From contig JAGADF010000008.1 of the NCBI GenBank assembly GCA_017613735.1, forward strand, positions 1 through 64,000: a stretch of 64,000 nt of DNA. The letters are read 5' to 3'. How positions within the stretch are numbered: the stretch's first letter is position 1; every line of letters starts with the position of its first letter. Made by a program: the position numbers and the translations under genes. The notes under the pieces were generated by a model, which saw nothing but the letters and a program-made list of their open reading frames with translations, had not been told where the DNA came from and did not search any database. This DNA is from Clostridia bacterium. Its GTDB lineage: Bacteria > Bacillota > Clostridia > Oscillospirales > Acutalibacteraceae. This document shows, piece by piece, positions 1 through 64,000 of the stretch.

Positions 1-31
1 CGTCCTGAGCCAGGATCAAACTCTCTAAAAA
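1..31 (-). rRNA. rrs: 16S ribosomal RNA, 5' end only
   Basis: Read on the minus strand, bases 23 to 1 give the universal 16S start (GAGTTTGATCCTGGCTCAG followed by GACG). The gene runs off the left edge, so only about the first 30 nucleotides are present. The mature 5' end is placed near 31 by comparison with the usual distance of eight bases before GAGTTTGATC; that exact end is an estimate. Confidence 0.93.
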
Positions 32-260
32 ATTGTATCTAAACAACCTTTCGGTCGCCTAAATCATTCTTCAGAGCTTTTTTCTTCGCTCTCTTACACG
101 CTTGCGCGTTTCTTAAACTCGGTTTCCCGAATTTACTGTGTACTTTTGAAGTACTTCTTTTTCTCTTCCGCTGCTCTCGCAACGTCAGAATCTCAGGGTT
201 CCTTTCGTTCGTCATCGTTGTTTAATTTTCAAGGTTCAATGTGCACGCTCCTCAAAGCGC
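32..260 (-). other. rRNA operon leader
   Basis: This is the transcribed leader between the rRNA promoter and the 16S gene, read right to left. Near 205-232 the minus strand has CCTTGAAAATTAAACAACG, which resembles the boxA/leader motif of Firmicutes rRNA operons. The rest contains short complementary segments typical of processing stems. An apparent plus-strand frame at 146-463 crosses this region and the promoter, and I do not regard it as a gene. Confidence 0.6.
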
Positions 261-266
261 TCGACT

Positions 267-295
267 ATAATAACAAAACTTTATTGAATTGTCAA
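267..295 (-). promoter_or_regulatory. strong sigma-A promoter of the rRNA operon
   Basis: On the minus strand TTGACA (295-290) and TATTAT (272-267) are separated by exactly 17 bases, and the start would lie near 260. This is the best promoter match near the rRNA leader and points into the 16S gene. Confidence 0.85.
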
Positions 296-426
296 CACAT
301 TTTTTCGATATTTTTTGCGTTTTTCACGACCTTTTTTAAACCCCGCCGGGCGTTCCGTGTTTTTGCCTTTATAATTAATAGTTTTAACTGTTTTGAGAGA
401 ATTATTTTATACATTTTACACATAAG

Positions 427-455
427 AAAAGGGAGCGGAAATCCGCTCCCCTTTT
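427..455 (-). terminator. intrinsic terminator of the LRR/dockerin gene
   Basis: GGGAGCGG (431-438) pairs with CCGCTCCC (443-450). On the minus strand the stem is followed by TTTTCTT. It sits about 35 bp past the stop codon at 488 and also insulates the rRNA promoter downstream. The plus strand has a T run too, so it could act in both directions. Confidence 0.85.
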
Positions 456-487
456 TACATTAATATATATTATACAATGATATTTAA

Positions 488-1540
488 TCAATCAACGTTT
501 TCATATACCTTACGGTCGAGTGCCGCGGCATCAAAGCCGTCAACAACACCGTCATTGTTCAGATCGCCGAGATTAAGCTGAATTGCGGTAGCGCTTTGAT
601 TGCCGGACGCAAGCTGAAGCATAATGTCTATATCGGACGGATTAGCAAGGTTATCGTTATTCATATCGCCTTTGGTAAGGGTGCCGATATCGATAAAAGT
701 ATAGCTGTTGTTATTTGCAAATGATTCGGCATAAGAGCCGGAAACACCATAAATTGTTGTTAGTCCGGAAACTGCAAAGGCATCGCTGTTTATACTTGTT
801 ATGTTATCAGGTATTACCAATGAAGAGAGCGATGAACATCCATAAAAAACAAAGCTGTTAATAGTATCTAATGAAGTAGGTAAAACAACTTCATTTAATT
901 GACTGCACAAATCAAAAGAATCTCCGCCCAAATAGATTAAAGAATCCGGTAATACAATTCTTTCAATAACAGAAGAATAAGCAAATGCAAAATCTGTTAT
1001 AGATCTAACTCCATACGGAACAATTATTTCAGAAAGATTAGAAAATGAAACTGCGGCAAATCCAATTGAGGTAACTGTACTAACTATATCAAATGAAGCA
1101 AGATTCCTTTGAGCAGGATATCTGACTAATTCAGTTTTATTCTTGTTATAAAGAACACCTTCAAAAGAAGAATATGTAGTGTTGTTACTATCTACTGAAA
1201 AGGAGGAACAATTTGCAAGAAAAGCTAAAGCAAAGACACTGATACTATCAATCGATGATGGGATCGATAGAGAAACAATAGAAAAATTGGGTTCATCGGT
1301 GCCAAATGTCGCATCGCCAATACTTATAATCGTATACCCGTCGATTGTTGAGGGTATGACGACATCGCCGCCGGAGCCGGTATAGCCGGTTAATTCAGCA
1401 GTTTTATCATTTTCGGAGATAACCGCATAGGTGAAATCCGAGGGGTCGGTTGCGTATGACCTGAGGTCGGTCAGAGGCAGGGCAACGAGCACCATTACAA
1501 ATGCAAGGATAAGGGAAATGAGTTTTTTATTAAAGCTCAT
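488..1540 (-). CDS. secreted BspA-type leucine-rich-repeat protein with C-terminal dockerin-like module
   Basis: The product has 350 residues. Residues 1-30 form a signal peptide (MSFNKKLISLILAF, then hydrophobic, ending SYA). The middle, about 35-285, consists of BspA/LRR_5-type repeats with recurring patterns such as LSIPSSI, IVLPDSL and LVIPDNI, a family used for surface adhesion. The last 60 residues hold two calcium-loop segments (GDMNNDNLANPSDID and GDLNNDGVVDGFD), matching type I dockerin repeats. Dockerins bind cohesins in cellulosome-like complexes, so this may be a scaffold-docked adhesin; no cohesin is encoded here. The start has AGGTGA upstream and its own promoter. The LRR segment is clearly richer in A+T than the signal and dockerin ends, which suggests module exchange. 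Family assignment is firm; the binding partner is unknown. Confidence 0.85.
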   Translation of the reverse strand: MSFNKKLISLILAFVMVLVALPLTDLRSYATDPSDFTYAVISENDKTAELTGYTGSGGDVVIPSTIDGYTIISIGDATFGTDEPNFSIVSLSIPSSIDSISVFALAFLANCSSFSVDSNNTTYSSFEGVLYNKNKTELVRYPAQRNLASFDIVSTVTSIGFAAVSFSNLSEIIVPYGVRSITDFAFAYSSVIERIVLPDSLIYLGGDSFDLCSQLNEVVLPTSLDTINSFVFYGCSSLSSLVIPDNITSINSDAFAVSGLTTIYGVSGSYAESFANNNSYTFIDIGTLTKGDMNNDNLANPSDIDIMLQLASGNQSATAIQLNLGDLNNDGVVDGFDAAALDRKVYENVD

Positions 1541-1591
1541 AACAAATCACCTGACTTTCAAAAAAGTGGAATAACATATAAACCTATTATA

Positions 1592-1620
1592 ATTATAAAT
1601 CAGGAAAGCGAAAAATTCAA
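1592..1620 (-). promoter_or_regulatory. promoter of the LRR/dockerin gene
   Basis: Minus-strand TTGAAT (1620-1615), a 17-base spacer and TATAAT (1597-1592). The implied start near 1585 leaves a leader of about 45 bases before the ATG at 1540. Confidence 0.7.
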
Positions 1621-1689
1621 GGGAATATTTAATTGTTTAAAAAATGTTAATTAATCCGAAATGATTATAAGGTAGTTTTCTTTTTTCAC

Positions 1690-1840
1690 GCAGTTTTGCT
1701 TCGCAAAATATCCTATTTTATGTCCCTTGCGGCTCCGCCATTGGCGAACCGCCGCAAGATGGACTATATCGTTCGAATCTCCGACATAAAAAGGCATCCC
1801 CGTAGGGATGCCCTTTTTATGAGCCATCGGAGATTCGAAC
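1690..1840. repeat. palindrome-rich intergenic segment with inverted copy of the tRNA-Lys 3' end
   Basis: Bases 1771-1800 repeat, in inverted orientation, the sequence 1805-1840, which is the T arm and 3' end of the tRNA-Lys gene plus its terminator. The left arm lacks five bases of the acceptor stem and one G. To its left lie two more hairpins: TTTTGC-TTC-GCAAAA near 1693-1707, and CTTGCGGC...GCCGCAAG at about 1728-1759. No reading frame is supported here. It could be a relic of an element that used the tRNA end, or a template-switch duplication. Confidence 0.7.
1793..1812 (-). terminator. intrinsic terminator after tRNA-Lys
   Basis: GGCATCCC (1793-1800) pairs with GGGATGCC (1805-1812) across a four-base loop, with A runs on the left and T runs on the right, so it can work in both directions. 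It lies eight bases beyond the tRNA 3' end. Confidence 0.75.
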
Positions 1841-1892
1841 TCCGGACACCTTGATTAAAAGTCAAGTGCTCTGCCAACTGAGCTAATGGCTC
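1820..1892 (-). tRNA. tRNA-Lys (anticodon TTT)
   Basis: The 73-base cloverleaf is complete on the minus strand. The acceptor stem is GAGCCAT/ATGGCTC, the D arm is GCTC...GAGC, the anticodon stem-loop is CTTGA-CTTTTAA-TCAAG with anticodon TTT, and the T loop carries GTTCGAATC. The discriminator base is A. The CCA end is not encoded and must be added after transcription. It follows secG with the secG terminator between them. Confidence 0.96.
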
Positions 1893-1901
1893 GAATAAAA
1901 A

Positions 1902-1915
1902 GGCTGCAAGCAGCC
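1902..1915 (-). terminator. intrinsic terminator of secG
   Basis: GGCTGC (1902-1907) and GCAGCC (1910-1915) form the stem, with AAA/TTT extensions. The minus strand continues TTTTTATT straight into the tRNA gene, which starts nine bases later. Confidence 0.8.
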
Positions 1916-1929
1916 TTTAAAACCTTTTG

Positions 1930-2187
1930 TTATTTCTTTATGAAAAGGAGCAACAATACGGTTGCAAGAGATAATACAAGGAAAACGATTGCAATTATCT
2001 TTGTAAGCTTCTTGAGCTTTGCTTCGCTTGTTCTGCCCTTATTCTTGCCGAAGAACGTGTCGCTGCTTCCGCCTGCGATTGCGCCGGAAAGACCCGACTG
2101 TGATTCCTCCTGAATCATAACAATAACAGTCAGAGCGATACAAACAATTATAAGTAAAACACCTAATACAATCTCAAATGCTGACAT
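1930..2187 (-). CDS. secG: preprotein translocase subunit SecG
   Basis: This is the small third subunit of the SecYEG channel in the cytoplasmic membrane. The 85-residue product has two membrane helices (about residues 2-23 and 58-80) joined by a loop containing SGAIAGGSSDTFFGKN, the hallmark of SecG. I start at the ATG at 2187 because AAAGGAGG lies nine bases upstream; an in-frame ATG ten codons earlier lacks a ribosome site. The gene is transcribed alone from the promoter at 2234-2262 and ends at a terminator before tRNA-Lys. Clostridia often have secG near rnr/smpB, but neither is seen here. Confidence 0.92.
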   Translation of the reverse strand: MSAFEIVLGVLLIIVCIALTVIVMIQEESQSGLSGAIAGGSSDTFFGKNKGRTSEAKLKKLTKIIAIVFLVLSLATVLLLLFIKK

Positions 2188-2233
2188 AAGTGTCGACCTC
2201 CTTTTAAAATACGTCACTTTTTAACGCTTGAAG

Positions 2234-2262
2234 ATTTTAACATAAGTAAATGAAAAATGCAA
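2234..2262 (-). promoter_or_regulatory. secG promoter
   Basis: Minus-strand TTGCAT (2262-2257), 17 bases, then TAAAAT (2239-2234) preceded by TG (extended -10). Confidence 0.65.
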
Positions 2263-2410
2263 GACTTTTTTTATTTTAGCAGCGTCTTTTTACAAAATCT
2301 TCCTTGAATACGCAAAAAGTAACGGGTTAATCTATTGTTGCAGGCGGAAATATATGCGTTTGCCTCTGAGGTAATTATATATTTTCATTACCTTTTCGGA
2401 GTTCCGTCTG

Positions 2411-2438
2411 TACGCTCGCGCTTTATTGCGCGGGCGTA
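2411..2438 (-). terminator. stem-loop after the topoisomerase operon
   Basis: TACGCTCGCGC (2411-2421) pairs with GCGCGGGCGTA (2428-2438) around a six-base loop just past the stop of the topoisomerase A gene. The minus strand shows no clear T tract after it, so it may be a weak or factor-assisted terminator, or a 3' stabilising hairpin. Confidence 0.45.
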
Positions 2439-2445
2439 TCGCTTT

Positions 2446-4686
2446 TTATAACGTCATCTGCTCCCCTTCATCCTCAGCCGAAAGAGTTGCTCCCACGGCG
2501 GGCAGGCTCTTCGTTCTGTATCTTGAGGGCTTTACAAAACGGTTTTCGGCATAAGGCTCGGCAGAAACAACTCTGTGGCCCTTTTTAAGAGTCATAACCC
2601 TTACGCCGAGAGTATTCTTCGTTGTTTTCGGAGCTATTGCGCCGGTATTCAGAAGCAGATACCTGCCCGAGCTGTTTTTGATAACGATTTCGCAATCCTC
2701 TTTAATATAGATAGCGTTCACAAGCTCGCTCGCGTCGGAAAAAGCCTTTATAAGCTTTTTGCGGTTGTTCTTCGTTTCGTAGCAGGAAATGTCGACCTTT
2801 GCGACCTTACCGTTTTCGAAAACGAAAATCATATAGCCCTTGTATTCGGGAATTACGGACATAAAGCGTGCTGCTTCATCCGCGTCCATCATAAGCTTGC
2901 TCGCTACATAATCGCCGAGGACGGACGCCTTTGTATCGTCGAACTCGCTGGCTCTTGATTTATAAACCTGATACTGATTTGTCCAGAAAAGAAGCTCGAC
3001 AGCATTCGAGGTCTCGACAGTTGTAATAATGCTGTCGCCCTCCTTGAGCTTCTGCTCGCCGCCCATACGAAGCGACAGAGGCGTAATCTTTTTGAAATAG
3101 CCTTCCTTTGTGAAGAAAAGATTTACCGCGTAATCGGGTACTTCTTCAACTATCTGCTCTTCAACAATATCGGAGGCGTAAATGATTTCGGTGCGTCTAG
3201 GCTGACCGTATTTTTTCACTACGTCCTGAAGCTCGGAAATAATAATCTTCTTGACTCTCGCCTTTGAGGAAAGAATGTTCTCCATATCCTCAATATCGGC
3301 GCGAAGCTGTTCTATATCCTTTGTGCGCTTGAGAATGTATTCGCGGTTTAAATGGCGCAGCTTGATTTCAGCTACGTATTCAGCCTGAACCTTATCAATG
3401 CCGAAACCAATCATCAAATTGGGAACGACTTCGCTTTCCTCATCGGTCTGACGGATGATTTTAATCGCCTTGTCAATATCAAGCAAAATCTTCTGCAAAC
3501 CCTCTAAAAGATGAAGCTTGTCCTTAGCCTTGCCGAGCTTGAAATAGACTCTGCGGTTAACGCACTCGGTACGGAAGGCAATCCATTCAAGAAGAAGCTC
3601 TTTAACGCCCATAACACGGGGAACGGATGCGACAAGAACGTTGAAATTACACGAAAACGTATCCTCAAGCGAGGTCATTTTATAAAGCTTTGTCATAAGC
3701 TTGTCCGGGTCTGTACCGCGTTTGAGGTCTATAGTGATTTTAAGACCGCCCTTATCGGTTTCATCACGGATGTCGCTTATCTCTTTAATCGAGCCCGCCT
3801 TAACCTTTTCGATAACCTTGTCGATAATGATTTCGGTCGTGGTAGTAGGCGGAATTTCGGTAATATCAATACAGTTATTCGACTTATCGTAACTGTACTT
3901 AGCCCTGATTTTGAATCCTCCCCTGCCCGTGCGGTAAATCTCTTCAATTTCCTCGCGGTTATATATGAGAAGTCCGCCGCCTATAAAGTCGGGAGCCTTT
4001 AAGGTGTCGGCTACGATATGGTCGTCGTTCTTAATAAGCTCAATGGTAGTTTCGCAGACCTCGGCAAGATTAAACGAACAGATGGACGAAGCCATACCTA
4101 CGGCAATACCCGTATTGGCATTTACGAGAACAGACGGGAAAGTCACGGGCAAGAGCGTAGGCTCCTGCATCCTCGCGTCGTAGCTGTCGACAAAATCAAC
4201 AGTGTCCTTGTCGATATCTCGGAAAAGCTCGGCAGCAATAGCTTCAAGCTTCGCTTCCGTATACCTTGAAGCGGCGAACGCCATATTTTTGGAATAAGCC
4301 TTACCGAAGTTACCCTTACTGTCAACGTACGGGTGAAGAAGAGTCTCGTTTCCCTTTGCAAGACGTACCATTGTTTCATAAATGGCGGCGTCGCCGTGGG
4401 GATTCAATTTCATTGTTTCACCGACGATGTTTGCCGACTTCGTGCGCGCGCCGTTGAGAAGCCCCATTTTATACATAGTATAAAGGAGTTTTCGGTGAGA
4501 GGGCTTGAAGCCGTCAATTTCGGGAATCGCGCGCGACATAATAACGCTCATGGCATAAGGCATATAGTTCGTTTCGAGCGTTTCGGTAATAGGCTGGTCA
4601 ACAACCTCGCCCGCACCGATTATAACGGCGTTTACGGGAGCCTCGTCGTGTGTTATTTCTTCATTTTTCTTTGATTTTCTTGGCAT
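2446..4686 (-). CDS. parC: type IIA DNA topoisomerase subunit A (ParC/GyrA-like)
   Basis: This is the breakage-reunion subunit, which cleaves DNA through a tyrosyl link and passes a second duplex. In the 746-residue product the winged-helix active site ASRYTEAKL puts the catalytic tyrosine at 142 with its arginine partner at 141. The family motif NPHGD lies at 95-99. A tower/coiled-coil domain follows, then a shortened C-terminal beta-propeller from about 500. I see no GyrA box (QRRGGKG-like), so supercoiling is unlikely and a decatenating, topoisomerase IV-like role is favoured. The quinolone-contact positions are unusual: Ala100 replaces the usual Ser (E. coli GyrA Ser83) and Glu104 replaces Asp87. 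The gene follows parE by 16 bp in one operon. The class is firm; the parC symbol is by analogy, because the pair is divergent. Confidence 0.85.
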   Translation of the reverse strand: MPRKSKKNEEITHDEAPVNAVIIGAGEVVDQPITETLETNYMPYAMSVIMSRAIPEIDGFKPSHRKLLYTMYKMGLLNGARTKSANIVGETMKLNPHGDAAIYETMVRLAKGNETLLHPYVDSKGNFGKAYSKNMAFAASRYTEAKLEAIAAELFRDIDKDTVDFVDSYDARMQEPTLLPVTFPSVLVNANTGIAVGMASSICSFNLAEVCETTIELIKNDDHIVADTLKAPDFIGGGLLIYNREEIEEIYRTGRGGFKIRAKYSYDKSNNCIDITEIPPTTTTEIIIDKVIEKVKAGSIKEISDIRDETDKGGLKITIDLKRGTDPDKLMTKLYKMTSLEDTFSCNFNVLVASVPRVMGVKELLLEWIAFRTECVNRRVYFKLGKAKDKLHLLEGLQKILLDIDKAIKIIRQTDEESEVVPNLMIGFGIDKVQAEYVAEIKLRHLNREYILKRTKDIEQLRADIEDMENILSSKARVKKIIISELQDVVKKYGQPRRTEIIYASDIVEEQIVEEVPDYAVNLFFTKEGYFKKITPLSLRMGGEQKLKEGDSIITTVETSNAVELLFWTNQYQVYKSRASEFDDTKASVLGDYVASKLMMDADEAARFMSVIPEYKGYMIFVFENGKVAKVDISCYETKNNRKKLIKAFSDASELVNAIYIKEDCEIVIKNSSGRYLLLNTGAIAPKTTKNTLGVRVMTLKKGHRVVSAEPYAENRFVKPSRYRTKSLPAVGATLSAEDEGEQMTL

Positions 4687-4702
4687 TGTATTTTCCTCTG
4701 AA

Positions 4703-6682
4703 TTATGAAATGTCTGCTAAATCAACATAGAGATAACCGTTGTCGGCAATATGCTCTTTTCTGCCGATAAGATTGTCGCCTAAAAGAAGGTCGAACGTAT
4801 CGGCAACGTAATCGGGGTTTTCCCTCGCCTCAACGCGTATAAGGCGGCGGGTTTTAGGATTCATCGTGGTAAGCCACATCATATCCGCGTCATTTTCACC
4901 GAGTCCCTTTGAGCGCTGAATTGTATGCTTTTTATCGCCTATTTCTTCAAGCGCCTGAAGCTTTTCCATTTCGTTATAGGCGAACCACGTTTTGTCGCCC
5001 GCGGTGATTTCATAAAGCGGAGATTCGGCTATATAAACCTTGCCCTCGTAAATAAGGGTAGGCATAAGCCTGTATATCATTGTGAGAATAAGGGTTCTTA
5101 TCTGAAAGCCGTCGACGTCGGCGTCGGTACAGATAATAACCTTACTCCAGCGAAGATTGTCAAGATTGAATGACGAAAGATTCTTATTGGATTTAGAGCT
5201 GACCTCAACTCCGCAGCCAAGAACCTTTATCAAGTCGGTTATGATTTCGCTCTTGAAAATCTTGTCGTACTCGCTCTTAAGGCAGTTAAGAATTTTACCT
5301 CTTACGGGAATTACCGCCTGGAACGCGCTGTCGCGCGCCTGCTTGCAAGCGCCGAGAGCCGAGTCGCCCTCAACTATAAATATCTCGCGTTCATTTACGT
5401 CCTTGCTTCGGCAGTCGACAAACTTTTCAACGCGGTTTGTCATATCGTTAGAGGACGAAAGGGTTTTCTTAATACTCTGTCTCGTGCTTTCCGCCTTTAC
5501 GCGCGAACGCATATTGACAAGCACCTGATTGCCGATTTTTTCAGCCTCAATGGGATTTTCAATGAAATAAACCTCAAGAGAGTGACGTAAAAACTCCGTC
5601 ATAGCCTCCTGAATAAACTTATTTGTAATAGCCTTTTTCGTCTGATTCTCATACGAGGTACGGGTTGAGAAAGACGAGATAACGACCGCAAGGCAATCCT
5701 CAATGTCCTGAATATTAATTTTCGGGTCTGTTTTTAGGTAGCGGTTATTAGCCTTTAAGTAAGCGTCAATCTGTGAAACAAACGCCGAGCGCACAGCCTT
5801 TTCGGGCGCGCCGCCGTGTTCAAGGTAGCTTGAATTATGGTAGTATTCCTTAAGCTGAACCTTATTTGAGAAGCATACCGCCGCATTGATTTTAACATTG
5901 TAGTCGGGGGTGTCGGCGCGGTCGCGTCCTGTTTTTTCGGTCTGCCAGAACTGAACCGACGAAAAAGCCGTATCGCCGACAAGCTCGTTTACATACTGAA
6001 CAATACCGTTCTCATAGCAGTATTCAAATGTTTCAAACGAGGACGCGGTGACCTGATTTTTAAGTATGAACTTAACGCCCGCATTGACAACCGCCTGACG
6101 TTTGAGTACGTCCTGATAGTATTCAAGACTGACGTTGATATCGGTAAATACCTTTAAGTCGGGTTTCCACCTTATACGGCTGCCGGTATCGCGTTTTGAG
6201 TATTCTTCCTTAAGCATTTCGCCAACGGGTTCGCCGTGTTCGAAATGGAGATTATACTTATAACCGCCGGTGTGTATTTCGGCGTCCATAAATTCGGAAG
6301 CGTACTGGGTAGCGGCAAGACCGAGTCCGTTAAGTCCAAGTGAGAACTCGTAGTTATCCTCCTCGCCGTATTTACCGCCCGCGTAAAGCTCGCAGAACAA
6401 AAGCTTCCAGTTATATTCCTGTTCATTATTATTATAATCAACGGGTATGCCTCTTCCGAAATCCTGTACCTCAACGGATTTATCAAGATAACGGGTAACG
6501 ATTATTTTATCGCCGTAGCCGGAACGCGCCTCGTCAATGGAGTTTGAGAGAATTTCAAAAATCGAATGCTCGCAGCCCTCAATACCGTCCGAGCCGAAAA
6601 TAACGGCGGGACGTTTTCTGACTCTGTCGGCGCCTTTTAACTGAGTAATACTCTCGTTATTATAGACCTGCTTTTTAGCCAT
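4703..6682 (-). CDS. parE: type IIA DNA topoisomerase subunit B (ParE/GyrB-like)
   Basis: The 659-residue ATPase subunit pairs with the downstream A subunit. The GHKL ATP site shows SNSIDEARSGYGD and GRGIPVDY. The next motif is GLNGLGLAATQ rather than the usual GLHGVG, an uncommon variant. A transducer domain follows, then the TOPRIM metal site (EGDSALGACKQ near the start of the domain and DADVDGFQIRTL) and the C-terminal YRDL-like region. Canonical enzymes have EGDSAGGSAK and DADVDGAHIRTL, so the catalytic acids are kept but the surroundings have drifted. A canonical gyrase is expected elsewhere in the genome. The operon has its own promoter at 6736-6765. This may be a second, specialised type IIA enzyme; the function beyond that is inferred. 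Confidence 0.85.
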   Translation of the reverse strand: MAKKQVYNNESITQLKGADRVRKRPAVIFGSDGIEGCEHSIFEILSNSIDEARSGYGDKIIVTRYLDKSVEVQDFGRGIPVDYNNNEQEYNWKLLFCELYAGGKYGEEDNYEFSLGLNGLGLAATQYASEFMDAEIHTGGYKYNLHFEHGEPVGEMLKEEYSKRDTGSRIRWKPDLKVFTDINVSLEYYQDVLKRQAVVNAGVKFILKNQVTASSFETFEYCYENGIVQYVNELVGDTAFSSVQFWQTEKTGRDRADTPDYNVKINAAVCFSNKVQLKEYYHNSSYLEHGGAPEKAVRSAFVSQIDAYLKANNRYLKTDPKINIQDIEDCLAVVISSFSTRTSYENQTKKAITNKFIQEAMTEFLRHSLEVYFIENPIEAEKIGNQVLVNMRSRVKAESTRQSIKKTLSSSNDMTNRVEKFVDCRSKDVNEREIFIVEGDSALGACKQARDSAFQAVIPVRGKILNCLKSEYDKIFKSEIITDLIKVLGCGVEVSSKSNKNLSSFNLDNLRWSKVIICTDADVDGFQIRTLILTMIYRLMPTLIYEGKVYIAESPLYEITAGDKTWFAYNEMEKLQALEEIGDKKHTIQRSKGLGENDADMMWLTTMNPKTRRLIRVEARENPDYVADTFDLLLGDNLIGRKEHIADNGYLYVDLADIS

Positions 6683-6731
6683 CAGGTTACCATCCTTAGT
6701 ATCAATTTATTTTACTCGCTGTAAAACCACT

Positions 6732-6765
6732 CTATATAATACACTATATATAGCGGTTTAGTCAA
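6732..6765 (-). promoter_or_regulatory. topoisomerase operon promoter with internal inverted repeat
   Basis: Minus-strand TTGACT (6765-6760), an 18-base spacer and TATTAT (6741-6736). CTATATA (6732-6738) and TATATAG (6746-6752) form an inverted repeat over the -10 and spacer, a possible operator or supercoiling-sensitive AT tract. Confidence 0.65.
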
Positions 6766-6830
6766 GATATTTTAATGATTTTCAAGCATAATTTGTGTTT
6801 GCTGTACAATTTTTCGGACAAAAAAATAAC

Positions 6831-6854
6831 AAGGTCGTCATTTTTGACGACCTT
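6831..6854 (-). terminator. intrinsic terminator of the hprK-whiA operon
   Basis: AAGGTCGTCA (6831-6840) and TGACGACCTT (6845-6854) form a perfect 10-bp stem. The minus strand then reads GTTATTTTTTT. The stem overlaps the whiA stop codon. Confidence 0.9.
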
Positions 6855-7746
6855 ATTTCAAATCATTTGAAAATTCGACTATTTTTTTAAGACGGTGATT
6901 GACTCCCGAACGCGAAAGAGGCGGAGAACACATCTCACCCAGTTCCCTTAAGGAAAGACCGTCGTTTTCCATCCTGAGCAGCGCGACCTGTCTTAATTCA
7001 ACAGGCAACGCGTTAAGACCGACCTTTGACTGAATAATCCTTATGGCGTCCTTCTGTTCATTTTCGGCATTGACAATGCGGTCAAGGTTGGCGGTTTCAA
7101 AATTAGTCCGTCGGTTTATATTATTTCTTACGTCCTTATAAACCTTGACGCTCATCAGTTCAAGCGAGGAATTAACCGCACCCATAGCTGTCAGTAAATC
7201 CTCTATCATTTCGCTGTCTTTAAAATACAGAATATAATAGCCGTTTCTCGTCACCTGCTTTGGTTCAAAGCCGAGTTCAATGAAAACACGTTTGAAATCC
7301 TTACAGAGATTTAAAAACGGAACGGAAAACTCAAGGTGATAACCCTTGTCGGGCGAAGTAATGGTGCCGCACGAAAGAAAGCTGCCGCGGAGAAAAGCCA
7401 CATAGCAGTTTTCGCAGGTGAAATTCGCCCAGTTAATCCGAAGCGACCTGTCCTTTTCGGAATAGCCGAAGGATTCGTACATCTGCCTTGCCGCCGCTTT
7501 ATTAATAGTTCTTATCTTCATTTTTTCGGCGGAGGAGCTTTTTATTGCAAAGGAACCGCCCGCATAATTATCAAGAACCTTTTTATAGTAGGAAGCCACG
7601 GATTTATTTTCAAGCGAAATGGAAATTTCGGAAGCAGAAAAGCTCTTGCCGAAAAGCAAAAGCCCGTAAATCTGCGCCTTGTCGCAACACTGCGAACTGT
7701 TCGCGACGCCCAGTAATTCATTTTTTACATCGGTTGAAAATGACAT
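6853..7746 (-). CDS. whiA: DNA-binding protein WhiA
   Basis: WhiA is a LAGLIDADG-fold/helix-turn-helix protein that affects sporulation or cell division and chromosome segregation in Gram-positives. The 297-residue product begins MSFSTDVKNELLG, typical of the family. The two homing-endonuclease-like domains cover about 20-200, and the C-terminal HTH includes LSLRELGEMCSPPLSRSGVNHR near 264-285, the conserved WhiA signature. It starts one base after the rapZ stop, so it is probably translationally coupled. In most Firmicutes yvcK lies between rapZ and whiA, but it is absent here. It is the last gene of the operon. Confidence 0.93.
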   Translation of the reverse strand: MSFSTDVKNELLGVANSSQCCDKAQIYGLLLFGKSFSASEISISLENKSVASYYKKVLDNYAGGSFAIKSSSAEKMKIRTINKAAARQMYESFGYSEKDRSLRINWANFTCENCYVAFLRGSFLSCGTITSPDKGYHLEFSVPFLNLCKDFKRVFIELGFEPKQVTRNGYYILYFKDSEMIEDLLTAMGAVNSSLELMSVKVYKDVRNNINRRTNFETANLDRIVNAENEQKDAIRIIQSKVGLNALPVELRQVALLRMENDGLSLRELGEMCSPPLSRSGVNHRLKKIVEFSNDLK

Positions 7747-7747
7747 T

Positions 7748-8605
7748 TTATCTGTTTATATCTCTGTGAAAAACGTTACACGTGTCGCCCTGCGAATTAA
7801 GGTGTTCATAAAGAAGTTCGGCAAATACGACCGAACGGTGCTTGCCGCCCGTACAGCCGATGGCGATAGTAAGCTGGCTTTTACCCTCTTCACGGTAAAG
7901 AGGAATGAGGTAATCTACCAAGTCAAAAAGCTTGGGAACAAGATTTTTGGACTGGTCAAATTTCATTACGTAGTCTCTGACCGGCTCCTCAAGTCCCGTA
8001 TGCTCCTTAAGCTCGGGAATATAGAACGGATTCGGGAGACAGCGGACGTCAAAAACGAGGTCGCTTTCTTTAGGAATACCGTATTTGAAGCCGAATGAGC
8101 AGCAACTGATTTTAAGACTTTTTGCGGAATCGGTCAGGAACATACCTGCAATTCTGCTTTTAAGAGTAGCGGTATTCATCATAGACGTATCAATGACAAA
8201 GTCCGCCATAGTTCTCGCGGGAAGAAGAATCTCGCGCTCCTTTTCTATAGCCTCGCTTGTTTCGTAACCGAATTTGTCGCTTAAGGGATGCTTACGCCTC
8301 GTTTCCTGATAACGATGAAGAAGGACGTCGTTGTCAGCGTCAACAAAAAGAATTTTGAAATCACAGTTCATGGTCTTGAGTTCGTCGAGAACGTCAAACA
8401 AATCATTGAAAGAAACGCCGAGCCTTGCGTCGATGACGATGGCTATGCGACTCCTCTCCTCCCTTGACTGCATAAGAATCTGAGTGAACGTGGGAAGCAG
8501 TTTCGGCGGCATATTGTCAACGCAGAAGAAACCGATGTCCTCAAGAACATCAGCCGCAAGTGACTTGCCTGCGCCGGACATACCGGTTACGATTAAAAGC
8601 TCCAT
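7748..8605 (-). CDS. rapZ: RNase adapter / nucleotide-binding protein RapZ (YvcJ)
   Basis: This P-loop protein of 285 residues has Walker A at 8-15 (GMSGAGKS). Its C-terminal domain carries GCTGGKHRSVVFAE, the conserved signature of the family. In E. coli RapZ senses glucosamine-6-phosphate and guides RNase E to GlmZ; in Firmicutes YvcJ has GTPase activity and a less clear role. A link to amino-sugar and wall metabolism fits its neighbours: murB is directly upstream, and glmS lies in the next operon. It is the fourth gene of the hprK operon and is followed by whiA after one base. Confidence 0.93.
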   Translation of the reverse strand: MELLIVTGMSGAGKSLAADVLEDIGFFCVDNMPPKLLPTFTQILMQSREERSRIAIVIDARLGVSFNDLFDVLDELKTMNCDFKILFVDADNDVLLHRYQETRRKHPLSDKFGYETSEAIEKEREILLPARTMADFVIDTSMMNTATLKSRIAGMFLTDSAKSLKISCCSFGFKYGIPKESDLVFDVRCLPNPFYIPELKEHTGLEEPVRDYVMKFDQSKNLVPKLFDLVDYLIPLYREEGKSQLTIAIGCTGGKHRSVVFAELLYEHLNSQGDTCNVFHRDINR

Positions 8606-8618
8606 AATTTAACCTCTG

Positions 8619-9533
8619 TTATTTTTCTATATACTTTACCTCTGGTTCAAGTGAAATGCCGGTCTGTTCCTTAACGACAGACTGAACATACTTAATAAGC
8701 TTAAGAATATCTTCGGTTGTAGCGCCGCCGAGATTTACTATAAAGCCCGCGTGCTTCGGGCTTACCTGCGCCCTGCCGATTGTATAACCCTTAAGGTTAC
8801 ACTGTTCAATAAGCGCGCCCGCGAAATTTCCCTCCGGTCTTTTGAAGGTACTGCCGGCGCTCGGCAAATCAAGCGGCTGCTTGTCGTTACGCCTTTTAAG
8901 AAAGTCGTCCATCTTAGCCTTTATTTCGACGCTGTCGCCCGTTTCAAGCTGAAATACCGCACCGAGAATGAGATAACCGCCGTCGGAATACGCGCTGTGA
9001 CGGTAACTTAAATCAAGAGCGTCTTTATCAAACTCGCCGAAGGACAAATCCGAAAAGCGGATATGACGGGCTTTGACGAGAACGTCCTTCATCTCGCCGC
9101 CGTACGCGCCCGCGTTCATAAACACCGCGCCGCCTACCGTACCTGGGATGCCGTATGCAAATTCAAGTCCCGAAAGAGAATGTTCAAGGGCGAATTTACA
9201 GACGGATGCAAGCGTCGCGCCCGCCTGACATTCTATAACGCCGTTGCCGATATATCTAATATTGTTCATACTGCCCGTAAGGCGAACGGCTACGCCGTCG
9301 AAGCCGCTGTCGGAAGCAAGAACGTTACTGCCGTTGCCAAGTACAAAGCATTTTACGCCGTTTTCCTTACAGCTTATAATCGCTTTTAGAGCCGCGTCTT
9401 CATTTTCGGGCGTTATGACCGCGCCGATTTTACCGCCGGTTCTGAAGGTGGTGCAGTCGGCAAGAAGCATATCTACTTTAACCAGACAACCGTTTTCTTT
9501 TGTATATGAGATTACGTTTTCAATAGGATTCAT
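8619..9533 (-). CDS. murB: UDP-N-acetylenolpyruvoylglucosamine reductase MurB
   Basis: MurB is a cytoplasmic FAD enzyme that reduces UDP-GlcNAc-enolpyruvate to UDP-MurNAc with NADPH for peptidoglycan synthesis. The 304-residue protein has the FAD-binding LGNGSNVLASD and GIPGTVGGAVFMNAGAYGGE motifs. It also carries AGSTFKRP with the proton-donating serine and a C-terminal glutamate in SLEPEVKYI. I choose the ATG at 9533, four bases after the stop of the ROK kinase; a TTG five codons earlier is possible. Neither has a clear Shine-Dalgarno site, so coupling to the upstream gene is likely. The reaction is firmly assigned. Confidence 0.94.
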   Translation of the reverse strand: MNPIENVISYTKENGCLVKVDMLLADCTTFRTGGKIGAVITPENEDAALKAIISCKENGVKCFVLGNGSNVLASDSGFDGVAVRLTGSMNNIRYIGNGVIECQAGATLASVCKFALEHSLSGLEFAYGIPGTVGGAVFMNAGAYGGEMKDVLVKARHIRFSDLSFGEFDKDALDLSYRHSAYSDGGYLILGAVFQLETGDSVEIKAKMDDFLKRRNDKQPLDLPSAGSTFKRPEGNFAGALIEQCNLKGYTIGRAQVSPKHAGFIVNLGGATTEDILKLIKYVQSVVKEQTGISLEPEVKYIEK

Positions 9534-9537
9534 TTTA

Positions 9538-10485
9538 TTATTCGTCAAGAAGCGCCGCGCCGATAAGCGTCATATCGGAGCCTGATTCACAAAGGCGTAT
9601 ATCGGTCTGACGGTCGGAATGAATGCTGAAACGCTGTTCCTCAACCATTTTTACAATGGGATTGAGCAGCGTTTTGCCGAGAGTGCAGATATCGCCGCCG
9701 ATAACAAGAGTTTCGGGCTGGAAAATATTAACTATATTTGTAATGCCGACGGAAAGGAAATAAACGTACTTTTCAAACACCCTTATTGCAAGCGCGTCGC
9801 CGTTGGCAATAGCCTCATAAACAATCTTTTCGTTAAGATTGTCAAGGTCGTTGTCAATCATACCCATAATTGCGCTGTCCTTATCGGTTTCAAGCTCGGC
9901 CTTTACGCCCGCAACGAGAGCTCTTACCGACGCATAGGTTTCAAAGCAGCCGCGTCTTCCGCAGGTGCACTGCTCGCCGTCAACGTTTATTACCATATGC
10001 CCGATTTCGCCCGCGGTTCCGTTACAGCCGCCGAAAATCTTACCGTCGAAAATAAGACCGCCGCCGACGCCCTTATTGATGGTTACCGCCATAAGACTGT
10101 CGCCCCTTGTGCCGACGCCTGCCTTGAACTCGCCGAGAGCGAGACAGTTAGCGTCATTTTCAAGGTAAATGGGTTTATCAAAATGTTTCCAGAGCAAATC
10201 CCTTAAAGGAATAAGCTCAAAGTCAAAATTGCTTGCATGCTCGACAATGCCCGATTCCTTATCAACAGTACCGGGAGCCGCAATACCGATTGAAAGAATA
10301 TAATCCTTATCGATTTTAGCGTCATCCATAGCCTGATTGATTACCGCGGTAATGTCTGATTCAAGCTCATCGGCAGTACGCTTTTTTCTTTTTTCGCTCT
10401 GACCTCTGCCGATAATTCTGAAGTATTCATCAAGAACTGCAGCTTTAATTTTATCGCTTGCAATATTTACGCCTATTCTAAACAT
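9538..10485 (-). CDS. ROK-family sugar kinase (glucokinase-like)
   Basis: The 315-residue cytosolic kinase probably phosphorylates glucose or a related hexose. The ATP site is near the N terminus (FRIGVNIASDKIKAAV), followed by the sugar-binding LENDANCLALGE and GEIGHM. The ROK zinc motif CTCGRRGCFETYAS contains the three cysteines and is complete. No N-terminal HTH is present, so it is an enzyme rather than a ROK repressor. The ATG at 10485 is preceded by GGAGG at five bases; a TTG four codons upstream overlaps that site and is rejected. It sits between hprK and murB, consistent with central sugar metabolism. The exact sugar cannot be read from sequence, so glk/glcK is left off. Confidence 0.88.
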   Translation of the reverse strand: MFRIGVNIASDKIKAAVLDEYFRIIGRGQSEKRKKRTADELESDITAVINQAMDDAKIDKDYILSIGIAAPGTVDKESGIVEHASNFDFELIPLRDLLWKHFDKPIYLENDANCLALGEFKAGVGTRGDSLMAVTINKGVGGGLIFDGKIFGGCNGTAGEIGHMVINVDGEQCTCGRRGCFETYASVRALVAGVKAELETDKDSAIMGMIDNDLDNLNEKIVYEAIANGDALAIRVFEKYVYFLSVGITNIVNIFQPETLVIGGDICTLGKTLLNPIVKMVEEQRFSIHSDRQTDIRLCESGSDMTLIGAALLDE

Positions 10486-10525
10486 AAACTCCTCCAAAAA
10501 AATAATAAATCTTAACGCTTAAATA

Positions 10526-11500
10526 TCAATAATCTGTCCACATATTTATTTCTTTGTTTACCGGTGTTTCCTGCTCCATACCGAGCTGTTCAAGCAGCTG
10601 TGAAGCAGCGTTGTAGCCAAGCTGCTTCTGACGGTTATTCATAGCCGCGGTTTCAATGATAATCGCGAGATTTCGTCCGGGCTGAACGGGAACGACGGTT
10701 ATGGGAACATTGACGTCCATAATGCTTATATACTGGCTGTCGAGTCCCATTCTGTCATAAACCTTGTCGGGGTCCCAGTGTTCGAGCTGAATGACCATGT
10801 TAATTCTCTGGGTAAGCTTTACGGCGCCTACTCCGAAAATCTCCCTCGCGTTTAAAACGCCGACGCCTCTTAATTCGATAAAATGACGAATGTTTTCAGG
10901 CGCGGAACCGACAAGAGTTTTGTTTGAAACCTTTCGGATTTCAACCGCGTCGTCGGCAATAAGGCGGTGACCTCTCTTTATAAGCTCAACCGCGGTTTCG
11001 CTCTTACCGACGCCGCTTTCGCCGACTATGAGAACGCCTTCGCCGTAAACCTCAACCATAACGCCGTGACGGGTTATCCTTTCGGCAAGCTCGGTTCCGA
11101 GATAGCCGATTACATAGGACATACATGCCGACGTTGAATCGTGGCTTAAAACAAACGGCACCTCATACTTTCTCGCAAGTTCAAATAATGCGGGAGGCGG
11201 AACAAGAGCCCTTGTGCATATTACGACAGGCGGTTTTGAAGAAAACAGCCTGTTAGCGCTTTCGTAAAAGCCTTTATCGCCGAGAGTGCGCATATATTCA
11301 ATCTCGGCAATACCGAGAAACTGAACGCGCTCCCTGTCAAAATAGTCGTCTCTGCCCGCAAGCAGCAAGCCGGGACGGCTGACGTCCTTTGAGGAAATCA
11401 GAAGCTCCTCGGCAGGCTTCGGCAGATACAGTTCGTCAAGCGCGCACGCCTGCATAAGACTTTTAAGCGTTACAGTGTATTTTGACACCAAAGTGTTCAT
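10526..11500 (-). CDS. hprK: HPr kinase/phosphorylase
   Basis: HprK phosphorylates Ser46 of HPr with ATP or PPi and reverses the reaction, setting carbon catabolite repression in Firmicutes. The 324-residue protein has an N-terminal MurF-like domain (about 1-130), Walker A GESGVGKS at 160-167, and the second signature REIFGVGAVKLTQRI near 230-244. It is the first gene of the five-gene operon, with GAAGGAGTGA before its ATG and a good promoter at 11553-11580. All catalytic features are in place. Confidence 0.95.
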   Translation of the reverse strand: MNTLVSKYTVTLKSLMQACALDELYLPKPAEELLISSKDVSRPGLLLAGRDDYFDRERVQFLGIAEIEYMRTLGDKGFYESANRLFSSKPPVVICTRALVPPPALFELARKYEVPFVLSHDSTSACMSYVIGYLGTELAERITRHGVMVEVYGEGVLIVGESGVGKSETAVELIKRGHRLIADDAVEIRKVSNKTLVGSAPENIRHFIELRGVGVLNAREIFGVGAVKLTQRINMVIQLEHWDPDKVYDRMGLDSQYISIMDVNVPITVVPVQPGRNLAIIIETAAMNNRQKQLGYNAASQLLEQLGMEQETPVNKEINMWTDY

Positions 11501-11552
11501 TCACTCCTTCAAAAATCAATAAAATACCCGATTTTAATTAATAATTAGATAT

Positions 11553-11580
11553 ATTATACTACATAATTTATAAAAATCAA
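11553..11580 (-). promoter_or_regulatory. promoter of the hprK operon
   Basis: Minus-strand TTGATT (11580-11575), 16 bases, TATAAT (11558-11553). The implied start is near 11546, about 45 bases before the hprK ATG. Confidence 0.75.
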
Positions 11581-11618
11581 ATACTTTTTATGCAAAAAAT
11601 CATATTTTTAATAAAAAA

Positions 11619-11640
11619 ATCAGCCGTAAAAACGGCTGAT
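11619..11640 (-). terminator. intrinsic terminator of the glmS operon
   Basis: ATCAGCCGT (11619-11627) and ACGGCTGAT (11632-11640) form the stem, followed on the minus strand by TTTTTTTATT. It separates the small MGMT-family gene from hprK. Confidence 0.9.
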
Positions 11641-11652
11641 TAAAAATCATAT

Positions 11653-11973
11653 TCAGATACGCCAGATATATTTTTCAAGGTCGACTCTTCCGTCGGGAAG
11701 AAATTCAACTCCCTCGCTTTCAAGAAGCTGCCGCTGGACATCCTCTCCCCCGAAGGCAAAAGCCTTTGACGTTTCGCCGAAGCGGTTGACAACTCTGTGG
11801 CATTTTATCGACGACGGGTCGGGATTGACGTGTAAAGCATAGCCGACTACGCGCGACCATCTCGGGTTGCCTGCGAGCAGAGCGACCTGACCGTAAGTCG
11901 CCACCCTGCCGTAAGGAATCTGTTTAACAACCTCATATATCTTTTCAAAAACTCCGTCAGTCTTCTCTTTCAA
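11653..11973 (-). CDS. MGMT-family DNA-binding-domain protein (alkyltransferase-like)
   Basis: The 106-residue protein corresponds only to the C-terminal, DNA-binding half of O6-alkylguanine-DNA alkyltransferases. The helix-turn-helix region contains YGRVATYGQVALLAG. The acceptor-cysteine motif reads KCHRVV instead of PCHRV: the reactive Cys is kept but the preceding Pro is lost. Bacterial alkyltransferase-like proteins replace that Cys with Trp or Ala, so this one may still transfer alkyl groups, or may flag lesions for excision repair. The start is a TTG at 11973, overlapping the upstream gene by 17 bases; this is the least certain start nearby. It is the last gene of the glmS operon. Confidence 0.78.
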   Translation of the reverse strand: MKEKTDGVFEKIYEVVKQIPYGRVATYGQVALLAGNPRWSRVVGYALHVNPDPSSIKCHRVVNRFGETSKAFAFGGEDVQRQLLESEGVEFLPDGRVDLEKYIWRI

Positions 11974-12571
11974 CCCTGAAGCCCTTTCCTTTTAAAAGAC
12001 CCTTGACCTTTAAAACCCTTACCTGCTGTTCGGCAATTTGTTTTTCCTCTTCAACTTTTTCAAGGTATTTCTGGCGTCTTTTATGCTTTTCATCCTTAGC
12101 TCTCGCTATACGCTCGACGCGAAGCCTTTCGGCATCGCTGAAATTCTTTACGCGGCTGCTGAGAACCAGAAGGAACATTTCAAAATCCTTAGGCGAAACC
12201 TCAACGTACTGTTTGACGTCCTCATCGTCATAGTAACCGATTTTAACGGTGCTGAAGGACATCGCAGCCTTCCTGACGGTATCGTTTTTATCGTTGTCGT
12301 CGAAGCCGACAACATCCTCATAAAAGACCTTCGTATAACGGAATGGCCACTCGCGGATAACGAGATACTGTTCTTCAAAAGTGTATCTTGTAAAGAAAAT
12401 ATTCGGAAGAAGATAAGTAACGTCCACAATTGTGAAAATCACGCCCAGAAGCAGGAAAAGCGGTATTTTTTTCATATTATAGCCGTGGAACATCAGCACC
12501 GTAACAACAGAAAAAAACGTTACGGCGAAAGCGAAAAGCTTACTTATTCTCGGTTTGAATACTTTTTCCAT
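11957..12571 (-). CDS. membrane protein with PH-like domain and C-terminal coiled coil
   Basis: The 204-residue protein has two N-terminal membrane helices (about 10-28 and 36-57). They are followed by a soluble segment (FTRYTFEEQYLVIREWPF) that resembles the bacterial PH-like domain of YdbS/DUF304 relatives. The end, about 145-195, is a highly charged coiled coil (KHKRRQKYLEKVEEEKQ). I do not recognise a specific function. It begins three bases after glmS and overlaps the MGMT-family gene, so it belongs to that operon. The PH assignment is tentative. Confidence 0.6.
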   Translation of the reverse strand: MEKVFKPRISKLFAFAVTFFSVVTVLMFHGYNMKKIPLFLLLGVIFTIVDVTYLLPNIFFTRYTFEEQYLVIREWPFRYTKVFYEDVVGFDDNDKNDTVRKAAMSFSTVKIGYYDDEDVKQYVEVSPKDFEMFLLVLSSRVKNFSDAERLRVERIARAKDEKHKRRQKYLEKVEEEKQIAEQQVRVLKVKGLLKGKGFRVERED

Positions 12572-12574
12572 AAA

Positions 12575-14395
12575 TTACTCTACTGTTACGCTCTTGGCGA
12601 GGTTTCTCGGCTTATCGACGTCGCAGCCGCGAAGAACAGCCGTATAATACGCGAGAAGCTGAAGCGGCAATACGGAAAGCGACGGCGTAAAGCAGTTTTC
12701 GGTGACAGGTATATCAAAGGTTTTAGCGGCGAGCTCCGAAGGCAATTCAAAACCTTCGTTATGAATTACGAGCGCTCTCGCTCCCCTTGTGACGGTTTCT
12801 TTAATATTGCTGACAGTCTTAAGGAAAAGATGCTCCTGAGTGGCGACGGCTACAACGGGCGTATTCTCTTCAATAAGAGAAATCGTGCCGTGCTTTAACT
12901 CGCCCGCGGCATAGCTTTCGGAATGAATATAGGAAATTTCCTTTAATTTAAGGCTGCCCTCGCAGGAAACAGAATAGTCAATTCCCCTGCCGATAAAGAA
13001 CATATTCTCGGCATTCTGAAGAGTATAGGCGATTTTCTTAATCTCCTCCGCTCTGTCAAGAATTTTGAGCATTTTATCGGGAAGAGACTTAAGCTCTTTG
13101 CAATATGCCTTGACCTTGCTTTCAGAAAGAGCTCCGTTTACAAGAGCCGCCCTTAATGCAAGAAGATACATAATCGCAAGCTGAACCGTATAAGCCTTTG
13201 TCGAAGCGACGGCTATTTCAGGACCCGCGCCGGTATGAATTACGTAATCCGCCTCACGCGCAATCGAGGAGCCTATAACGTTTACTACGCCGAGAGTTTT
13301 TACTCCCTTTTCCTTTGCAAGTCTTAACGCCGCAAGAGAATCAGCCGTTTCACCCGACTGGGAAACGATAATAACGAGATCGTTTTTGTCAAGCATGGGC
13401 TCGTCATAGCGGAATTCGCTCGCAATATCTACCTCGGAAGAAATCTTCGCAAGCTTTTCAAATGCAAATTTTCCGATAAGACCGGCGTGCATGGCGGTTC
13501 CGCAGGCGACAAAATAAACTCTGTTTATATTCTTAAACAATTCATCGGGAATATCCGAAGAAACAAATGAGGGAAGATTTTTGTCAAGACGCGGCATAAC
13601 GGTTGCGCCGAAAGCGGCGGGCTGCTCAAAAATCTCCTTAAGCATAAAGTGCTGATAGCCGCCCTTCTGAGCCGCCTCGATATCCCACTGAGCCGTTTTA
13701 ACTTCATAAGGTATTTCTTCCCTGTCGGAGTTATAGAGCTTTACGGAGTTCTTTTCAACTTTGGCTATAACGTCCTCGTCAAGAAGAATATAGTCCTTTG
13801 TATAGCTTAAAATCGCGGGAATATCGGACGCGATAAGGTTTTCGTCGTCACCGAGACCGATAATAAGCGGACTGTCTTTTCTTACCGCATATATCGTTTC
13901 GGGTTCATCCTTGAAGATAACGCCCATAGCGTACGAGCCTTTGACGGCGCGGATGGCTTTGCTTATAGCCTCAAACGAATCGCCGTCATAGTAATAGTCA
14001 AGCAGAAGCGCAAGCACCTCGGTATCGGTCTGGGAAAGGAATTTATAGCCCTTCGCTTCAAGCTTCTGTTTAAGCTCGGCATAATTCTCGATAATCCCAT
14101 TATGAACTACGGAAAGATTATCGGAAGAATGAGGATGGGAATTAACGTCAGACGGCTCGCCGTGAGTCGCCCAACGGGTATGCGCAATACCGCAAAAGCC
14201 TTCGGGTCTACCTTCTTTTTCAAGCTTTTCTTCAAGAAAAGAGAGCCTGCCCTTAGCTTTTACAACTTTTATATCATTATTCTCAACAACAGCTATACCG
14301 GCTGAATCGTAACCTCTGTATTCAAGTTTATGAAGACCGTCAAGTAAGACGTCAACGCTGTTCTGTTCGCCGATATAACCGACAATTCCGCACAT
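12575..14395 (-). CDS. glmS: glutamine-fructose-6-phosphate aminotransferase (isomerizing)
   Basis: GlmS makes glucosamine-6-phosphate from fructose-6-phosphate and glutamine, the entry step to UDP-GlcNAc and peptidoglycan. The 606-residue product has the N-terminal glutamine amidotransferase domain with Cys2 (MCGIVGYIG), including HTRWATHGEPS and HNGIIENY. Two SIS isomerase domains follow, with SQSGETADSLAALR and the C-terminal KPRNLAKSVTVE. GGAGG precedes the ATG. The short upstream region (134 bp, shared with a divergent gene) has no room for, and no core of, a glmS ribozyme, so control must be at the promoter or elsewhere. Confidence 0.96.
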   Translation of the reverse strand: MCGIVGYIGEQNSVDVLLDGLHKLEYRGYDSAGIAVVENNDIKVVKAKGRLSFLEEKLEKEGRPEGFCGIAHTRWATHGEPSDVNSHPHSSDNLSVVHNGIIENYAELKQKLEAKGYKFLSQTDTEVLALLLDYYYDGDSFEAISKAIRAVKGSYAMGVIFKDEPETIYAVRKDSPLIIGLGDDENLIASDIPAILSYTKDYILLDEDVIAKVEKNSVKLYNSDREEIPYEVKTAQWDIEAAQKGGYQHFMLKEIFEQPAAFGATVMPRLDKNLPSFVSSDIPDELFKNINRVYFVACGTAMHAGLIGKFAFEKLAKISSEVDIASEFRYDEPMLDKNDLVIIVSQSGETADSLAALRLAKEKGVKTLGVVNVIGSSIAREADYVIHTGAGPEIAVASTKAYTVQLAIMYLLALRAALVNGALSESKVKAYCKELKSLPDKMLKILDRAEEIKKIAYTLQNAENMFFIGRGIDYSVSCEGSLKLKEISYIHSESYAAGELKHGTISLIEENTPVVAVATQEHLFLKTVSNIKETVTRGARALVIHNEGFELPSELAAKTFDIPVTENCFTPSLSVLPLQLLAYYTAVLRGCDVDKPRNLAKSVTVE

Positions 14396-14434
14396 AACAA
14401 AAACCTCCGCAGGATAATTATTGTTTTCTAAATT

Positions 14435-14462
14435 ATTATATCATAATATTTATATTCTGCAA
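14435..14462 (-). promoter_or_regulatory. glmS promoter
   Basis: Minus-strand TTGCAG (14462-14457), 16 bases, TATAAT (14440-14435). Confidence 0.7.
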
Positions 14463-14470
14463 GAAAAATA

Positions 14471-14499
14471 TTGCAAGTTAAAGATAATCAATGTAAAAT
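14471..14499 (+). promoter_or_regulatory. promoter of the glycoside hydrolase operon
   Basis: Plus-strand TTGCAA (14471-14476), 17 bases, TAAAAT (14494-14499). It stands back to back with the glmS promoter, nine bases apart. Confidence 0.65.
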
Positions 14500-14529
14500 A
14501 TAATAAAATGATTTTTAAGGGTGTCATAA

Positions 14530-17013
14530 ATGAGAAAGCTATTGAAAGCTCTTTTGTCAATAGTACTGATTGTTATAATTATTGCATTGGGAGCGGTGAT
14601 TTATTTGTTCGGAATATACAGACCCGAAATAAAAGCGGATTTCAGAATCAATACAGGCGAGGTTCTTCACTGCGCAAGCGGGTTTCTTTACGGTCTCGCA
14701 GAGCCTGACATTCCTTCGGCGGAAGTTGTAAAAAGCATCGCCGCTGACACCTTTGCGCAGAAAACCTACGGCGGACTCCAGCACCCTGTCGGCGATATAG
14801 GTCACGTATACGAAACCTTTGAAAAGGCAGACGGCACCTACCTTATGGTTTACTGTCAGGACATGTACCCGACGTGGTATTATCAGCTTGACTCGCTGCC
14901 GGAATTCTATGAAAAGGTCAGAAAGACCGTTACCGATATTGAAAAACAGAACTATAAAAAAGAGGTTGTCTACTGCGTTTTTAACGAGAGCGACAACGGC
15001 GTGTGGTTCGGCGATTTCAACGACGAAAAAAGCCGCTATGCGTTTTACGAGTCGTTCAGAGAGGCGTACAAAATCGTAAAATCCATTAATCCTGACGCCC
15101 GCGTTGCGGGACCGGGCTACTGCGACTATAACGAATTCCGGATAAAAGAGTTTCTGACCTACTGTAAGGAATATTCCTGCGTACCGGAGGTTATTGTCTG
15201 GCACGAGCTCGGCGAACGCTCGGTCTATCTCTGGGACGAGCACTTTGAATCATACTATAAAATCCTTGAAGAGCTTGGAATTGACAAAAGCAGCGTCGAG
15301 GTCAACATAAGCGAATACGGTATGATGAGTACCAACGGCATTCCCGGCGAAAGCGTCAAATGGATTTCAAGGCTTGAGGACACAAAGGTTCACGGCTGCG
15401 TCGCATACTGGCGGCTTGCGGACAACCTTTGCGACGTCGCCGCCGACGACGTTATGCCTAACGGTAATTACTGGTTATACCGTTCCTATGCGAAGCTTAA
15501 CGGTCATACTGTAAAGACTAATATAAGCGACCTTTTCCAATCAAACTTTGAAAACGCAGTCAAAAAGAAGGAAGGCTACCATATCGACGGACTTTCGGGA
15601 GTTGTAGCTCTTGATGAAGAAAACTCAGTCGCAGCCGCAGTTGCGGGCGGAACAAGCGAAAGCTTTAACGTAACAATGCTTTACCTTAATAAAACCGAAG
15701 CTTTTTCGGGCGTTAAGAACGTTCTTGTAAAAGTATATAAGACTGAATTCAAAGGTCTTGTCGGCGAGGTAATAAAGCCCGAGCTTTATAAGGAATACTC
15801 AACCGCTCTTGATTCTTCGCTGACGGTAAAAATCGGCGAAGGAACCTCTACGCGGGCGTTCTATATAACGGTCGAACCGTATGAAAACAACGAAAAAATC
15901 AGTTACGAAAACAAGGCGTTTTTCGAAAGATACGAAGCCGAAGACGCCGAAATGATAGGTCAGGCCAAACCTTATGAACTCGCATTTGCGCATTCGGGAA
16001 CGGGATTTGCAGGATTTATTGACACCGACGCCGACGCGGTAAAATTTAACGTCAGCGTTCCGCGTGACGGAGATTACAGACTTGACATAGTTTATTCAAA
16101 CGGTTCAAGGGACATTAACGATAAAAGAGTCACCTCGACTCAGCTTCTTTCGGTCGACGGAAACGAAGAAATCGAAATCAGTTATCCCTCGTCGCTTAAA
16201 TACGAGCATTCTTCGTGCGTTAATACCGTTCTTCATCTTAAAAAGGGTGAGCACACCCTCGCCTTTTCCCACGGGGAATACGCCGCAGGGCTTGATTTTA
16301 TCGACCTTACGGAAGTGACGGACGAAAACAATGATGAGGTCTATTTTGAAAAGGATTACGCCGAAAGCAAAAAAGACAAATGCGTTTATCTCGTTTCAAA
16401 TCCGACCGACGGCTACTGCGATATTTCTTTTGAAAATGCCGATAACTGCGAAGTCATAATAAATTCGGTCAAAGCAGGTAAAATATCAGACGCTGATAAA
16501 AATATTTCGCTTTATCTTAGGAGAGGAATAAGCTTTATTGAGCTTTCCTCACCCGACGTTAAGATAGAGAAAATTATTTCTTCAAACGGCGGAGTTGACG
16601 AATACCCGTCGGAGGGCTTTAAGCTTGACGGGGCAAAGCTCGTCAATTCATTTATAACGGACATTTCGTCCGAAAACGGCAACAGCGCTTCGGTTAAAAT
16701 AAAGGCCAAAAACGACGGCGTTTACGCGCTGACTGTAAAATACGCCAACGACGGCGAAGGCGGACTTCACGATTATAATGTTGATTTAATTGAAAAATTC
16801 GCTACAATAAGCGTAAACGGAAAAAAGGCGGGCAACTATTATTTCAGGAACACCTACAGTCTTGAAACGGCGAAAACAAAGACAATTTATGTCACCCTTA
16901 AAAAAGGAGAAAACGAAATAGTATTTTCCAACGACGGCGCGCTCAAATTCAACGGCATTGAGACTTTTGCGCCCGAAATTATTTCACTTTCTGTTGCGGG
17001 AGTTATTAAATGA
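14530..17013 (+). CDS. membrane-anchored glycoside hydrolase-like protein (clan GH-A fold) with CBM-like modules
   Basis: The 827-residue protein starts with an uncleaved-looking membrane anchor (residues 5-30). A probable (beta/alpha)8 barrel covers about 35-330. Asn152-Glu153 in CVFNESDNGVWFG fits the acid/base after strand 4. Glu262 in VNISEYGMMS fits the nucleophile after strand 7. Both are typical of clan GH-A (for example GH39, GH5, GH30). Two beta-rich modules follow: one near 455-605 beginning YEAEDAEMIG resembles CBM35/CBM6, and a second lies near 690-815. The substrate cannot be named; an exported plant or host glycan is likely. AAGGGTGT precedes the ATG. It overlaps the next gene by four bases (ATGA). 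I cannot place it in a numbered GH family. Confidence 0.62.
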   Translation: MRKLLKALLSIVLIVIIIALGAVIYLFGIYRPEIKADFRINTGEVLHCASGFLYGLAEPDIPSAEVVKSIAADTFAQKTYGGLQHPVGDIGHVYETFEKADGTYLMVYCQDMYPTWYYQLDSLPEFYEKVRKTVTDIEKQNYKKEVVYCVFNESDNGVWFGDFNDEKSRYAFYESFREAYKIVKSINPDARVAGPGYCDYNEFRIKEFLTYCKEYSCVPEVIVWHELGERSVYLWDEHFESYYKILEELGIDKSSVEVNISEYGMMSTNGIPGESVKWISRLEDTKVHGCVAYWRLADNLCDVAADDVMPNGNYWLYRSYAKLNGHTVKTNISDLFQSNFENAVKKKEGYHIDGLSGVVALDEENSVAAAVAGGTSESFNVTMLYLNKTEAFSGVKNVLVKVYKTEFKGLVGEVIKPELYKEYSTALDSSLTVKIGEGTSTRAFYITVEPYENNEKISYENKAFFERYEAEDAEMIGQAKPYELAFAHSGTGFAGFIDTDADAVKFNVSVPRDGDYRLDIVYSNGSRDINDKRVTSTQLLSVDGNEEIEISYPSSLKYEHSSCVNTVLHLKKGEHTLAFSHGEYAAGLDFIDLTEVTDENNDEVYFEKDYAESKKDKCVYLVSNPTDGYCDISFENADNCEVIINSVKAGKISDADKNISLYLRRGISFIELSSPDVKIEKIISSNGGVDEYPSEGFKLDGAKLVNSFITDISSENGNSASVKIKAKNDGVYALTVKYANDGEGGLHDYNVDLIEKFATISVNGKKAGNYYFRNTYSLETAKTKTIYVTLKKGENEIVFSNDGALKFNGIETFAPEIISLSVAGVIK

Positions 17014-17621
17014 TTAACAAAGCGGGCAAAAAAAATTTCATACTTGTCTCGGGCGCAAACCTTATCGTCGCGTTTCTCGATTTGTTTCTGACGTATATCG
17101 GGACGCCGACGCTCACCCTTGAGGGAAATCCGCTTATCACGGAATTAAGTCTCGGCTGGCCCGCGCTTATCGGCATTAATTTTATTGTCAGCGCAGGTCT
17201 TATAGGCATGGCATATTACGCGCATATTAAATACAAACCGCTCGAATCAAATGAAAGAGACGTCAAAAGGTTTGTAAACGACATTACTTACGGCGACCCC
17301 GATATAAAAAGCTTCGCGGGCGCGAGATGGCCTAAGTACTGGGGCCCGCAGATGGCGTGTATGTGCTGGGCGGTCACAATAGCGGTGCCCATAGCGAGAA
17401 TGCTTATTGTAATCGAGTGGATTATGATAGATTTCAGGCTTTATTTTCCGCCGTATTTCAGGTTGGTTTCGCTTTTCCCGCTGGGAAGAATTGATTTCTT
17501 TACGGCGGTAATTCTCGCCTGGATTTTCAGTTTTGTATGGATTAATCTTGAACACAGAAAGAATCTTGAACGTCTTGACGCTCTTGAAGAAACGGAGAAG
17601 GATGAAAATGGAGAAATTTAA
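17010..17621 (+). CDS. multi-pass membrane protein of unknown function
   Basis: The 203-residue product has about four membrane helices (roughly 10-30, 45-68, 108-132 and 158-178) and a charged C-terminal tail (RKNLERLDALEETEKDENG). I do not recognise a family. It overlaps the hydrolase by four bases and the following permease gene by 14 bases, so all three are co-translated. A role with the hydrolase or permease at the membrane is possible, but only context suggests it. Confidence 0.7.
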   Translation: MINKAGKKNFILVSGANLIVAFLDLFLTYIGTPTLTLEGNPLITELSLGWPALIGINFIVSAGLIGMAYYAHIKYKPLESNERDVKRFVNDITYGDPDIKSFAGARWPKYWGPQMACMCWAVTIAVPIARMLIVIEWIMIDFRLYFPPYFRLVSLFPLGRIDFFTAVILAWIFSFVWINLEHRKNLERLDALEETEKDENGEI

Positions 17622-18756
17622 AAAGCTTTTTTCAAGGCAGTTTTTTGAATATACAGCCGCCGCGTGCATTGCGGTTATACTGTATGTTCTTCTGACTAAC
17701 TTTACGGCGTTACATAAAGGACTGTCTTTTGTATGGAGTATAGTCTCCCCGGTTGTCATAGGCATTATCGTCGCATATCTTTTTAATCCCGTAGCCATGT
17801 TCTTTGAGGAAAAGGTGTTTAAAAAGATTAAGAAAAAGCAGTCAAGACATCTCTGGTCGGTAATAATGGCGGCGGTATGTTTTATTCTTGTTATAGCTCT
17901 TCTTCTCGTCGCGCTTGTCCCCTCTCTTGCGCAGAGCGTTTCAAGACTTGTCGCCAACTGGAAAAACTACACTCAGAAGGCGGATGACCTTATTGAAAAA
18001 ACCGCCGCTTTCGCCCAAAGTCACAATATTAAAATCGACCTTTCAAATATTGAAAATCTGGTCGACAATTCAATGGACAAGATAATAGAAACCGTCAAAA
18101 TCAATTCAAAGACCATTCTTTCAAAGCTCGGTGAAATCGGCACGGGACTTTCGAATTTCGCAATAGGTCTTGTATTCGGTTTCTGTTTCCTTATGGCAAA
18201 GGACACGCTTATAGGCGTACTTAAGAAGATAAGGTACGCGCTGTTCAATGCGAAAAAAATCGAAAGGCACGATATTCTTTTCGAGCGCTGCAACAAAGTG
18301 TTCATCCGTTACATAGGCTGTACTCTTCTCGACGCGCTTATTATTGGCGTAGCGACGCTTATTTTTACCCTGATCGCGAGAACTCCCTATGCTCCGCTGA
18401 TTGCCGCGGTCGTAGCGGTTACAAACATAATTCCGACATTCGGTCCGATGATCGGCGCCGCAACGGGCGTATTTTTCATAGTTCTTGAAAGTCCTGTCAA
18501 AGCACTGGTATTTCTTATATTTATCTGCATTCTCCAGAGCATTGACGGAATTGTGATTAAGCCTAAGCTTTTCAGCGGTTCGCTCGGAATACCCGCTATC
18601 TGGACTTTGATTCTTATTATTATCGGCAGTAAGGTCGCGGGAATACTCGGCATTCTTCTCGCCGTTCCCTTCGGAGCGATTTTCATCATTATTTACAACG
18701 AAACTATTGAACCCAGGCTCGAAAAAAGGGCAAGTAAAATTAATAAAAAAGAATAA
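17608..18756 (+). CDS. AI-2E family transporter (PerM/YhhT-type permease)
   Basis: The 382-residue polytopic protein has paired N-terminal helices, a soluble central segment rich in charged helices (about 95-175) and C-terminal helices. The latter carry the family signature PYAPLIAAVVAVTNIIPTFG near 268-287 and GPMIG after it. Members export small molecules such as AI-2 or act as Na+/H+ antiporters; the substrate here is unknown. I start at the ATG at 17608 because AAGG lies six bases upstream; an ATG two codons earlier is also possible. It is the last gene of the hydrolase operon and ends at a bidirectional terminator. Confidence 0.88.
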   Translation: MEKFKKLFSRQFFEYTAAACIAVILYVLLTNFTALHKGLSFVWSIVSPVVIGIIVAYLFNPVAMFFEEKVFKKIKKKQSRHLWSVIMAAVCFILVIALLLVALVPSLAQSVSRLVANWKNYTQKADDLIEKTAAFAQSHNIKIDLSNIENLVDNSMDKIIETVKINSKTILSKLGEIGTGLSNFAIGLVFGFCFLMAKDTLIGVLKKIRYALFNAKKIERHDILFERCNKVFIRYIGCTLLDALIIGVATLIFTLIARTPYAPLIAAVVAVTNIIPTFGPMIGAATGVFFIVLESPVKALVFLIFICILQSIDGIVIKPKLFSGSLGIPAIWTLILIIIGSKVAGILGILLAVPFGAIFIIIYNETIEPRLEKRASKINKKE

Positions 18757-18761
18757 AAAAA

Positions 18762-18782
18762 GGCGGATGAAATTCATCCGCC
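18762..18782. terminator. bidirectional intrinsic terminator
   Basis: GGCGGATG (18762-18769) and CATCCGCC (18775-18782) form the stem, with an A run on the left and a T run on the right. It serves both the permease gene (+) and the GH4 gene (-), which converge here. Confidence 0.9.
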
Positions 18783-18799
18783 TTTTAATTTTGAAACTG

Positions 18800-20119
18800 T
18801 CAATGATATTTCGGAAGAAAATCACCGTGAGCTTCTATAAGGTCGTCAACCATCTTCTTTATTGTATCGATATCAAGCTCGCTTCCCGTATGCGGGTCAA
18901 GCATTGCCGCCTGATAAATATGCTCTTTCTTTCTCGTCACGGCGGCTTCTATGGTAAGAAGCTGAACGTTGATATTGGTCATATTCATCGCCGCGCACTG
19001 AACGGGCAAAGCGCCTACCCTGCACGGATGAACGCCGTAGCCGTCGATAAGACACGGCACCTCGACGCAGGCGTTTTCGGGAAGATTTGAGATAAGAAAG
19101 CCCGTATTGAGCACGTTGCCGCCGATTTCATAAGGATTTCCGGTAACTACGGATTCCATAATTCTTGAGGCGTATTCGTTTGAACGCTCATGCTCCTTAA
19201 CGCCGCTTTCAAGCATTTCGGCATATTCCTTTTTCCAGCCCTCAATCTGATTTACGCAACGACGCGGATATTCGTCAAGCGGAATGTTATATCTCTCAAT
19301 AAGCTCGGGATATTTAGATTTGATATAGAACATATTGTATTCGGAATTATGCTCGCTCGACTCGGTGCAGTAATAGCCGAAATTCTTTATATAATCCATT
19401 CTGACCTTATCGTCGGCGTCGGGTTTTGCCATATACTCGTCAACCCTTGATTTGATTTCGGGATAAAGGTCAACGCCGTTTTTATCCTTGATTTCAAGCA
19501 GCCATCCCATATGGTTAATGCCTGCTATGAGCTCTTTTCTGCCCTCAAGCTTATCTTCCATTCCGAGCTTTTCAAGAAGTCCCTTCGAGCAGACCTGAAC
19601 GCTGTGGCAAAGTCCTACGGTTTTAATCGGTGTGTAACGAAGCATATAGCCCGTAAGCATAGCCATAGGATTGACGTAGTTGAGGAACAACGCGTCGGGA
19701 CAAACCTCTGCCATATCGTCGGCAAAATCCTGCATTACGGGAATTGTTCGAAGAGCGCGCATTATTCCGCCGATACCGAGAGTGTCGGCAATAGTCTGAC
19801 GAAGTCCGTATTTTTTAGGAACCTCAAAGTCGATAACAGTGCACGGGTCGTACAGACCGACCTGGATAGCGTTAATTACAAAATCAGCGTCCTTTAAAGC
19901 CGCCCTGCGGTTTTCAACACCGACGTAGCACTCGATTTTACCGTAATTCCCCTTTGTTTTGCGCATGGCCTCAAGGATTGTACGGCTCTCTTCAAGCCTT
20001 GTCGCGTCAATATCATAAAGGGCGAAAACGCTGTCGCGAAGCGGCTCGGCGCACATACAGTCGCCTATGACGTTTCTTGCGAAAACGGTGCTGCCCGCAC
20101 CCATAAAGGTTATTTTCAT
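18800..20119 (-). CDS. GH4 family glycosidase (alpha-galactosidase/alpha-glucosidase type)
   Basis: GH4 enzymes cleave glycosides by an NAD+- and Mn2+-dependent redox-elimination mechanism. The 439-residue product starts with a Rossmann motif (FMGAGSTVFARN) and has NAIQVGLYD. The metal and active-site region reads NYVNPMAM followed by GLCHSVQ, with the metal-binding Cys and His. It resembles MelA-type alpha-galactosidases, but family members differ in sugar, so the substrate is left open. AGAGGT precedes the ATG. It lies downstream of a GtrA-like gene with a stem-loop between them, and converges with the hydrolase operon, giving a small carbohydrate locus. Confidence 0.87.
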   Translation of the reverse strand: MKITFMGAGSTVFARNVIGDCMCAEPLRDSVFALYDIDATRLEESRTILEAMRKTKGNYGKIECYVGVENRRAALKDADFVINAIQVGLYDPCTVIDFEVPKKYGLRQTIADTLGIGGIMRALRTIPVMQDFADDMAEVCPDALFLNYVNPMAMLTGYMLRYTPIKTVGLCHSVQVCSKGLLEKLGMEDKLEGRKELIAGINHMGWLLEIKDKNGVDLYPEIKSRVDEYMAKPDADDKVRMDYIKNFGYYCTESSEHNSEYNMFYIKSKYPELIERYNIPLDEYPRRCVNQIEGWKKEYAEMLESGVKEHERSNEYASRIMESVVTGNPYEIGGNVLNTGFLISNLPENACVEVPCLIDGYGVHPCRVGALPVQCAAMNMTNINVQLLTIEAAVTRKKEHIYQAAMLDPHTGSELDIDTIKKMVDDLIEAHGDFLPKYH

Positions 20120-20141
20120 ATCTTTTTACCTCTTAAGTCAG

Positions 20142-20171
20142 TTACCCCCGCAAAAGAGTTTGCGAGGGTAA
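20142..20171. other. strong stem-loop between the GtrA-like and GH4 genes
   Basis: TTACCC-C-CGCAAA (20142-20154) pairs with TTTGCG-A-GGGTAA (20159-20171) around AGAG. The T run follows only on the plus strand, where no gene ends. On the minus strand it is a hairpin after the GtrA stop without a T tract, possibly a processing or attenuation site. Confidence 0.6.
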
Positions 20172-20178
20172 TGCTTTT

Positions 20179-20769
20179 TTAATCGATTTCGGAAGTCACT
20201 TCTTCAGCCGTTTCCTCAACAGCCGTTTCATTCGCGTCTTCACTTTTGTTTGATTTTCTGTGGATTACGAAACGCTGAAGCGGGTAAGTCCACAGGAACG
20301 GAATCGTAGTTACAAGAACAAAGATAATCCAGTCCGCAAGTCCGGTAATCTTTCCCGATTCATCGGTCGCCGAAGCGATATGATTTACCGCGAAATCGGT
20401 AAAGAAGCCCTTCATCCACGCCGCTATAAATACGGTTGCGATAACCATAATTATATACATAACAACAGACGAGGTCAGTCCGCTGTCGGCGTCAAAGGTA
20501 ACTTTACGGTTCATAATGAACGATACCGCATAACCGACCGCCGCAGCTATAAAATAGGCGTAGGCGGCATCCATCTGACTGTCAATTCCGAGAAATCTGA
20601 AAACCCCGTTATCGACAGTCTGACCTGCAAGCGACTTGAAAACTATAAAGTGGAAGAAAATATCAACTATGTACTGAACTACGAATGACGAAACACCCGC
20701 AAAGCTGAACTTTATAAATTTCCAGAGCTCCGCGTGTTTCTGAGTAAATGAATTAGTTTTTTCACTCAT
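20179..20769 (-). CDS. GtrA-like membrane protein
   Basis: The 196-residue protein has four predicted membrane helices (about 22-42, 63-88, 98-118 and 140-160) matching the GtrA family. These proteins are thought to help move lipid-linked sugars across the membrane for surface polysaccharide decoration. The C-terminal tail is very acidic (ANETAVEETAEEVTSEID). I choose the ATG at 20769, 17 bases after the stop of the cell-wall-binding protein and with GGTGAT upstream; an in-frame start 19 codons earlier lies inside that gene. It is probably in one transcript with its neighbours. Confidence 0.82.
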   Translation of the reverse strand: MSEKTNSFTQKHAELWKFIKFSFAGVSSFVVQYIVDIFFHFIVFKSLAGQTVDNGVFRFLGIDSQMDAAYAYFIAAAVGYAVSFIMNRKVTFDADSGLTSSVVMYIIMVIATVFIAAWMKGFFTDFAVNHIASATDESGKITGLADWIIFVLVTTIPFLWTYPLQRFVIHRKSNKSEDANETAVEETAEEVTSEID

Positions 20770-20786
20770 ATAATCACCATAATTAT

Positions 20787-23693
20787 TTATACTTTTTTGC
20801 AGACGCCGTTTGAGGCAGCTCTCCATTTAACTCCACTGACCGAGAAAGACTTGCTCTTATACATTACGCAGTCGGAACCGAAGTAGTATTTTTTACCGCT
20901 GATTGAAGCGAACTTTGACTTGTAAGCAACGCCGTCCTTGCCGAAGTAATACTTCTTGCCGCTGACCGAAGCGAACTTGCTTGTATAGGCAACGCCGTCC
21001 TTGCCGAAGTAGTATTTCTTGCCGCTGACAGTTGCAAGCTTTGCCATATAAGCGGCACCGTTACTGCCGAAGTAATACTTCTTTCCGCCGACCGAAGCGA
21101 GCTTGGATATATAAGCAGCACCGTCCTTGCCGAAGTAATATTTCTTGCCGCTGACCGAAGCGAGCTTGGACTTATACATTACACCGTCTTTGCCCATATA
21201 ATACTTCTTGCCGCTGACGGTAATAAGTTTACTCTTAACCATTACACAGTCGGAGCCGAAGTAATACTTTTTACCGTCAAGAGACGCAAACTTGGACTTA
21301 TAAGCAACACAGTCGGGGCCGATATAGTATTTCTTACCGTCAACCGAAATGAGCTTTGATTTATAAGCCGCGCCGTCCTTGCCCATGTAATACTTCTTGC
21401 CGCTGACGGAAATAAGCTTGCTTGTGACCATTTTTCCGTTTGAATCGAAGTAATATTTCTTGCCGTCAATTGTTGCAAGCTTGCTCTTATAGTTAACGCC
21501 GTTCTCGATATATTCTTTGTGACCGTCCGGGAAGGTATTCCAGCCCTCATTTGGAGCAACCGCAAAGGTAAATGTAAAGGTATTTCTAACCGTCATTGTT
21601 GCCCAGTCAAAGCCTTCCATACCGGGGAACAAACCGTTAAATTCATAGAGCCAGCAGTTAAGCGGAGCTTCGGTTGTAACAGCCATATCTTTTACTTCGA
21701 CTTCGATACCGAATGAATCAATACCTTCGTAACCAAGCTCTGTGCCCGTACCGTCTTTAATGATAAATCCGGCGGGAGAAAGTGTAGCGCCTTCATAATT
21801 CTCGGAGAATCCGACGTAAGGCGTAAGTCCGTGAGCGGGGTTATTATCAAAATCGGTTTCGCACCAGAAGAACTTCTTTTCTCCGTTTTTAAGTGTGATA
21901 ACATCATCAGGGGTGTATCTGTTGCCCTCGTTATCAACGATTCTAACATAGGGAGCCCAGCTTGCTGCTCCTACTGTAAGCGACTGACCGAAGATAAAGT
22001 AATCGTGAACGCCTTCGGCGACGTGTGCACCGTCGTTAACATGGAAGTTCGCTTTGTCAAATGTAGTGTTTTCGGTAAAGATAATAGTACCGTTTACATC
22101 TTCATAATCATAAAGAACGGTATTCTCGTCATTGAGATCTGCCCATCTTTCAATGGCACAACAATGTCCTTCGCCGTCTTCACAAATTGAACCGTAAAAG
22201 CTGTCCGCAGAATAACTGCTCTTTATTTCAACCTGCTGTTCGCGTTCTTCATAAATAAAAGCGTTCCATTCGCTTGTTTCAAAATCCTGAGGATTGATTT
22301 CAATATCGCCTTCGCCGTTATTGAAAGTATAATCCTGGAACCAAAGGTCATAGGTATCACTGCGAACAAACTTGAAGATATGCCAGTCTGTGTGCGGATT
22401 ATCGGGATCTGTCTCATCTGTAATGAGTGTTGCAGTGTATTTTACTCCGTTTTCAGTTTCCTTATCGATAATATTTCCGCAACTGCTGGGATAACCGTCA
22501 TTCCTTAAGCTGTATGCGCCGACATCCTCGCCCGTATAGGTAAGACCTTCAAGCGTCTTTCCGTCAATGGGAGTAACAACATACTGACCGGGCAATTCGG
22601 GAATTGGGGAATATTCGCATACATAATCACCCCACTCTTCCGTATCCGGATTCCAGCTATGGGAATAAGCGAAATAATTATCATCGCTGTCCTTATATAT
22701 TCTTGCAGCCGATGTATGAGTCGCTATAGTCAAACGGTTGTTGAGCGTGGCAGGATTTTCATCTGTTACCATTGCAATTACGGGAGGATAAGCCGTAAGC
22801 AAAGCATCTTCTGTCTCGAACTTCTCACCGTTATAATCATAATCATACTCATAAACGCCTTCAATTATCTCTTTGATTCTTTCAACCTGATAACCTTCAG
22901 CAACATATTCGCCATGTTCGCCCAATTCCGGATCATAATGGCCGTACTCGGAATAAGTATAAATGCCGTCCGGATCATTTGGATTTGAAATCTGTTTGCC
23001 AAACCAACGGGAACTGCCGTCCATTTTTCTGATAATATAACCCTCGATTTCGCCGTCAAAAATCAATGTATCATTCTTTTGAACATTAACCTGCTGACCG
23101 TTTGCAAAAACGAAAACGGGAGGTTCGGGATTAGCGTCCGAGTCAAGTGCTTTCTCAACGCAGGCAACACCGCCGCTGGTACCGTCCAATGCATAAAGCG
23201 TAACATTTACGTTTTCGTCAAAGGTTACCGTAGGTCTTGAAAGACCGCATGCATTAACGCTGATTGCAAAATCGGCGTTTCTGTTTTCGTTAACAGTAAG
23301 GCTGCCCTCACCCGTAAATGTTACCGAGCATCCGTTTCCCTGACTGTCGGAAATTGAAATATTGTCAAGTGAGTTTTCGCCGACAAGTTCAATCTTGAAA
23401 TCATCGCCCATTGAGGATATACCGAGGCTGTACGGCATATTGTAATCGCTCAATGTCAATGTATTGGTAGCAAGATCGTATGTCGCGCCCTCAACGGGAT
23501 CAACATCAACACCGCCTTCATGGACAATAGCCATGTACGGTATTTCGGGATCGTAATTGTATGGGGGCAACATAAACCCGATATACCCGCCGCCGTCTAT
23601 CGGACCGTTACCCGCAAACGCGGTAAGCGGCAATACGCCGAGAACCATTACCAGCACAAGCAGTACTGCCAATACTTTTTTAGTTTTTTGCAT
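20787..23693 (-). CDS. large secreted protein with C-terminal cell-wall/choline-binding-type repeats
   Basis: The 968-residue protein has a signal peptide (residues 1-28, ending TAFA). A long, acidic, aromatic-rich central region contains segments such as VTFTGEGSLTVNENRN, seen in carbohydrate-binding or right-handed beta-type surface proteins; I cannot assign a catalytic domain. From about 735 to the end are 11 tandem repeats of 21 residues with core SGKKYYFGKDGVAYKSKLAS. These are the aromatic-glycine cell-wall-binding (glucan/choline-binding) type. The last copy is degenerate (VKWRAASNG). AGGAGG precedes the ATG. It is followed closely by the GtrA-like gene. Probable role: surface-attached binding protein; the ligand is unknown. 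Confidence 0.85.
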   Translation of the reverse strand: MQKTKKVLAVLLVLVMVLGVLPLTAFAGNGPIDGGGYIGFMLPPYNYDPEIPYMAIVHEGGVDVDPVEGATYDLATNTLTLSDYNMPYSLGISSMGDDFKIELVGENSLDNISISDSQGNGCSVTFTGEGSLTVNENRNADFAISVNACGLSRPTVTFDENVNVTLYALDGTSGGVACVEKALDSDANPEPPVFVFANGQQVNVQKNDTLIFDGEIEGYIIRKMDGSSRWFGKQISNPNDPDGIYTYSEYGHYDPELGEHGEYVAEGYQVERIKEIIEGVYEYDYDYNGEKFETEDALLTAYPPVIAMVTDENPATLNNRLTIATHTSAARIYKDSDDNYFAYSHSWNPDTEEWGDYVCEYSPIPELPGQYVVTPIDGKTLEGLTYTGEDVGAYSLRNDGYPSSCGNIIDKETENGVKYTATLITDETDPDNPHTDWHIFKFVRSDTYDLWFQDYTFNNGEGDIEINPQDFETSEWNAFIYEEREQQVEIKSSYSADSFYGSICEDGEGHCCAIERWADLNDENTVLYDYEDVNGTIIFTENTTFDKANFHVNDGAHVAEGVHDYFIFGQSLTVGAASWAPYVRIVDNEGNRYTPDDVITLKNGEKKFFWCETDFDNNPAHGLTPYVGFSENYEGATLSPAGFIIKDGTGTELGYEGIDSFGIEVEVKDMAVTTEAPLNCWLYEFNGLFPGMEGFDWATMTVRNTFTFTFAVAPNEGWNTFPDGHKEYIENGVNYKSKLATIDGKKYYFDSNGKMVTSKLISVSGKKYYMGKDGAAYKSKLISVDGKKYYIGPDCVAYKSKFASLDGKKYYFGSDCVMVKSKLITVSGKKYYMGKDGVMYKSKLASVSGKKYYFGKDGAAYISKLASVGGKKYYFGSNGAAYMAKLATVSGKKYYFGKDGVAYTSKFASVSGKKYYFGKDGVAYKSKFASISGKKYYFGSDCVMYKSKSFSVSGVKWRAASNGVCKKV
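20790..21490 (-). repeat. tandem 63-bp coding repeats
   Basis: About 11 direct repeats of 63 bp encode the 21-residue wall-binding motif. The segment around GCCGCTGACCGAAGC is nearly identical in several copies, so copy number could change by slippage or recombination. Confidence 0.85.
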
Positions 23694-23732
23694 AGAAAAG
23701 CCTCCTTAATTATTTTTTATCTATAAAAGCCT

Positions 23733-24083
23733 TTAATCCGTACGGGCTTCTATTTCTTTTATAATGCACTCGTTTCCCTGAATAAGCCACGTTTCGCCGC
23801 TGTGGCAATAGGGACATTCCTTGCCGTATTTCACCGTTTCATAGTTCTTTTCGCAGTTTGAACAGTAAGTAACGGCGGGAATGGTTTCGAGCACCAATTC
23901 GGAATTTTCAAGCACCTTATGACGGCGTTTGAAATAATCCCAGCAGTCGATAAAATAATCAGTTACAATTCCCGATACCTCGCCGACCTGAAGAGTGACC
24001 TTGCCGATTTCGATAATATTTTCTTCCTCGGCGGTTTCGTCAAGAGTCTTTGCGAGGTTGAGAATTATTCCCATTTCATGCAT
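23733..24083 (-). CDS. hypA: HypA-like nickel metallochaperone
   Basis: The 116-residue protein begins MHEM, giving the His2/Glu3 nickel site of HypA/HybF. It has the family core LQVGEVSGIVTDYF and two CXXC pairs (Cys74/77 and Cys90/93) for structural zinc. HypA delivers nickel during [NiFe] hydrogenase or urease maturation. No hydrogenase, hypB-F or other nickel enzyme is encoded in this window. Instead it is the last gene after two large Fe-S flavoproteins, 17 bases after the second. It may serve a hydrogenase elsewhere or have been recruited to this system. Confidence 0.85.
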   Translation of the reverse strand: MHEMGIILNLAKTLDETAEEENIIEIGKVTLQVGEVSGIVTDYFIDCWDYFKRRHKVLENSELVLETIPAVTYCSNCEKNYETVKYGKECPYCHSGETWLIQGNECIIKEIEARTD

Positions 24084-24100
24084 ATCTTTTCCCCCGAAAA

Positions 24101-27022
24101 TCAGTCTTTCATAAGGGATTCAATATCAACCGCGTTACCCGTATGAGGATTGGTTTTATGGAATTCTTTCGTGCTTTTTTTGTATTCCCTGCGCTTTTTC
24201 CTCATTTCACGCGATTCGGAAGAGCCGCTGTTGAGAACGATTTTGAACGCTCTCGGAATAGCGTAGCCTGCGAGTCCGCCGACCTTATCCTCCGCTCTTC
24301 TCATATCGGACGCCTTGGGATGGTCGCGCACAAGATGGATGGCGTCAAATTCGCAGCGTGTGGTGCAAAGTCCGCAGCCTATGCACTTATTCGCGTCAAC
24401 TATTGTCGCTCCGCAGCCGAGGCAACGCGAGGTTTCGGTATGAACCTGCTCCTCGGTAAGAGTAAGCCTGTTATCGACGAAACCGTGTTTGTAATCAATG
24501 GATTCGTCAACAGCGGGAACCTGACGCTGAGCGGTGTCATAGGAATCTATTGCTATATTGTCTTTATCAAGAGATTTGAAATATCTGCGGTCGCGCGCAA
24601 GAGTCTGGGAAACGTTGTTCTTTGAAACGAATCTTACAAGGGATTCGGCAGCCTCGTGTCCCTGACCGATAGCGTCGATTACGAATTTCGGGCCCGTAAA
24701 TACGTCGCCGCCGACAAAAATACATTCATCGTCGGTCTGGTATGTAAAGGAATCGGCTACGGGGTAGTTTCCGTGATGGAACTGAACTTTAGTGCCCTCA
24801 AGCATTTTGCCCCATTCGACAGCCTGACCGATAGCGAAAACAACCTTTGAGGCGTTAACGGTTATTGTATCGTTTTCATCATACTTCGGTGAGAATTTAC
24901 CGTTTTCGTCAAGAGTTGAAATGCAGCGCTTAAGTATAACGCCGCTAACTCTTCCGCTGTCGTCGGTAAGAATTTCTTTCGGACCCCAGCCTGCGTCGAT
25001 AATAACGTTTTCGTCTTCCGCTTCTTCAATTTCTTCGGGAGAAGCGGGCATTGTTTCCCTCGACTCAAGGCAGAACATCGTAACCTTGTCCGCGCCCTTT
25101 CTCATAGCGGTTCTTGCGCAGTCTATGGCAACGTTGCCGCCGCCGATAACAACGACGTCACCGCTTAAATCCTTAGCAGTATCGGAAAGAGCCTTTTTAA
25201 GAAAATCAACCGCAATTTCCGTTCCCTCGGCGGTATCGCCGGGAACACCGGGAAGGCGGCCGCCCTGACAGCCGATTGCAATATAGAAAGCTTCGAAGCC
25301 CTCTTTTTTAAGCTCGTCAATGGTAACGTCCCTGCCAACCTCAACGCCGCATTTAATCTCAACGCCCAACTGACGGATAATGTCGATTTCGGCGTCGATT
25401 ACGTCTTTTTCAAGCTTGAATGACGGAATGCCGTATGTCATCATTCCGCCCGGCTTTTCGTTCTTTTCAAAAACGGTAGGCTTATAACCCATCGTCGCGA
25501 GATAGTAAGCGCAGGAAAGTCCCGTGGGGCCCGCGCCGATAATAGCGATTTTCTGTTCCCATTCGCCGCTGACTCTCTGGGTAACCTTCTTGGGAATATA
25601 TCTTGTTTCAGCTTTCAGGTCACGCTCTGCAAGGAACTTTTTAACGTCGTCAATAGCGACGGGCTTGTCGATAGTTCCCCTTGTGCAGGCGTCCTCACAA
25701 CGCTTGTTGCAGACGCGTCCGCATATTGCGGGGAACGGGTTTTCTTTCTTTATAAGGGCAAGCGCTTCGTCATATCTGCCCTGATTAGCCATTTTAAGAT
25801 AGCCCTGAATCGGAACGTGCGCGGGGCATGCGGCTTTACAGGGCGAAGTGCCTGTTTTATGAGTATTTACACGGGCGGTGTCCCTGTAATTCTCATCCCA
25901 GGCGTATTTGCCCCAGTGAATCTTATCGGGCAAAGGCTGCTTCGGATACTTAACAGGAGTTCCGTCCTTCTGACAAAGCTTCTGACCGAGTTTTACCGCG
26001 CCGGCGGGACAAACCTCAACGCATCTTCCGCAGGCAACGCAGTTTTCGGTGGTTACGTTTGCGGTATAAGCACTTCTTGAAAGGTTGGGCGTATTGAAAA
26101 GAAGAGATGTACGCAGTGCATTACAAATCTTAACGTTACAGTTACAGATATCGAAAATATGGTCGTCGCCGTCGATATTTGTTACCTGATGAACATAGCC
26201 GTTGTCCTCGGCTTTCTGAAGGATTTCAAGCGCTTCTTCCTTTGTGATATAGTGCGCTCTGCCCGTTTCGACGGTATAATCCGCCATATCGCCGACCTGT
26301 ATGCACCAGTCGTCGCCGTCGTCGGTACAGCCCTCGCCTAATTCCGCCCTCGAGTAACGGCAAGAGCAGATACCCGCGGAAAGGTGTCCTTCATATTTCT
26401 GAAGCCAGTAGGATATCTTTTCAAGACTGATTGCCTCACGGTTTGCATTAACCTCTTTCTCAACGGGGATAACATGCATTCCGATACCGTCGCCGCCCTG
26501 AGGAACCATTGAGGTAATATGCTCAAGCGGTAAAAAGGTCATTCTCTCGAACATTTTCGCAACCGGAGGATTATTCTTAATACGGTCAACCGATGAATTG
26601 AACAGCTCCGCGCTGCCGGGAACAAAGTAGCTTGTTCTGTAGCGCTTTTCTTTCGGAGCGCCCTCTATGGGACCGTTGTCGTCGTAATGGTCGCCGTAGT
26701 CATACTCGACAAAGCCGTGAACGCAAAGCCGGTCAAGACTTTTTTCAAACGTTTCGGCGTCCATATTCTTTTTATTCATTTCCAGCAGCTGGTCGTATGT
26801 ATACCATTTGCGCTGTTTCATTGTAAGAGCGATATCGACCTCGTGTTCATCAAGGATTTCACGAAGTCCCCAATACTCTTCATCAGTTGTTTTAAGACCG
26901 AAAATCTTATGAGGTACGTTATCGGTTATTTTCGCGCCGAGTTTCGCGTACTTTTTCTTTTTTTCGGCTTCACCGTCAAATTTTGACTTGGTGGCAGGGT
27001 TTTTATCATAGGTTTCAGGCAT
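24101..27022 (-). CDS. large Fe-S flavoprotein, GltD-like NAD(P)H oxidoreductase, paralogue B
   Basis: The 973-residue soluble protein has several domains. Residues 1-300 include a winged-helix-like segment and Cys clusters (ICSCR near 217, DICNCNVKIC near 290). A ferredoxin motif CVACGRCVEVCPAGA follows at about 325. Next come the GltD-type N-terminal Fe-S domain (CKAACPAHVPIQGYL, CGRVCNKRCEDACTRG) and two nucleotide-binding folds (IIGAGPTGLSCAYY for FAD, VVIGGGNVAIDCART for NAD(P)H). It ends with a second Fe-S region, CLGCG...CIGCGLCTTRCEFDA. It aligns end to end with paralogue A, 20 bp upstream, so the two arose by duplication. It probably moves electrons between NAD(P)H and a low-potential carrier, perhaps as an A/B complex. 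The domain calls are firm; the partner and direction are inferred. Confidence 0.8.
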   Translation of the reverse strand: MPETYDKNPATKSKFDGEAEKKKKYAKLGAKITDNVPHKIFGLKTTDEEYWGLREILDEHEVDIALTMKQRKWYTYDQLLEMNKKNMDAETFEKSLDRLCVHGFVEYDYGDHYDDNGPIEGAPKEKRYRTSYFVPGSAELFNSSVDRIKNNPPVAKMFERMTFLPLEHITSMVPQGGDGIGMHVIPVEKEVNANREAISLEKISYWLQKYEGHLSAGICSCRYSRAELGEGCTDDGDDWCIQVGDMADYTVETGRAHYITKEEALEILQKAEDNGYVHQVTNIDGDDHIFDICNCNVKICNALRTSLLFNTPNLSRSAYTANVTTENCVACGRCVEVCPAGAVKLGQKLCQKDGTPVKYPKQPLPDKIHWGKYAWDENYRDTARVNTHKTGTSPCKAACPAHVPIQGYLKMANQGRYDEALALIKKENPFPAICGRVCNKRCEDACTRGTIDKPVAIDDVKKFLAERDLKAETRYIPKKVTQRVSGEWEQKIAIIGAGPTGLSCAYYLATMGYKPTVFEKNEKPGGMMTYGIPSFKLEKDVIDAEIDIIRQLGVEIKCGVEVGRDVTIDELKKEGFEAFYIAIGCQGGRLPGVPGDTAEGTEIAVDFLKKALSDTAKDLSGDVVVIGGGNVAIDCARTAMRKGADKVTMFCLESRETMPASPEEIEEAEDENVIIDAGWGPKEILTDDSGRVSGVILKRCISTLDENGKFSPKYDENDTITVNASKVVFAIGQAVEWGKMLEGTKVQFHHGNYPVADSFTYQTDDECIFVGGDVFTGPKFVIDAIGQGHEAAESLVRFVSKNNVSQTLARDRRYFKSLDKDNIAIDSYDTAQRQVPAVDESIDYKHGFVDNRLTLTEEQVHTETSRCLGCGATIVDANKCIGCGLCTTRCEFDAIHLVRDHPKASDMRRAEDKVGGLAGYAIPRAFKIVLNSGSSESREMRKKRREYKKSTKEFHKTNPHTGNAVDIESLMKD

Positions 27023-27042
27023 TTGTTATCCTCCTCTTTTAT

Positions 27043-29859
27043 TTACTCCTGATATTCGGGTTTGTCGCCCGAAAGCTTTTTCTTAATAATCTTCATACCG
27101 CGTTTCAAGGCGTAAGGTCCGACTACCTTCATCATTTCCTCGGCCGTATGCATATCGCTCGCGCCGGGAATATCTCTTGAAAGATGAATAGCGTCAAACT
27201 CGCATCTCGTAGTACAAAGTCCGCAACCTATACACTGGTTAAGGTCGACGACAGTTGCGCCGCAGCCGAGGCAGCGGGAAGCTTCTGTTTTAACCTGCTC
27301 CTCGGTAAAGGGAACGCGAAGGTCGTCAAAGGTCTTGAGCGGATTGCCCTCACGCATACCGGGAGCCTGACGGTCGGCATTGTCATAAGACGGGAAAGTT
27401 ATATCATCGCGGTCAAGCTCGATAAACTCGCGAAGGTCTCTGCCGATTGTCATAGACTGATCGGGATGGACAAAGCGGTTAATCGAAACCATGCCCTGCT
27501 TGCCCTCGGCAATAGCGTCAATTGCAAAGCGCGCGCCGTGGTAAATGTCGCCGCCGACAAAGATATCGGGTTCTGCCGTCTGGAACGTAACCTTATTGGC
27601 TTTTGCGGTACCGTTGGGGTTAAGTTCAACCTTTGAGCCCTTAAGCAAATCGCCCCATTCGGCTGACTGACCGATTGCCATAAGAACATTTTTGCATTCA
27701 ACAGTAATTATATCGTTTTCGTCGTACTTCGGTGAGAAACGGTGTTCCTCATCAAAAACGGAAACGCACTTTTTAAATACTATCGCCTTAACGGAGCCGT
27801 CCTCATTTTTAAGAACCTCCTTCGGTCCCCAGCCGTTGAGGATTTCAATTCCCTCTTCCTCGACCTCGGCGATTTCATCCTTGGCTGCGGGCATTTCGTC
27901 GCGCTGCTCAAGGCAGAGCATTGTGACCTTTCCGTCGGTCGCTCTTCTTGCGGTCCTTGCGACATCAGCCGCTACGTTGCCGCCGCCTACGACTACCGTG
28001 TCGCCGTCAAGACGGATTGAAGAATCCTGATTGATTCTTCGAAGGAAGCTTACGCCCGACTCAACGCCCTTTGCGTCCTCGCCGTTAACGCCTGCCATTC
28101 TTCCGCCCTGAAGACCGATTGCGATATAGAACGCCTTATAGCCCTCGGCGCGCAGTTCGTCAAGAGTTATGTCCTTGCCGACTTCTACGCCGCACTTAAT
28201 CTCGGCACCCATCTTTTTGATTATTTCAATTTCAGCCTCGACAACCTTTTTATCAAGACGGAAATTGGGAATACCGATTGTGAGCATTCCGCCGGGCTTT
28301 GACTCCTTTTCGAATACGGTTACGGGGTAACCCTCGGTTCTTAAATAATAAGCCGCCGAAAGTCCCGCGGGGCCGGAGCCGATAACTGCGATTTTATAGT
28401 CGTCCCACTGCTCGCCGACGCCGTTATAGCAGACCTCGGGAACATATTCGTCAATATTGTCAAGTTCCCTGTAAGCAAGGAACTTTTTGATTTCATCAAT
28501 GGCGACGGGCTTATCGACAAGACCTCTTGTGCATCTGTCCTCGCATCTTCTGTTACAGACTGCGCCGCAGACTGCGGGGAACGGATTGTCCTGACGGATA
28601 AGTTTAAGAGCGTCTTTGTACCTGCCCTCAGCCGCCATCTTGATATAACCCTGAACCGCAAGATGAGCGGGGCAGGCTGTTTTACAGGGCGAAGTGCCCG
28701 TATCATAGCAATTAATCTTATTGTGGTCTCTGTAATCCTTATCCCACTTGTCCTCGCCCCATACGTGGTCGTCGGGAAGCGGATGAAGAGGATATTTAAC
28801 TCTCGTACCGTCGGACTTGCAGAGCTTCTGGCCGAGCTTTGCCGCTCCCGCGGGACAGACCTCAACGCACTTTCCGCATGCAACGCACTTTTCTTTATCG
28901 ACGTGCGCTCTGTACGCGGAACGCGACATATTCGGCGTATTGAAAAGCTGTGAGGTGCGAAGGCCGTAGCACGAACCCGCCGAGCAGTTACAGATACCGA
29001 CAATTTTATCGGGACCGTCAAGGTTTGTAATCTGGTGAACGTAGCCCTTTTTCTCGGAACGGAGAATAATCTCCATAGCCTCTTCACGGGTTATGTAGCG
29101 GGCGTCCTTGCCGCTTTCGACAAGAAATTCAGCCATATCGCCCAAGGCAATACACATATGACCTTCAATATCGCCCACGCCCTCGCCTCTTATTCTCTGG
29201 GCTTTACGGCAGGCGCAGACCATTGAACAGAATTTATCGTATTTATTAAGCCAGTGAGAAAGGTGCTCAACGCTTACGCTCTTGGATTCAACGGGGATTG
29301 CCTTTTCAACCGGAATAACGTGCATACCGATTCCCGCGCCGCCGGGAGGAATAAGCTTTGAAGCGAGTTCAAGCGGCTCCTGCGGGGCGAGGTTGAACAT
29401 TGTTGCAACCTCGGGATGGTCATCGGGAAGAGTTTTATGCTCTACCATATATTCGCCCGAGCCGACAACCCATTTGGGAATAAGGAACTGTCTTTCGTTA
29501 TCGGGATTCTCTCTGTTCTGTTCAAGAAGACCAATCCAGAGAATATGGTCAATAATCTTCTGAGCTTCTTCAACGGACATATTGTTCCTTTCGGCAAGCT
29601 CGCCTACGCGAAGAGGAACGCGCCTCTCTTTAAAGGAAAGCATAAACTTAACCTCTTCTTTGGTCAGAAGTCTGTCAAGAATCCAGAAATCCATATGGTT
29701 TTCTTTCATTTTGCCGGGGAGCTTACGCGGAATATTGTCCGTAATCATTACGGCAAGCTTTTTGACTAATTCCCTCTTTTCGGGGTCGTCGCAATGATAG
29801 TCTTCAAGAGGGAAATCTCTTTCGTTTACGTGGATATTGGGGTTTACGTCTCTGGGCAT
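27043..29859 (-). CDS. large Fe-S flavoprotein, GltD-like NAD(P)H oxidoreductase, paralogue A
   Basis: The 938-residue protein has the same plan as paralogue B. The N-terminal third has a winged-helix-like stretch (VGELAERNNMSVEEAQKI) and Cys clusters (MVCACRK, GICNCSAGSC). Next is a ferredoxin motif CVACGKCVEVCPAGA, then the GltD-like Fe-S segment (CKTACPAHLAVQGYI, CGAVCNRRCEDRCTRG). FAD (VIGSGPAGLSAAYY) and NAD(P)H (VVVGGGNVAADVART) folds follow, and the end is CIGCGLCTTRCEFDA. No glutamate synthase large subunit is nearby, so the GltD-like part is used in another electron-transfer role. It leads the A-B-hypA operon from a promoter at 29931-29959. The reductase partner is inferred from position only. 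Confidence 0.8.
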   Translation of the reverse strand: MPRDVNPNIHVNERDFPLEDYHCDDPEKRELVKKLAVMITDNIPRKLPGKMKENHMDFWILDRLLTKEEVKFMLSFKERRVPLRVGELAERNNMSVEEAQKIIDHILWIGLLEQNRENPDNERQFLIPKWVVGSGEYMVEHKTLPDDHPEVATMFNLAPQEPLELASKLIPPGGAGIGMHVIPVEKAIPVESKSVSVEHLSHWLNKYDKFCSMVCACRKAQRIRGEGVGDIEGHMCIALGDMAEFLVESGKDARYITREEAMEIILRSEKKGYVHQITNLDGPDKIVGICNCSAGSCYGLRTSQLFNTPNMSRSAYRAHVDKEKCVACGKCVEVCPAGAAKLGQKLCKSDGTRVKYPLHPLPDDHVWGEDKWDKDYRDHNKINCYDTGTSPCKTACPAHLAVQGYIKMAAEGRYKDALKLIRQDNPFPAVCGAVCNRRCEDRCTRGLVDKPVAIDEIKKFLAYRELDNIDEYVPEVCYNGVGEQWDDYKIAVIGSGPAGLSAAYYLRTEGYPVTVFEKESKPGGMLTIGIPNFRLDKKVVEAEIEIIKKMGAEIKCGVEVGKDITLDELRAEGYKAFYIAIGLQGGRMAGVNGEDAKGVESGVSFLRRINQDSSIRLDGDTVVVGGGNVAADVARTARRATDGKVTMLCLEQRDEMPAAKDEIAEVEEEGIEILNGWGPKEVLKNEDGSVKAIVFKKCVSVFDEEHRFSPKYDENDIITVECKNVLMAIGQSAEWGDLLKGSKVELNPNGTAKANKVTFQTAEPDIFVGGDIYHGARFAIDAIAEGKQGMVSINRFVHPDQSMTIGRDLREFIELDRDDITFPSYDNADRQAPGMREGNPLKTFDDLRVPFTEEQVKTEASRCLGCGATVVDLNQCIGCGLCTTRCEFDAIHLSRDIPGASDMHTAEEMMKVVGPYALKRGMKIIKKKLSGDKPEYQE

Positions 29860-29930
29860 TTGTATTCTCCTTTTACTGCCTGAGGCAGATAGATTTTGCC
29901 GTATGCAGACATAATGCTACATATAAAATA

Positions 29931-29959
29931 ATTATAAAACAAAATCAATGGCTTTTCAA
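29931..29959 (-). promoter_or_regulatory. promoter of the A-B-hypA operon
   Basis: Minus-strand TTGAAA (29959-29954), 17 bases, TATAAT (29936-29931). The implied leader is about 65 bases. Confidence 0.7.
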
Positions 29960-29975
29960 TGTAATTAATTGACAT
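29959..29975. promoter_or_regulatory. possible operator, 17-bp near-palindrome
   Basis: ATGTAATTAATTGACAT reads as an inverted repeat with one mismatched pair, directly abutting the -35 of the A-B-hypA promoter. Its position suits an activator or repressor site. The cognate regulator is unknown and AT richness makes chance occurrence possible. Confidence 0.35.
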
Positions 29976-30014
29976 AATAATTATATATATATTATATATT
30001 TAGCACAAAGAAAA

Positions 30015-30034
30015 AGGACGGCTCGAGCCGTCCT
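30015..30034 (-). terminator. intrinsic terminator after the ferredoxin reductase gene
   Basis: AGGACGGCTCGAGCCGTCCT is a perfect 20-bp palindrome followed on the minus strand by TTTTTCTTTG. It separates the reductase transcript from the A-B-hypA operon. Confidence 0.85.
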
Positions 30035-30052
30035 CTTCGTTTGATTATTAAA

Positions 30053-31252
30053 TTATTCCATTATCGGAACCTTGATTTTAAGGTCGCTTGTCGGATAGGA
30101 CGCGCAGGCATGGAACCAGCCGAACTCCTTATCCATCATACGCCTTCCGTCGCCGAGAGGCGAAACAAAGATTTCGCCCTCAAGCAGCTGTGTGCGGCAG
30201 AAGCCGCATTCGCCGCAGCGGCAGTGGGTATCAACGGGAATAGCCGCTCTTTCAAGAGCAACCGCAACGGGTTCGTTGCCCGACGCGGGAATTACCGTCT
30301 CGTCAATTCCGCGGACAACCGTGATATTAAAGGTCTTTGTTTCGTTGCCAATCGGGTAGCCGGGAATCTTTGTCGAATCGACGGGATTATTCATAACGTC
30401 GTGGCGGAAACGCTTTTCACGCACGCCCATTTCCTTGATTGTCTTGGAAATCAGGTTATACATCGGGAGCGGGCCGCAGAACATATACGTCGGGTCCTCG
30501 CCCGAATATTTTTCAATAATCTCTCTTGTGACAAAGCCCTTTTCGCCCTCCCACGTTTCGTCGTCGGAAAGAACGTGAACTACCTTTACATTCGGGCAAT
30601 CCTTTTCGACCTTGTCAAGTTCATCCTTCAGAACTATATCTGAAGAATTGACGGAGCCGTAGATTATAGTAATTTTACAGTCCTTCATCTTGCCGTAAGC
30701 GATTTCGCGCGCCATTGACAGAAACGGAGTGATGCCGCTGCCGCCCGCAAGAGCGACTATGTTGTTACTGTCACGAAGCGGCTCCCAGTAGAAGAAGCCG
30801 AAAGGCATATTCGCTTCGAGAATGTCGCCCTCTTTAACATTGTCAAAGAAGAAATCGGGAACAAGATAAGGTCTGTTTCTCCTGATTGTAACCTCGACAA
30901 AGCCGTTCTCCCCTCTTGCCTCAAAGGGAGCGGAGCTTATTGTATAAGGTCTTGTCAGGACGCTGTCGCCGATTTTAAGGCGGAAATTAATGTACTGACC
31001 TGCCTGAAAAACAGGGATATGACCGTCCGTCGACTGAAGCCTGAAAAGCTTTGAAGTCGGAGATGTGTCCTTGATAAGGGTAACCTTGAACTCCATCTTT
31101 GCGGGGTGCAGTTTATCCGCAAGTTCTCTGACAAAGTCCTTCGGCTGAGGCACGTCGGAAGCGTTTTCGATGCTCGCTTTTCTCATAGCGGTAACTCTTG
31201 AAGCGCCGCCGACATCCTTAAGAAAGCCCTTTACTTTAATGCTCTTGCTCAT
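30053..31252 (-). CDS. ferredoxin-NAD(P)H reductase with C-terminal [2Fe-2S] ferredoxin domain
   Basis: The 399-residue protein has a short N-terminal extension. The FAD domain follows, with RPYTISSAP near 118-126, and then the NAD(P)H domain with GGSGITPFLSM and a terminal CGPLPMY. The C-terminal plant-type ferredoxin carries four cysteines: C-x4-C-x2-C in HCRCGECGFC plus one in FHACASYP. This layout passes electrons from NAD(P)H through FAD to [2Fe-2S] and on to a partner. The gene overlaps the upstream flavoprotein by four bases (ATGA), so the two are translated together and are likely to interact. Electron supply to the phytoene-desaturase-like protein is my inference. Confidence 0.85.
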   Translation of the reverse strand: MSKSIKVKGFLKDVGGASRVTAMRKASIENASDVPQPKDFVRELADKLHPAKMEFKVTLIKDTSPTSKLFRLQSTDGHIPVFQAGQYINFRLKIGDSVLTRPYTISSAPFEARGENGFVEVTIRRNRPYLVPDFFFDNVKEGDILEANMPFGFFYWEPLRDSNNIVALAGGSGITPFLSMAREIAYGKMKDCKITIIYGSVNSSDIVLKDELDKVEKDCPNVKVVHVLSDDETWEGEKGFVTREIIEKYSGEDPTYMFCGPLPMYNLISKTIKEMGVREKRFRHDVMNNPVDSTKIPGYPIGNETKTFNITVVRGIDETVIPASGNEPVAVALERAAIPVDTHCRCGECGFCRTQLLEGEIFVSPLGDGRRMMDKEFGWFHACASYPTSDLKIKVPIME

Positions 31253-32790
31253 TTCACACCCTCCTTTTTCTCCATATCTTCAAGAATGGCCTTTGCAGCC
31301 GCCCTGCCGTTTGTGACAGCGGGTCCCATACCGTTACCCGACATTCCGGGAGAACCGTTGAATTCAAGTCCCTTGATGAAGTGGTCCTCTTCCTTCATGC
31401 CGAGGCGGGCTACGGCGTGGTTATCCATTGAATGGGTATAACCGTAGATACTACCCTTCCACGCGCCGACATAGTGAGAAATAGTCATGGGAGTTGTGAT
31501 TTCAATTTCAGTAATATTCGGTCTGAAATCAACGCCCGAAATCTTAATATATTCCTCCATCATTTCGTTACCGAGACGGCGCTTGAGGTCGAAATAATCC
31601 TCTTCCTTAACGCCTTCAAATGCGGTTACGGGAACAAGAGCGGTTATTGAAGCCTGCGTATAGCCCTTCGGTACACAATCGGGATTTGCATAGTTAAGGC
31701 AGATAGTCGTGATGTAGTTATACGGCTCGGTGAGATTCTTATAATTCTCCCAGATTTCGTTTGTATCCATTGTTCTGCCCGAGAATGTAGAATAGTTCAT
31801 AAGTCCGTTTTCTTCGGGAGTGCCCTCAAGAACGGCAATAAGAGAAACGGGACAAACCGAAAGCTTCATACCGTTTACAAACTTCACCGCACCTTTGGGA
31901 ACCTCGCTGAGAGGTTCAATCATCTGGGTGTAAACTTTATTCGGGTAAGGAGCGGAAACGACATAGTCGCAGTGAATTTCTTCACCGTTTCTCGTACGTA
32001 CTCCGTAAACCTTGCCGTCCTTGACAAGAATTTTGTCAACCTCCTGCTTAAACTCGAACTGAGCGCCGTTTTCCTCAACCTTCTTTTCAAGCTTCATGCT
32101 CATCTCATGAGAGTAACCGCGGCAGACATAACTTCCGCAGAAATAGTCAGCCATAAGGAAGGCGTAGATTGTGAACGGCAGGTCGTCCATACGGTTGCCG
32201 ACGTAAATCCAGTAAGGCGTGAGCATTTCAACCGCCCTTTTGGGAAGATGGAAGGTATTGATAACCTCGGTTGCGCTGTAGCCGACAGTCTTTACAAAAT
32301 CGGGATGCTGCTTTAACATCTGAAGCTTGCTCATAGGAGTTACGGACAGAATATTCATACTGTCATAAACCCTTCTGCACAGCAGGAGCAGCTCGTGAAC
32401 CTTTTCAAAAGAGCCGGGAACAACCGCATCAATTTCTCTTGCGGCGGTTTCGTAACCCTCGTGAAGAATTGCATCGATATTGGAATTGGGAAGAGCCACT
32501 CTGTAGCATTCAGGCACTTTGAGCCAGTCGATATCAACGCCCATATCGTCAAAGAACTGACCTATTTTAAGGCGATTGCCCTTCTCGCCTATTGACATCA
32601 TTTCGTGAAGCGTCGCCTCAATTTCAAAACCGTTTCTGACGAAATCGGTTGCAAGACCGCCGGGAAGGTTATGCTTTTCAAGGATAAGGATATCCTTGAC
32701 GCCCTTTGACTGCAGATGAAGAGCAGTTGACATTCCCGAAAGCGCGCCGCCTATGATTATTACGTCATAGTGGTCTTTAAAGAATTTCAT
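31249..32790 (-). CDS. phytoene desaturase/RetSat-superfamily FAD oxidoreductase, candidate fatty acid saturase
   Basis: The 513-residue protein has an N-terminal FAD motif VIIIGGALSGMSTALHL, in which Ala replaces the central glycine of GxGxxG. LEKHNLPGGLATDF follows, and the C-terminal FAD contact is SPGMSGNGMGPAVTNGRAAAK. This layout matches the CrtI/phytoene desaturase superfamily, which includes RetSat, an enzyme that adds hydrogen across a conjugated double bond. No carotenoid genes are present. Lying between a polyunsaturated fatty acid isomerase and a dedicated reductase, it could hydrogenate the conjugated diene the isomerase makes. That reaction is inference. AAAGGAAAA precedes the ATG, and an intrinsic terminator lies just upstream at 32825-32848. 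Confidence 0.75.
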   Translation of the reverse strand: MKFFKDHYDVIIIGGALSGMSTALHLQSKGVKDILILEKHNLPGGLATDFVRNGFEIEATLHEMMSIGEKGNRLKIGQFFDDMGVDIDWLKVPECYRVALPNSNIDAILHEGYETAAREIDAVVPGSFEKVHELLLLCRRVYDSMNILSVTPMSKLQMLKQHPDFVKTVGYSATEVINTFHLPKRAVEMLTPYWIYVGNRMDDLPFTIYAFLMADYFCGSYVCRGYSHEMSMKLEKKVEENGAQFEFKQEVDKILVKDGKVYGVRTRNGEEIHCDYVVSAPYPNKVYTQMIEPLSEVPKGAVKFVNGMKLSVCPVSLIAVLEGTPEENGLMNYSTFSGRTMDTNEIWENYKNLTEPYNYITTICLNYANPDCVPKGYTQASITALVPVTAFEGVKEEDYFDLKRRLGNEMMEEYIKISGVDFRPNITEIEITTPMTISHYVGAWKGSIYGYTHSMDNHAVARLGMKEEDHFIKGLEFNGSPGMSGNGMGPAVTNGRAAAKAILEDMEKKEGVK

Positions 32791-32824
32791 AGCGTTTTCC
32801 TTTCAAAAATCTAAATCGAAAAAA

Positions 32825-32848
32825 CGGGAAGGGGTAATCCCCTCCCCG
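32825..32848 (-). terminator. intrinsic terminator/attenuator between isomerase and flavoprotein genes
   Basis: CGGGAAGGGG (32825-32834) pairs with CCCCTCCCCG (32839-32848) with one mismatch around TAAT. The minus strand continues TTTTTTCG. Only 35 bases separate it from the next ATG, leaving little room for a full promoter, so downstream expression probably relies on read-through. Confidence 0.8.
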
Positions 32849-32864
32849 AATTTAACAAGAACGA

Positions 32865-34253
32865 TTAAAAGAAGCGGTCAATAAGCTCCTTGGAATACTC
32901 GGCGGTTTCGTCCATATCGCCGAAGGACATAATCTCACCTGCATAATAGGTGTCATACTTGCCCTGCATAGCTTCAACCTTATCGTACCAGCCAGCCGCA
33001 TAGTCCTCAGAGAAAACATGCGGGAAGTAGTAAACGCTCCACTCATTTACAACGTTTGAAGCGGGGTTGTGCATCGTCTTAAGGTCCTCAAGAACCATTT
33101 CCTTACACTTGTCGTAGGGAATTTCTTCGCTGTCCTTATGCTTACGAAGAGCATAGGTGGTGATAACCTGGTCCTTTGTATCCTTCCAGCGGCGATAATA
33201 AACCATAAGGTGACCGAGAGTCTGAGGAGTCATATTGTCGAAAACATAGTAAGAGATTTCGGGATGGTCCTCGGGCTTTGTCTCAACTGCGAGAACGTCG
33301 TAACGCTCGTAGTCAATCTTAGAGAAGAGCTCCTGCTCGTCATCGCGGGTGTCGAAATAATCGACCATGCCGATCTGACCGTCGTCGCGCTTATTGGGAA
33401 TGTAAAGCGGAGCGGTGACAATAATCTTGTCATACTCTTCAACTTCGCCGTTTACGGTGACATAAACCTTGCCGTCCTTACGCTCAACCTTTTCAATAGT
33501 CGAGTTAAGTCTTGCGGGGTTCTTAAGGTGGTCGTTAAGCTGTTCCCAGATATACTGAGTGCCGTTTTTCCAGGTCCAGAGATTAATCTTTACGAAATTC
33601 ATACAGGTCTGGAAATCAAGATACTTAAGTACATAAGCAGCCGGGATTTCATCAAAATAGCCGTAACCGAAGGAAGTGAACGGCCCGATCCAGATATCCT
33701 GAGTGAGTTCAACACCGTTGAGCTTGCACCAGTCTTTAAAGGGCATGCACAAATCCTTGAGGTTGGGGTTAACGCCGCTTACGGGCTCACGCTTTGCGTT
33801 CTGCTGTGAGAAGCCGTCGTATCTTCCCTCGGCAACGCCGCGGTGACCGTTTACGTCATAGCCCTTATATTTTGTTTCAAGAATCTCACCGAGCTTCTTG
33901 ACCTGCTTTTTCATCTTAAGAAGACGCGGGATTTTTGTAATGTTCTTTTTCGGCTCAAAGGGCTCGATAACATTACCCTGACCGTCCTTATAGTTACGGT
34001 TGAGCTGGGGGCCGTCGTGAGTGATTCCGCAGAATTCCTCAACATCGTGAACAGCGTAGTATGAAGGAACGCCCATAATAGCGCCCATCTCATAACGTCT
34101 GCCGTTATAAGTCGGTGACCAGCACTTGCCGCCTACGCGGTCAAGTCTTTCGAGAATAGTGTAGTTTTCATAACCCTTCTTCTCGAGATACATACCTGCG
34201 GAAAGACCTGCGGGGCCGCCGCCGATAATACAAATGCGAATGTCTTTTTCCAT
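32865..34253 (-). CDS. FAD-dependent polyenoic fatty acid isomerase (linoleate isomerase, PAI-like)
   Basis: The 462-residue flavoprotein closely resembles, as I recall its sequence, the Propionibacterium (Cutibacterium) acnes polyenoic fatty acid isomerase. That enzyme converts linoleate to trans-10,cis-12 conjugated linoleate by flavin hydride transfer. Shared stretches include the FAD motif IIGGGPAGLSAGMYLE (9-24), GRRYEMGAIMGVPSY (51-65), PFTSFGYGYFDEIPAAYVLK, LWTWKNGTQ, LGHLMVYYRRW, YYFPHVFSEDY and YYAGEIMSFG. An arginine at 86 matches the position I recall for the substrate-carboxylate Arg, and the conserved FGYG aromatic region is kept. The protein is longer than PAI by an insertion near 100-155. 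It acts on free fatty acids in the cytosol or at the membrane. It has its own promoter with an operator-like repeat. Family is confident; the exact product isomer is not known. Confidence 0.85.
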   Translation of the reverse strand: MEKDIRICIIGGGPAGLSAGMYLEKKGYENYTILERLDRVGGKCWSPTYNGRRYEMGAIMGVPSYYAVHDVEEFCGITHDGPQLNRNYKDGQGNVIEPFEPKKNITKIPRLLKMKKQVKKLGEILETKYKGYDVNGHRGVAEGRYDGFSQQNAKREPVSGVNPNLKDLCMPFKDWCKLNGVELTQDIWIGPFTSFGYGYFDEIPAAYVLKYLDFQTCMNFVKINLWTWKNGTQYIWEQLNDHLKNPARLNSTIEKVERKDGKVYVTVNGEVEEYDKIIVTAPLYIPNKRDDGQIGMVDYFDTRDDEQELFSKIDYERYDVLAVETKPEDHPEISYYVFDNMTPQTLGHLMVYYRRWKDTKDQVITTYALRKHKDSEEIPYDKCKEMVLEDLKTMHNPASNVVNEWSVYYFPHVFSEDYAAGWYDKVEAMQGKYDTYYAGEIMSFGDMDETAEYSKELIDRFF

Positions 34254-34283
34254 TTCTATTCCTCCATAAATAGATTGATAAAA

Positions 34284-34302
34284 ATATCACGACGATATTA
34301 TA
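34284..34302 (-). promoter_or_regulatory. isomerase promoter -10 with overlapping inverted repeat
   Basis: Minus-strand TATAAT (34302-34297) overlaps a perfect 15-bp inverted repeat, ATATC-ACGAC-GATAT (34284-34298), lying between -10 and about +5. This is the placement expected for a repressor operator. The -35 is poor. The regulator is unknown. Confidence 0.5.
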
Positions 34303-34393
34303 CATTATTTTTAAACAAAGTGCACTACTGGTTTATAAAATGTTTATTTTTTTTATTATTTTTGAAAAAAATCTACCATAACGCTGTTATTTA

Positions 34394-34402
34394 TGTTAAA
34401 AT
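34394..34402 (+). promoter_or_regulatory. extended -10 promoter of the acyl ligase operon
   Basis: TG-T-TAAAAT (34394-34402) lies 27 bases before the acyl ligase ATG. TTGAAA at 34362-34367 is slightly too far upstream for this -10; with TGTTAT (34385-34390) it would give a second choice at 17-base spacing. Confidence 0.45.
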
Positions 34403-34429
34403 ATAAAAAAAGCTTTCGGGAGGAATAAT

Positions 34430-35806
34430 ATGCGTTTCAATTCCTTTTACGAATTAATTGAACACTACGCGGATGAAAACGACCTTCACCCCGCCCTGAT
34501 TTTTGATAAAAACGGCGTTAAAAGTCAGATGAGCTATTATGAGTTGCTGAAGGCCGTTGAAACAAAAACAGACGAGCTTGAAAAAGACGGAAAAACCTGT
34601 CTTGGCATTTTCTGTTCGCCGACGGTTGAGTGCATAGTCACTGTTTTCGCTGCGGTCAGAGCAAAAAAGCAGGTAGTTCTGCTTGACGATTCGCTTTCGG
34701 ACGAAACTATACAGAAACAGATTGCTTCTTCCGATATTGACAGTCTGTGGAGCGCGGACGAAACCGCGGACGACTTTACGGACTTTCTCACCGCGGGAGT
34801 TGAAAAGGACGCGGGAAGAATTCTCTTTTTTACCTCCGGCACGACAAGTATGTCGAAGGTTGTTGTGCTTAACGAAAAATCGCTTTGTTCAAGCGCGTAT
34901 AACGGCTCGGCGATTCTTCCGCTCGAAAGAGACGATATTCTTCTGTGTCTGCTTCCCCTCTCACACGTTTTCGGCTTTGTATGCTCTCTTCTCTGGGGAC
35001 TTTCCTGCGGGAGCAGCGTAGCGCTCAGCAGAGGCGCAAGAAGCATAATGACTGATTTCGCATATTTTACTCCGACTGCGGTTTCGCTCGTTCCGATGCT
35101 TCTCGGTTTCTTTATGAAATGCAAGATTTTCAACGAAGAATTAAAGCTGATTCTCATAGGCGCGGGCGACTGCCCCGAAATGGTTCTCAACGCCGCCAAA
35201 AGGCTTGGTAAAAAAGTATGTTTCGGCTACGGACTTACGGAAACGAGTTCGGGCGTCGCGTTAAGCGTTTCGGGTGATTCAAGGGCTATGGAAATATGTC
35301 CGGACGACAGTATAAAAATCGCTTCCGACGGCGAAATTCTCATACACGCGCCAACATGCATTATGGAAGGTTATTACAAAGATACAGAGAGTACGCAGGA
35401 AGCAATCAAGGACGGTTATCTTCATTCGGGCGACCTCGGCTATCTCGACAGTAACGGCAGGCTCCATATCACGGGCAGAAAGAAGGAAATGCTCGTTCTT
35501 CCGAGCGGCACTAAGATTTTCCTTCCCGAATACGAAGCGGCTTTGTCTCGCGCGCTCGGCAACAGCGAGCTCGCGGTAATTCTTCTTAACGAAAGACCGG
35601 TTCTCGTTATTAACGAAAAAGAGGAAGCGCGGGAAAGAGCTCTCGAAATAATCAAGGAAGAAATGAAAAAGCACCCGAGAGCCAATCAGGTGGCGGATGT
35701 TATTTTCACTGAAAATAAACTACCCAGAACCGCGACAGGAAAAATAAAGCGCTGGGAAATCCAGAAAACGGAGGAAGAAAAAAATGGCAAAAATGACAAG
35801 GGATGA
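34430..35806 (+). CDS. adenylate-forming acyl ligase (acyl-ACP/acyl-CoA synthetase)
   Basis: The 458-residue enzyme activates a carboxylic acid with ATP and transfers it to a thiol. Motifs are the P-loop FFTSGTTSMSKVV, GYGLTE, SGDLGYLDSNGRLHITGRKKE (partly quoted: SGDLGYL and TGRKKE) and the C-terminal catalytic lysine in LPRTATGKIKR. It is shorter than most fatty acyl-CoA ligases. Its gene overlaps a free-standing ACP gene by 23 bases and is followed by an acyl-ACP thioesterase, so the acceptor is probably that ACP and the substrate a fatty acid. It is divergent from the isomerase gene. GGGAGG precedes the ATG. The acyl chain is not predictable by eye. Confidence 0.83.
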   Translation: MRFNSFYELIEHYADENDLHPALIFDKNGVKSQMSYYELLKAVETKTDELEKDGKTCLGIFCSPTVECIVTVFAAVRAKKQVVLLDDSLSDETIQKQIASSDIDSLWSADETADDFTDFLTAGVEKDAGRILFFTSGTTSMSKVVVLNEKSLCSSAYNGSAILPLERDDILLCLLPLSHVFGFVCSLLWGLSCGSSVALSRGARSIMTDFAYFTPTAVSLVPMLLGFFMKCKIFNEELKLILIGAGDCPEMVLNAAKRLGKKVCFGYGLTETSSGVALSVSGDSRAMEICPDDSIKIASDGEILIHAPTCIMEGYYKDTESTQEAIKDGYLHSGDLGYLDSNGRLHITGRKKEMLVLPSGTKIFLPEYEAALSRALGNSELAVILLNERPVLVINEKEEARERALEIIKEEMKKHPRANQVADVIFTENKLPRTATGKIKRWEIQKTEEEKNGKNDKG

Positions 35807-36035
35807 GTTACTCAGGGAAATTGTTGAGGTTGTTTATGAGTGCGCTCCCGAGCTTGAGGGCGTTGAGCTTAAAGAGGAAACCGTTATCAATACCGATACG
35901 GGTATAGATTCAATGGGTCTTACTCTTATTATCTGCCGCCTTGAAGCAAATCTCGGCGTTAATATTCCGCAAAGACAGTGGAAAAAGCTTTTCACACTCG
36001 GCGACGTTGTCGACGCGTTCTATTCAAGACTTTGA
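35784..36035 (+). CDS. acyl carrier protein
   Basis: The 83-residue acidic helical protein has the 4'-phosphopantetheine attachment Ser43 in GIDSMGLT, a DSL-type variant. The four-helix ACP pattern continues to DVVDAFYSRL. GGAGGAAG in the end of the ligase gene serves as its ribosome site. Because it is encoded between a ligase and a thioesterase and not with fab genes, it is probably a dedicated carrier rather than the housekeeping AcpP. Confidence 0.87.
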   Translation: MAKMTRDELLREIVEVVYECAPELEGVELKEETVINTDTGIDSMGLTLIICRLEANLGVNIPQRQWKKLFTLGDVVDAFYSRL

Positions 36036-36037
36036 TT

Positions 36038-36751
36038 ATGAGCATTTACGAAAAAGAGTATAAAATACAAAGCTCGGATGTCGATATGTTCCGCAGGCTT
36101 CGCATTTCAAAGCTGTTTGAATTTATGCAGGAAGCCGCCATTCACCATACGGAAGAGCTCGGCGCAGGCAGAGAAAAAACCCTCGACAGAGGGTTTTTAT
36201 GGGTTGTTACAATGCAGCACGCCGAAATAAAACGCCTGCCCGAATACGACGAAGAGATAAAACTTATTTCCCGGCCGGGAAAGACAATGCACGTTATGTT
36301 TCCGAGGTATTATTCGGTCGTTGATTCGGACGAAAATGAAATTGTCAGGGGCAGCGCGCTGTGGATGCTTATGGATATGAATAACCGTAAAATGATTTTC
36401 CCCGAAGCCGAAGGAATAAGCATAGAAGGCTCGGTAACAGGCAACGAATACGAACTGCCCAAAGCCATAAAGCCGGAGGAAACCGACGAAAGCTATTCGC
36501 TTAAAGTCCCTTACAGCTTTACGGATATTAACGGGCATCTCACGAATACAAAGTATTTCGATATCGCCGAGGACATTACGCTTAACGCGTCTGAAAACCG
36601 CCCGCCGAAGTACGTTTCGGTCGAGTATTCGGGTGAAGCGAGATTCGGTGAAAAGCTCGATATTCAATTCCGTCAGAGCGAAAACGAAATCTATCTTTTC
36701 GGCACGAAGGACGAGGGCAAAAAGGTTTTCAAACTGAAAATGATATATTGA
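36038..36751 (+). CDS. acyl-ACP thioesterase (FatA/FatB family)
   Basis: The 237-residue double-hotdog protein hydrolyses acyl-ACP to free fatty acid. The first hotdog starts YKIQSSDVDMFRRLRISKLF, with MQEAAIHHTEELG at 32-44. The second has VPYSFTDINGHLTNTKYFD, containing the Asp/Asn/His set typical of bacterial FatA-like enzymes. The start at 36038 lies two bases after the ACP stop; an in-frame start 20 codons earlier lies inside the ACP gene and is rejected. With the ligase and ACP it forms a load-carry-release set for fatty acids. A terminator follows directly. Confidence 0.86.
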   Translation: MSIYEKEYKIQSSDVDMFRRLRISKLFEFMQEAAIHHTEELGAGREKTLDRGFLWVVTMQHAEIKRLPEYDEEIKLISRPGKTMHVMFPRYYSVVDSDENEIVRGSALWMLMDMNNRKMIFPEAEGISIEGSVTGNEYELPKAIKPEETDESYSLKVPYSFTDINGHLTNTKYFDIAEDITLNASENRPPKYVSVEYSGEARFGEKLDIQFRQSENEIYLFGTKDEGKKVFKLKMIY

Positions 36752-36765
36752 ACCTGATAATCAGC

Positions 36766-36793
36766 AAAACGCCTTTTTAAAAAAAGGCGTTTT
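36766..36793. terminator. bidirectional intrinsic terminator
   Basis: AAAACGCC (36766-36773) pairs with GGCGTTTT (36786-36793) around an A/T-rich interior. T runs follow in both directions. It serves the thioesterase operon (+) and the small ORF of the spoVA operon (-), whose stop codon overlaps it. Confidence 0.85.
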
Positions 36794-36944
36794 ATTTTTC
36801 TAATAGTTTTTGGGTTAAGGTTTTACCCTTAAGGACACTAAAGACTATTATCACAACCGTCAGTAATGCCCTGATAATATTTATTATTCTTATTGATTTT
36901 GTCGCGATATTTATGAATTTCAAATCCCTTAATATTTCGTTCAT
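36792..36944 (-). CDS. 50-residue single-span membrane protein at the end of the spoVA operon
   Basis: This short frame starts with an ATG that overlaps the spoVAD stop codon (ATGA) and has GGGGAGAG five bases upstream. Its stop lies at the operon terminator. The product (MNEILRDLKFINIATKS...) has a basic amphipathic N terminus, one hydrophobic helix at about 23-38 (IRALLTVVIIVFSVL) and a basic tail. I know no family for it. It occupies the place where spoVAE normally lies. Coupling, ribosome site and terminator position argue that it is real. Confidence 0.7.
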   Translation of the reverse strand: MNEILRDLKFINIATKSIRIINIIRALLTVVIIVFSVLKGKTLTQKLLEK

Positions 36945-37966
36945 TCTCTCTCCCCGCCTGTCAGTAAAACCGCGTGCGCAATTGACGGAATTGTTTCGCC
37001 CTGAAGTGTCGAAGTCGCCGAAAGAAGCGCGCCGGTTGCGACAAAAAGCACCTTGCCCAGCTTTCCGTTTTTAAGATTGTTCATAACATGGGTATTTACT
37101 ACGCTCGCGCTGCAGCCGCAACCCGAACCGCCCGCGTGGACGTCCTGATTTTCCATATCGTAAATAAGAAGTCCGCAGTCGTTATGAACAGACGAAATAT
37201 CAACTCCGAAATCCTTTTCGGTCAGTTCCTTAAGAAGCGCGGAACCGACCTTGCCGAGGTCGCCCGTTAATATCAGGTCGTAATCCTCGGGCTTTGTGTT
37301 CGTGTCGGAAAGAAAATCCGAAATTGTCTGAGCCGCCGCAGGAGCCATCGCCGCGCCCATATTATTAGCGTCCTTTATACCCAAATCCCTTATTTTACCT
37401 ATAAGCACCGCGCTGACGCACGGTGTGTTTTTTACGTGAGACGAAATAACGCTCGCGCCCGCCGCGGTTGCCGTATGCTGAGCCGTCGGGGTACGCTGAC
37501 CGCCGTATTCAAGCGGCAGACGGAACTGTCTTTCGGCAGAGCAGAAATGAGATGAGGTCGAAGCGACGGCGCAATTCGCCGCGCCGCTGTCAACAAAAAT
37601 CGAAGCGAGGGAAAGCGTAAGAGCCATTGTCGAGCACGCGCCGTAAACTCCGACATAGGGAATGTTCATATTTCTTATTCCGAAGGTGCTTCCCGTGCAC
37701 TGATTGAGCAAATCGCCCGCGAAGATATAATCGACGTCGCTTTTGCTTTTGCCCGCCTTTGACAGAGCGCGCTCAACCGCCTCCTTGTGAATAAGGCTTT
37801 CGGCTTTTTCAAAGCTCGACTGTCCCGCCTCGTCATCGTCAAAAAGGTAGTCGAATTCCTCGCTGAGAGGTCCCTCTCCCTCAGTTATTCCGCCGACACC
37901 CGCAAAACCGATTACGGACGGATTCGAAGTCAGAAGCAACGTGTTTTTTCCTATTCTTTCGGGCAT
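36941..37966 (-). CDS. spoVAD: stage V sporulation protein AD
   Basis: SpoVAD is part of the SpoVA channel that moves dipicolinic acid into the developing spore and out at germination; it binds DPA. The 341-residue protein has the thiolase-like fold of the family, with YVGVYGACSTMALTLSLAS and NDCGLLIYDMENQDVHAGGSGCGCSA partly visible as conserved blocks (for example VHAGGSGCGCSA). It starts eight bases after the spoVAC stop and is co-translated with the small ORF downstream. Expected to be made in the forespore. Confidence 0.94.
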   Translation of the reverse strand: MPERIGKNTLLLTSNPSVIGFAGVGGITEGEGPLSEEFDYLFDDDEAGQSSFEKAESLIHKEAVERALSKAGKSKSDVDYIFAGDLLNQCTGSTFGIRNMNIPYVGVYGACSTMALTLSLASIFVDSGAANCAVASTSSHFCSAERQFRLPLEYGGQRTPTAQHTATAAGASVISSHVKNTPCVSAVLIGKIRDLGIKDANNMGAAMAPAAAQTISDFLSDTNTKPEDYDLILTGDLGKVGSALLKELTEKDFGVDISSVHNDCGLLIYDMENQDVHAGGSGCGCSASVVNTHVMNNLKNGKLGKVLFVATGALLSATSTLQGETIPSIAHAVLLTGGERE

Positions 37967-37974
37967 AAGACACC

Positions 37975-38418
37975 TCAGTACAGTTTAAAAATATAAGCGA
38001 TAATTCCGTATACAAACGCTGCCGAGCATCCGTAGGCAATAACGGGACCGGCTATTGTAAAAAGCTTTGAGCCGGTGCCTAAAATCCTGCCCTCGGACTG
38101 AAATTCCATAGCGGGAGACACCATTGCATTCGCAAAACCGGTAATCGGGACTATTGTTCCCGCGCCCGCGTGCTTTGCAATTTTCGGGAAAACCGCAAGT
38201 CCCGTAAGGACTGCCGTTATGGCAATCAAAGTCATTGAAGTCAACGTTTTCGCGGTATCCTTTTCAATCGGCAGGAGCGAATACAGCTCGGTAAACGCCT
38301 GACCGATACAGCAGACTGCGCCGCCGATTAAAAACGCCTTTATACAGTCGGGAATAAGCGGCGAATCCGGAGAAGCCTTTTTCGCCATTTTGCCGTATTC
38401 CTTGCCCGTTGTCGCCAA
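37975..38418 (-). CDS. spoVAC: stage V sporulation protein AC
   Basis: The 147-residue membrane protein is the channel-forming SpoVA component, with mechanosensitive behaviour in Bacillus. Family blocks are FLIGGAVCCIGQAF, AGAGTIVPITGFANAM and IAGPVIAYG, with about five membrane segments. I start at a TTG at 38418, which has GAGGAG eight bases upstream; a GTG three codons earlier overlaps that site. spoVAB and other early spoVA genes are absent, as is usual in Clostridia, which keep C-D-E. No clear sigma-G promoter could be pinned in the 94 bp shared with the divergent ABC gene. Confidence 0.9.
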   Translation of the reverse strand: MATTGKEYGKMAKKASPDSPLIPDCIKAFLIGGAVCCIGQAFTELYSLLPIEKDTAKTLTSMTLIAITAVLTGLAVFPKIAKHAGAGTIVPITGFANAMVSPAMEFQSEGRILGTGSKLFTIAGPVIAYGCSAAFVYGIIAYIFKLY

Positions 38419-38467
38419 TGCAATCACTCCTCAAATCTATAATTAACCAAAATTCACACTTTATTCA

Positions 38468-38496
38468 TTGACTATATTCATATTTTGTTTTAGAAT
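38468..38496 (+). promoter_or_regulatory. promoter of the orphan ABC ATPase gene
   Basis: Plus-strand TTGACT (38468-38473), 17 bases, TAGAAT (38491-38496). The leader would be short, about 10 bases, with AAAGGTGA before the ATG. Confidence 0.6.
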
Positions 38497-38512
38497 AAAA
38501 AAGGTGATTGAA

Positions 38513-39199
38513 ATGGCGCTTATTGAAATAAAAGATATGTATAAAATCTATAACCCCGGCGAAAATGAGGTCAGGGCTATAGACGGCATTTCTCTTGAAA
38601 TCGAAAAAGGCGAATTCGTCGCTATTGTCGGGCATTCGGGAAGCGGTAAAAGTACGCTTATGAATATGCTCGGGCTGCTTGACATTCCTACAAGCGGAAC
38701 CTATATTCTTGACGGCGACGACGTTTCGTTTCTTACCGACGACGAACAGTCGGAAATCAGGAATAAACAAATCGGCTTTATCTTTCAGGGCTTTAACCTT
38801 ATTCCGAGCCTTACTGCAAAGGGCAACGTCGAGCTTCCGCTTATATACAGAGGCGTAAAGAAGGACGAACGCGAGCAGCTTTCGTCAGAGGCGTTAAAGC
38901 GCGTCGGTCTTGAAAAAAGAATGAATCACCTGCCCTCGCAGATGTCGGGCGGTCAGCAGCAGAGAGTCGCCATAGCGCGTGCCGTTGCGGCGAAACCGCC
39001 GATTATTCTTGCCGACGAGCCTACGGGCAACCTCGACAGCCGTTCGGGCGAAGAGGTTATGAAAATTCTTCACGAACTCAACGACGAGGGAAGAACGGTT
39101 ATTCTTATCACCCACGATAACGATATCGCGGACAATCCGCTGACAAAAAGAGTTATAAGAATCCACGACGGAAAGATAATTGACGATACAAGAAAGTGA
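38513..39199 (+). CDS. ABC transporter ATP-binding protein (MacB/LolD type), orphan
   Basis: The 228-residue ATPase has Walker [10 protein letters not shown] near 39-47, the Q-loop [10 protein letters not shown], the signature MSGGQQQR, and Walker [12 protein letters not shown] with switch His in ITHD. Such ATPases energise mechanotransmission-type FtsX-like permeases for peptides, lipoproteins or antibiotics. No permease gene is next to it: the following gene converges and its stop codon directly abuts this one (39199/39200). It must pair with a permease encoded elsewhere or have lost it. The ATG at 38513 is chosen from AAAGGTGA; an in-frame start 15 codons earlier lies in the promoter. Confidence 0.88.
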
Positions 39200-40339
39200 T
39201 TAAAACGCGCTTTCGTTACTCTCCTGACCTATTCTTCTTATACTTACGTCAACATTCACGTTAAAACCGGCTGACGACAGAGCCTGTCGCCAGTCGTTTT
39301 CTTTTTGTCTGTATTGCTTTTTGTCCTTGAGAAGCAGAACTCTGCCAAGGCGCATACAGTCGTTGCCGTTTCTGCTCATCCGGTAAAGAAACGAGCTCAT
39401 CTTCCTTTCAAGCTCCTTTTCGAGCAGGTTTTCGAGCTCTTTGAGCATTCCGCCGTCAAGAACGGAGTCTTTTTTATCGGAAAATTCAACGCAGTCGAAT
39501 ACGCATTTTATTTTTACATTGAAAACCGTTTCGTCTTTTATAGCCTTTGATACATCCGTTCTGCACCTCGTTTTATAAAAATCGAACGAGGCGTTGCCGT
39601 CAAACGAATCAAGCGTATAGGTGCCGTATTTCGTTCTGTTCAGGAAAAGCATCAAAAGCTGGGTATCGCTTTCGCCTATTATTTGTTTACCCCTGTCCGA
39701 ATCAAGAACAGCCGTCCCCGAAACACTTACGGCTTTTTCCTTATCTTTTTCATCAAGTGAAACGACGGGCAGAAACGCCGAAGTCGTTTTTTCGCGGTAC
39801 ATTTTTATAAGCTCGTAAATATGAACATTAACCGTATCGCCCCCGAACTGTGACGCGCCGACCGCATTTTCAATTTCAACCGACGGCACGCTCTGGGAAT
39901 CATCGGTATTTTTCAGAAAATCGCCTGCCCTGCCGTCGCAAACCGCAACATAAAGGCTCGCGCGGCAGCTCGAATCGCGTGAGAAAAAGTCGATTACATT
40001 TTTTATTCCGTTTTCGGCAAGCTCTTTTCCGAGAAGAATAATCCTTGTGTGGGTATAAAGCGGCTCTTTACCGGAAAACGAATTGAGCTTTGAAAGAGCG
40101 GACGCTACGGTTTTTCCTTTAAGGACATAATTCTTTACAAGCTTGTCGGGAACCTTGGCTCCGCCTATGCCAGCATAGGTGTCCGTATTAAGAGCCTGAA
40201 CGGTGACCTCGACTTCGTTTTCGGAAACGTAATCAATGCCAACGCCCTGAACAATAAGCCTTTCGTTTATATCAAAGGTTCTTGAGCAGCCCGAAAACAG
40301 AAAGACGAAAGCAATAACCGGAATCAACAGTCTTTTCAT
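39200..40339 (-). CDS. gerC: spore germination lipoprotein, Ger(x)C family
   Basis: The 379-residue lipoprotein is the C subunit of a nutrient germinant receptor. The lipobox FLFSGC puts the lipid-attached Cys at 18. The N-terminal domain shows VQGVGIDY, and the C-terminal domain (about 220-370) is the GerAC fold. It starts four bases inside the end of gerB (ATGA) and closes the gerA-gerB-gerC operon. Its stop directly abuts the stop of the convergent ABC gene, with no terminator between them. The germinant is unknown. Confidence 0.9.
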   Translation of the reverse strand: MKRLLIPVIAFVFLFSGCSRTFDINERLIVQGVGIDYVSENEVEVTVQALNTDTYAGIGGAKVPDKLVKNYVLKGKTVASALSKLNSFSGKEPLYTHTRIILLGKELAENGIKNVIDFFSRDSSCRASLYVAVCDGRAGDFLKNTDDSQSVPSVEIENAVGASQFGGDTVNVHIYELIKMYREKTTSAFLPVVSLDEKDKEKAVSVSGTAVLDSDRGKQIIGESDTQLLMLFLNRTKYGTYTLDSFDGNASFDFYKTRCRTDVSKAIKDETVFNVKIKCVFDCVEFSDKKDSVLDGGMLKELENLLEKELERKMSSFLYRMSRNGNDCMRLGRVLLLKDKKQYRQKENDWRQALSSAGFNVNVDVSIRRIGQESNESAF

Positions 40340-41394
40340 ATTTCTCTCCCCTTTCCGATTTTTCTTATTTCGGCAAGCGGAATCAACACCGCGCCCGTTA
40401 AGGTAAGAGCCGCGAAAACGTAAGGCGAGCTGACCGCTTTATGAACGGTAAGATTAATCGAAAAAACCTGCGAAAGAACGGTTATTATAAGAAAACAGAC
40501 GGTAAGAGAGCGTTTTACGTTCATAAAAGAAAACACGTTCAGCTGTTCGCCCGCTATATAAATAAAAAGCGAGCATTTTATAAGAATCGAGAAAATCCAG
40601 ATTGCCGTAACTACGGCGTCAAGTCTTTCGAAAAACGGAAATTTCGAGATAATCGCGAGCGAATAAAACGGAAAAAGCTGTGTTTCGGCAAACTTTCCCG
40701 ATACGCCGCCGAGGAAAAAGAAAAGCAGTAAAAGACTTATTACAAAAAGCGAAATACAGACGAAAAATCCCTTTTTTATATTGCCTTTCGTCTCGGCTGC
40801 AAGAAAGAGGAACGCCGCCGCTTCGACGGTTCTTCCCGCGGCAAAAAATCCGCTTTTAACGGAATCTGAGATTGGATTAAACAAAATCGGTTCAAGGTTA
40901 TAAAAACTTATTTTGTCGGCTGAAGTATAAAGAATTGCCGCTGTTCCCAGAGCGGTAATGAATAGCAGAATCACGTTTCCCCTTGAAAGAGCTTCTATTC
41001 CGAGATATGAACAGTACACGCAGAGTAAAACCGCGATTACGAAAAAGAGGCTCATATTCTTTTCAGGGTAAATAACGCTTGTAAGAAATATATAAAATCT
41101 TGAAACCGATACGGACGCGGAAAACAGAAAGAGCGCGCAATAAAACAGAGCGGGAACAGACGCTTTATTTTCGGGCAGAACGCTCAAAGGAGTTCCCGAC
41201 GGAAAGCGTTTATAAAACAAATAAGCGGGAATACAAAGAAGGAATATGAAAAGAGCAGCGAAAACTATATCGGGAAGGTTGTTTCCGCTTAAAAGTCCGT
41301 CGCTTAAAATCGGTGAAAAAGTAACGGTGGTGAGCATTCTGCAGATATATAAAAGGCAGAAAAGCTGGCCTGCTCCGATTTTTCTTTTTTGCAT
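40336..41394 (-). CDS. gerB: spore germination permease, GerB family (endospore)
   Basis: The 352-residue protein has about ten membrane helices and belongs to the APC-superfamily GerAB/YndE permeases that recognise the germinant in the spore inner membrane. The start at 41394 is set by GGAG eight bases upstream, two bases after the gerA stop; a longer frame would reach 48 codons into gerA and is rejected. It is tightly coupled to gerA and gerC. Confidence 0.9.
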   Translation of the reverse strand: MQKRKIGAGQLFCLLYICRMLTTVTFSPILSDGLLSGNNLPDIVFAALFIFLLCIPAYLFYKRFPSGTPLSVLPENKASVPALFYCALFLFSASVSVSRFYIFLTSVIYPEKNMSLFFVIAVLLCVYCSYLGIEALSRGNVILLFITALGTAAILYTSADKISFYNLEPILFNPISDSVKSGFFAAGRTVEAAAFLFLAAETKGNIKKGFFVCISLFVISLLLLFFFLGGVSGKFAETQLFPFYSLAIISKFPFFERLDAVVTAIWIFSILIKCSLFIYIAGEQLNVFSFMNVKRSLTVCFLIITVLSQVFSINLTVHKAVSSPYVFAALTLTGAVLIPLAEIRKIGKGREI

Positions 41395-41396
41395 TG

Positions 41397-42902
41397 TCAT
41401 TTCTCCAGTCTGTCGATTTTCAGCACTCTTCTGCCGAGCTTTTTCCAGCCGAGCCTGAAAAGAACGTCGCGGAAAGAACCTATATTTGCGGTAATAAGCG
41501 TAGCCGAAAAAGGAACGTTTTCGCTGTTCAGAGCGCATATATTAATAACGCACGCGCCGAAGAAAAGCATTATGCCGAAAAATCCCGACATACCGCCGAT
41601 TATTATAAAAACAAGGCGAAGTACCGACACGCTTTCATACACGGGCGATACCACGAATGAGCCGATTGCGGTAAGGGCGACGATTATTACCATCGGAGCC
41701 GCAATAATGCCCGCGCTGACCGCCGCCTCGCCTATTACAAGCGCGCCGACGATACTTACTGCGTGCCCGACGGCTTTAGGCATACGAAGTCCCGCCTCGC
41801 GGACGATTTCATACATTATATGGACGGTTAATGCTTCGGCGGTAATTGAAAAAGGCGTTACGTTTTCCTGAACGGCGATTTCGACGAGAAGCGCCTGGGA
41901 GAGCACCTCCTGATGATAAACGCAGACGGCGACGTAAATGCCCGGAAGCATTGCGCTTAAAAAGAAGCAGAGAAGTCTTAAGCACCTTATAAAAAACGAA
42001 TAAAAAGGACGGTGGCAGTAGTCGTCCGACGCCTGAAAATTCTCGGTAAAAAGAAAGGGCAAAAACACGGCGAAAGGACTGCCGTCGGCTATAATACCCA
42101 CCCTGCCCTCGCCGAGCTTTGAGCAAAGAGTGTCGGGTCTTTCGGTTCTTCCGACTGCCGAAAAGAGCGAAAGAAAACCCGAGTCGAGATACGGCGCTAA
42201 ATAATCGGAAGAAAGAACGCTGTCTATTTTAATCTCTTTAAGCTTATTCTTTATGCTTTCAACCGTTTTTTTATCGGCTCTGTCCGAGAGATAGCAGACG
42301 GCGACTCTTGTATTTGAGGTCGAGCCTATTATTATTTCCTCTGTTTTAAGAAAAGGCGTTTTCAGCTTTCTTCGTAAAAGGGCGATATTGTCCGTAAGAG
42401 TTTCCACAAAGCCCTCCATCGTCCCCTTTTCCTGAACCTCGGTATGAGGCTCTTCAAAGCCTCTTTTTTCGAAGCCCTGAACGGAAAATGCAAGAAAGCA
42501 ATTCATCCCGTCGGCAAAAAGGATTGCGCAGCCAGAAAACAGAAAGGGAAAAATATCGTTAAGGTTTTCGCCGCTTTTAAAATCGGAGCCAGAATATGTT
42601 TTCTCGGTTACGGTTTCATAAATACTTCGCTTTGTGAAAAGCGGAGCTTTTATTTCGGTAAGAGGCTTTATTATGCCCTCATTTAGAAGAACGGAATTGC
42701 AAAGCCCGTCGCAGAAAACGAGAGCGGCTTTTTCCGAGCCTATTTCAAGTCTGCGGTATAAAACGTCGCTGCAGCAGTCGAGCTTTTCTTTGACAAATGC
42801 AAGGTTTTCTTCGGTTTTTTCGGAAACGCTCGTAAAATCCCCGTCGCCGTTTTTTACGGGAAAGGTAAGCTGTCTTTCGCTTTTAAGAAACGGATTTTTC
42901 AA
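41397..42902 (-). CDS. gerA: spore germination protein, GerA family
   Basis: The 501-residue A subunit has a large cytosolic N-terminal domain, about 1-265, beginning TEENLAFVKEKLDCCSDVLYR. Four to five C-terminal helices follow; family blocks include EGRVGIIADGSPFAVFLPF and FSITAEALTVHIMYEIVREA (each typical of GerA). I propose a TTG start at 42902, since GGTGA precedes it and the protein then has normal family length; upstream codons of the open frame run into the divergent promoter. It is the first gene of the ger operon. Spore genes cluster here with spoVA and YetF-type genes. Confidence 0.9.
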   Translation of the reverse strand: MKNPFLKSERQLTFPVKNGDGDFTSVSEKTEENLAFVKEKLDCCSDVLYRRLEIGSEKAALVFCDGLCNSVLLNEGIIKPLTEIKAPLFTKRSIYETVTEKTYSGSDFKSGENLNDIFPFLFSGCAILFADGMNCFLAFSVQGFEKRGFEEPHTEVQEKGTMEGFVETLTDNIALLRRKLKTPFLKTEEIIIGSTSNTRVAVCYLSDRADKKTVESIKNKLKEIKIDSVLSSDYLAPYLDSGFLSLFSAVGRTERPDTLCSKLGEGRVGIIADGSPFAVFLPFLFTENFQASDDYCHRPFYSFFIRCLRLLCFFLSAMLPGIYVAVCVYHQEVLSQALLVEIAVQENVTPFSITAEALTVHIMYEIVREAGLRMPKAVGHAVSIVGALVIGEAAVSAGIIAAPMVIIVALTAIGSFVVSPVYESVSVLRLVFIIIGGMSGFFGIMLFFGACVINICALNSENVPFSATLITANIGSFRDVLFRLGWKKLGRRVLKIDRLEK

Positions 42903-42987
42903 ATATATCACCAAAATTGTTTTAACCGCGATTTTATTTAATATTCCTTTTGTTTTTGTCAAGAATAAAAGCCGAAAGGATGTTTTT

Positions 42988-43665
42988 ATGGTAATAAGCT
43001 TAATAAGAAGCATAATTCTTTATACCGCGATAATCGTAACAGTCAGGATTATGGGCAAAAGACAGTTGAGTCAGCTTCAGCCCGTCGAGCTTGTCATTAC
43101 GATAATGATTTCTCAGGTTGCGGTTTTTCCGCTTGAAAACAAAGACACGCCTCTTCTGACCTCGCTTCAGCCTTTCGCGGTGTTCCTGTGTCTTGAGATT
43201 TTTTCGTCGGTAATCAATATGAAAAGCCTTTTTTACAGAACTCTTGTTCAGGGACATTCGGTTATTATTATCAGGAACGGAGTTATAGACCAGAAAATGC
43301 TGAAAAATCTTCGTATGACGGTTGACGACGTGCTTGAAGCGCTGAGAAAAAGAGACATTTTCGATATTGACAAGGTCGCTTTCGCTCTTCTCGAAACGGA
43401 CGGGACGGTTACCGCCCTGTTAAAAAGCGAAAACAAAACCGTAACGGTCAAGGACGAGGGACTGCCCTATGAGGACAGCGTTCTTAAATACGCGGTGATT
43501 TGCGACGGAAAAATAATAAAAAGACAGCTTGAAGAATGTAATCTTAAAAAGAAGGACGTCATCGCCGCGCTAAACAGCAGAAGGCTCGAATTAAAGGACG
43601 TTCTTCTTATGACCGCAGACGGGAACGGTAAAACCGAAATAATTGAAAGGGACAGACAGAATTGA
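42988..43665 (+). CDS. YetF-type DUF421 membrane protein
   Basis: The 225-residue protein has three N-terminal helices with RIMGKRQLSQLQPVELV, the DUF421 hallmark, and a soluble C-terminal domain containing GVIDQKMLKNLRMTVDDV. YetF-like proteins sit in the spore inner membrane in Bacillus relatives and are linked to germination and heat resistance. The ATG at 42988 has AAAGGAT upstream; the longer open frame runs back across the gerA start and is not used. It lies divergent from gerA and overlaps the next gene by four bases. Confidence 0.88.
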   Translation: MVISLIRSIILYTAIIVTVRIMGKRQLSQLQPVELVITIMISQVAVFPLENKDTPLLTSLQPFAVFLCLEIFSSVINMKSLFYRTLVQGHSVIIIRNGVIDQKMLKNLRMTVDDVLEALRKRDIFDIDKVAFALLETDGTVTALLKSENKTVTVKDEGLPYEDSVLKYAVICDGKIIKRQLEECNLKKKDVIAALNSRRLELKDVLLMTADGNGKTEIIERDRQN

Positions 43666-44042
43666 AACGATTTATTTGCGCGCTTATTATCTTTTGTCTT
43701 TTAACCGTTTTTTCGGTTTACTGCGCCGAAAAAAACAAAAACGCGCTCGAAAGCGCGAAAGAGAGAATCGGCGAAATATCATCGCTTTGCGAAAAAGACG
43801 AAAACGAAGCCGCTCTTAAAGAAGCAAAAAAGCTTGAAGAGAACTGGAAAAAGGAACACATTATTCTTAAAATCACCCTTGAACAAAGCTCATTCGGCGA
43901 CGTTGAAAAAGCGGTAATATCAATCCCGCGCCTTATAGAAAGCGGTAAAACCGATAAGGCGAAGGAGCTTTGCGTCGACGCGATTTTTGAAATAGAATAC
44001 CTTCTCGAAGGCGAAAAACTCAGTTTTGAAAATATCTTTTAA
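43662..44042 (+). CDS. small exported helical protein (DUF4363-like)
   Basis: The 126-residue protein has a signal peptide or anchor (MKRFICALIIFCLLTVFSVYC) and an all-helical, charged remainder (ALKEAKKLEENWKKEH). A DUF4363-type gene often follows DUF421 in Clostridia, which fits this position. It starts with TTG overlapping the DUF421 stop. The biochemical role is unknown. Possible partner of the DUF421 protein at the spore or cell membrane. Confidence 0.75.
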   Translation: MKRFICALIIFCLLTVFSVYCAEKNKNALESAKERIGEISSLCEKDENEAALKEAKKLEENWKKEHIILKITLEQSSFGDVEKAVISIPRLIESGKTDKAKELCVDAIFEIEYLLEGEKLSFENIF

Positions 44043-44084
44043 GCGTAAACTGTCTGTGAAAATTGTAAATAATTATATTTACTC

Positions 44085-44113
44085 TTGAATTCTTAATTAA
44101 AATAGTATAAAAT
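44085..44113 (+). promoter_or_regulatory. promoter of the PrsA-like foldase gene
   Basis: TTGAAT (44085-44090), 17 bases, TAAAAT (44108-44113). The leader of about 50 bases contains a small CGGT-ACA-ACCG hairpin. Confidence 0.65.
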
Positions 44114-44170
44114 GGAATAGTTATGTTGGTCGGTACAACCGATAATAAAGAGAAAAGGATGTATCTTTTT

Positions 44171-45871
44171 ATGGACAAAAAGAACAGTGAAAAAACTGCT
44201 GCTGAAATCTACCGTGAAGAACGCAAAAAGAGACTTGAAAAGGCAGCTAAGAAGAATGCGAAAAGCTCGCCCGAACTTTCAAAGTTCCGTAAGGGCGTTG
44301 CCAAGTTCGTTGCCGTTGTTCTTGTCGTAGCTATTATTCTCGGCTGCGTTTACGGCATTCTTAACTTCTTCGGCGTTCCGCAGAAGGTTATCAAGATTTC
44401 TACCATTGACGGCGGCAGCTTAAAAACCGAAAAGGTTAACGTTGCGAAGTTCAACTACTACTATGTTTATACATACAATCAGGTTGTCAACACCGCTTAT
44501 CAGTATGAACAGTCATACGGCACGGGCATGGGTAAAATGTATACCGGCTATGACTACACTCAGGCTCCCGACGTTCAGGAGTACACCATGACAAAGCTCG
44601 ACGGCTTTGAGGACGGTCAGACAGCTTACTGGTCGGATTATATCCGCCAGACCGCTCTTCAGTCTCTTCACGAGATAGAGGCGCTTTATATGGAAGCAGT
44701 CAACGCGGGCTATAAGCTCACCGAAGACCAGCAGAAAGAAATCGACGAGTCCATCGAAAAGGCGCGTTCAACAGCCAAGGAAAACGATTTCTCGCTCAAC
44801 CGTTATCTCATTTATCAGTTCGGCAAGGGCGTTGACGAAAACCTTCTGCGCGAAGTCTTTGAAAAGCAGACGGTTTCTCAGGCTTATCTTTCGGACAAGT
44901 ACGATGAGATTAAGGATTCACAGACCGACAAAAAGATTGAAAACGAATTCAAGAATAACAAGAAGGATTACGGTCTTGTTACCATCCGCGCATTCACGAT
45001 TCCCGCAAACGCCAAAACCGACGAGGATATGACCGACGAAGAGAAGCAGGCGGCTCTTGACCAGGCTCTCGAAGCAGCCAAGAAGAAGGCTGACGCAGCC
45101 GTCAAGACAATAACCGACGAGGAAAGTTTCCTTGCCGCTGCAGAAGCCAACACTGCGGAAGACCAGGCATTCAAGCCCGAATCTAGTCTTCTTGAAGGCA
45201 CAAAGTACGCTTCAATCCAGTCATCTCTGGGCACAAACACAGCCGACTGGGTATATGACAGCGCAAGAAAAGTCGGCGACGTTTCGGTAATCGAAGGCGC
45301 AAATCAGTATGTTATAGCTTATATGGTCAAGCTTCCCTATAAGGACGAAGCAAAACCCGCTAACGTAAGACACATCCTCTTCCAGTTCACAACCGACGAC
45401 CAGGGTAATGTTTCCATGACAGACGAGGAAAAGGCTGAACTCAAGGCTCAGGCAGAAGACGTTCTCAAGGAATTCAAGAAAGACCCGAGCGAAGATAAAT
45501 TCATCGAGCTTGTCAGCCAGTATTCAAAGGATTCGGGTTCGGTTGAAAACGGCGGTCTTTATGAAGATATCAGGTCGGATTCAAGCTATGTCGAAGCATT
45601 CAAGAGCTGGGCAATCGACCCCGACAGAAAAGAGGGCGACGTCGATATAGTTGAAACCGAATACGGTTATCACATTATGTACTTCAAGGGCTATTCCGAG
45701 CATGCCGTCTGGTATTCGGACATCAAGGACGCTCTTGCGCAGAATGACTACAACACCTATTATGACGACCTTATTGCAAAGCATCCCGCAAAGGACAGCG
45801 AAAAGGTGGTTGACTGGAGCGTTAAGAACATCTGCAAACACATAAACGACTATCTTATCAGCCACAACTGA
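44171..45871 (+). CDS. membrane-anchored peptidyl-prolyl isomerase (PrsA/SurA-like foldase)
   Basis: The 566-residue protein has a charged cytosolic N terminus (about 1-50), one membrane helix (52-72) and a long extracytoplasmic part. A SurA-N-like chaperone segment is followed by a parvulin domain at about 395-510, with PANVRHILFQF, GSVENGGLYEDI and VETEYGYHIMYF, all core parvulin blocks. It helps exported proteins fold at the outer face of the membrane. It is anchored by a transmembrane helix, unlike lipoprotein PrsA. The ATG at 44171 is used because AAAGGA lies upstream; earlier ATGs lack good sites. It ends at a strong terminator shared with the M16 gene. Confidence 0.86.
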   Translation: MDKKNSEKTAAEIYREERKKRLEKAAKKNAKSSPELSKFRKGVAKFVAVVLVVAIILGCVYGILNFFGVPQKVIKISTIDGGSLKTEKVNVAKFNYYYVYTYNQVVNTAYQYEQSYGTGMGKMYTGYDYTQAPDVQEYTMTKLDGFEDGQTAYWSDYIRQTALQSLHEIEALYMEAVNAGYKLTEDQQKEIDESIEKARSTAKENDFSLNRYLIYQFGKGVDENLLREVFEKQTVSQAYLSDKYDEIKDSQTDKKIENEFKNNKKDYGLVTIRAFTIPANAKTDEDMTDEEKQAALDQALEAAKKKADAAVKTITDEESFLAAAEANTAEDQAFKPESSLLEGTKYASIQSSLGTNTADWVYDSARKVGDVSVIEGANQYVIAYMVKLPYKDEAKPANVRHILFQFTTDDQGNVSMTDEEKAELKAQAEDVLKEFKKDPSEDKFIELVSQYSKDSGSVENGGLYEDIRSDSSYVEAFKSWAIDPDRKEGDVDIVETEYGYHIMYFKGYSEHAVWYSDIKDALAQNDYNTYYDDLIAKHPAKDSEKVVDWSVKNICKHINDYLISHN

Positions 45872-45886
45872 TAAGACGCTAAAAAA

Positions 45887-45915
45887 AGAGGTTAAGGCGA
45901 AATGCCTTAACCTCT
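45887..45915. terminator. bidirectional intrinsic terminator
   Basis: AGAGGTTAAGGC (45887-45898) and GCCTTAACCTCT (45904-45915) form a perfect 12-bp stem with A/T runs on both sides. It serves the foldase gene (+) and the M16 protease gene (-). Confidence 0.92.
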
Positions 45916-45930
45916 TTTCTTTTTTGTTTT

Positions 45931-48825
45931 TTATAACAGAGGCGAAACCTCGTCAAAGATATTTTCGCTTTCTCTTATCATCTGCTCGTTGCCTATGACG
46001 GTGTATTTAGAATTATCAAGCCACTGTCTGAATAAAGGCGCGAGCTTTTTCAAATCCTCAAGAGAGGTATTTATAAGCTGTTCACGGTTCTTCTCGCTAA
46101 GCTCGGGAAGAACACCGCAAAGCTCGTTAAAAATCTCAAGAATACCCTTTGTATAAGGCATTTTAGGTCTTTCGAGCTTACTCATGGCGCCGATTACGAA
46201 CTGCCTTACCTGACGTTCATCTATATCGAGCTTTTCGATATAATCGGCTATTGTTTTATAGTAGTCAAGCGTTTCCTTAAGCTTCGGATCACGGTAGGAA
46301 ACAATACAGACCTCGCCCGTATAGTCGATATACGAGAAACAGCCGTAGGCGCCGCCGAGAACCCTTATTCCGTGCCAGAGGTAATCGGTATTAAGGAACT
46401 GATTGAGAACAAGCAGGTTGCCTCTGTAATTCTTTTCTTCTTCGGGCAAAAGTCCGCAAACCGCGTTGTACTGAATCTGACCGGGAGAAGAAAGCGCGAC
46501 GTTTTTCCGCTCGGAAAGATTTGGCAAAGCAAAGAATTCGCAGTCGCCGTCATTTTTAAGAAGAGCCGAGAAATCGCCCGCGTATTTTTTCGCGTCTTCA
46601 AGGAATTCCTCTTCGCCGACATACGCAAACTTCCACAGCCTTCTGTTAAGCAGCTTTTCCCTTATGGAATTCATCATTTCAATAAGCTTCTGCTTCCTGT
46701 TATCAAAATCGGAAAGAAGTTCGCAAAGGAATTTATAGAAGCCGTAGCCTATAAGCTCATCCTCAAGCGCGTAAGCCTCGGAATAAGCCGAAAGTCCGAG
46801 CCGTCTTGCATAGGACTGGGAGGATTCGGTAAGCTCGCGTATATATGAAGACTTAAGCTGTAAAAGAAGGTCGCGAATCCTTGAGGTATCCGAAAAATCG
46901 GTGTTTTCAAGTATCTCGCGGTTAATGTCGAATACCCTGTCCTTATTCTCATAAAGAAAACGCGTATGCCAGTCGAGATAAGCAACGACAGGTTTATTGA
47001 AAAGACCGCCGTCGCTTATGTGAAGAGTATGGGAAATACCGCCGGTATAGCTGTCAATCAAATCGGACAGAGTTGCATAATCATATTTCGCGGTGTCCAT
47101 AGCGCCGAAAATCTCGGTAAAAATCCTGTAGTATTTTCTCTCCTCGGCGGTAAGGCATCTCAAATCAAAAAGGAAATCGAAATAAGCTATGCTGTTTGTC
47201 GACTGTTTCTGAAAAATCAGCGTTCCGCCGTCAAATTCAACCGTTTCGGAGCGTTTTACGTCAACCTTTGAGGACAAGTCCCCTCTTTCGAGAATCGGGA
47301 TTTTTTCCTGCATCGGTTTCGTATCTTCGGACTGTCTGTAGTTGTCAAGAAGCTCTAAGTCGGCTTTGAGTTCTTCAAAGGAATAGTTTTCCGAATTCTT
47401 TTTGCATTTTTCATTGAGAAGCGAATCGACCTTTTCGGAATAATGGGAATCGGGTCTGAGAGTTATAAATGAACAGTGCTCGTTTTTAAGGAAATACTCC
47501 CTGAGGAACTGTTCGAAATAATCGGTCTCAACCTTCTTCTTAAGCTCGTCAATCGCGTCAAAGAATTCAAGCATAAGAAGCTTGTCATCCTCGTCATAAA
47601 GGAACTTCGGGAGCATCTGGAAACCGTATTCAATGCCCTTGGGCAGCCAGCCGTCGGCATTCTCCCTCTCCTGAAATTCGAGCATGCGAAGGGCTGAACG
47701 AAGCTTCTCCTTATCAATGCCGTTTTCGGCGAGATTTTTAATTACGGAAAGGACGGTATTCTTAAACTCTTCGCCGTCATTTTCGCTGCAGCGAGCCGCG
47801 GTGAAATTAAACATGGGAAGCTTTGTGCCCTCGTCAACGTAGGAATAAAAGTCCTCGCCTATTCCCTTTTTCTGAAGCTCGTTTTTAATCAACGCGCCCT
47901 GAGAGGACGAAAGAATCCTTTCAAGTATTCTTAACGTGAGCGAAAAGAGCGGAGAATGGGAGTGATGAAGAGCGAAATTAAGGGCAAAATACCAGCCGTT
48001 TTCCATATCCGTTTCGTCGGCGGGATAATCGAGAGTAAGTTCCTTTTTACTGTTCTGAGAAGGCATTTCGCCGACGGAATACCTTTCGGTTTTCGGGTAT
48101 TTATTAAGATAGTTTTCGGAAATATACCCAAGCATTTCGTCAAAGTCAATTTTGCCGTAAAGAAAGATTATAGAATTTGACGCGGTGTAATGGCGAAGAT
48201 AAAAATCGCGAAGAGCGTCAAAGGTAAGGTCGGCTATTGCGAGCGGGTCGCCGCCCGACTCGTGCTCATAGGGCGTATTTTCGTAAAGAGTGCCGTATAC
48301 CGCGCGCTCAAGATAATAATCCGGAGACGAGGACGCGCCGCGCATTTCGTTGAAAACAACGCCGTTAAAAGCCGTTGCCTCGCGCTTTTCTTCGTCTAAA
48401 AGATAGTGCTTGCCCTCCTGAAGAAAAATCTCCTTTTTATTCGGCAGAAGAGGATTGAAAACCGCGTCAAGGTAGACGTCGGCAAGGTTTCTGAAATCCT
48501 TTTCATTTGTGCTCGCGACGGGGTAAACCGTAAAATCGCTCGCGGTCATGGCATTAAGGAACGAATACATAGAGCCCTTCATAAGCTGAACGAACGGGTC
48601 CTTGAGCGGATATTTTTCACTGCCGCAGAGAACGGAATGCTCGATAATATGAGCCATTCCCGTACTGTTTTCGGACGGCGTTGAAAAGGCTATGGAAATA
48701 GCACGGTTGTCGTCGTCAACGGGCAATACGACAACTCTTGCGCCCGTTTTGTCGTGAACATAGACAGCCGCCTCGCACTTTAAATCCCTTATATATCTTT
48801 TTTCGTTTAAGGTATAACCCTGCAT
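45931..48825 (-). CDS. M16C zinc metalloprotease (PreP/CYM1-like)
   Basis: The 964-residue protease has the inverted zinc motif HIIEH at 59-63 and a distal glutamate in the EIFLQEGKH region. The four-domain clam-shell layout of presequence-protease-type M16C peptidases follows, including a full C-terminal half (FLNTDYLWHGIRVLGGAYG). These enzymes degrade unstructured peptides in a closed chamber. There is no signal peptide, so it is cytosolic, and probably clears peptides or helps amino acid salvage. GGAGG precedes the ATG. It is monocistronic with its own promoter. Confidence 0.9.
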   Translation of the reverse strand: MQGYTLNEKRYIRDLKCEAAVYVHDKTGARVVVLPVDDDNRAISIAFSTPSENSTGMAHIIEHSVLCGSEKYPLKDPFVQLMKGSMYSFLNAMTASDFTVYPVASTNEKDFRNLADVYLDAVFNPLLPNKKEIFLQEGKHYLLDEEKREATAFNGVVFNEMRGASSSPDYYLERAVYGTLYENTPYEHESGGDPLAIADLTFDALRDFYLRHYTASNSIIFLYGKIDFDEMLGYISENYLNKYPKTERYSVGEMPSQNSKKELTLDYPADETDMENGWYFALNFALHHSHSPLFSLTLRILERILSSSQGALIKNELQKKGIGEDFYSYVDEGTKLPMFNFTAARCSENDGEEFKNTVLSVIKNLAENGIDKEKLRSALRMLEFQERENADGWLPKGIEYGFQMLPKFLYDEDDKLLMLEFFDAIDELKKKVETDYFEQFLREYFLKNEHCSFITLRPDSHYSEKVDSLLNEKCKKNSENYSFEELKADLELLDNYRQSEDTKPMQEKIPILERGDLSSKVDVKRSETVEFDGGTLIFQKQSTNSIAYFDFLFDLRCLTAEERKYYRIFTEIFGAMDTAKYDYATLSDLIDSYTGGISHTLHISDGGLFNKPVVAYLDWHTRFLYENKDRVFDINREILENTDFSDTSRIRDLLLQLKSSYIRELTESSQSYARRLGLSAYSEAYALEDELIGYGFYKFLCELLSDFDNRKQKLIEMMNSIREKLLNRRLWKFAYVGEEEFLEDAKKYAGDFSALLKNDGDCEFFALPNLSERKNVALSSPGQIQYNAVCGLLPEEEKNYRGNLLVLNQFLNTDYLWHGIRVLGGAYGCFSYIDYTGEVCIVSYRDPKLKETLDYYKTIADYIEKLDIDERQVRQFVIGAMSKLERPKMPYTKGILEIFNELCGVLPELSEKNREQLINTSLEDLKKLAPLFRQWLDNSKYTVIGNEQMIRESENIFDEVSPLL

Positions 48826-48856
48826 AATTTTTCCTCCAACAGAAATCTACTTTTAT

Positions 48857-48884
48857 ATTTTACCATATCGGAAAAAAATATCAA
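48857..48884 (-). promoter_or_regulatory. promoter of the M16C protease gene
   Basis: Minus-strand TTGATA (48884-48879), 16 bases, TAAAAT (48862-48857), with TG before the -10. Confidence 0.65.
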
Positions 48885-48889
48885 TAAAA

Positions 48890-48911
48890 AAGTGCCGTTT
48901 TAACGGCACTT
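48890..48911 (-). terminator. intrinsic terminator after proC
   Basis: AAGTGCCGTT (48890-48899) and AACGGCACTT (48902-48911) pair, followed on the minus strand by TTTTTATTG. Confidence 0.88.
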
Positions 48912-48921
48912 TTAAAAAGTT

Positions 48922-49719
48922 TTACATTCTTTTATCTTTGTCATAGGACGCTTTCATAGCCTTTATTACCGTGTCGACAAAACCGTCGCCGCGAAGCGAG
49001 TTGATTCCCTCGATTGTCGTCCCGCCGGGCGAACAAACGCGGCGTATGAGTTCATCCGCGTCGGCACCCTCTTTCAGAAGCATTTTCGCGCTGCCGAGAA
49101 CCGTCTGAGAAGCGACTTTAAGGGCAAGCTCTTCCGGCAGACCGTATTTTTTCGCGCCCTCGGCAAGAGCGGAGATAAACAGAAAGCTGTATGCCGGAGC
49201 GCAGCCGCCGACAACGGAGAAGATTGAAAAATACTCTTCTTCAAGGCAGATACAGCTGCCGAATGAATTAAGCAGCTTTTCAACCGTATTTTTATGTTCC
49301 GAAGTAACCTTTTCATTAGGGCAGTACGCGCTTATCGCTTCAAAAACCTCGGCGTTGAGATTGGGCATAACGCGAACCACGGGAAGCGAAAAGCCGAACA
49401 AATCCGTAATATACTCAACGGTCTTGCCCGCCGCTATTGAAATGACAAGCGGCTTTTTAACGCTCACCTGCTCTCTTATTTCGGGAATGAGAACGGGAAA
49501 GATATTTGGCTTGACCGCAAGCACCAGAACATCGCTTTCGTCAATAAGAGCAGAAAGGGTATCTGCCTTGCAAATACCCAGACTGTTTTTAAGCGAATCG
49601 GATTTTGTTTCGTCAACGTCAAAGACAGAAATCTCAGACGGCGAAAAGCTTTCAGACGTAACTGCGCCGCGAATTATGGCAGAAGCCATATTTCCGCCGC
49701 CGATAAAACCGATTTTCAT
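48922..49719 (-). CDS. proC: pyrroline-5-carboxylate reductase
   Basis: ProC reduces pyrroline-5-carboxylate to proline with NAD(P)H in the cytosol. The 265-residue protein has the Rossmann motif FIGGGNMASAII at 4-15, AVKPNIFPVLI, VRVMPNLNAEV, and the C-terminal dimer and active-site signature GGTTIEGINSLRG. The ATG at 49719 has GAGGAAAA upstream; an earlier in-frame start lies inside mscL. Only two bases separate it from mscL, so the two are co-transcribed. Proline as a compatible solute would fit with an osmotic-release channel. Confidence 0.93.
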   Translation of the reverse strand: MKIGFIGGGNMASAIIRGAVTSESFSPSEISVFDVDETKSDSLKNSLGICKADTLSALIDESDVLVLAVKPNIFPVLIPEIREQVSVKKPLVISIAAGKTVEYITDLFGFSLPVVRVMPNLNAEVFEAISAYCPNEKVTSEHKNTVEKLLNSFGSCICLEEEYFSIFSVVGGCAPAYSFLFISALAEGAKKYGLPEELALKVASQTVLGSAKMLLKEGADADELIRRVCSPGGTTIEGINSLRGDGFVDTVIKAMKASYDKDKRM

Positions 49720-49721
49720 AA

Positions 49722-50198
49722 TTATTCGTTTTCCTCGGGAAGTTCGGAAGTGCAGTGCGGGCAACGGGTTGCGTCGATAGCAATTTCACTCTTGCAGAAC
49801 GGGCAAACCTTAGTTGTCGGCTCTTCCTCAGCGGGCTCTTCTTCCTTTTTGCCGAGTTTTGAAGCCTTATTAATTGCCTTTACCATAAGGAAGATAACAA
49901 GAGAGATGATAAGGAAGTTGATTATTGCGCTGATGAATGCGCCGTAGTTGACCGTAATAGCGGCAAGAGCCTCTTCATCCATACCAGCTTTTCTTGCATA
50001 TTCAAGAACAAACGCGCCTGCGACGTCGCCGCCGAGAATTGAATTGATAAGCGGCTGAATGATGTTTGTAACAAGCGAGGTTACGATTGCGCCGAAAGCG
50101 CCGCCGATGATAACGCCGACTGCGAGGTCCATAACGTTACCGCGCATAATGAACTCTTTAAACTCTTTAATCAAGCCTTTCTTTTCTTTATCTGCCAT
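49722..50198 (-). CDS. mscL: large-conductance mechanosensitive channel with C-terminal zinc ribbon
   Basis: The 158-residue protein opens under membrane tension to release solutes in hypo-osmotic shock. The MscL N terminus KEFIMRGNVMDLAVGVIIGG and the second helix (ISAIINFLIISLVIFLMV) are clear. Instead of ending in the usual short helical bundle it carries a zinc-ribbon-like tail, CPFCKSEIAIDATRCPHC, at about 131-148. AAAGGAGC precedes the ATG. It is followed by proC after two bases. The channel is certain; the role of the zinc ribbon is unknown. Confidence 0.93.
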   Translation of the reverse strand: MADKEKKGLIKEFKEFIMRGNVMDLAVGVIIGGAFGAIVTSLVTNIIQPLINSILGGDVAGAFVLEYARKAGMDEEALAAITVNYGAFISAIINFLIISLVIFLMVKAINKASKLGKKEEEPAEEEPTTKVCPFCKSEIAIDATRCPHCTSELPEENE

Positions 50199-50230
50199 AA
50201 TAAAAGCTCCTTTACTTTTTATTTTTATAA

Positions 50231-50259
50231 ATTATATCACAAAGAAAATGAAAATTAAA
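50231..50259 (-). promoter_or_regulatory. possible promoter of mscL-proC
   Basis: Minus-strand TATAAT (50236-50231) is a perfect -10. The -35 at 17 bases, TTTAAT (50259-50254), is weak and overlaps the stop codon of the upstream gene. Confidence 0.4.
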
Positions 50260-51136
50260 TACCAAAATCGGAAAAATCGGGAATATACTGCTTTTTTGCC
50301 GCTGAAATCTGCTGAATATAGGCGTTTTCAAGCCCTCTTTCGCGAAAATAGTCGAGCACTTTTTCATATTCAAAGGTGGTTAAACGGCGGTTGAGTTCAG
50401 GCATATTCTCATTTTTTCTCATAGGCGTATACTGACTCATAAGGCTCATACAGGTTTCTTTCGGAAGAGAGTCAGCGACAAAGTCTATAACGCGGAATGA
50501 ATCGGCAATATTGCCGGGCAGGACGAGGTGGCGGATTATAAGACCTTTTTGTAAAATCCCGTCGCCGTCAAAGACGCATTCGCCGACCTGCGAGTGCATT
50601 TCGAGAATAGCTTTCGAGGCAAATTCAAAGTAGTTTTCCGCCGAAGAATACCTTTTCGAAACTGCGGGACTGACATATTTTAAATCGGGAAGATAAATGT
50701 CGATAAGTCCGTCAAGATTTTTAATGCTTTCGGCTCTGTCGTAGCCGCCGGTATTGTAAACAACGGGAACGGACGGCTTGTATTTTTCCAGAGCTTCTTT
50801 AATAAACGGAACAAAATGAGTGGGATTAACAAGGTTGATGTTATGAGCTCCCATTTCTTCAAGACGCTTCATAATATCGATAAAGCCGTTTTTATCGACC
50901 TGTCTGCCAAAGGGTTTGCGGCTTATCTGCTCATTCTGGCAAAAGACGCACCGAAGCGAACAACCCGAAAAGAAAATTGTTCCCGAGCCGTTAATGCCGC
51001 TGATACACGGCTCCTCCCACTTATGAAGAGCCGCCCTCGCTATAAAAGGCTCATACGGCATTTTGCAAAAGCCCTTTGCGGGAAGAGTGTTATTTCTTTC
51101 GACCGAGCACATTCTCGGGCAGGAATTGCAAATCAT
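50255..51136 (-). CDS. radical SAM protein, PflA-like
   Basis: The 293-residue protein has the radical SAM motif CSLRCVFC at about 58-65 and an additional N-terminal cysteine set (CNSCPRMC near 3-10, plus GFC). It belongs to the uncharacterised group related to pyruvate formate-lyase activating enzyme (COG1313-like). No glycyl-radical enzyme is encoded nearby, so the substrate is open. AGGTGAGAAA lies before the ATG. It is divergent from coaX. Confidence 0.85.
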   Translation of the reverse strand: MICNSCPRMCSVERNNTLPAKGFCKMPYEPFIARAALHKWEEPCISGINGSGTIFFSGCSLRCVFCQNEQISRKPFGRQVDKNGFIDIMKRLEEMGAHNINLVNPTHFVPFIKEALEKYKPSVPVVYNTGGYDRAESIKNLDGLIDIYLPDLKYVSPAVSKRYSSAENYFEFASKAILEMHSQVGECVFDGDGILQKGLIIRHLVLPGNIADSFRVIDFVADSLPKETCMSLMSQYTPMRKNENMPELNRRLTTFEYEKVLDYFRERGLENAYIQQISAAKKQYIPDFSDFGI

Positions 51137-51159
51137 TTTCTCACCTTTACAAATAATAC

Positions 51160-51188
51160 TTGATTATATATGTATTTTATCATATAAT
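51160..51188 (+). promoter_or_regulatory. coaX promoter
   Basis: TTGATT (51160-51165), 17 bases, TATAAT (51183-51188). The leader is about 20 bases, with AAAGGGG before the ATG. Confidence 0.75.
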
Positions 51189-51213
51189 AAGGTGATTTGA
51201 AAGGGGTGTTTTT

Positions 51214-51975
51214 ATGCTTCTCGCACTTGATATAGGAAATTCCAATATCACCATCGGCGCGTTCGACAAAACCGAGCTTATTTTTACGGCAAGGATGAAG
51301 ACAGACCGCCTTCGCACGGAAAACCAGTATGCGATTGAATTGCTTGATATTTTAAAGCTTTATATAAAAGAATTCACCTTCGGCGGCGCAATAATCAGTT
51401 CGGTTGTTCCAGAGCTTACGGAAATAATCCGCAAAGCCGTTTTTGACGTTACCGCCTGCGAGCCTATGATAATAGGTCCCGGTATTAAAACCGGACTGAA
51501 CGTCGCGACTCACAACGCGGGCGAAATCGGTGCAGACCTTATTGCGGGCGCGGTAGGCGTCAGCGAAAAATATCCCCTGCCGGCAATTGTTGTTGACCTC
51601 GGCACGGCGACAAAAATGTATATTGTCAGCGAAAACAAGGAATTTGTCGGCGGTATGATTGCTCCCGGAATACGCATTTCGGTTGACGCGCTTTCAAAGG
51701 AATGCTCACAGCTGCCCACCGTCAGCCTTACGGCACCGAAAAAATCCATAAGCCTTAACACCACCGAAAGTATGCAGTCGGGCATTGTTTTCGGCTTCGC
51801 GTCTCTTATTGACGGAATGCTCGAAAGATTTACCGCGGAATACGGTTCCGTTAAATCGGTCGTCGCCACGGGCGGTCTTTCAAAGCCGATTATCAAAAAC
51901 TGTAAAAACAGCATTACGCTTGACGAAAATTTAATTCTTGACGGATTGAGGGCAATCTATAATAAGAATGCCTGA
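51214..51975 (+). CDS. coaX: type III pantothenate kinase
   Basis: CoaX phosphorylates pantothenate with ATP, the first step of coenzyme A synthesis. The 253-residue ASKHA-fold protein has LDIGNSNITIG at 4-14, the Asp in GEIGADLIAG, VVDLGTATK and GGMIAPGI, all conserved. It is followed 57 bp downstream by an ECF-type substrate-binding membrane protein, which could import pantothenate. Confidence 0.95.
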   Translation: MLLALDIGNSNITIGAFDKTELIFTARMKTDRLRTENQYAIELLDILKLYIKEFTFGGAIISSVVPELTEIIRKAVFDVTACEPMIIGPGIKTGLNVATHNAGEIGADLIAGAVGVSEKYPLPAIVVDLGTATKMYIVSENKEFVGGMIAPGIRISVDALSKECSQLPTVSLTAPKKSISLNTTESMQSGIVFGFASLIDGMLERFTAEYGSVKSVVATGGLSKPIIKNCKNSITLDENLILDGLRAIYNKNA

Positions 51976-52032
51976 TTTCAAATATAATTAGCGTTGTATC
52001 CGCTTTAGCGGAACAGCAGCAAGGAGTTAAAA

Positions 52033-52824
52033 ATGAAAATAATCGAATTAAAGTGTCCCGAATGTAATTCTGCAATTGAAGTCGATGCCGAATGCAAAGA
52101 AGCAATTTGCAAATACTGCGGAACAAAGTTTATGATTGATGATGAAATCAATCGTGTTCATCTTGAAAATGCCGAGCAAACTGGATATGAGTTTGAAAAA
52201 GGCAGACAAAGAGCTATGCAGGAGCACAATGCATATAAGCACTCCTCAAAAGAATTAAGTAAGACAAATAAAATTGTCCTTTTGGGAGTATTAACGGCAA
52301 TTGTTATTGTGCTTCAGTTCCTGGGCAGTTTTATCAAATTCGGTCCGTTCTCCATTTCACTTGTTCTCATCCCGATTGTTGTCGGTGCGGCGCTTCTCGG
52401 CGTCGGCGCGGGCGCATGGCTCGGCTTCGTTTTCGGAATGATAGTTCTTCTTTCGGGCGACGCAACGCCGTTTATGACGGTAAGCGTTTTCGGAACGATA
52501 ACTACCGTGCTTTTAAAGGGCGTTGCCTGCGGAACTCTCGCAGGGCTTGTCTACAAAGCGGTTGAAAAGAAAAACAAGTATGCAGGCACTATTCTCGCGG
52601 CAGTTACGGCGCCGGTCGTAAATACGGGCATTTTCCTTTTGGGATGTCTTGTATTCTTCCTGCCTACGGTAAGGGAATGGGGCGCGGCAAACGGCTTTGA
52701 ATCCGTAGGGAAATATATGATAATCGGCTTTGTCGGTTTCAATTTCCTTTTTGAACTGCTTGTAAACGTAGTTCTCTCCCCCGTTATTGTCAGGATTATA
52801 GACATAGGAAAAAAAGGTAAATAA
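52033..52824 (+). CDS. ECF transporter S-component-like membrane protein fused to N-terminal zinc ribbon
   Basis: The 263-residue protein has two unlike parts. Residues 1-65 form a zinc ribbon with Cys8/Cys11 and Cys27/Cys30 (CPEC...CKYC), followed by a charged helix (EQTGYEFEKGRQRAMQE). Residues about 80-263 have five to six helices with LTAIVIVLQFLG and AGAWLGFVFGMIVLL, typical of ECF S components. These capture a vitamin and work with a shared energising module, not encoded here. Neighbouring coaX suggests pantothenate. The zinc-ribbon part is richer in A+T than the membrane part, pointing to gene fusion. AAGGAG precedes the ATG. Confidence 0.78.
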   Translation: MKIIELKCPECNSAIEVDAECKEAICKYCGTKFMIDDEINRVHLENAEQTGYEFEKGRQRAMQEHNAYKHSSKELSKTNKIVLLGVLTAIVIVLQFLGSFIKFGPFSISLVLIPIVVGAALLGVGAGAWLGFVFGMIVLLSGDATPFMTVSVFGTITTVLLKGVACGTLAGLVYKAVEKKNKYAGTILAAVTAPVVNTGIFLLGCLVFFLPTVREWGAANGFESVGKYMIIGFVGFNFLFELLVNVVLSPVIVRIIDIGKKGK

Positions 52825-52832
52825 AATGACAG

Positions 52833-52863
52833 AATCCCCTTTATAGCTTTTATCAAGGGGATT
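52833..52863 (+). terminator. intrinsic terminator after the ECF fusion gene
   Basis: AATCCCCTT (52833-52841) pairs with AAGGGGATT (52855-52863), followed by TTTACTG; the T tract is short. Confidence 0.7.
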
Positions 52864-52885
52864 TTTACTGTAAGGAATTATTCGG

Positions 52886-54232
52886 ATGTCAATTTTAAGG
52901 AACCGTGATACTCTGCTGACTGAGGGCGATATCAAAAAGAAGATTATATTCTTTGCGATACCGATTTTTATAGGGCAGCTTTTTCAGCAGTTATACAATA
53001 CCGTCGACTCGCTGATAGTCGGAAACTTCATAAGCAAAAGCGCGCTCGCCGCAGTAAGCTCGACGGGTACGCTTACGTTTCTTGTAATCGGTTTCTTCTT
53101 CGGCTTTTCAATGGGAGCCGGCGTTATCATAGCAAGGGAAATCGGTGCGGGCAATAAAGAAAAAACCTCTGTTTCGGTGCACAACGCGGTTGCGATGGGT
53201 ATTTTCTTTTCGGTAACGATTACGCTTCTCGGCGTTTTCGGCTCGCCTTATCTTTTAAGGGCTATGGGTACGCCCGAAGAGGTTTATCCCGAGGCGGTTT
53301 CATACCTTCGGGTATACTTTTTAGGCTGTACGGGACTTATTATGTATAATACCTTTGTAGGTATTCTTCAGGCGAGCGGCGACTCGTATCATCCGCTTAT
53401 ATATCTCATAATAAGTTCAATGACGAACGTCGTTCTCGATATTCTGTTCATAGCCGTTTTCCATATGGGCGTTGAGGGCGCGGCTCTCGCAACGATAATT
53501 TCACAGTTTCTGAGTATGTTCCTTTCGTTCAGGAGACTAAGAAAATCCGACGAATCAATACATATTCATATTTCAAAAATCCGCTTTGAAAAAAATACTC
53601 TTAAAGAGATTATTCACTACGGACTTCCGACCGCGCTTCAGGGCTCAATTATAGATATTGCGAACATCCTTATTCAGTCTTTCGTCAATTCCTTCGGCGC
53701 GGACGCAGTTGCGGGAATAGGCGCATACGCAAAAATCGAGGGCTTTGCATTTTTGCCCGTTATTTCTTTCTCGATGGCTATGTCCACCTTTATTTCACAG
53801 AATCTCGGCGCAAAAAAGAAGGACAGAATAAGAAAAGGAATCCGTTTCGGCCTGCTCTGCACCTTTATCTCGATTGAAACAATCGGCTTGCTGACCTTTG
53901 TTCTTTCGCCGTATCTTGTTAAAGCGTTCAACGCCGACCCCGACGTAATATATTACGGAGTTTTAAGAGCGCAGATTTGTTCTCTTTTCTATTTTCTTTT
54001 AGGCTTTTCTAACGTTACAAATGCGATTCTTCGCGGACTCGGGAAACCGCTTGCGCCGGTTATCGTTATGCTTATATGCTGGTGCGCGGTAAGGGTTATC
54101 ATATTTCTTACGGTGGGCAGGGTTTATCACAATATTCTTCTCGCCTGCTGGATTTACCCGATTACCTGGGGACTGAGTTCGGTTGTATATATTTTCTTCC
54201 TGAAAATGATAAAGAAAAAGGGAGTTTACTGA
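52886..54232 (+). CDS. MATE family efflux transporter
   Basis: The 448-residue protein has 12 predicted helices in two six-helix halves. The start LLTEGDIKKKIIFFAIPIFIGQLFQ (quoted in part: FIGQLFQQLYNTVDS) and GAGNKEK are typical of the MATE family, which exports drugs or metabolites against Na+ or H+. The substrate is unknown. TAAGGA lies nine bases before the ATG. It begins soon after the upstream terminator. Confidence 0.9.
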   Translation: MSILRNRDTLLTEGDIKKKIIFFAIPIFIGQLFQQLYNTVDSLIVGNFISKSALAAVSSTGTLTFLVIGFFFGFSMGAGVIIAREIGAGNKEKTSVSVHNAVAMGIFFSVTITLLGVFGSPYLLRAMGTPEEVYPEAVSYLRVYFLGCTGLIMYNTFVGILQASGDSYHPLIYLIISSMTNVVLDILFIAVFHMGVEGAALATIISQFLSMFLSFRRLRKSDESIHIHISKIRFEKNTLKEIIHYGLPTALQGSIIDIANILIQSFVNSFGADAVAGIGAYAKIEGFAFLPVISFSMAMSTFISQNLGAKKKDRIRKGIRFGLLCTFISIETIGLLTFVLSPYLVKAFNADPDVIYYGVLRAQICSLFYFLLGFSNVTNAILRGLGKPLAPVIVMLICWCAVRVIIFLTVGRVYHNILLACWIYPITWGLSSVVYIFFLKMIKKKGVY

Positions 54233-54259
54233 TAAACAAGCTTTTTTCCGGAGGTCTTT

Positions 54260-54862
54260 ATGAAAAAGATTATTATTGTCATAGCTATTGTTATATTGGC
54301 TCTCGGCACGTCCGTATTTGTATTCTCGCAAAAGGACGACGTGCCGCCCGCCGAAAAAATCGGTTCCCCCGTCCAGAGTCAGAGCAGCCCGAAATCGCTT
54401 GTCAACAAGAGCTTTCCGAGCCTTACAGACTTTACGGCGAACACTCTTGACGGCGAAACGTTTACAAAAGATAATTTCATGGGCTTTGACGTGACGGTTG
54501 TCAATATCTGGGGCACCTACTGCGGACCGTGCAGGGAGGAAATGCCGCAAATCGGCGCGTTTTCAAAGACTCTGCCGAAAAACGTTCAGTTTATCACAAT
54601 CTGCGTAGACGCTCAGCAGCAAAGGTCAGACGCGAACAGCATTCTCTCCTCCGCGGGATTTGACGGGATTACCCTTATCTCCGGAACGGACGACCTTGTT
54701 GACCTTGTCAATAAAATCCGCTACGTGCCGACTACGCTTTTCTTTGATTCCGAGGGTGTCTGCGTGGGCGAAGAAATAATCGGCTCCCAGAGCGACGTCG
54801 CCTCGGTTTATACCGAGCGTATCAATTCAATTTTAAACGAAATGGGAAAGGAAAGTCTGTGA
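54260..54862 (+). CDS. TlpA-like extracytoplasmic thioredoxin-fold protein
   Basis: The 200-residue protein has an N-terminal membrane anchor or signal (3-22) and a thioredoxin fold with the active site WGTYCGPC at 84-91 (Cys88 and Cys91). The cis-proline block is YVPTTLFFD. It probably reduces disulfides of exported proteins. It is the first gene of a three-gene set with a CD1871A-type small protein and a 4Fe-4S membrane protein, which may carry electrons to it. GGAGG precedes the ATG. Confidence 0.88.
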   Translation: MKKIIIVIAIVILALGTSVFVFSQKDDVPPAEKIGSPVQSQSSPKSLVNKSFPSLTDFTANTLDGETFTKDNFMGFDVTVVNIWGTYCGPCREEMPQIGAFSKTLPKNVQFITICVDAQQQRSDANSILSSAGFDGITLISGTDDLVDLVNKIRYVPTTLFFDSEGVCVGEEIIGSQSDVASVYTERINSILNEMGKESL

Positions 54863-55005
54863 GCAGGTTAAAGGTAAATTTAACGCGCGCGTTCTTTCTT
54901 ATCATTTCAGTTCTCTTTTTAGGCATCGGCATTTATAACGAGGAGTTTACAGCCGTGCTCGAAAAGGCGGTGAGAATATGTCTGGAATGCATAGGAATAG
55001 CGTAA
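54859..55005 (+). CDS. CD1871A-family small CXXC protein
   Basis: This 48-residue ORF starts with GTG, overlapping the TlpA-like stop codon by four bases. It has one membrane helix (about 11-26, FFLIISVLFLGIGIYN) and ends VRICLECIGIA, with the CLEC (CXXC) motif and C-terminal IGIG/IGIA of the CD1871A family. Such proteins occur with TlpA-like and 4Fe-4S membrane proteins in Clostridia. Likely a redox partner; the function is not established. It overlaps the next gene by 28 bases. Confidence 0.85.
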   Translation: MSRLKVNLTRAFFLIISVLFLGIGIYNEEFTAVLEKAVRICLECIGIA

Positions 55006-55847
55006 AAAGCGAAAAAGAGAAAAAACAGAACAGAATAAGGCTCGCTTTTCAGGCGGGCTTTGCGGTGTTTTTAAACGGCTATCTCAAGGGCTTTTTAACG
55101 GGCGGAGTTTTTAACGGAAAAACAAAGGCGTTGTGCGTTCCCGTTCTTAACTGTTATTCGTGCCCCGGCGCGCTTGGCTCCTGCCCCATAGGCGCGTTAC
55201 AGAACTCGCTCGGCTCGGGAAAGAGAATACCTTATTACGTTCTCGGGACGCTTATGCTTTTCGGCGTTTTGTTCGGACGTCTCGTCTGCGGTTTCGTATG
55301 TCCTTTCGGTTTTATTCAGGATTTGCTTCATAAAATACCCGTTAAAAAAATAAAAGTACCGAAAAAAGCAGACAGGGTTTTAAGGTTTTTAAAGTACGTT
55401 GTATTACTTGTTTTCGTTATACTTCTGCCGCTGCTTATGACAGATAAATTCGGGCTTTCCGCGCCGTATTTCTGTAAATGGATTTGTCCCGCGGGAACGC
55501 TTGAAGGCGGTATTCCCCTGCTTCTCGGTGACTCCTCGCTTCGCTCGGTCGCGGGGTGGCTTTTCAACTGGAAGCTGATTGTACTTATTGTTGTTTTAAT
55601 CGGCTCCGTTTTCATTCACAGATTTTTCTGCAAGTACCTATGTCCGCTCGGAGCATTCTACGCGCTGTTTAATAAATTCAGTTTTTACAGACTCAATATT
55701 GATAAGGAAAAGTGCATTGACTGTAAAAAATGCGAGCAGGTCTGCCCGATGGACGTTGAGGTCACAAAATGCATTAATTCGACGGAATGCATAAGGTGCG
55801 GCAAGTGCAGGGCGGCGTGCCCGACCGAAGCGATTAAAAGAAAATAA
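54978..55847 (+). CDS. membrane 4Fe-4S protein (NapH/CcoG-like)
   Basis: The 289-residue protein has about five membrane segments. Cysteine motifs near the membrane are CYSCPGALGSCPIGA, CGFVCPFG, CKWICPAG and CKYLCPLG. Two [4Fe-4S] clusters lie at the C terminus (CIDCKKCEQVCP and CIRCGKCRAACP). NapH-like proteins pass electrons across or along the membrane from a quinol or ferredoxin. Here the neighbours suggest delivery of reducing power to the TlpA-like thioredoxin outside. GGTGAG precedes the ATG. Confidence 0.87.
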   Translation: MSGMHRNSVKSEKEKKQNRIRLAFQAGFAVFLNGYLKGFLTGGVFNGKTKALCVPVLNCYSCPGALGSCPIGALQNSLGSGKRIPYYVLGTLMLFGVLFGRLVCGFVCPFGFIQDLLHKIPVKKIKVPKKADRVLRFLKYVVLLVFVILLPLLMTDKFGLSAPYFCKWICPAGTLEGGIPLLLGDSSLRSVAGWLFNWKLIVLIVVLIGSVFIHRFFCKYLCPLGAFYALFNKFSFYRLNIDKEKCIDCKKCEQVCPMDVEVTKCINSTECIRCGKCRAACPTEAIKRK

Positions 55848-55858
55848 GACATAATTTA

Positions 55859-55883
55859 ACGGACGGTTCAGTGAACCGTCCGT
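55859..55883. terminator. bidirectional intrinsic terminator
   Basis: ACGGACGGTTCA (55859-55870) and TGAACCGTCCGT (55872-55883) form the stem, with T runs on both sides. It serves the redox cassette (+) and the ABC exporter gene (-). Confidence 0.9.
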
Positions 55884-55899
55884 TTTTTATTTTCATTAT

Positions 55900-57627
55900 T
55901 TAATCCTCGCGGAACTGTAAGGCATAAAGTTGTTTGTATACTCCGTCGTTTGCAATAAGCTCGTCGTGAGTGCCGTATTCGCTGACTCTTCCCTCGGTTA
56001 TTACCGCGATTTTATCGGCGTTTCTTATCGTGGAAAGTCTGTGAGCGACGACGAGGGTTGTTCTGCCCGTGCAGAGCTCGTCGAGAGCTTTCTGTATCAG
56101 CACCTCGGTACTGTTGTCAAGCGCGCTCGTCGCTTCGTCAAGAATGAGAATGGACGGATTTTTCAGAAATACGCGGGCGATGGAAATCCTTTGTTTCTGA
56201 CCTCCCGAAAGCCTTATTCCCCTTTCGCCGATTTCCGTGTCATAGCCGTCGGGAAGGCTCATAACAAAATCGTGCATATTTGCCCTTTTCGACGCCTCGA
56301 TTATTTCTTCATCGCTCGCGTCAAGTTTTCCGTAGGCGATATTTTCCTTAACGGTGCCCGAGAACAGAAATACGTCCTGCTGAACAATGCCGATATTTTT
56401 TCTCAGCGACTCCATTGTAACGGTTCTGATATCCTTGCCGTCAATAAGGATACTGCCGTCCTCTTTTTCCAGTTTATAGAAATTCGGTATCAGGTGGCAA
56501 ATCGTTGTTTTACCGCCGCCCGATGGACCGACAAGAGCCATTTTCGTACCCTTCGGGATTTTAAGACTGACGTGGTCAAGCACGCCGCTTTCGTCACCCT
56601 CGGTATAGGAAAAGCAGATGTCCTTAAGCTCGATATCGCCTTCGACAGCGCCTATGTCTACCGCGTCGGGAGAATCCTTTTCCTCCTCGACGTCCATTAT
56701 TTCAAGAAAGCGTCGAAAACCCGTCGCGCCGTTCTGCCACTGCTCCATAAAGCCTATGAGAGTATTGACCGGCTGAATAAAGAGATTTACGGATACGATA
56801 AAGGTTGAATACTCGCCGAAATTGATTTTGCCCGCATAAAGGAACATTCCGCCGGCAATAAGAATGGCAACATTGAAAACGTCGGTTACAAACGAGGTTG
56901 AGGAAAAGAATTTGCCCATAGCCTTATACGACTTGCGGCTCGCCTCGGCAAACATTTCGTTGCCGACTTCAAATTTTTCCTGCTCCCTGTCCGAGTTTGC
57001 AAACGCCTTTGTAACGCGCACTCCGGTTATAGAGCTTTCAAGGGAAGCGTTGATTACGGCGTTTGACTTTCTTCTCTCTTCAAACGCCCTGCGCATTTTT
57101 TTGCGGTAATGAAGAGAGACAAAGACGAGAAACGGGACAACAATAAAAATAAGAAGAGTTAAAGTGACGTTGATAGTGCAAAGATAGATAAAGCTGAGCA
57201 CAATCATTACGGAGCTCGTAAGAAGGTTTTCGGGACCGTGGTGAGCGAGCTCGCTGACTTCGAACAAATCGTTTGTCATTCTTGTCATTATCGCGCCGGT
57301 TTCGTGGTCGTCAAAAAATGAAAACGGAAGCTTTTCAATGTGAGTGAAAAGCTCGGTTCTCATCTGCTTTTGCATAAGCGTACCGACCATATGCCCCTGA
57401 TACTGAACGAAATAACGAAGGAGCATTCTTAAAAAATAAAGCGCGAGAACGCATAAGCCCGAAACAATTATGTACCGATAATTCTTATTCGGTATAAAAT
57501 CGTTGAGCATTTTATTTGTCATTACAGGGTAAACCATGCCCAGCAGCGATATCGCTACCGACGCGAGCATATCCATAGAGAACAGGAAAAGATGCGGCTT
57601 ATAGTAGGATATAAACCTTTTAAGCAT
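55900..57627 (-). CDS. ABC exporter, fused permease and ATPase (MsbA/MDR type)
   Basis: The 575-residue half-transporter has six membrane helices in residues about 1-310 and an ATPase domain. The ATPase shows Walker A GPSGGGKTT, LSGGQKQR, Walker B ILILDEATSALD and VVAHRLSTI. It exports lipids, peptides or drugs as a homodimer or with a partner encoded elsewhere. AAGGAGTG precedes the ATG. It starts 14 bases after the U32 gene and is the last gene of the likely thrS operon. Confidence 0.92.
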   Translation of the reverse strand: MLKRFISYYKPHLFLFSMDMLASVAISLLGMVYPVMTNKMLNDFIPNKNYRYIIVSGLCVLALYFLRMLLRYFVQYQGHMVGTLMQKQMRTELFTHIEKLPFSFFDDHETGAIMTRMTNDLFEVSELAHHGPENLLTSSVMIVLSFIYLCTINVTLTLLIFIVVPFLVFVSLHYRKKMRRAFEERRKSNAVINASLESSITGVRVTKAFANSDREQEKFEVGNEMFAEASRKSYKAMGKFFSSTSFVTDVFNVAILIAGGMFLYAGKINFGEYSTFIVSVNLFIQPVNTLIGFMEQWQNGATGFRRFLEIMDVEEEKDSPDAVDIGAVEGDIELKDICFSYTEGDESGVLDHVSLKIPKGTKMALVGPSGGGKTTICHLIPNFYKLEKEDGSILIDGKDIRTVTMESLRKNIGIVQQDVFLFSGTVKENIAYGKLDASDEEIIEASKRANMHDFVMSLPDGYDTEIGERGIRLSGGQKQRISIARVFLKNPSILILDEATSALDNSTEVLIQKALDELCTGRTTLVVAHRLSTIRNADKIAVITEGRVSEYGTHDELIANDGVYKQLYALQFRED

Positions 57628-57641
57628 ACCAACACTCCTTT

Positions 57642-59663
57642 TTATTCTACTCCCTTATACAGTAAACCTCTGGTAAACCTGCCTTCGGGGGCGGTTTTGT
57701 TTTCATACGAAGAAATGATTCCGGCGACTTCGTTTTTGTCTTCAACGGTAAAGTACAGAAGCTGAAAATCAACGTTCTTAACGTCGCCGAGCTTGTCCGC
57801 CATATAGAGCGGGACGCTGTTGAATACGCTTGAACAGCCGTTCTGACATCTAACGGGGAAAGACATACCCTTTCTGTCGGTGAGAACGCTTTGTTGTTTG
57901 CATTCGCCGCAGTCCTTTCCGTTTTTTACGGGGCAGGAACGCACGAGCATAAGCGCCTGTCTGCCGTAGGTTACGACTCCCCTTTTAACGCCGCATTTAA
58001 GGCGCGAAATCTGTTTGAGGCTCAGCTCATTGGAAACCGTAATTTCGCCTACGCCCATTTTTTCGCACTCATCAACCGAAAACGAATTGAAAATATTAAG
58101 ATAAGGCGAAGCTATCGGCTTTTTACCCGCCCTTAAGGTCATTTCAACCGCGTCGAGAGTGCTGCAGAAAAACTCGGTTGCGGCAGACGAGACAATTTTT
58201 TCGTAAATCATATCGGCAGAGCCGAATATTCCGCGCGGTCTTTCAGCCGCCGCGCCGTATTTTTTTATTATTCTTTCATCCGTGTCAAGCGGAAGAATTA
58301 TCTTGTCGGCTTTTATATTTTCGGGCAGCTGGCGCGCGTTTTCAAATCTTAAATAAGTTTTCATTTCCGAAGAAGTATGAACATCAAAATCATATTTCTT
58401 CTTTATTATTCTCTTTTCGGGAGACGCAGACAGTCTTTTTTCCGTTTCTTCAAGAGCTTTTCGTCTTAAGGAATTGATAACGGAAACGGGAAGGCTCACG
58501 TCGGGCGACAAAGCGACCGATATTTTACCCGCCCTGAACTGGGTGCTGCCGCATTTTTCAAGCTGGGAAGCAACTCTTTCTTCGGTCAGGGGAAGTTTTA
58601 CAGCCTTTTCGCATATTCCGTCGCTTTCAACCGTAACGGTAATACCTTCGCACTCCGCTTTAAGAACCGCTTTTTCACCCGTTTCGGCAGAAAAAACAAA
58701 ATCGACCGTTTTTCTGTAATTCGGAACACTATACAGCTTTTTATATTCGTCAAGCACGGCGGAGGCTTCGTTTTTATTCTCCCTGGTGCGGACGCCGAAC
58801 ATATCTCTGCCGAGCCTGTTTTCATAATAACCGTCGGTAAAGCCCGAACGCGAAAACAGCCGCTGCAAGTCGTCCTTTCGTTTATCGGAACAGTTTCCGT
58901 CAAGAGCTTCCCTGCAGGCGGTTACTGCGCCCGCGACATACTCGGCGCGTTTCATCCTGCCTTCAATTTTAAATGACGAAACGCCGATTTCAGAAAGATA
59001 AGGCAGTTTATCAATAAGCGACAAATCCTTGAGGCTCAGGTCGTACCCCGTACCTCCGGGGACGGAAAACGGCAGTCTGCATGGCTGAGCGCATCTTCCG
59101 CGGTTACCGCTTCTTGAGCCTAAAAAAGCGCTCAACTGACACTGACCGGAAACGCACATACACAGCGCGCCGTGAACGAACATTTCAATTTCAAGAGGCG
59201 AATTTTTTACTATGTATTCAACCTCGTTTTTATTCATTTCCCTCGGCAGTACGGTTCGGCAGAAGCCGAGCTTTTCAAGCCTTTCAATGCCGTAAAGAGT
59301 CTGAACGGACATCTGGGTTGAGGCGTGCATTTTAATATCGGGCGAAATCTCGCGGACTATTTTCGCAACGCCCAAATCCTGCAAAATGAGCGCGTCAACC
59401 CCCGAAAGAGTGACACGCTCAACAGTATCTGTCAGTTTTTTGATTTCGCCGTCGTTTACAAGCGTATTAAGCGTAAGATAGACCTTAACTCCCCTTTTAT
59501 GGCAAAGAGAAACAGTGTCCGGAAGCGTTTCGAGAGAAAAGTTTTCGGCATTTTTTCTTGCGTTGAAATCACCGACGCCGAGATAGACCGCGTCAGCCCC
59601 GCAGTTAAGAGCAGCCGAAAGACTTTCGCTATTGCCGACGGGAGCTAAAATCTCGCCTCTCAT
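57642..59663 (-). CDS. U32 family protein (RlhA/YhbU-like, with DUF3656)
   Basis: The 673-residue protein has the U32 TIM-barrel N-terminal half. Conserved blocks are ILAPVGNSESLSAAL, VHGALCMCVSGQC and GNRGRCAQPCR, whose cysteines bind an Fe-S cluster in characterised members. These proteins were once called collagenases; E. coli RlhA hydroxylates 23S rRNA C2501 using prephenate, and that is the likelier type of activity here. The long C-terminal half includes CPVKNGKDCGEC. It overlaps zapA by four bases, the common zapA-U32 arrangement in Clostridia. Confidence 0.88.
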   Translation of the reverse strand: MRGEILAPVGNSESLSAALNCGADAVYLGVGDFNARKNAENFSLETLPDTVSLCHKRGVKVYLTLNTLVNDGEIKKLTDTVERVTLSGVDALILQDLGVAKIVREISPDIKMHASTQMSVQTLYGIERLEKLGFCRTVLPREMNKNEVEYIVKNSPLEIEMFVHGALCMCVSGQCQLSAFLGSRSGNRGRCAQPCRLPFSVPGGTGYDLSLKDLSLIDKLPYLSEIGVSSFKIEGRMKRAEYVAGAVTACREALDGNCSDKRKDDLQRLFSRSGFTDGYYENRLGRDMFGVRTRENKNEASAVLDEYKKLYSVPNYRKTVDFVFSAETGEKAVLKAECEGITVTVESDGICEKAVKLPLTEERVASQLEKCGSTQFRAGKISVALSPDVSLPVSVINSLRRKALEETEKRLSASPEKRIIKKKYDFDVHTSSEMKTYLRFENARQLPENIKADKIILPLDTDERIIKKYGAAAERPRGIFGSADMIYEKIVSSAATEFFCSTLDAVEMTLRAGKKPIASPYLNIFNSFSVDECEKMGVGEITVSNELSLKQISRLKCGVKRGVVTYGRQALMLVRSCPVKNGKDCGECKQQSVLTDRKGMSFPVRCQNGCSSVFNSVPLYMADKLGDVKNVDFQLLYFTVEDKNEVAGIISSYENKTAPEGRFTRGLLYKGVE

Positions 59664-60007
59664 AAATCAAAAAGGTCGGTCTGACCGCTTTCAAGCTTCT
59701 GCTTTGTACGTTCAAGCTCGCGCTTGTAGTAATCCCTTTCGCCCTTGGCTTTAGCGGCGTCCTCAAGATATTCCTTTATCTGTACGCGCATATTGTCAGC
59801 CGAGGAATCGTTCTTTTTAAGCGCGTCGGCATAATCGAGCGCGACAAGAGTTGTCGCCTGAACAAGCGAAAGATTCGTATTAGCCTTTCTCAAGGCGTTG
59901 ATTTTTTCTTCAACCTCAAGCGCAAGAGCCACGGCGTATTCGGGCGTATCGCTTGTGGTAAGGCGGTATTCGGTACCGCAGATTGTTAATTTGATATGAT
60001 TGCTCAT
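59660..60007 (-). CDS. zapA: cell division protein ZapA
   Basis: ZapA binds FtsZ filaments and bundles them at the division site. The 115-residue protein begins ITICGTEYRL-like (IKLTICGTEYRL) as the globular domain. A coiled coil follows from about 60 to 108, including ERDYYKRELERTKQKL. Size and layout are typical. It lies 12 bases after the metallophosphoesterase gene and overlaps the U32 gene. Confidence 0.9.
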   Translation of the reverse strand: MSNHIKLTICGTEYRLTTSDTPEYAVALALEVEEKINALRKANTNLSLVQATTLVALDYADALKKNDSSADNMRVQIKEYLEDAAKAKGERDYYKRELERTKQKLESGQTDLFDL

Positions 60008-60019
60008 TATATCTTCCCC

Positions 60020-61654
60020 TTAATATTTCTTACCCTTGATGTAATCGCCGTATTTAATCTGATTTCTGATATAACCGATAAGGAATAAAATCGCTATTAT
60101 CGGCAAAAACGGAATAAGCAAAATGAGAATGAGAATTGCAATAATTATAATAAACGGGCCTTTTTTGCTTTGTTTTACCGTTTCGATTTTGATAGGCTCG
60201 ACAGGATGGGAAACAACGTGACCTTCGGGATAAACGGGCTTTATGTCAAGCACGGTATCGTACGAGGGAATGCCGCTGTTATAAAGCAGAGGTTCAACCA
60301 AATCGTGAGTATTGTCAACAACCTTGACGAGCTTTCTGAAATTGATATGAAGGGTTTTCATAATGCTGTCAATGATATTGAGAAGTCCGATTGTGATTTT
60401 ATACTCGGCAGTTTCGGGCGGATAAAGACTTTCGCCGCCGTAGAGATTGACAACGAGGTCGCAGATAAAATCGACAACCTTTCTGTCCTTAATATCGGCG
60501 TAGTCGCTCTTTTTAAGCCCCGTTTCCTTTCTTGTCCAGTTGCCTACTTTACCTATGGTCAGCTTATTAAGCCACCTCGCAGGGTACTTTATAAGCCAGC
60601 CGATTTTATAGGTGAGCTTTTTCTTTATGCTCATTGCAGTCGCCATATCGGCAAAGGTGTCGACATCCTCGCCCGCGGCCTTAACGACGTCGCGTACCAT
60701 ACCGATAAGCTGTTCCTTAAGAAAATCCTGGAAAGAAAGACCTTTTGTGTCAATATCGACGGGTTCGGTTATAAAATCGGTTTTAACGTCAACCTTTCCC
60801 CTCGCGACGTCAAAGGTTATTGAACGCATTGTAGCGGGATAGCCTATTGTCGCGGCGGTAGCGATATCGTAGAAATAATTGCCTCTTTCGGAAACATAAT
60901 AGTCAATATCGTGAACGTGGGTGTGACCCGTAAGCATAAACTGAATGCCAAGGTCTGCAAACTGCTCGCGCCTTATTTTATAATCGCCCTGCATATCGCC
61001 CGAACCGATTATTTCATAGACAGGCGACGGGGCTATCATCGGGTGATGAGTCATCGCGATAATGAACTGATTGTTCTTTCTCGCGTCCTCAGCCTGCTCT
61101 TTAATCCATTCGACGCAATCGTCGGGAAAGCCGCTGCCCGTTCTTAAATTCGAGTCGTCGTTGAGCGCGAAAAGACGGTAGCCGTCCGCAAGCTGAATGA
61201 CATAGGACATTGTCTGACGGTGAACGGCAATCGCCTCGTCGGGACCGAATTCGCGGTACATATCGAACAGGTCCTCGCGCTTTGCGGCGGGAACGCGGAT
61301 TTTATTGTCGCCGTCATAGCCCTCGGCGGTGCCGTCGCCCTGATAATCGTGAGTGGCGGTTATGACATAAACCCTTTTGCCGCTCGCCTTAAGGTCGCGG
61401 AGCATTTCAATAAACTCCGCGTGAGCGGTAAGCTCGCCGTTATTTGTAGTATCCCCGGAAAGCAGAACAATATCTGTTCTGTCGTCTTTTTTAATCTGCC
61501 TGAAGGCAGCTTCGAGAACCTCTCTTGAGCCTTTAAGAAGCTTCTGACTCTTGGAGTTGGCGAATTCATACGCCTTGCCCGAAACGCCCGATTTTTCGGA
61601 ATAATAATGCGTGTCGGTTATGACCGTAACGGTCAACGGTTTTCTGTTTTCCAT
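60020..61654 (-). CDS. membrane-anchored metallophosphoesterase
   Basis: The 544-residue calcineurin-like phosphoesterase has the metal motifs ITDTHYY (12-18), LLSGDTTNNGE, ATHDY (in place of GNHD), MTHHP and GHTHVHD. An extra helical region follows (about 290-430). The end is a hydrophobic helix (about 500-530, FIIIIAILILILLIPFLP) and a basic tail. No signal peptide is seen, so the catalytic part may be cytosolic. The substrate is unknown. It begins 19 bases after thrS. Confidence 0.86.
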   Translation of the reverse strand: MENRKPLTVTVITDTHYYSEKSGVSGKAYEFANSKSQKLLKGSREVLEAAFRQIKKDDRTDIVLLSGDTTNNGELTAHAEFIEMLRDLKASGKRVYVITATHDYQGDGTAEGYDGDNKIRVPAAKREDLFDMYREFGPDEAIAVHRQTMSYVIQLADGYRLFALNDDSNLRTGSGFPDDCVEWIKEQAEDARKNNQFIIAMTHHPMIAPSPVYEIIGSGDMQGDYKIRREQFADLGIQFMLTGHTHVHDIDYYVSERGNYFYDIATAATIGYPATMRSITFDVARGKVDVKTDFITEPVDIDTKGLSFQDFLKEQLIGMVRDVVKAAGEDVDTFADMATAMSIKKKLTYKIGWLIKYPARWLNKLTIGKVGNWTRKETGLKKSDYADIKDRKVVDFICDLVVNLYGGESLYPPETAEYKITIGLLNIIDSIMKTLHINFRKLVKVVDNTHDLVEPLLYNSGIPSYDTVLDIKPVYPEGHVVSHPVEPIKIETVKQSKKGPFIIIIAILILILLIPFLPIIAILFLIGYIRNQIKYGDYIKGKKY

Positions 61655-61673
61655 TGTTTCACCGCCTTAAAGA

Positions 61674-63611
61674 TTATTTAAGAGCTTTTGTATCAACTTC
61701 GGTCGTAAGCTTTTCAATAAGAGCGTCAACGCTCATAGAGCCTATATCGCCCTCGCCGCGGCGACGGACGGAAACAGAGTTTTCCTCAACCTCTTTGTCG
61801 CCGATAACGAGCATATAGTTGATTTTCTGAAGCTGAGCTTCACGGATTTTATAACCGATTTTTTCGCTTCTGTCGTCAACCTCGACGCGGAAACCTTTTT
61901 CTTCAAGAGCTTTCGCTACCGAGAAAGCGTAATCGTGATGTCTGTCGGCAATCGGAAGAAGCTTAACCTGAACGGGCGAAAGCCACAGCGGGAAATTGCC
62001 CATTGTCTCTTCAATAAGATAAGCCATAAATCTGTCAAGCGAACCGAGAATCGCCCTGTGAATGACGACGGGAGTGCGCGAGGAATTATCTTTATCGACA
62101 TAGAGAAGATTGAACTTCGCGGGAAGGCAGAAGTCAAGCTGACATGTCGAAAGAGTGTACTCCGCGCCTACGGCGGGCTTTACGTTGACGTCAAGCTTCG
62201 GGCCGTAGAATGCGGCTTCGCCGATTTCCTCGGTGTAATCGAGTCCGATTTCGTTAAGAACCTGACGAAGAGCGTCCTCGGCGGTATTCCACATTTCGTC
62301 GTCGTCGTGATATTTTTCCTTATCCTCGGGGTCGCGAAGGGAAAGAACCATACGGTAATCCGTAATCCCGAAATCCTTATACGTTTCGAAAATCAAATCG
62401 ATAACGTTTTTAAATTCATCCTTAATCTGTTCGGGAGTTACGAAGAGGTGCGCGTCGTTCTGACAGAAATGACGTCCTCTTTCAATACCCTTTAACGTAC
62501 CCGAAGCCTCATAGCGGAAATCGTGGGCAATCTCGCCTATTCTTACGGGCAGGTTACGGTAGGAATGAGAGGTATTTGCATATATTCTCATATGATGAGG
62601 ACAGTTCATAGGTCTTAAAACGTACGTTTCCTCGTCAACCTCCATAGCGGGGAACATATTGTCTTTATAATGGTCCCAGTGTCCCGAGGTCTTATAAAGG
62701 TCAACAGTGCCGACGCAGGGAGTGAGAACGTGCTGATAGCCGGACTTGATTTCCTTGTCCCTGATATAATTCTCAAGAATTCTCCAGAGAGTGTAGCCCT
62801 TGGGCAGGAACATAGGCATACCCTTGCCGACAAGCTCATCCGTCATAAACAGTTCGAGCTCTTTGCCGAGCTTTCTGTGGTCGCGGCGTTTAGCCTCCTC
62901 AAGCTTTTCAAGGTATTCGTCAAGCAAATCCTTTTTCGGAAAAGCCACGCCGTAAATACGGCAGAGCATCTTATTTTTCGAGTCGCCTCTCCAGTAAGCG
63001 CCGGTAGTATTTACGAGTTTATACGCTTTTATTAAGCCCGTATTCATAATGTGAGGGCCTGCGCATAGCTCGGTGAACTCGCCCTGTTTATAGAACGAAA
63101 TGTTTTCGCCCTTTTCGGCGTGCTCCTTAATAAGCTCGATTTTATAGGTTTCGCCCTTTTCGTTCATAAGAGCTATTGCCTCGTCGGGAGAAAGCTCAAA
63201 GCGTTCAAGCTCAAGCTCTTCTTTAATAATATTCTTCATCTCGGCTTCGATTTTTTCAATATCTTCAGCCGTAAAGGGCTTGTCGCCGCAATCAAAATCA
63301 TAATAGAAGCCCGTATCGATTGAAGGACCTATGGTCAGCTTCGTATCGGGATAAAGGCGTTTTACCGCCTGAGCCATAATATGGGAAGCCGTATGCCAGT
63401 AAGCCTTTTTACCCTCGTCGCTGTCAAACGTGAGAATTTCAACATTACAGTCACGGGTAACGGGAGTTCTCAGGTCGACGGTTTCGCCGTCGATTTTACC
63501 AAGGCAGGCCGCCTTGTAAAGTCCCATACCGATTGACTTAGCGATTTCGGCAACGGTGACGCCCGATTCAAACTCCATTACGGTATCGCCCTTTAAAGTA
63601 ACTTTAATCAT
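61674..63611 (-). CDS. thrS: threonine-tRNA ligase
   Basis: ThrS charges tRNA-Thr. The 645-residue protein has a TGS domain (1-62), the editing domain with HTASHIMAQAV, and the class II catalytic core. Motif 2 is in the MNCPHHMRIY region, and there is a zinc-binding Cys/His set. The anticodon-binding domain closes the protein (VEVDDRSEKIGYKIREAQ). The ATG at 63611 has GGAGG upstream; a longer frame runs through the T-box leader and is rejected. Expression is controlled by the T-box at 63636-63875. It leads a likely operon through to the ABC exporter. Confidence 0.96.
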   Translation of the reverse strand: MIKVTLKGDTVMEFESGVTVAEIAKSIGMGLYKAACLGKIDGETVDLRTPVTRDCNVEILTFDSDEGKKAYWHTASHIMAQAVKRLYPDTKLTIGPSIDTGFYYDFDCGDKPFTAEDIEKIEAEMKNIIKEELELERFELSPDEAIALMNEKGETYKIELIKEHAEKGENISFYKQGEFTELCAGPHIMNTGLIKAYKLVNTTGAYWRGDSKNKMLCRIYGVAFPKKDLLDEYLEKLEEAKRRDHRKLGKELELFMTDELVGKGMPMFLPKGYTLWRILENYIRDKEIKSGYQHVLTPCVGTVDLYKTSGHWDHYKDNMFPAMEVDEETYVLRPMNCPHHMRIYANTSHSYRNLPVRIGEIAHDFRYEASGTLKGIERGRHFCQNDAHLFVTPEQIKDEFKNVIDLIFETYKDFGITDYRMVLSLRDPEDKEKYHDDDEMWNTAEDALRQVLNEIGLDYTEEIGEAAFYGPKLDVNVKPAVGAEYTLSTCQLDFCLPAKFNLLYVDKDNSSRTPVVIHRAILGSLDRFMAYLIEETMGNFPLWLSPVQVKLLPIADRHHDYAFSVAKALEEKGFRVEVDDRSEKIGYKIREAQLQKINYMLVIGDKEVEENSVSVRRRGEGDIGSMSVDALIEKLTTEVDTKALK

Positions 63612-63635
63612 TTTCTTTTTCCTCCAGAAACAAGT

Positions 63636-63875
63636 ATAATAAAAGCCCCATCCCACAAAAGCACAAGGCCTTTTGGGATGAAGCGAAAGCTCCACGGTTC
63701 CACCCAAATTGCAGTAAATACTGCCGCTCATTAGCCCGATAACGGCGGAAAAACCGGCGCGCCTTATTTCGGCGGCACTCGGAAGTGGTATCGGGTAAAG
63801 GTCATAGTTTCTTGCACCGGACGAAACCTCTCTGAAATGATTTAATTACCGTCATTCTTCCTCAACGCTTTATTA
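63636..63875 (-). promoter_or_regulatory. T-box leader, threonine specific
   Basis: The leader reads right to left. Stem I has GAGAGG and the GGTGCAAG element, and a specifier ACC (complement of 63787-63789) followed by CCGAGTG. The T-box proper is GGGTGGAACCGTGG (63705-63692). The terminator stem is CATCCCAAAAG/CTTTTGTGGGATG (63680-63649), followed by a T-rich run. ACC is a threonine codon, matching thrS. Uncharged tRNA-Thr should favour the antiterminator and raise expression. Confidence 0.92.
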
Positions 63876-63881
63876 AAATCA

Positions 63882-63910
63882 ATAATACTATTATATAAGA
63901 TTTTTGTCAA
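63882..63910 (-). promoter_or_regulatory. thrS promoter
   Basis: Minus-strand TTGACA (63910-63905), 17 bases, TATTAT (63887-63882). The start would lie near 63875, giving the T-box transcript. Confidence 0.85.
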
Positions 63911-63918
63911 GAAATTAC

Positions 63919-63947
63919 TTGACAATTTGTAATTTTGCCGCTATAAT
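63919..63947 (+). promoter_or_regulatory. consensus promoter reading out of the window
   Basis: TTGACA (63919-63924), 17 bases, TATAAT (63942-63947), a perfect sigma-A match. The gene it drives lies beyond 64000. It stands back to back with the thrS promoter. Confidence 0.85.
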
Positions 63948-63959
63948 TAAAAGCGTAAT

Positions 63960-63973
63960 CGAACATTTGTTCG
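63960..63973. promoter_or_regulatory. LexA/SOS box
   Basis: CGAACATTTGTTCG is a perfect inverted repeat that fits the Gram-positive LexA (DinR) consensus CGAAC-N4-GTTCG. It lies about 12 bases after the -10 of the outward promoter, where a repressor would block initiation. The downstream gene is probably lexA or another SOS gene. Confidence 0.75.
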
Positions 63974-64000
63974 ACATAATTATCAAAGAACGCCCTTTTT

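Follow-up and report, generated by a model that had tools for sequence, protein, structure and literature searches.

P. (Cutibacterium) acnes, the source of a characterized polyunsaturated fatty acid isomerase (PAI), forms mainly t10,c12 conjugated linoleic acid (CLA), plus some t10-18:1 (PMC2885616). A cis-9,trans-11-CLA reductase is known from Butyrivibrio fibrisolvens (Hughes 1982) and was later sequenced (Fukuda 2007; both cited in PMC4478896 and PMC2654759). Rumenate reduction by Butyrivibrio consumes NADH 1:1 (PMC4478896), and a detoxification role has been argued for (PMC2836310). Searches for the Butyrivibrio reductase were not feasible in 2015, when KEGG, COG, and Pfam had no entry for it (PMC4478896). 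Biohydrogenation in the rumen influences the saturated and trans fats found in milk and meat, and low milk fat has been attributed to trans-10,cis-12 CLA (PMC10019597). Which species carry out most of the biohydrogenation is not yet known (PMC6037716), and the role of cultured trans-10 producers is controversial (PMC9853040).

Organization and Conservation of the Island

Open reading frames and family profile searches confirmed nine island genes at 23733..36751 of the window (the whole 64,000-nt stretch of DNA analyzed here), each in the place given for it in the preliminary description. The acyl-handling genes lie on the plus strand and encode an acyl-adenylate-forming ligase (candidate acyl-ACP synthetase, 458 aa; 34430..35806, PF00501), an acyl carrier protein (ACP, 83 aa; 35784..36035, PF00550) with attachment Ser43, and an acyl-ACP thioesterase (237 aa; 36038..36751, PF01643 and PF20791), whose start is an inner ATG chosen within a frame open from 35978. 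Divergently, on the minus strand, follow genes for a PAI-like isomerase, a retinol saturase (RetSat)/CrtI/CRTISO-type flavoprotein, an FNR-type reductase, flavoproteins B and A, and HypA.

The gap between PAI and ligase genes contains a promoter-like pair facing PAI (GTGCA box, 18 bases, TATAAT; 34297..34325, minus strand). A GTGCA box and TATAAT spaced by 17-21 bases were found in 35/71 PAI-ligase gaps (shuffles: mean 0.1, maximum 2), and the spacer is exactly 18 in 33/36. Just after the TATAAT is an inverted repeat, TGATA-N4-TATCA (34276..34289), a candidate operator confined to near relatives (exact in 3/71 gaps, GATA core in 5/71); it is the sole match in the window, where 0.02 are expected. 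Further minus-strand elements are consensus matches only: terminator-like hairpins between the PAI and RetSat genes (32825..32848) and between the reductase and flavoprotein B (30011..30038), and a promoter-like TTGAAA-17-TATAAT ahead of flavoprotein B (29931..29959).

Of the 423 PAI loci that come from named genomes, the best 80 were surveyed and revealed a stable gene set. RetSat follows PAI in 77 of the 78 contigs long enough, FNR is present in 73/74 loci of sufficient length, and the divergent ligase precedes PAI in 70/74; ACP was found in 68/72 and thioesterase in 62/67, with the ACP attachment Ser kept in 69/69 sequences of island loci. Three of the 80 loci are without RetSat: two contigs end too soon, with RetSat located elsewhere in both genomes, and the third (L099) has PAI, ligase, and ACP in a genome whose search yielded no RetSat. 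Of the genomes behind the 80 loci, 23 were searched for RetSat and 22 were positive. Since the relatives' loci show the set recurring in other genera and families, the island is not a chance grouping. Many gut bacteria that have not been cultured share the core; the majority come from cattle, goats, sheep, and deer.

The dedicated ligase, ACP, and thioesterase, conserved at these frequencies, would also suit an island devoted not to hydrogenating dietary fat but to making or modifying unusual lipids of the cell itself, with ACP-bound acyl chains that are conjugated or trans. However, P. acnes PAI expressed in E. coli and Lactococcus converts supplied linoleate (PMC2885616), and a ruminant name or RUG prefix appears in 67/80 locus titles, a count that has no baseline and comes from a collection in which rumen MAG series may be well represented. 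An own-lipid role is therefore considered improbable.

Association was also examined genome by genome. Among 394 genomes of the same order (own genome included), the RetSat subfamily was found in 7, all among the 8 PAI carriers (Fisher p 2.9e-14); the subfamily was defined here as >700 bits, the next score being 373, with the threshold set after the gap was seen. The RetSat and PAI genes are adjacent in 6 of the 7 genomes and on different contigs in G286, and G333 carries PAI without the RetSat subfamily. In a second sample, 250 genomes from the family to which G402 belongs, 6/7 RetSat carriers (>600 bits) have PAI (p 1e-8); this center (locus L072, titled Lachnospiraceae) was chosen for having the island, G397 was reached via another surveyed locus, and both are counted. 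The RetSat subfamily is missing from 5/11 PAI genomes of this sample, and G491 has RetSat without PAI. The co-occurrence check proposed in the preliminary description thus came out strongly in its favor, in the locus counts as well as in the genome samples. Less favorably, the distances of PAI show only a weak correlation with those of RetSat (rho 0.23, permutation maximum 0.21), and those of the ligase stay within the permutation range against RetSat (rho 0.19, maximum 0.21) and FNR (rho 0.19, maximum 0.23).

The PAI-Like Isomerase

The product of the PAI gene (462 aa; 32865..34253, minus strand; Amino_oxidase PF01593, FAD) is predicted to be a polyunsaturated fatty acid double-bond isomerase. 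It resembles C. acnes PAI (PDB 2b9w) over nearly its full length (E 4.6e-136), with 111/197 residues identical in the two stretches counted. Arg88, Phe168, and Phe193 of 2b9w, which we take to be substrate-pocket residues, correspond to R86, F195, and F220, kept in all of the best 80 of 423 loci; the Arg is variable in a wider 9-row alignment with more distant rows. The island protein differs from its C. acnes homolog in nearly half of the residues in the counted stretches and in its setting among nine genes.

PAI sequences are 85-94% identical across genera and families. Recent horizontal transfer was rejected as the cause, with median identity at fourfold-degenerate sites of 0.31-0.37, a range alike for PAI, RetSat, ligase, FNR, thioesterase, and B. 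Because these sites have diverged despite the protein identity, PAI is strongly constrained. Older transfer or loss is compatible with the patchy distribution (2/8 same-genus genomes listed). Cross-phylum transfer was not adopted as the explanation for Sphaerochaetaceae loci L038 and L069: the composition of the sampled contigs gave no decisive signal either way, and the loci may be misbinned.

The RetSat-Like Flavoprotein and FNR

The candidate conjugated-diene reductase (513 aa; 31249..32790, minus strand) presumably resembles retinol saturase. The phytoene-desaturase/RetSat-like identity given in the preliminary description holds for the superfamily, which the protein matches over its whole length, but not for the curated families: the best NCBIfam matches, crtI_fam (103.7 bits, cut-off 238.1) and carotenoid isomerase (100.7 bits, cut-off 586.9), fall far under the family cut-offs, so the assignment stays at superfamily level. 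A PDB profile search returned CrtI-type and generic FAD proteins (4rep, E 8.3e-18, across about 300 profile positions), and retinol saturase itself was absent from the matches in all homology searches made with this protein. Its genetic setting also sets it apart from the superfamily, as it has an FNR gene beside it in the island and in further loci.

The FNR-type FAD/NAD(P) reductase (399 aa; 30053..31252, minus strand; FAD_binding_6, NAD_binding_1, Fer2) ends in a [2Fe-2S] domain, and its gene shares its first 4 bases with the end of the RetSat gene. Cysteines 344, 349, 352, and 383 are kept in 71/71 sequences of island loci. FNR distances track those of RetSat (Mantel rho 0.84), and RetSat relatives beyond the island loci are paired with FNR in 28/29 further loci. 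Some RetSat relatives with FNR stand without PAI, indicating that the pair serves other substrates too.

These PAI-less paralogs are many, several of them sit behind a gene that is TetR-like by eye, and the superfamily matches are carotenoid enzymes. Such features would fit RetSat-FNR acting on an unrelated polyene (carotenoid, retinoid, or terpenoid), its place beside PAI reflecting something else common to both. The near RetSat subfamily nevertheless parallels PAI nearly one to one, making an unrelated substrate very unlikely.

The preliminary description had electrons reaching RetSat from the reductase and from flavoproteins A and B. The reductase is a constant neighbor (73/74 island and 28/29 other loci). 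Flavoproteins A and B are not: at E 1e-150, an A/B relative is missing from 11/22 genomes of the order in which a RetSat relative occurs, and A/B lie beside PAI without RetSat in 3/5 type-B PAI loci. The RetSat-like protein thus has its constant companion in the neighboring FNR rather than in A/B.

Flavoproteins A and B and HypA

Flavoproteins A (973 aa; 24101..27022) and B (938 aa; 27043..29859), both encoded on the minus strand, are paralogs (51% identical) containing Fer4, Fer4_20, and Pyr_redox_2. The order in B is a winged-helix-like N terminus (weak match), a six-Cys region, Fer4, Fer4_20, Pyr_redox_2, and a C-terminal Fer4. Fer4_20 and Pyr_redox_2 are shared with GltD, NfnB, and the electron-transfer half of dihydropyrimidine dehydrogenase. 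Unlike these proteins, A and B have HypA/HypB neighbors and an N-terminal extension of about 310 residues that precedes the ferredoxin part. This extension includes six invariant Cys and a region resembling a winged helix (PDB profile matches weak, best E 0.0072). B scores under the GltA/GltD equivalog/subfamily cut-offs (gltA, 278.3 of 471.75 bits).

The adjacent HypA-like metallochaperone (116 aa; 23733..24083, minus strand) belongs to PF01155 (100.5 bits, over cut-off) and scores 71.8 bits against the NCBIfam hypA equivalog, under the 88.1 cut-off. A/B are accompanied by HypA and often also HypB; full HypA is present in 20/21 genomes with A/B vs. 3/59 without. No NiFe hydrogenase large subunit was found in the own genome, and among nine genomes with the island or A/B, PF00374 was matched in one (G627, positions 1-69 only), also the one with HypD over cut-off. 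Because A/B travel with HypA/HypB in genomes mostly without NiFe hydrogenase, they may be a HypAB-matured oxidoreductase. We tentatively suggest, while holding it rather doubtful, that A/B constitute a so far unnamed HypA/HypB-matured, possibly nickel-containing NAD(P)H Fe-S oxidoreductase. Such an enzyme would hold its metal in the six-Cys N-terminal region and would have been co-opted to drive the redox chemistry of anaerobic fatty acid biohydrogenation and other RetSat-FNR pathways. Urease was rejected as a HypA client (urease alpha matched over short stretches only, in 1/9 genomes). Selenocysteine in A/B was likewise rejected: among seven apparent inner stops that were inspected, six proved to be the terminal stop, and the seventh (G286) belongs to an interrupted B-like gene.

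A/B could instead supply or perform diene reduction through a HypAB-inserted metal, with RetSat-FNR catalyzing another step, e.g., a second isomerization or monoene reduction. A/B occur in 8/8 PAI genomes of the order sample vs. 13/386 without PAI (p 1.5e-11), which, like the type-B loci, speaks for such a role. Yet in the searches made A/B match only electron-transfer parts, the dihydropyrimidine dehydrogenase match stopping at its residue 513 of 1025, and 14/58 loci have no B within 6.5 kb downstream of PAI, although in at least 5 of these A/B are encoded at another place in the locus. Reduction by A/B is therefore judged unlikely.

Discussion

The best reading of the island is an isomerase, a diene reductase, and acyl handling, the chemistry being deduced from the genes. 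We assign a probability of about 0.68 to a role in biohydrogenation of exogenous linoleic acid, perhaps also of other polyunsaturated acids, most likely by the trans-10 branch. In the proposed pathway, PAI would convert free linoleate to trans-10,cis-12 CLA by shifting its cis-9 double bond, a step well supported by homology. Gene linkage and superfamily membership suggest that FNR would then pass NAD(P)H electrons via FAD and [2Fe-2S] to the RetSat/CrtI-type flavoprotein, which would saturate one of the two conjugated double bonds, probably giving trans-10-18:1. The ligase may load the fatty acid onto the island's own ACP and the thioesterase release it, before or after reduction, and A/B with HypA and HypB are a candidate further NAD(P)H/Fe-S redox unit serving the pathway. 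The island may serve as a detoxification module or as an electron sink, the two roles named in the preliminary description, although the ATP cost of ACP loading would suit a pure electron sink poorly.

The island offers a testable candidate genetic basis for the origin of trans-10 fatty acids in the rumen. Two or three genes of the conserved candidate set could be cloned, or the genes tracked in metagenomes against milk trans-10 fat.

If this biohydrogenation reading is right, the island shares with the B. fibrisolvens CLA reductase, compared by description only, the NADH-linked reduction of conjugated 18:2, and differs in that the Butyrivibrio enzyme serves the trans-11 branch. PAI in rumen MAGs has already been published (PMC10019597); the accessible portion of that paper describes no neighboring reductase, ligase, ACP, or thioesterase, and no report of a RetSat/CrtI-type reductase beside PAI was found in the accessible portions of the open-licence PMC literature. 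Rumen PAI was thus known before, and the linked reductase set is the new part, as far as that literature shows.

Organization of the Island

All nine reading frames that the preliminary description placed between 23733 and 36751 were borne out by an open-frame check, and profile matches upheld the membership of their products in the named families or superfamilies. On the minus strand, the gene for a polyunsaturated fatty acid isomerase (PAI; 32865..34253) is followed by those for a RetSat/CrtI-type flavoprotein (RetSat; 31249..32790) and an FAD/[2Fe-2S] reductase (FNR; 30053..31252), which share a 4-base overlap, and then by a tight group encoding two large GltD-like Fe-S flavoproteins, B and A, and the metallochaperone-type HypA. 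The divergent strand encodes a ligase, an ACP whose attachment serine is kept in 69/69 loci, and a thioesterase. Terminator-like hairpins 3′ of PAI and 3′ of FNR and a promoter-like site 5′ of B, all consensus matches only, suggest that the minus strand comprises three transcription units. Adjoining the island is a gene (20787..23693) for a 968-aa protein with C-terminal choline-binding-type repeats, unmatched in eight compared loci.

PAI is the best supported of the nine identities, matching the Cutibacterium acnes isomerase (PDB 2b9w; E 4.6e-136). Residues R86, F195, and F220 correspond to R88, F168, and F193 of the 2b9w chain, whose equivalents presumably shape the PAI pocket, and are kept in 80/80 related loci; in a wider 9-row alignment, both phenylalanines are invariant and the arginine is not. 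Type-B PAI genes in L154–L156, 51–54% identical, adjoin an A/B-type flavoprotein gene and lack RetSat; HypA also lies nearby in L154 and L155, and two HypB-like frames were seen by eye in L154.

Across 71 gaps between PAI and the ligase (70 loci and the window), the PAI side bore a TGCA box followed by TATAAT, the distance between them nearly constant, in 35 (shuffle mean, 0.1), and the ligase side in 0/71; the spacer was 18 in 33/36. In the window (34276-34325), the box, 18 bases, and TATAAT stand close to an inverted repeat, TGATA-N4-TATCA, found there and in a few near relatives (exact in 3/71 gaps). This promoter-like pair is conserved and of a non-standard, unusual form.

Conservation and Co-occurrence

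PAI is present in 8/394 same-order genomes, the window's own included. Locus counts used the best 80 of 423 PAI relatives in a named collection, with only sufficiently long contigs entering each per-gene count. In these best-80 loci, RetSat was found in 77/78, FNR in 73/74, the ligase in 70/74, ACP in 68/72, and the thioesterase in 62/67, and B lay ≤6.5 kb downstream of PAI in 44/58. Among the 36 loci of at least 19 kb, A/B-type genes matched in 31 (in L099 the match was weak and partial), HypA in 18, and HypB in 17. Record titles for the 80 named a ruminant host or organ in 33 cases and RUG (rumen uncultured genome) or Tb.RUG in 34, with 13 uninformative; this ruminant share is drawn from the best-scoring 80 of 423 relatives and has no background rate for comparison. 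Two Sphaerochaetaceae-titled records (L038 and L069) carry the island core, which may reflect cross-phylum transfer or misbinning.

A profile search (E 1e-40) detected RetSat relatives in 22/394 same-order genomes, with best scores of at least 722 bits in seven and at most 353 bits in the remaining 15; the threshold separating them was set only once the gap was visible. All seven high-scoring genomes fall within the eight containing PAI (Fisher p 2.9e-14). RetSat adjoins PAI in six of them and lies on a separate contig in G286, which has a second, 373-bit copy. A further sample of 250 genomes, from the family of G402 (locus L072, titled Lachnospiraceae), includes its centre G402 and G397, both reached via the study's own loci. 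There, RetSat exceeded 600 bits in 7 genomes, PAI occurred in 11, and both in 6 (p 1e-8). RetSat accompanied all six PAI proteins above 700 bits and was absent at >600 bits with the five below 700 bits; among those five, G650 carries a relative scoring 346 bits. The one RetSat genome lacking PAI is G491. Conserved co-occurrence, a check proposed in the preliminary description, thus holds for PAI and this RetSat subfamily in both the order and family samples.

Near saturation of fourfold sites in 6/6 genes compared indicates that the island is old and that PAI and B are under strong constraint. The A/B/HypA order in a same-genus relative (G237) differs from that of the window, and none of six flanking window genes was found within the 20 kb examined.

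A Putative Two-Component Reductase

FNR adjoins a RetSat relative in 28/29 additional loci, four of the 29 with PAI. In the 60 loci compared (the other 20 of the 80 had a short or missing gene), RetSat and FNR distances correlated with rho 0.84 (permutation maximum, 0.19); the correlation was weak for PAI and RetSat (0.23; maximum, 0.21), and the ligase and RetSat gave 0.19 (maximum, 0.21). From this adjacency and these correlations, RetSat and FNR are taken as a putative two-component reductase, the near subfamily being dedicated to the PAI product. In Butyrivibrio, NADH is reported to reduce conjugated linoleate 1:1 (PMC4478896).

A wider RetSat-FNR family (L125–L136), sharing about 30% identity with the window protein, has no PAI in the stretch, and several of its pairs sit behind a TetR-like gene (by eye). 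A third arrangement (L137–L139) combines RetSat, FNR, a B-type flavoprotein, and HypA without PAI; in L139, a frame resembling HypB was also seen by eye.

Flavoproteins A and B

A and B, which share 51% identity, are paralogues. Their N-terminal region, outside the GltD-like parts, contains a winged-helix-like stretch (weak match) and six cysteines (C215, C217, C236, C290, C292, and C297) that are invariant in 43/43 rows and kept in a separate 12-row set. Relatives at E 1e-150 occur in 21/394 same-order genomes, including 8/8 with PAI. In L171–L186 and the window (23733-29859), HypA, and in many cases HypB too, accompanies the A/B-type flavoproteins; HypA or HypB adjoins A/B in 14/16 stretches from 13 of the 21 genomes. 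Full HypA was found in 20/21 A/B genomes versus 3/59 without A/B (p 1e-14), the latter being 59 of 373 such genomes, with one short match added by G049. NiFe hydrogenase was not found in 8/9 genomes with the island or A/B; the ninth, G627, gave a 69-position match only and was alone in having HypD over the cut-off. Because of this adjacency, the HypA co-occurrence, and the near absence of NiFe hydrogenase, A/B look like clients of HypA/HypB, possibly an unrecognised HypAB client. A reductase role for A/B is retained as a rival to that of RetSat and FNR, since A/B adjoin PAI without RetSat in 3/5 type-B loci.

Relation to Known Systems

The RetSat-like protein may belong to the same family as the Butyrivibrio CLA reductase, sequenced in 2007 according to citations in PMC4478896 and PMC2654759; if that proves so, the island would be less new. 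Taxa linked to the trans-10 shift include Lachnospiraceae, the Eubacterium coprostanoligenes group, and also Muribaculaceae (PMC9853040). No published description of the PAI-RetSat-FNR-ligase-ACP-thioesterase linkage was found in the open-licence PMC literature searched.
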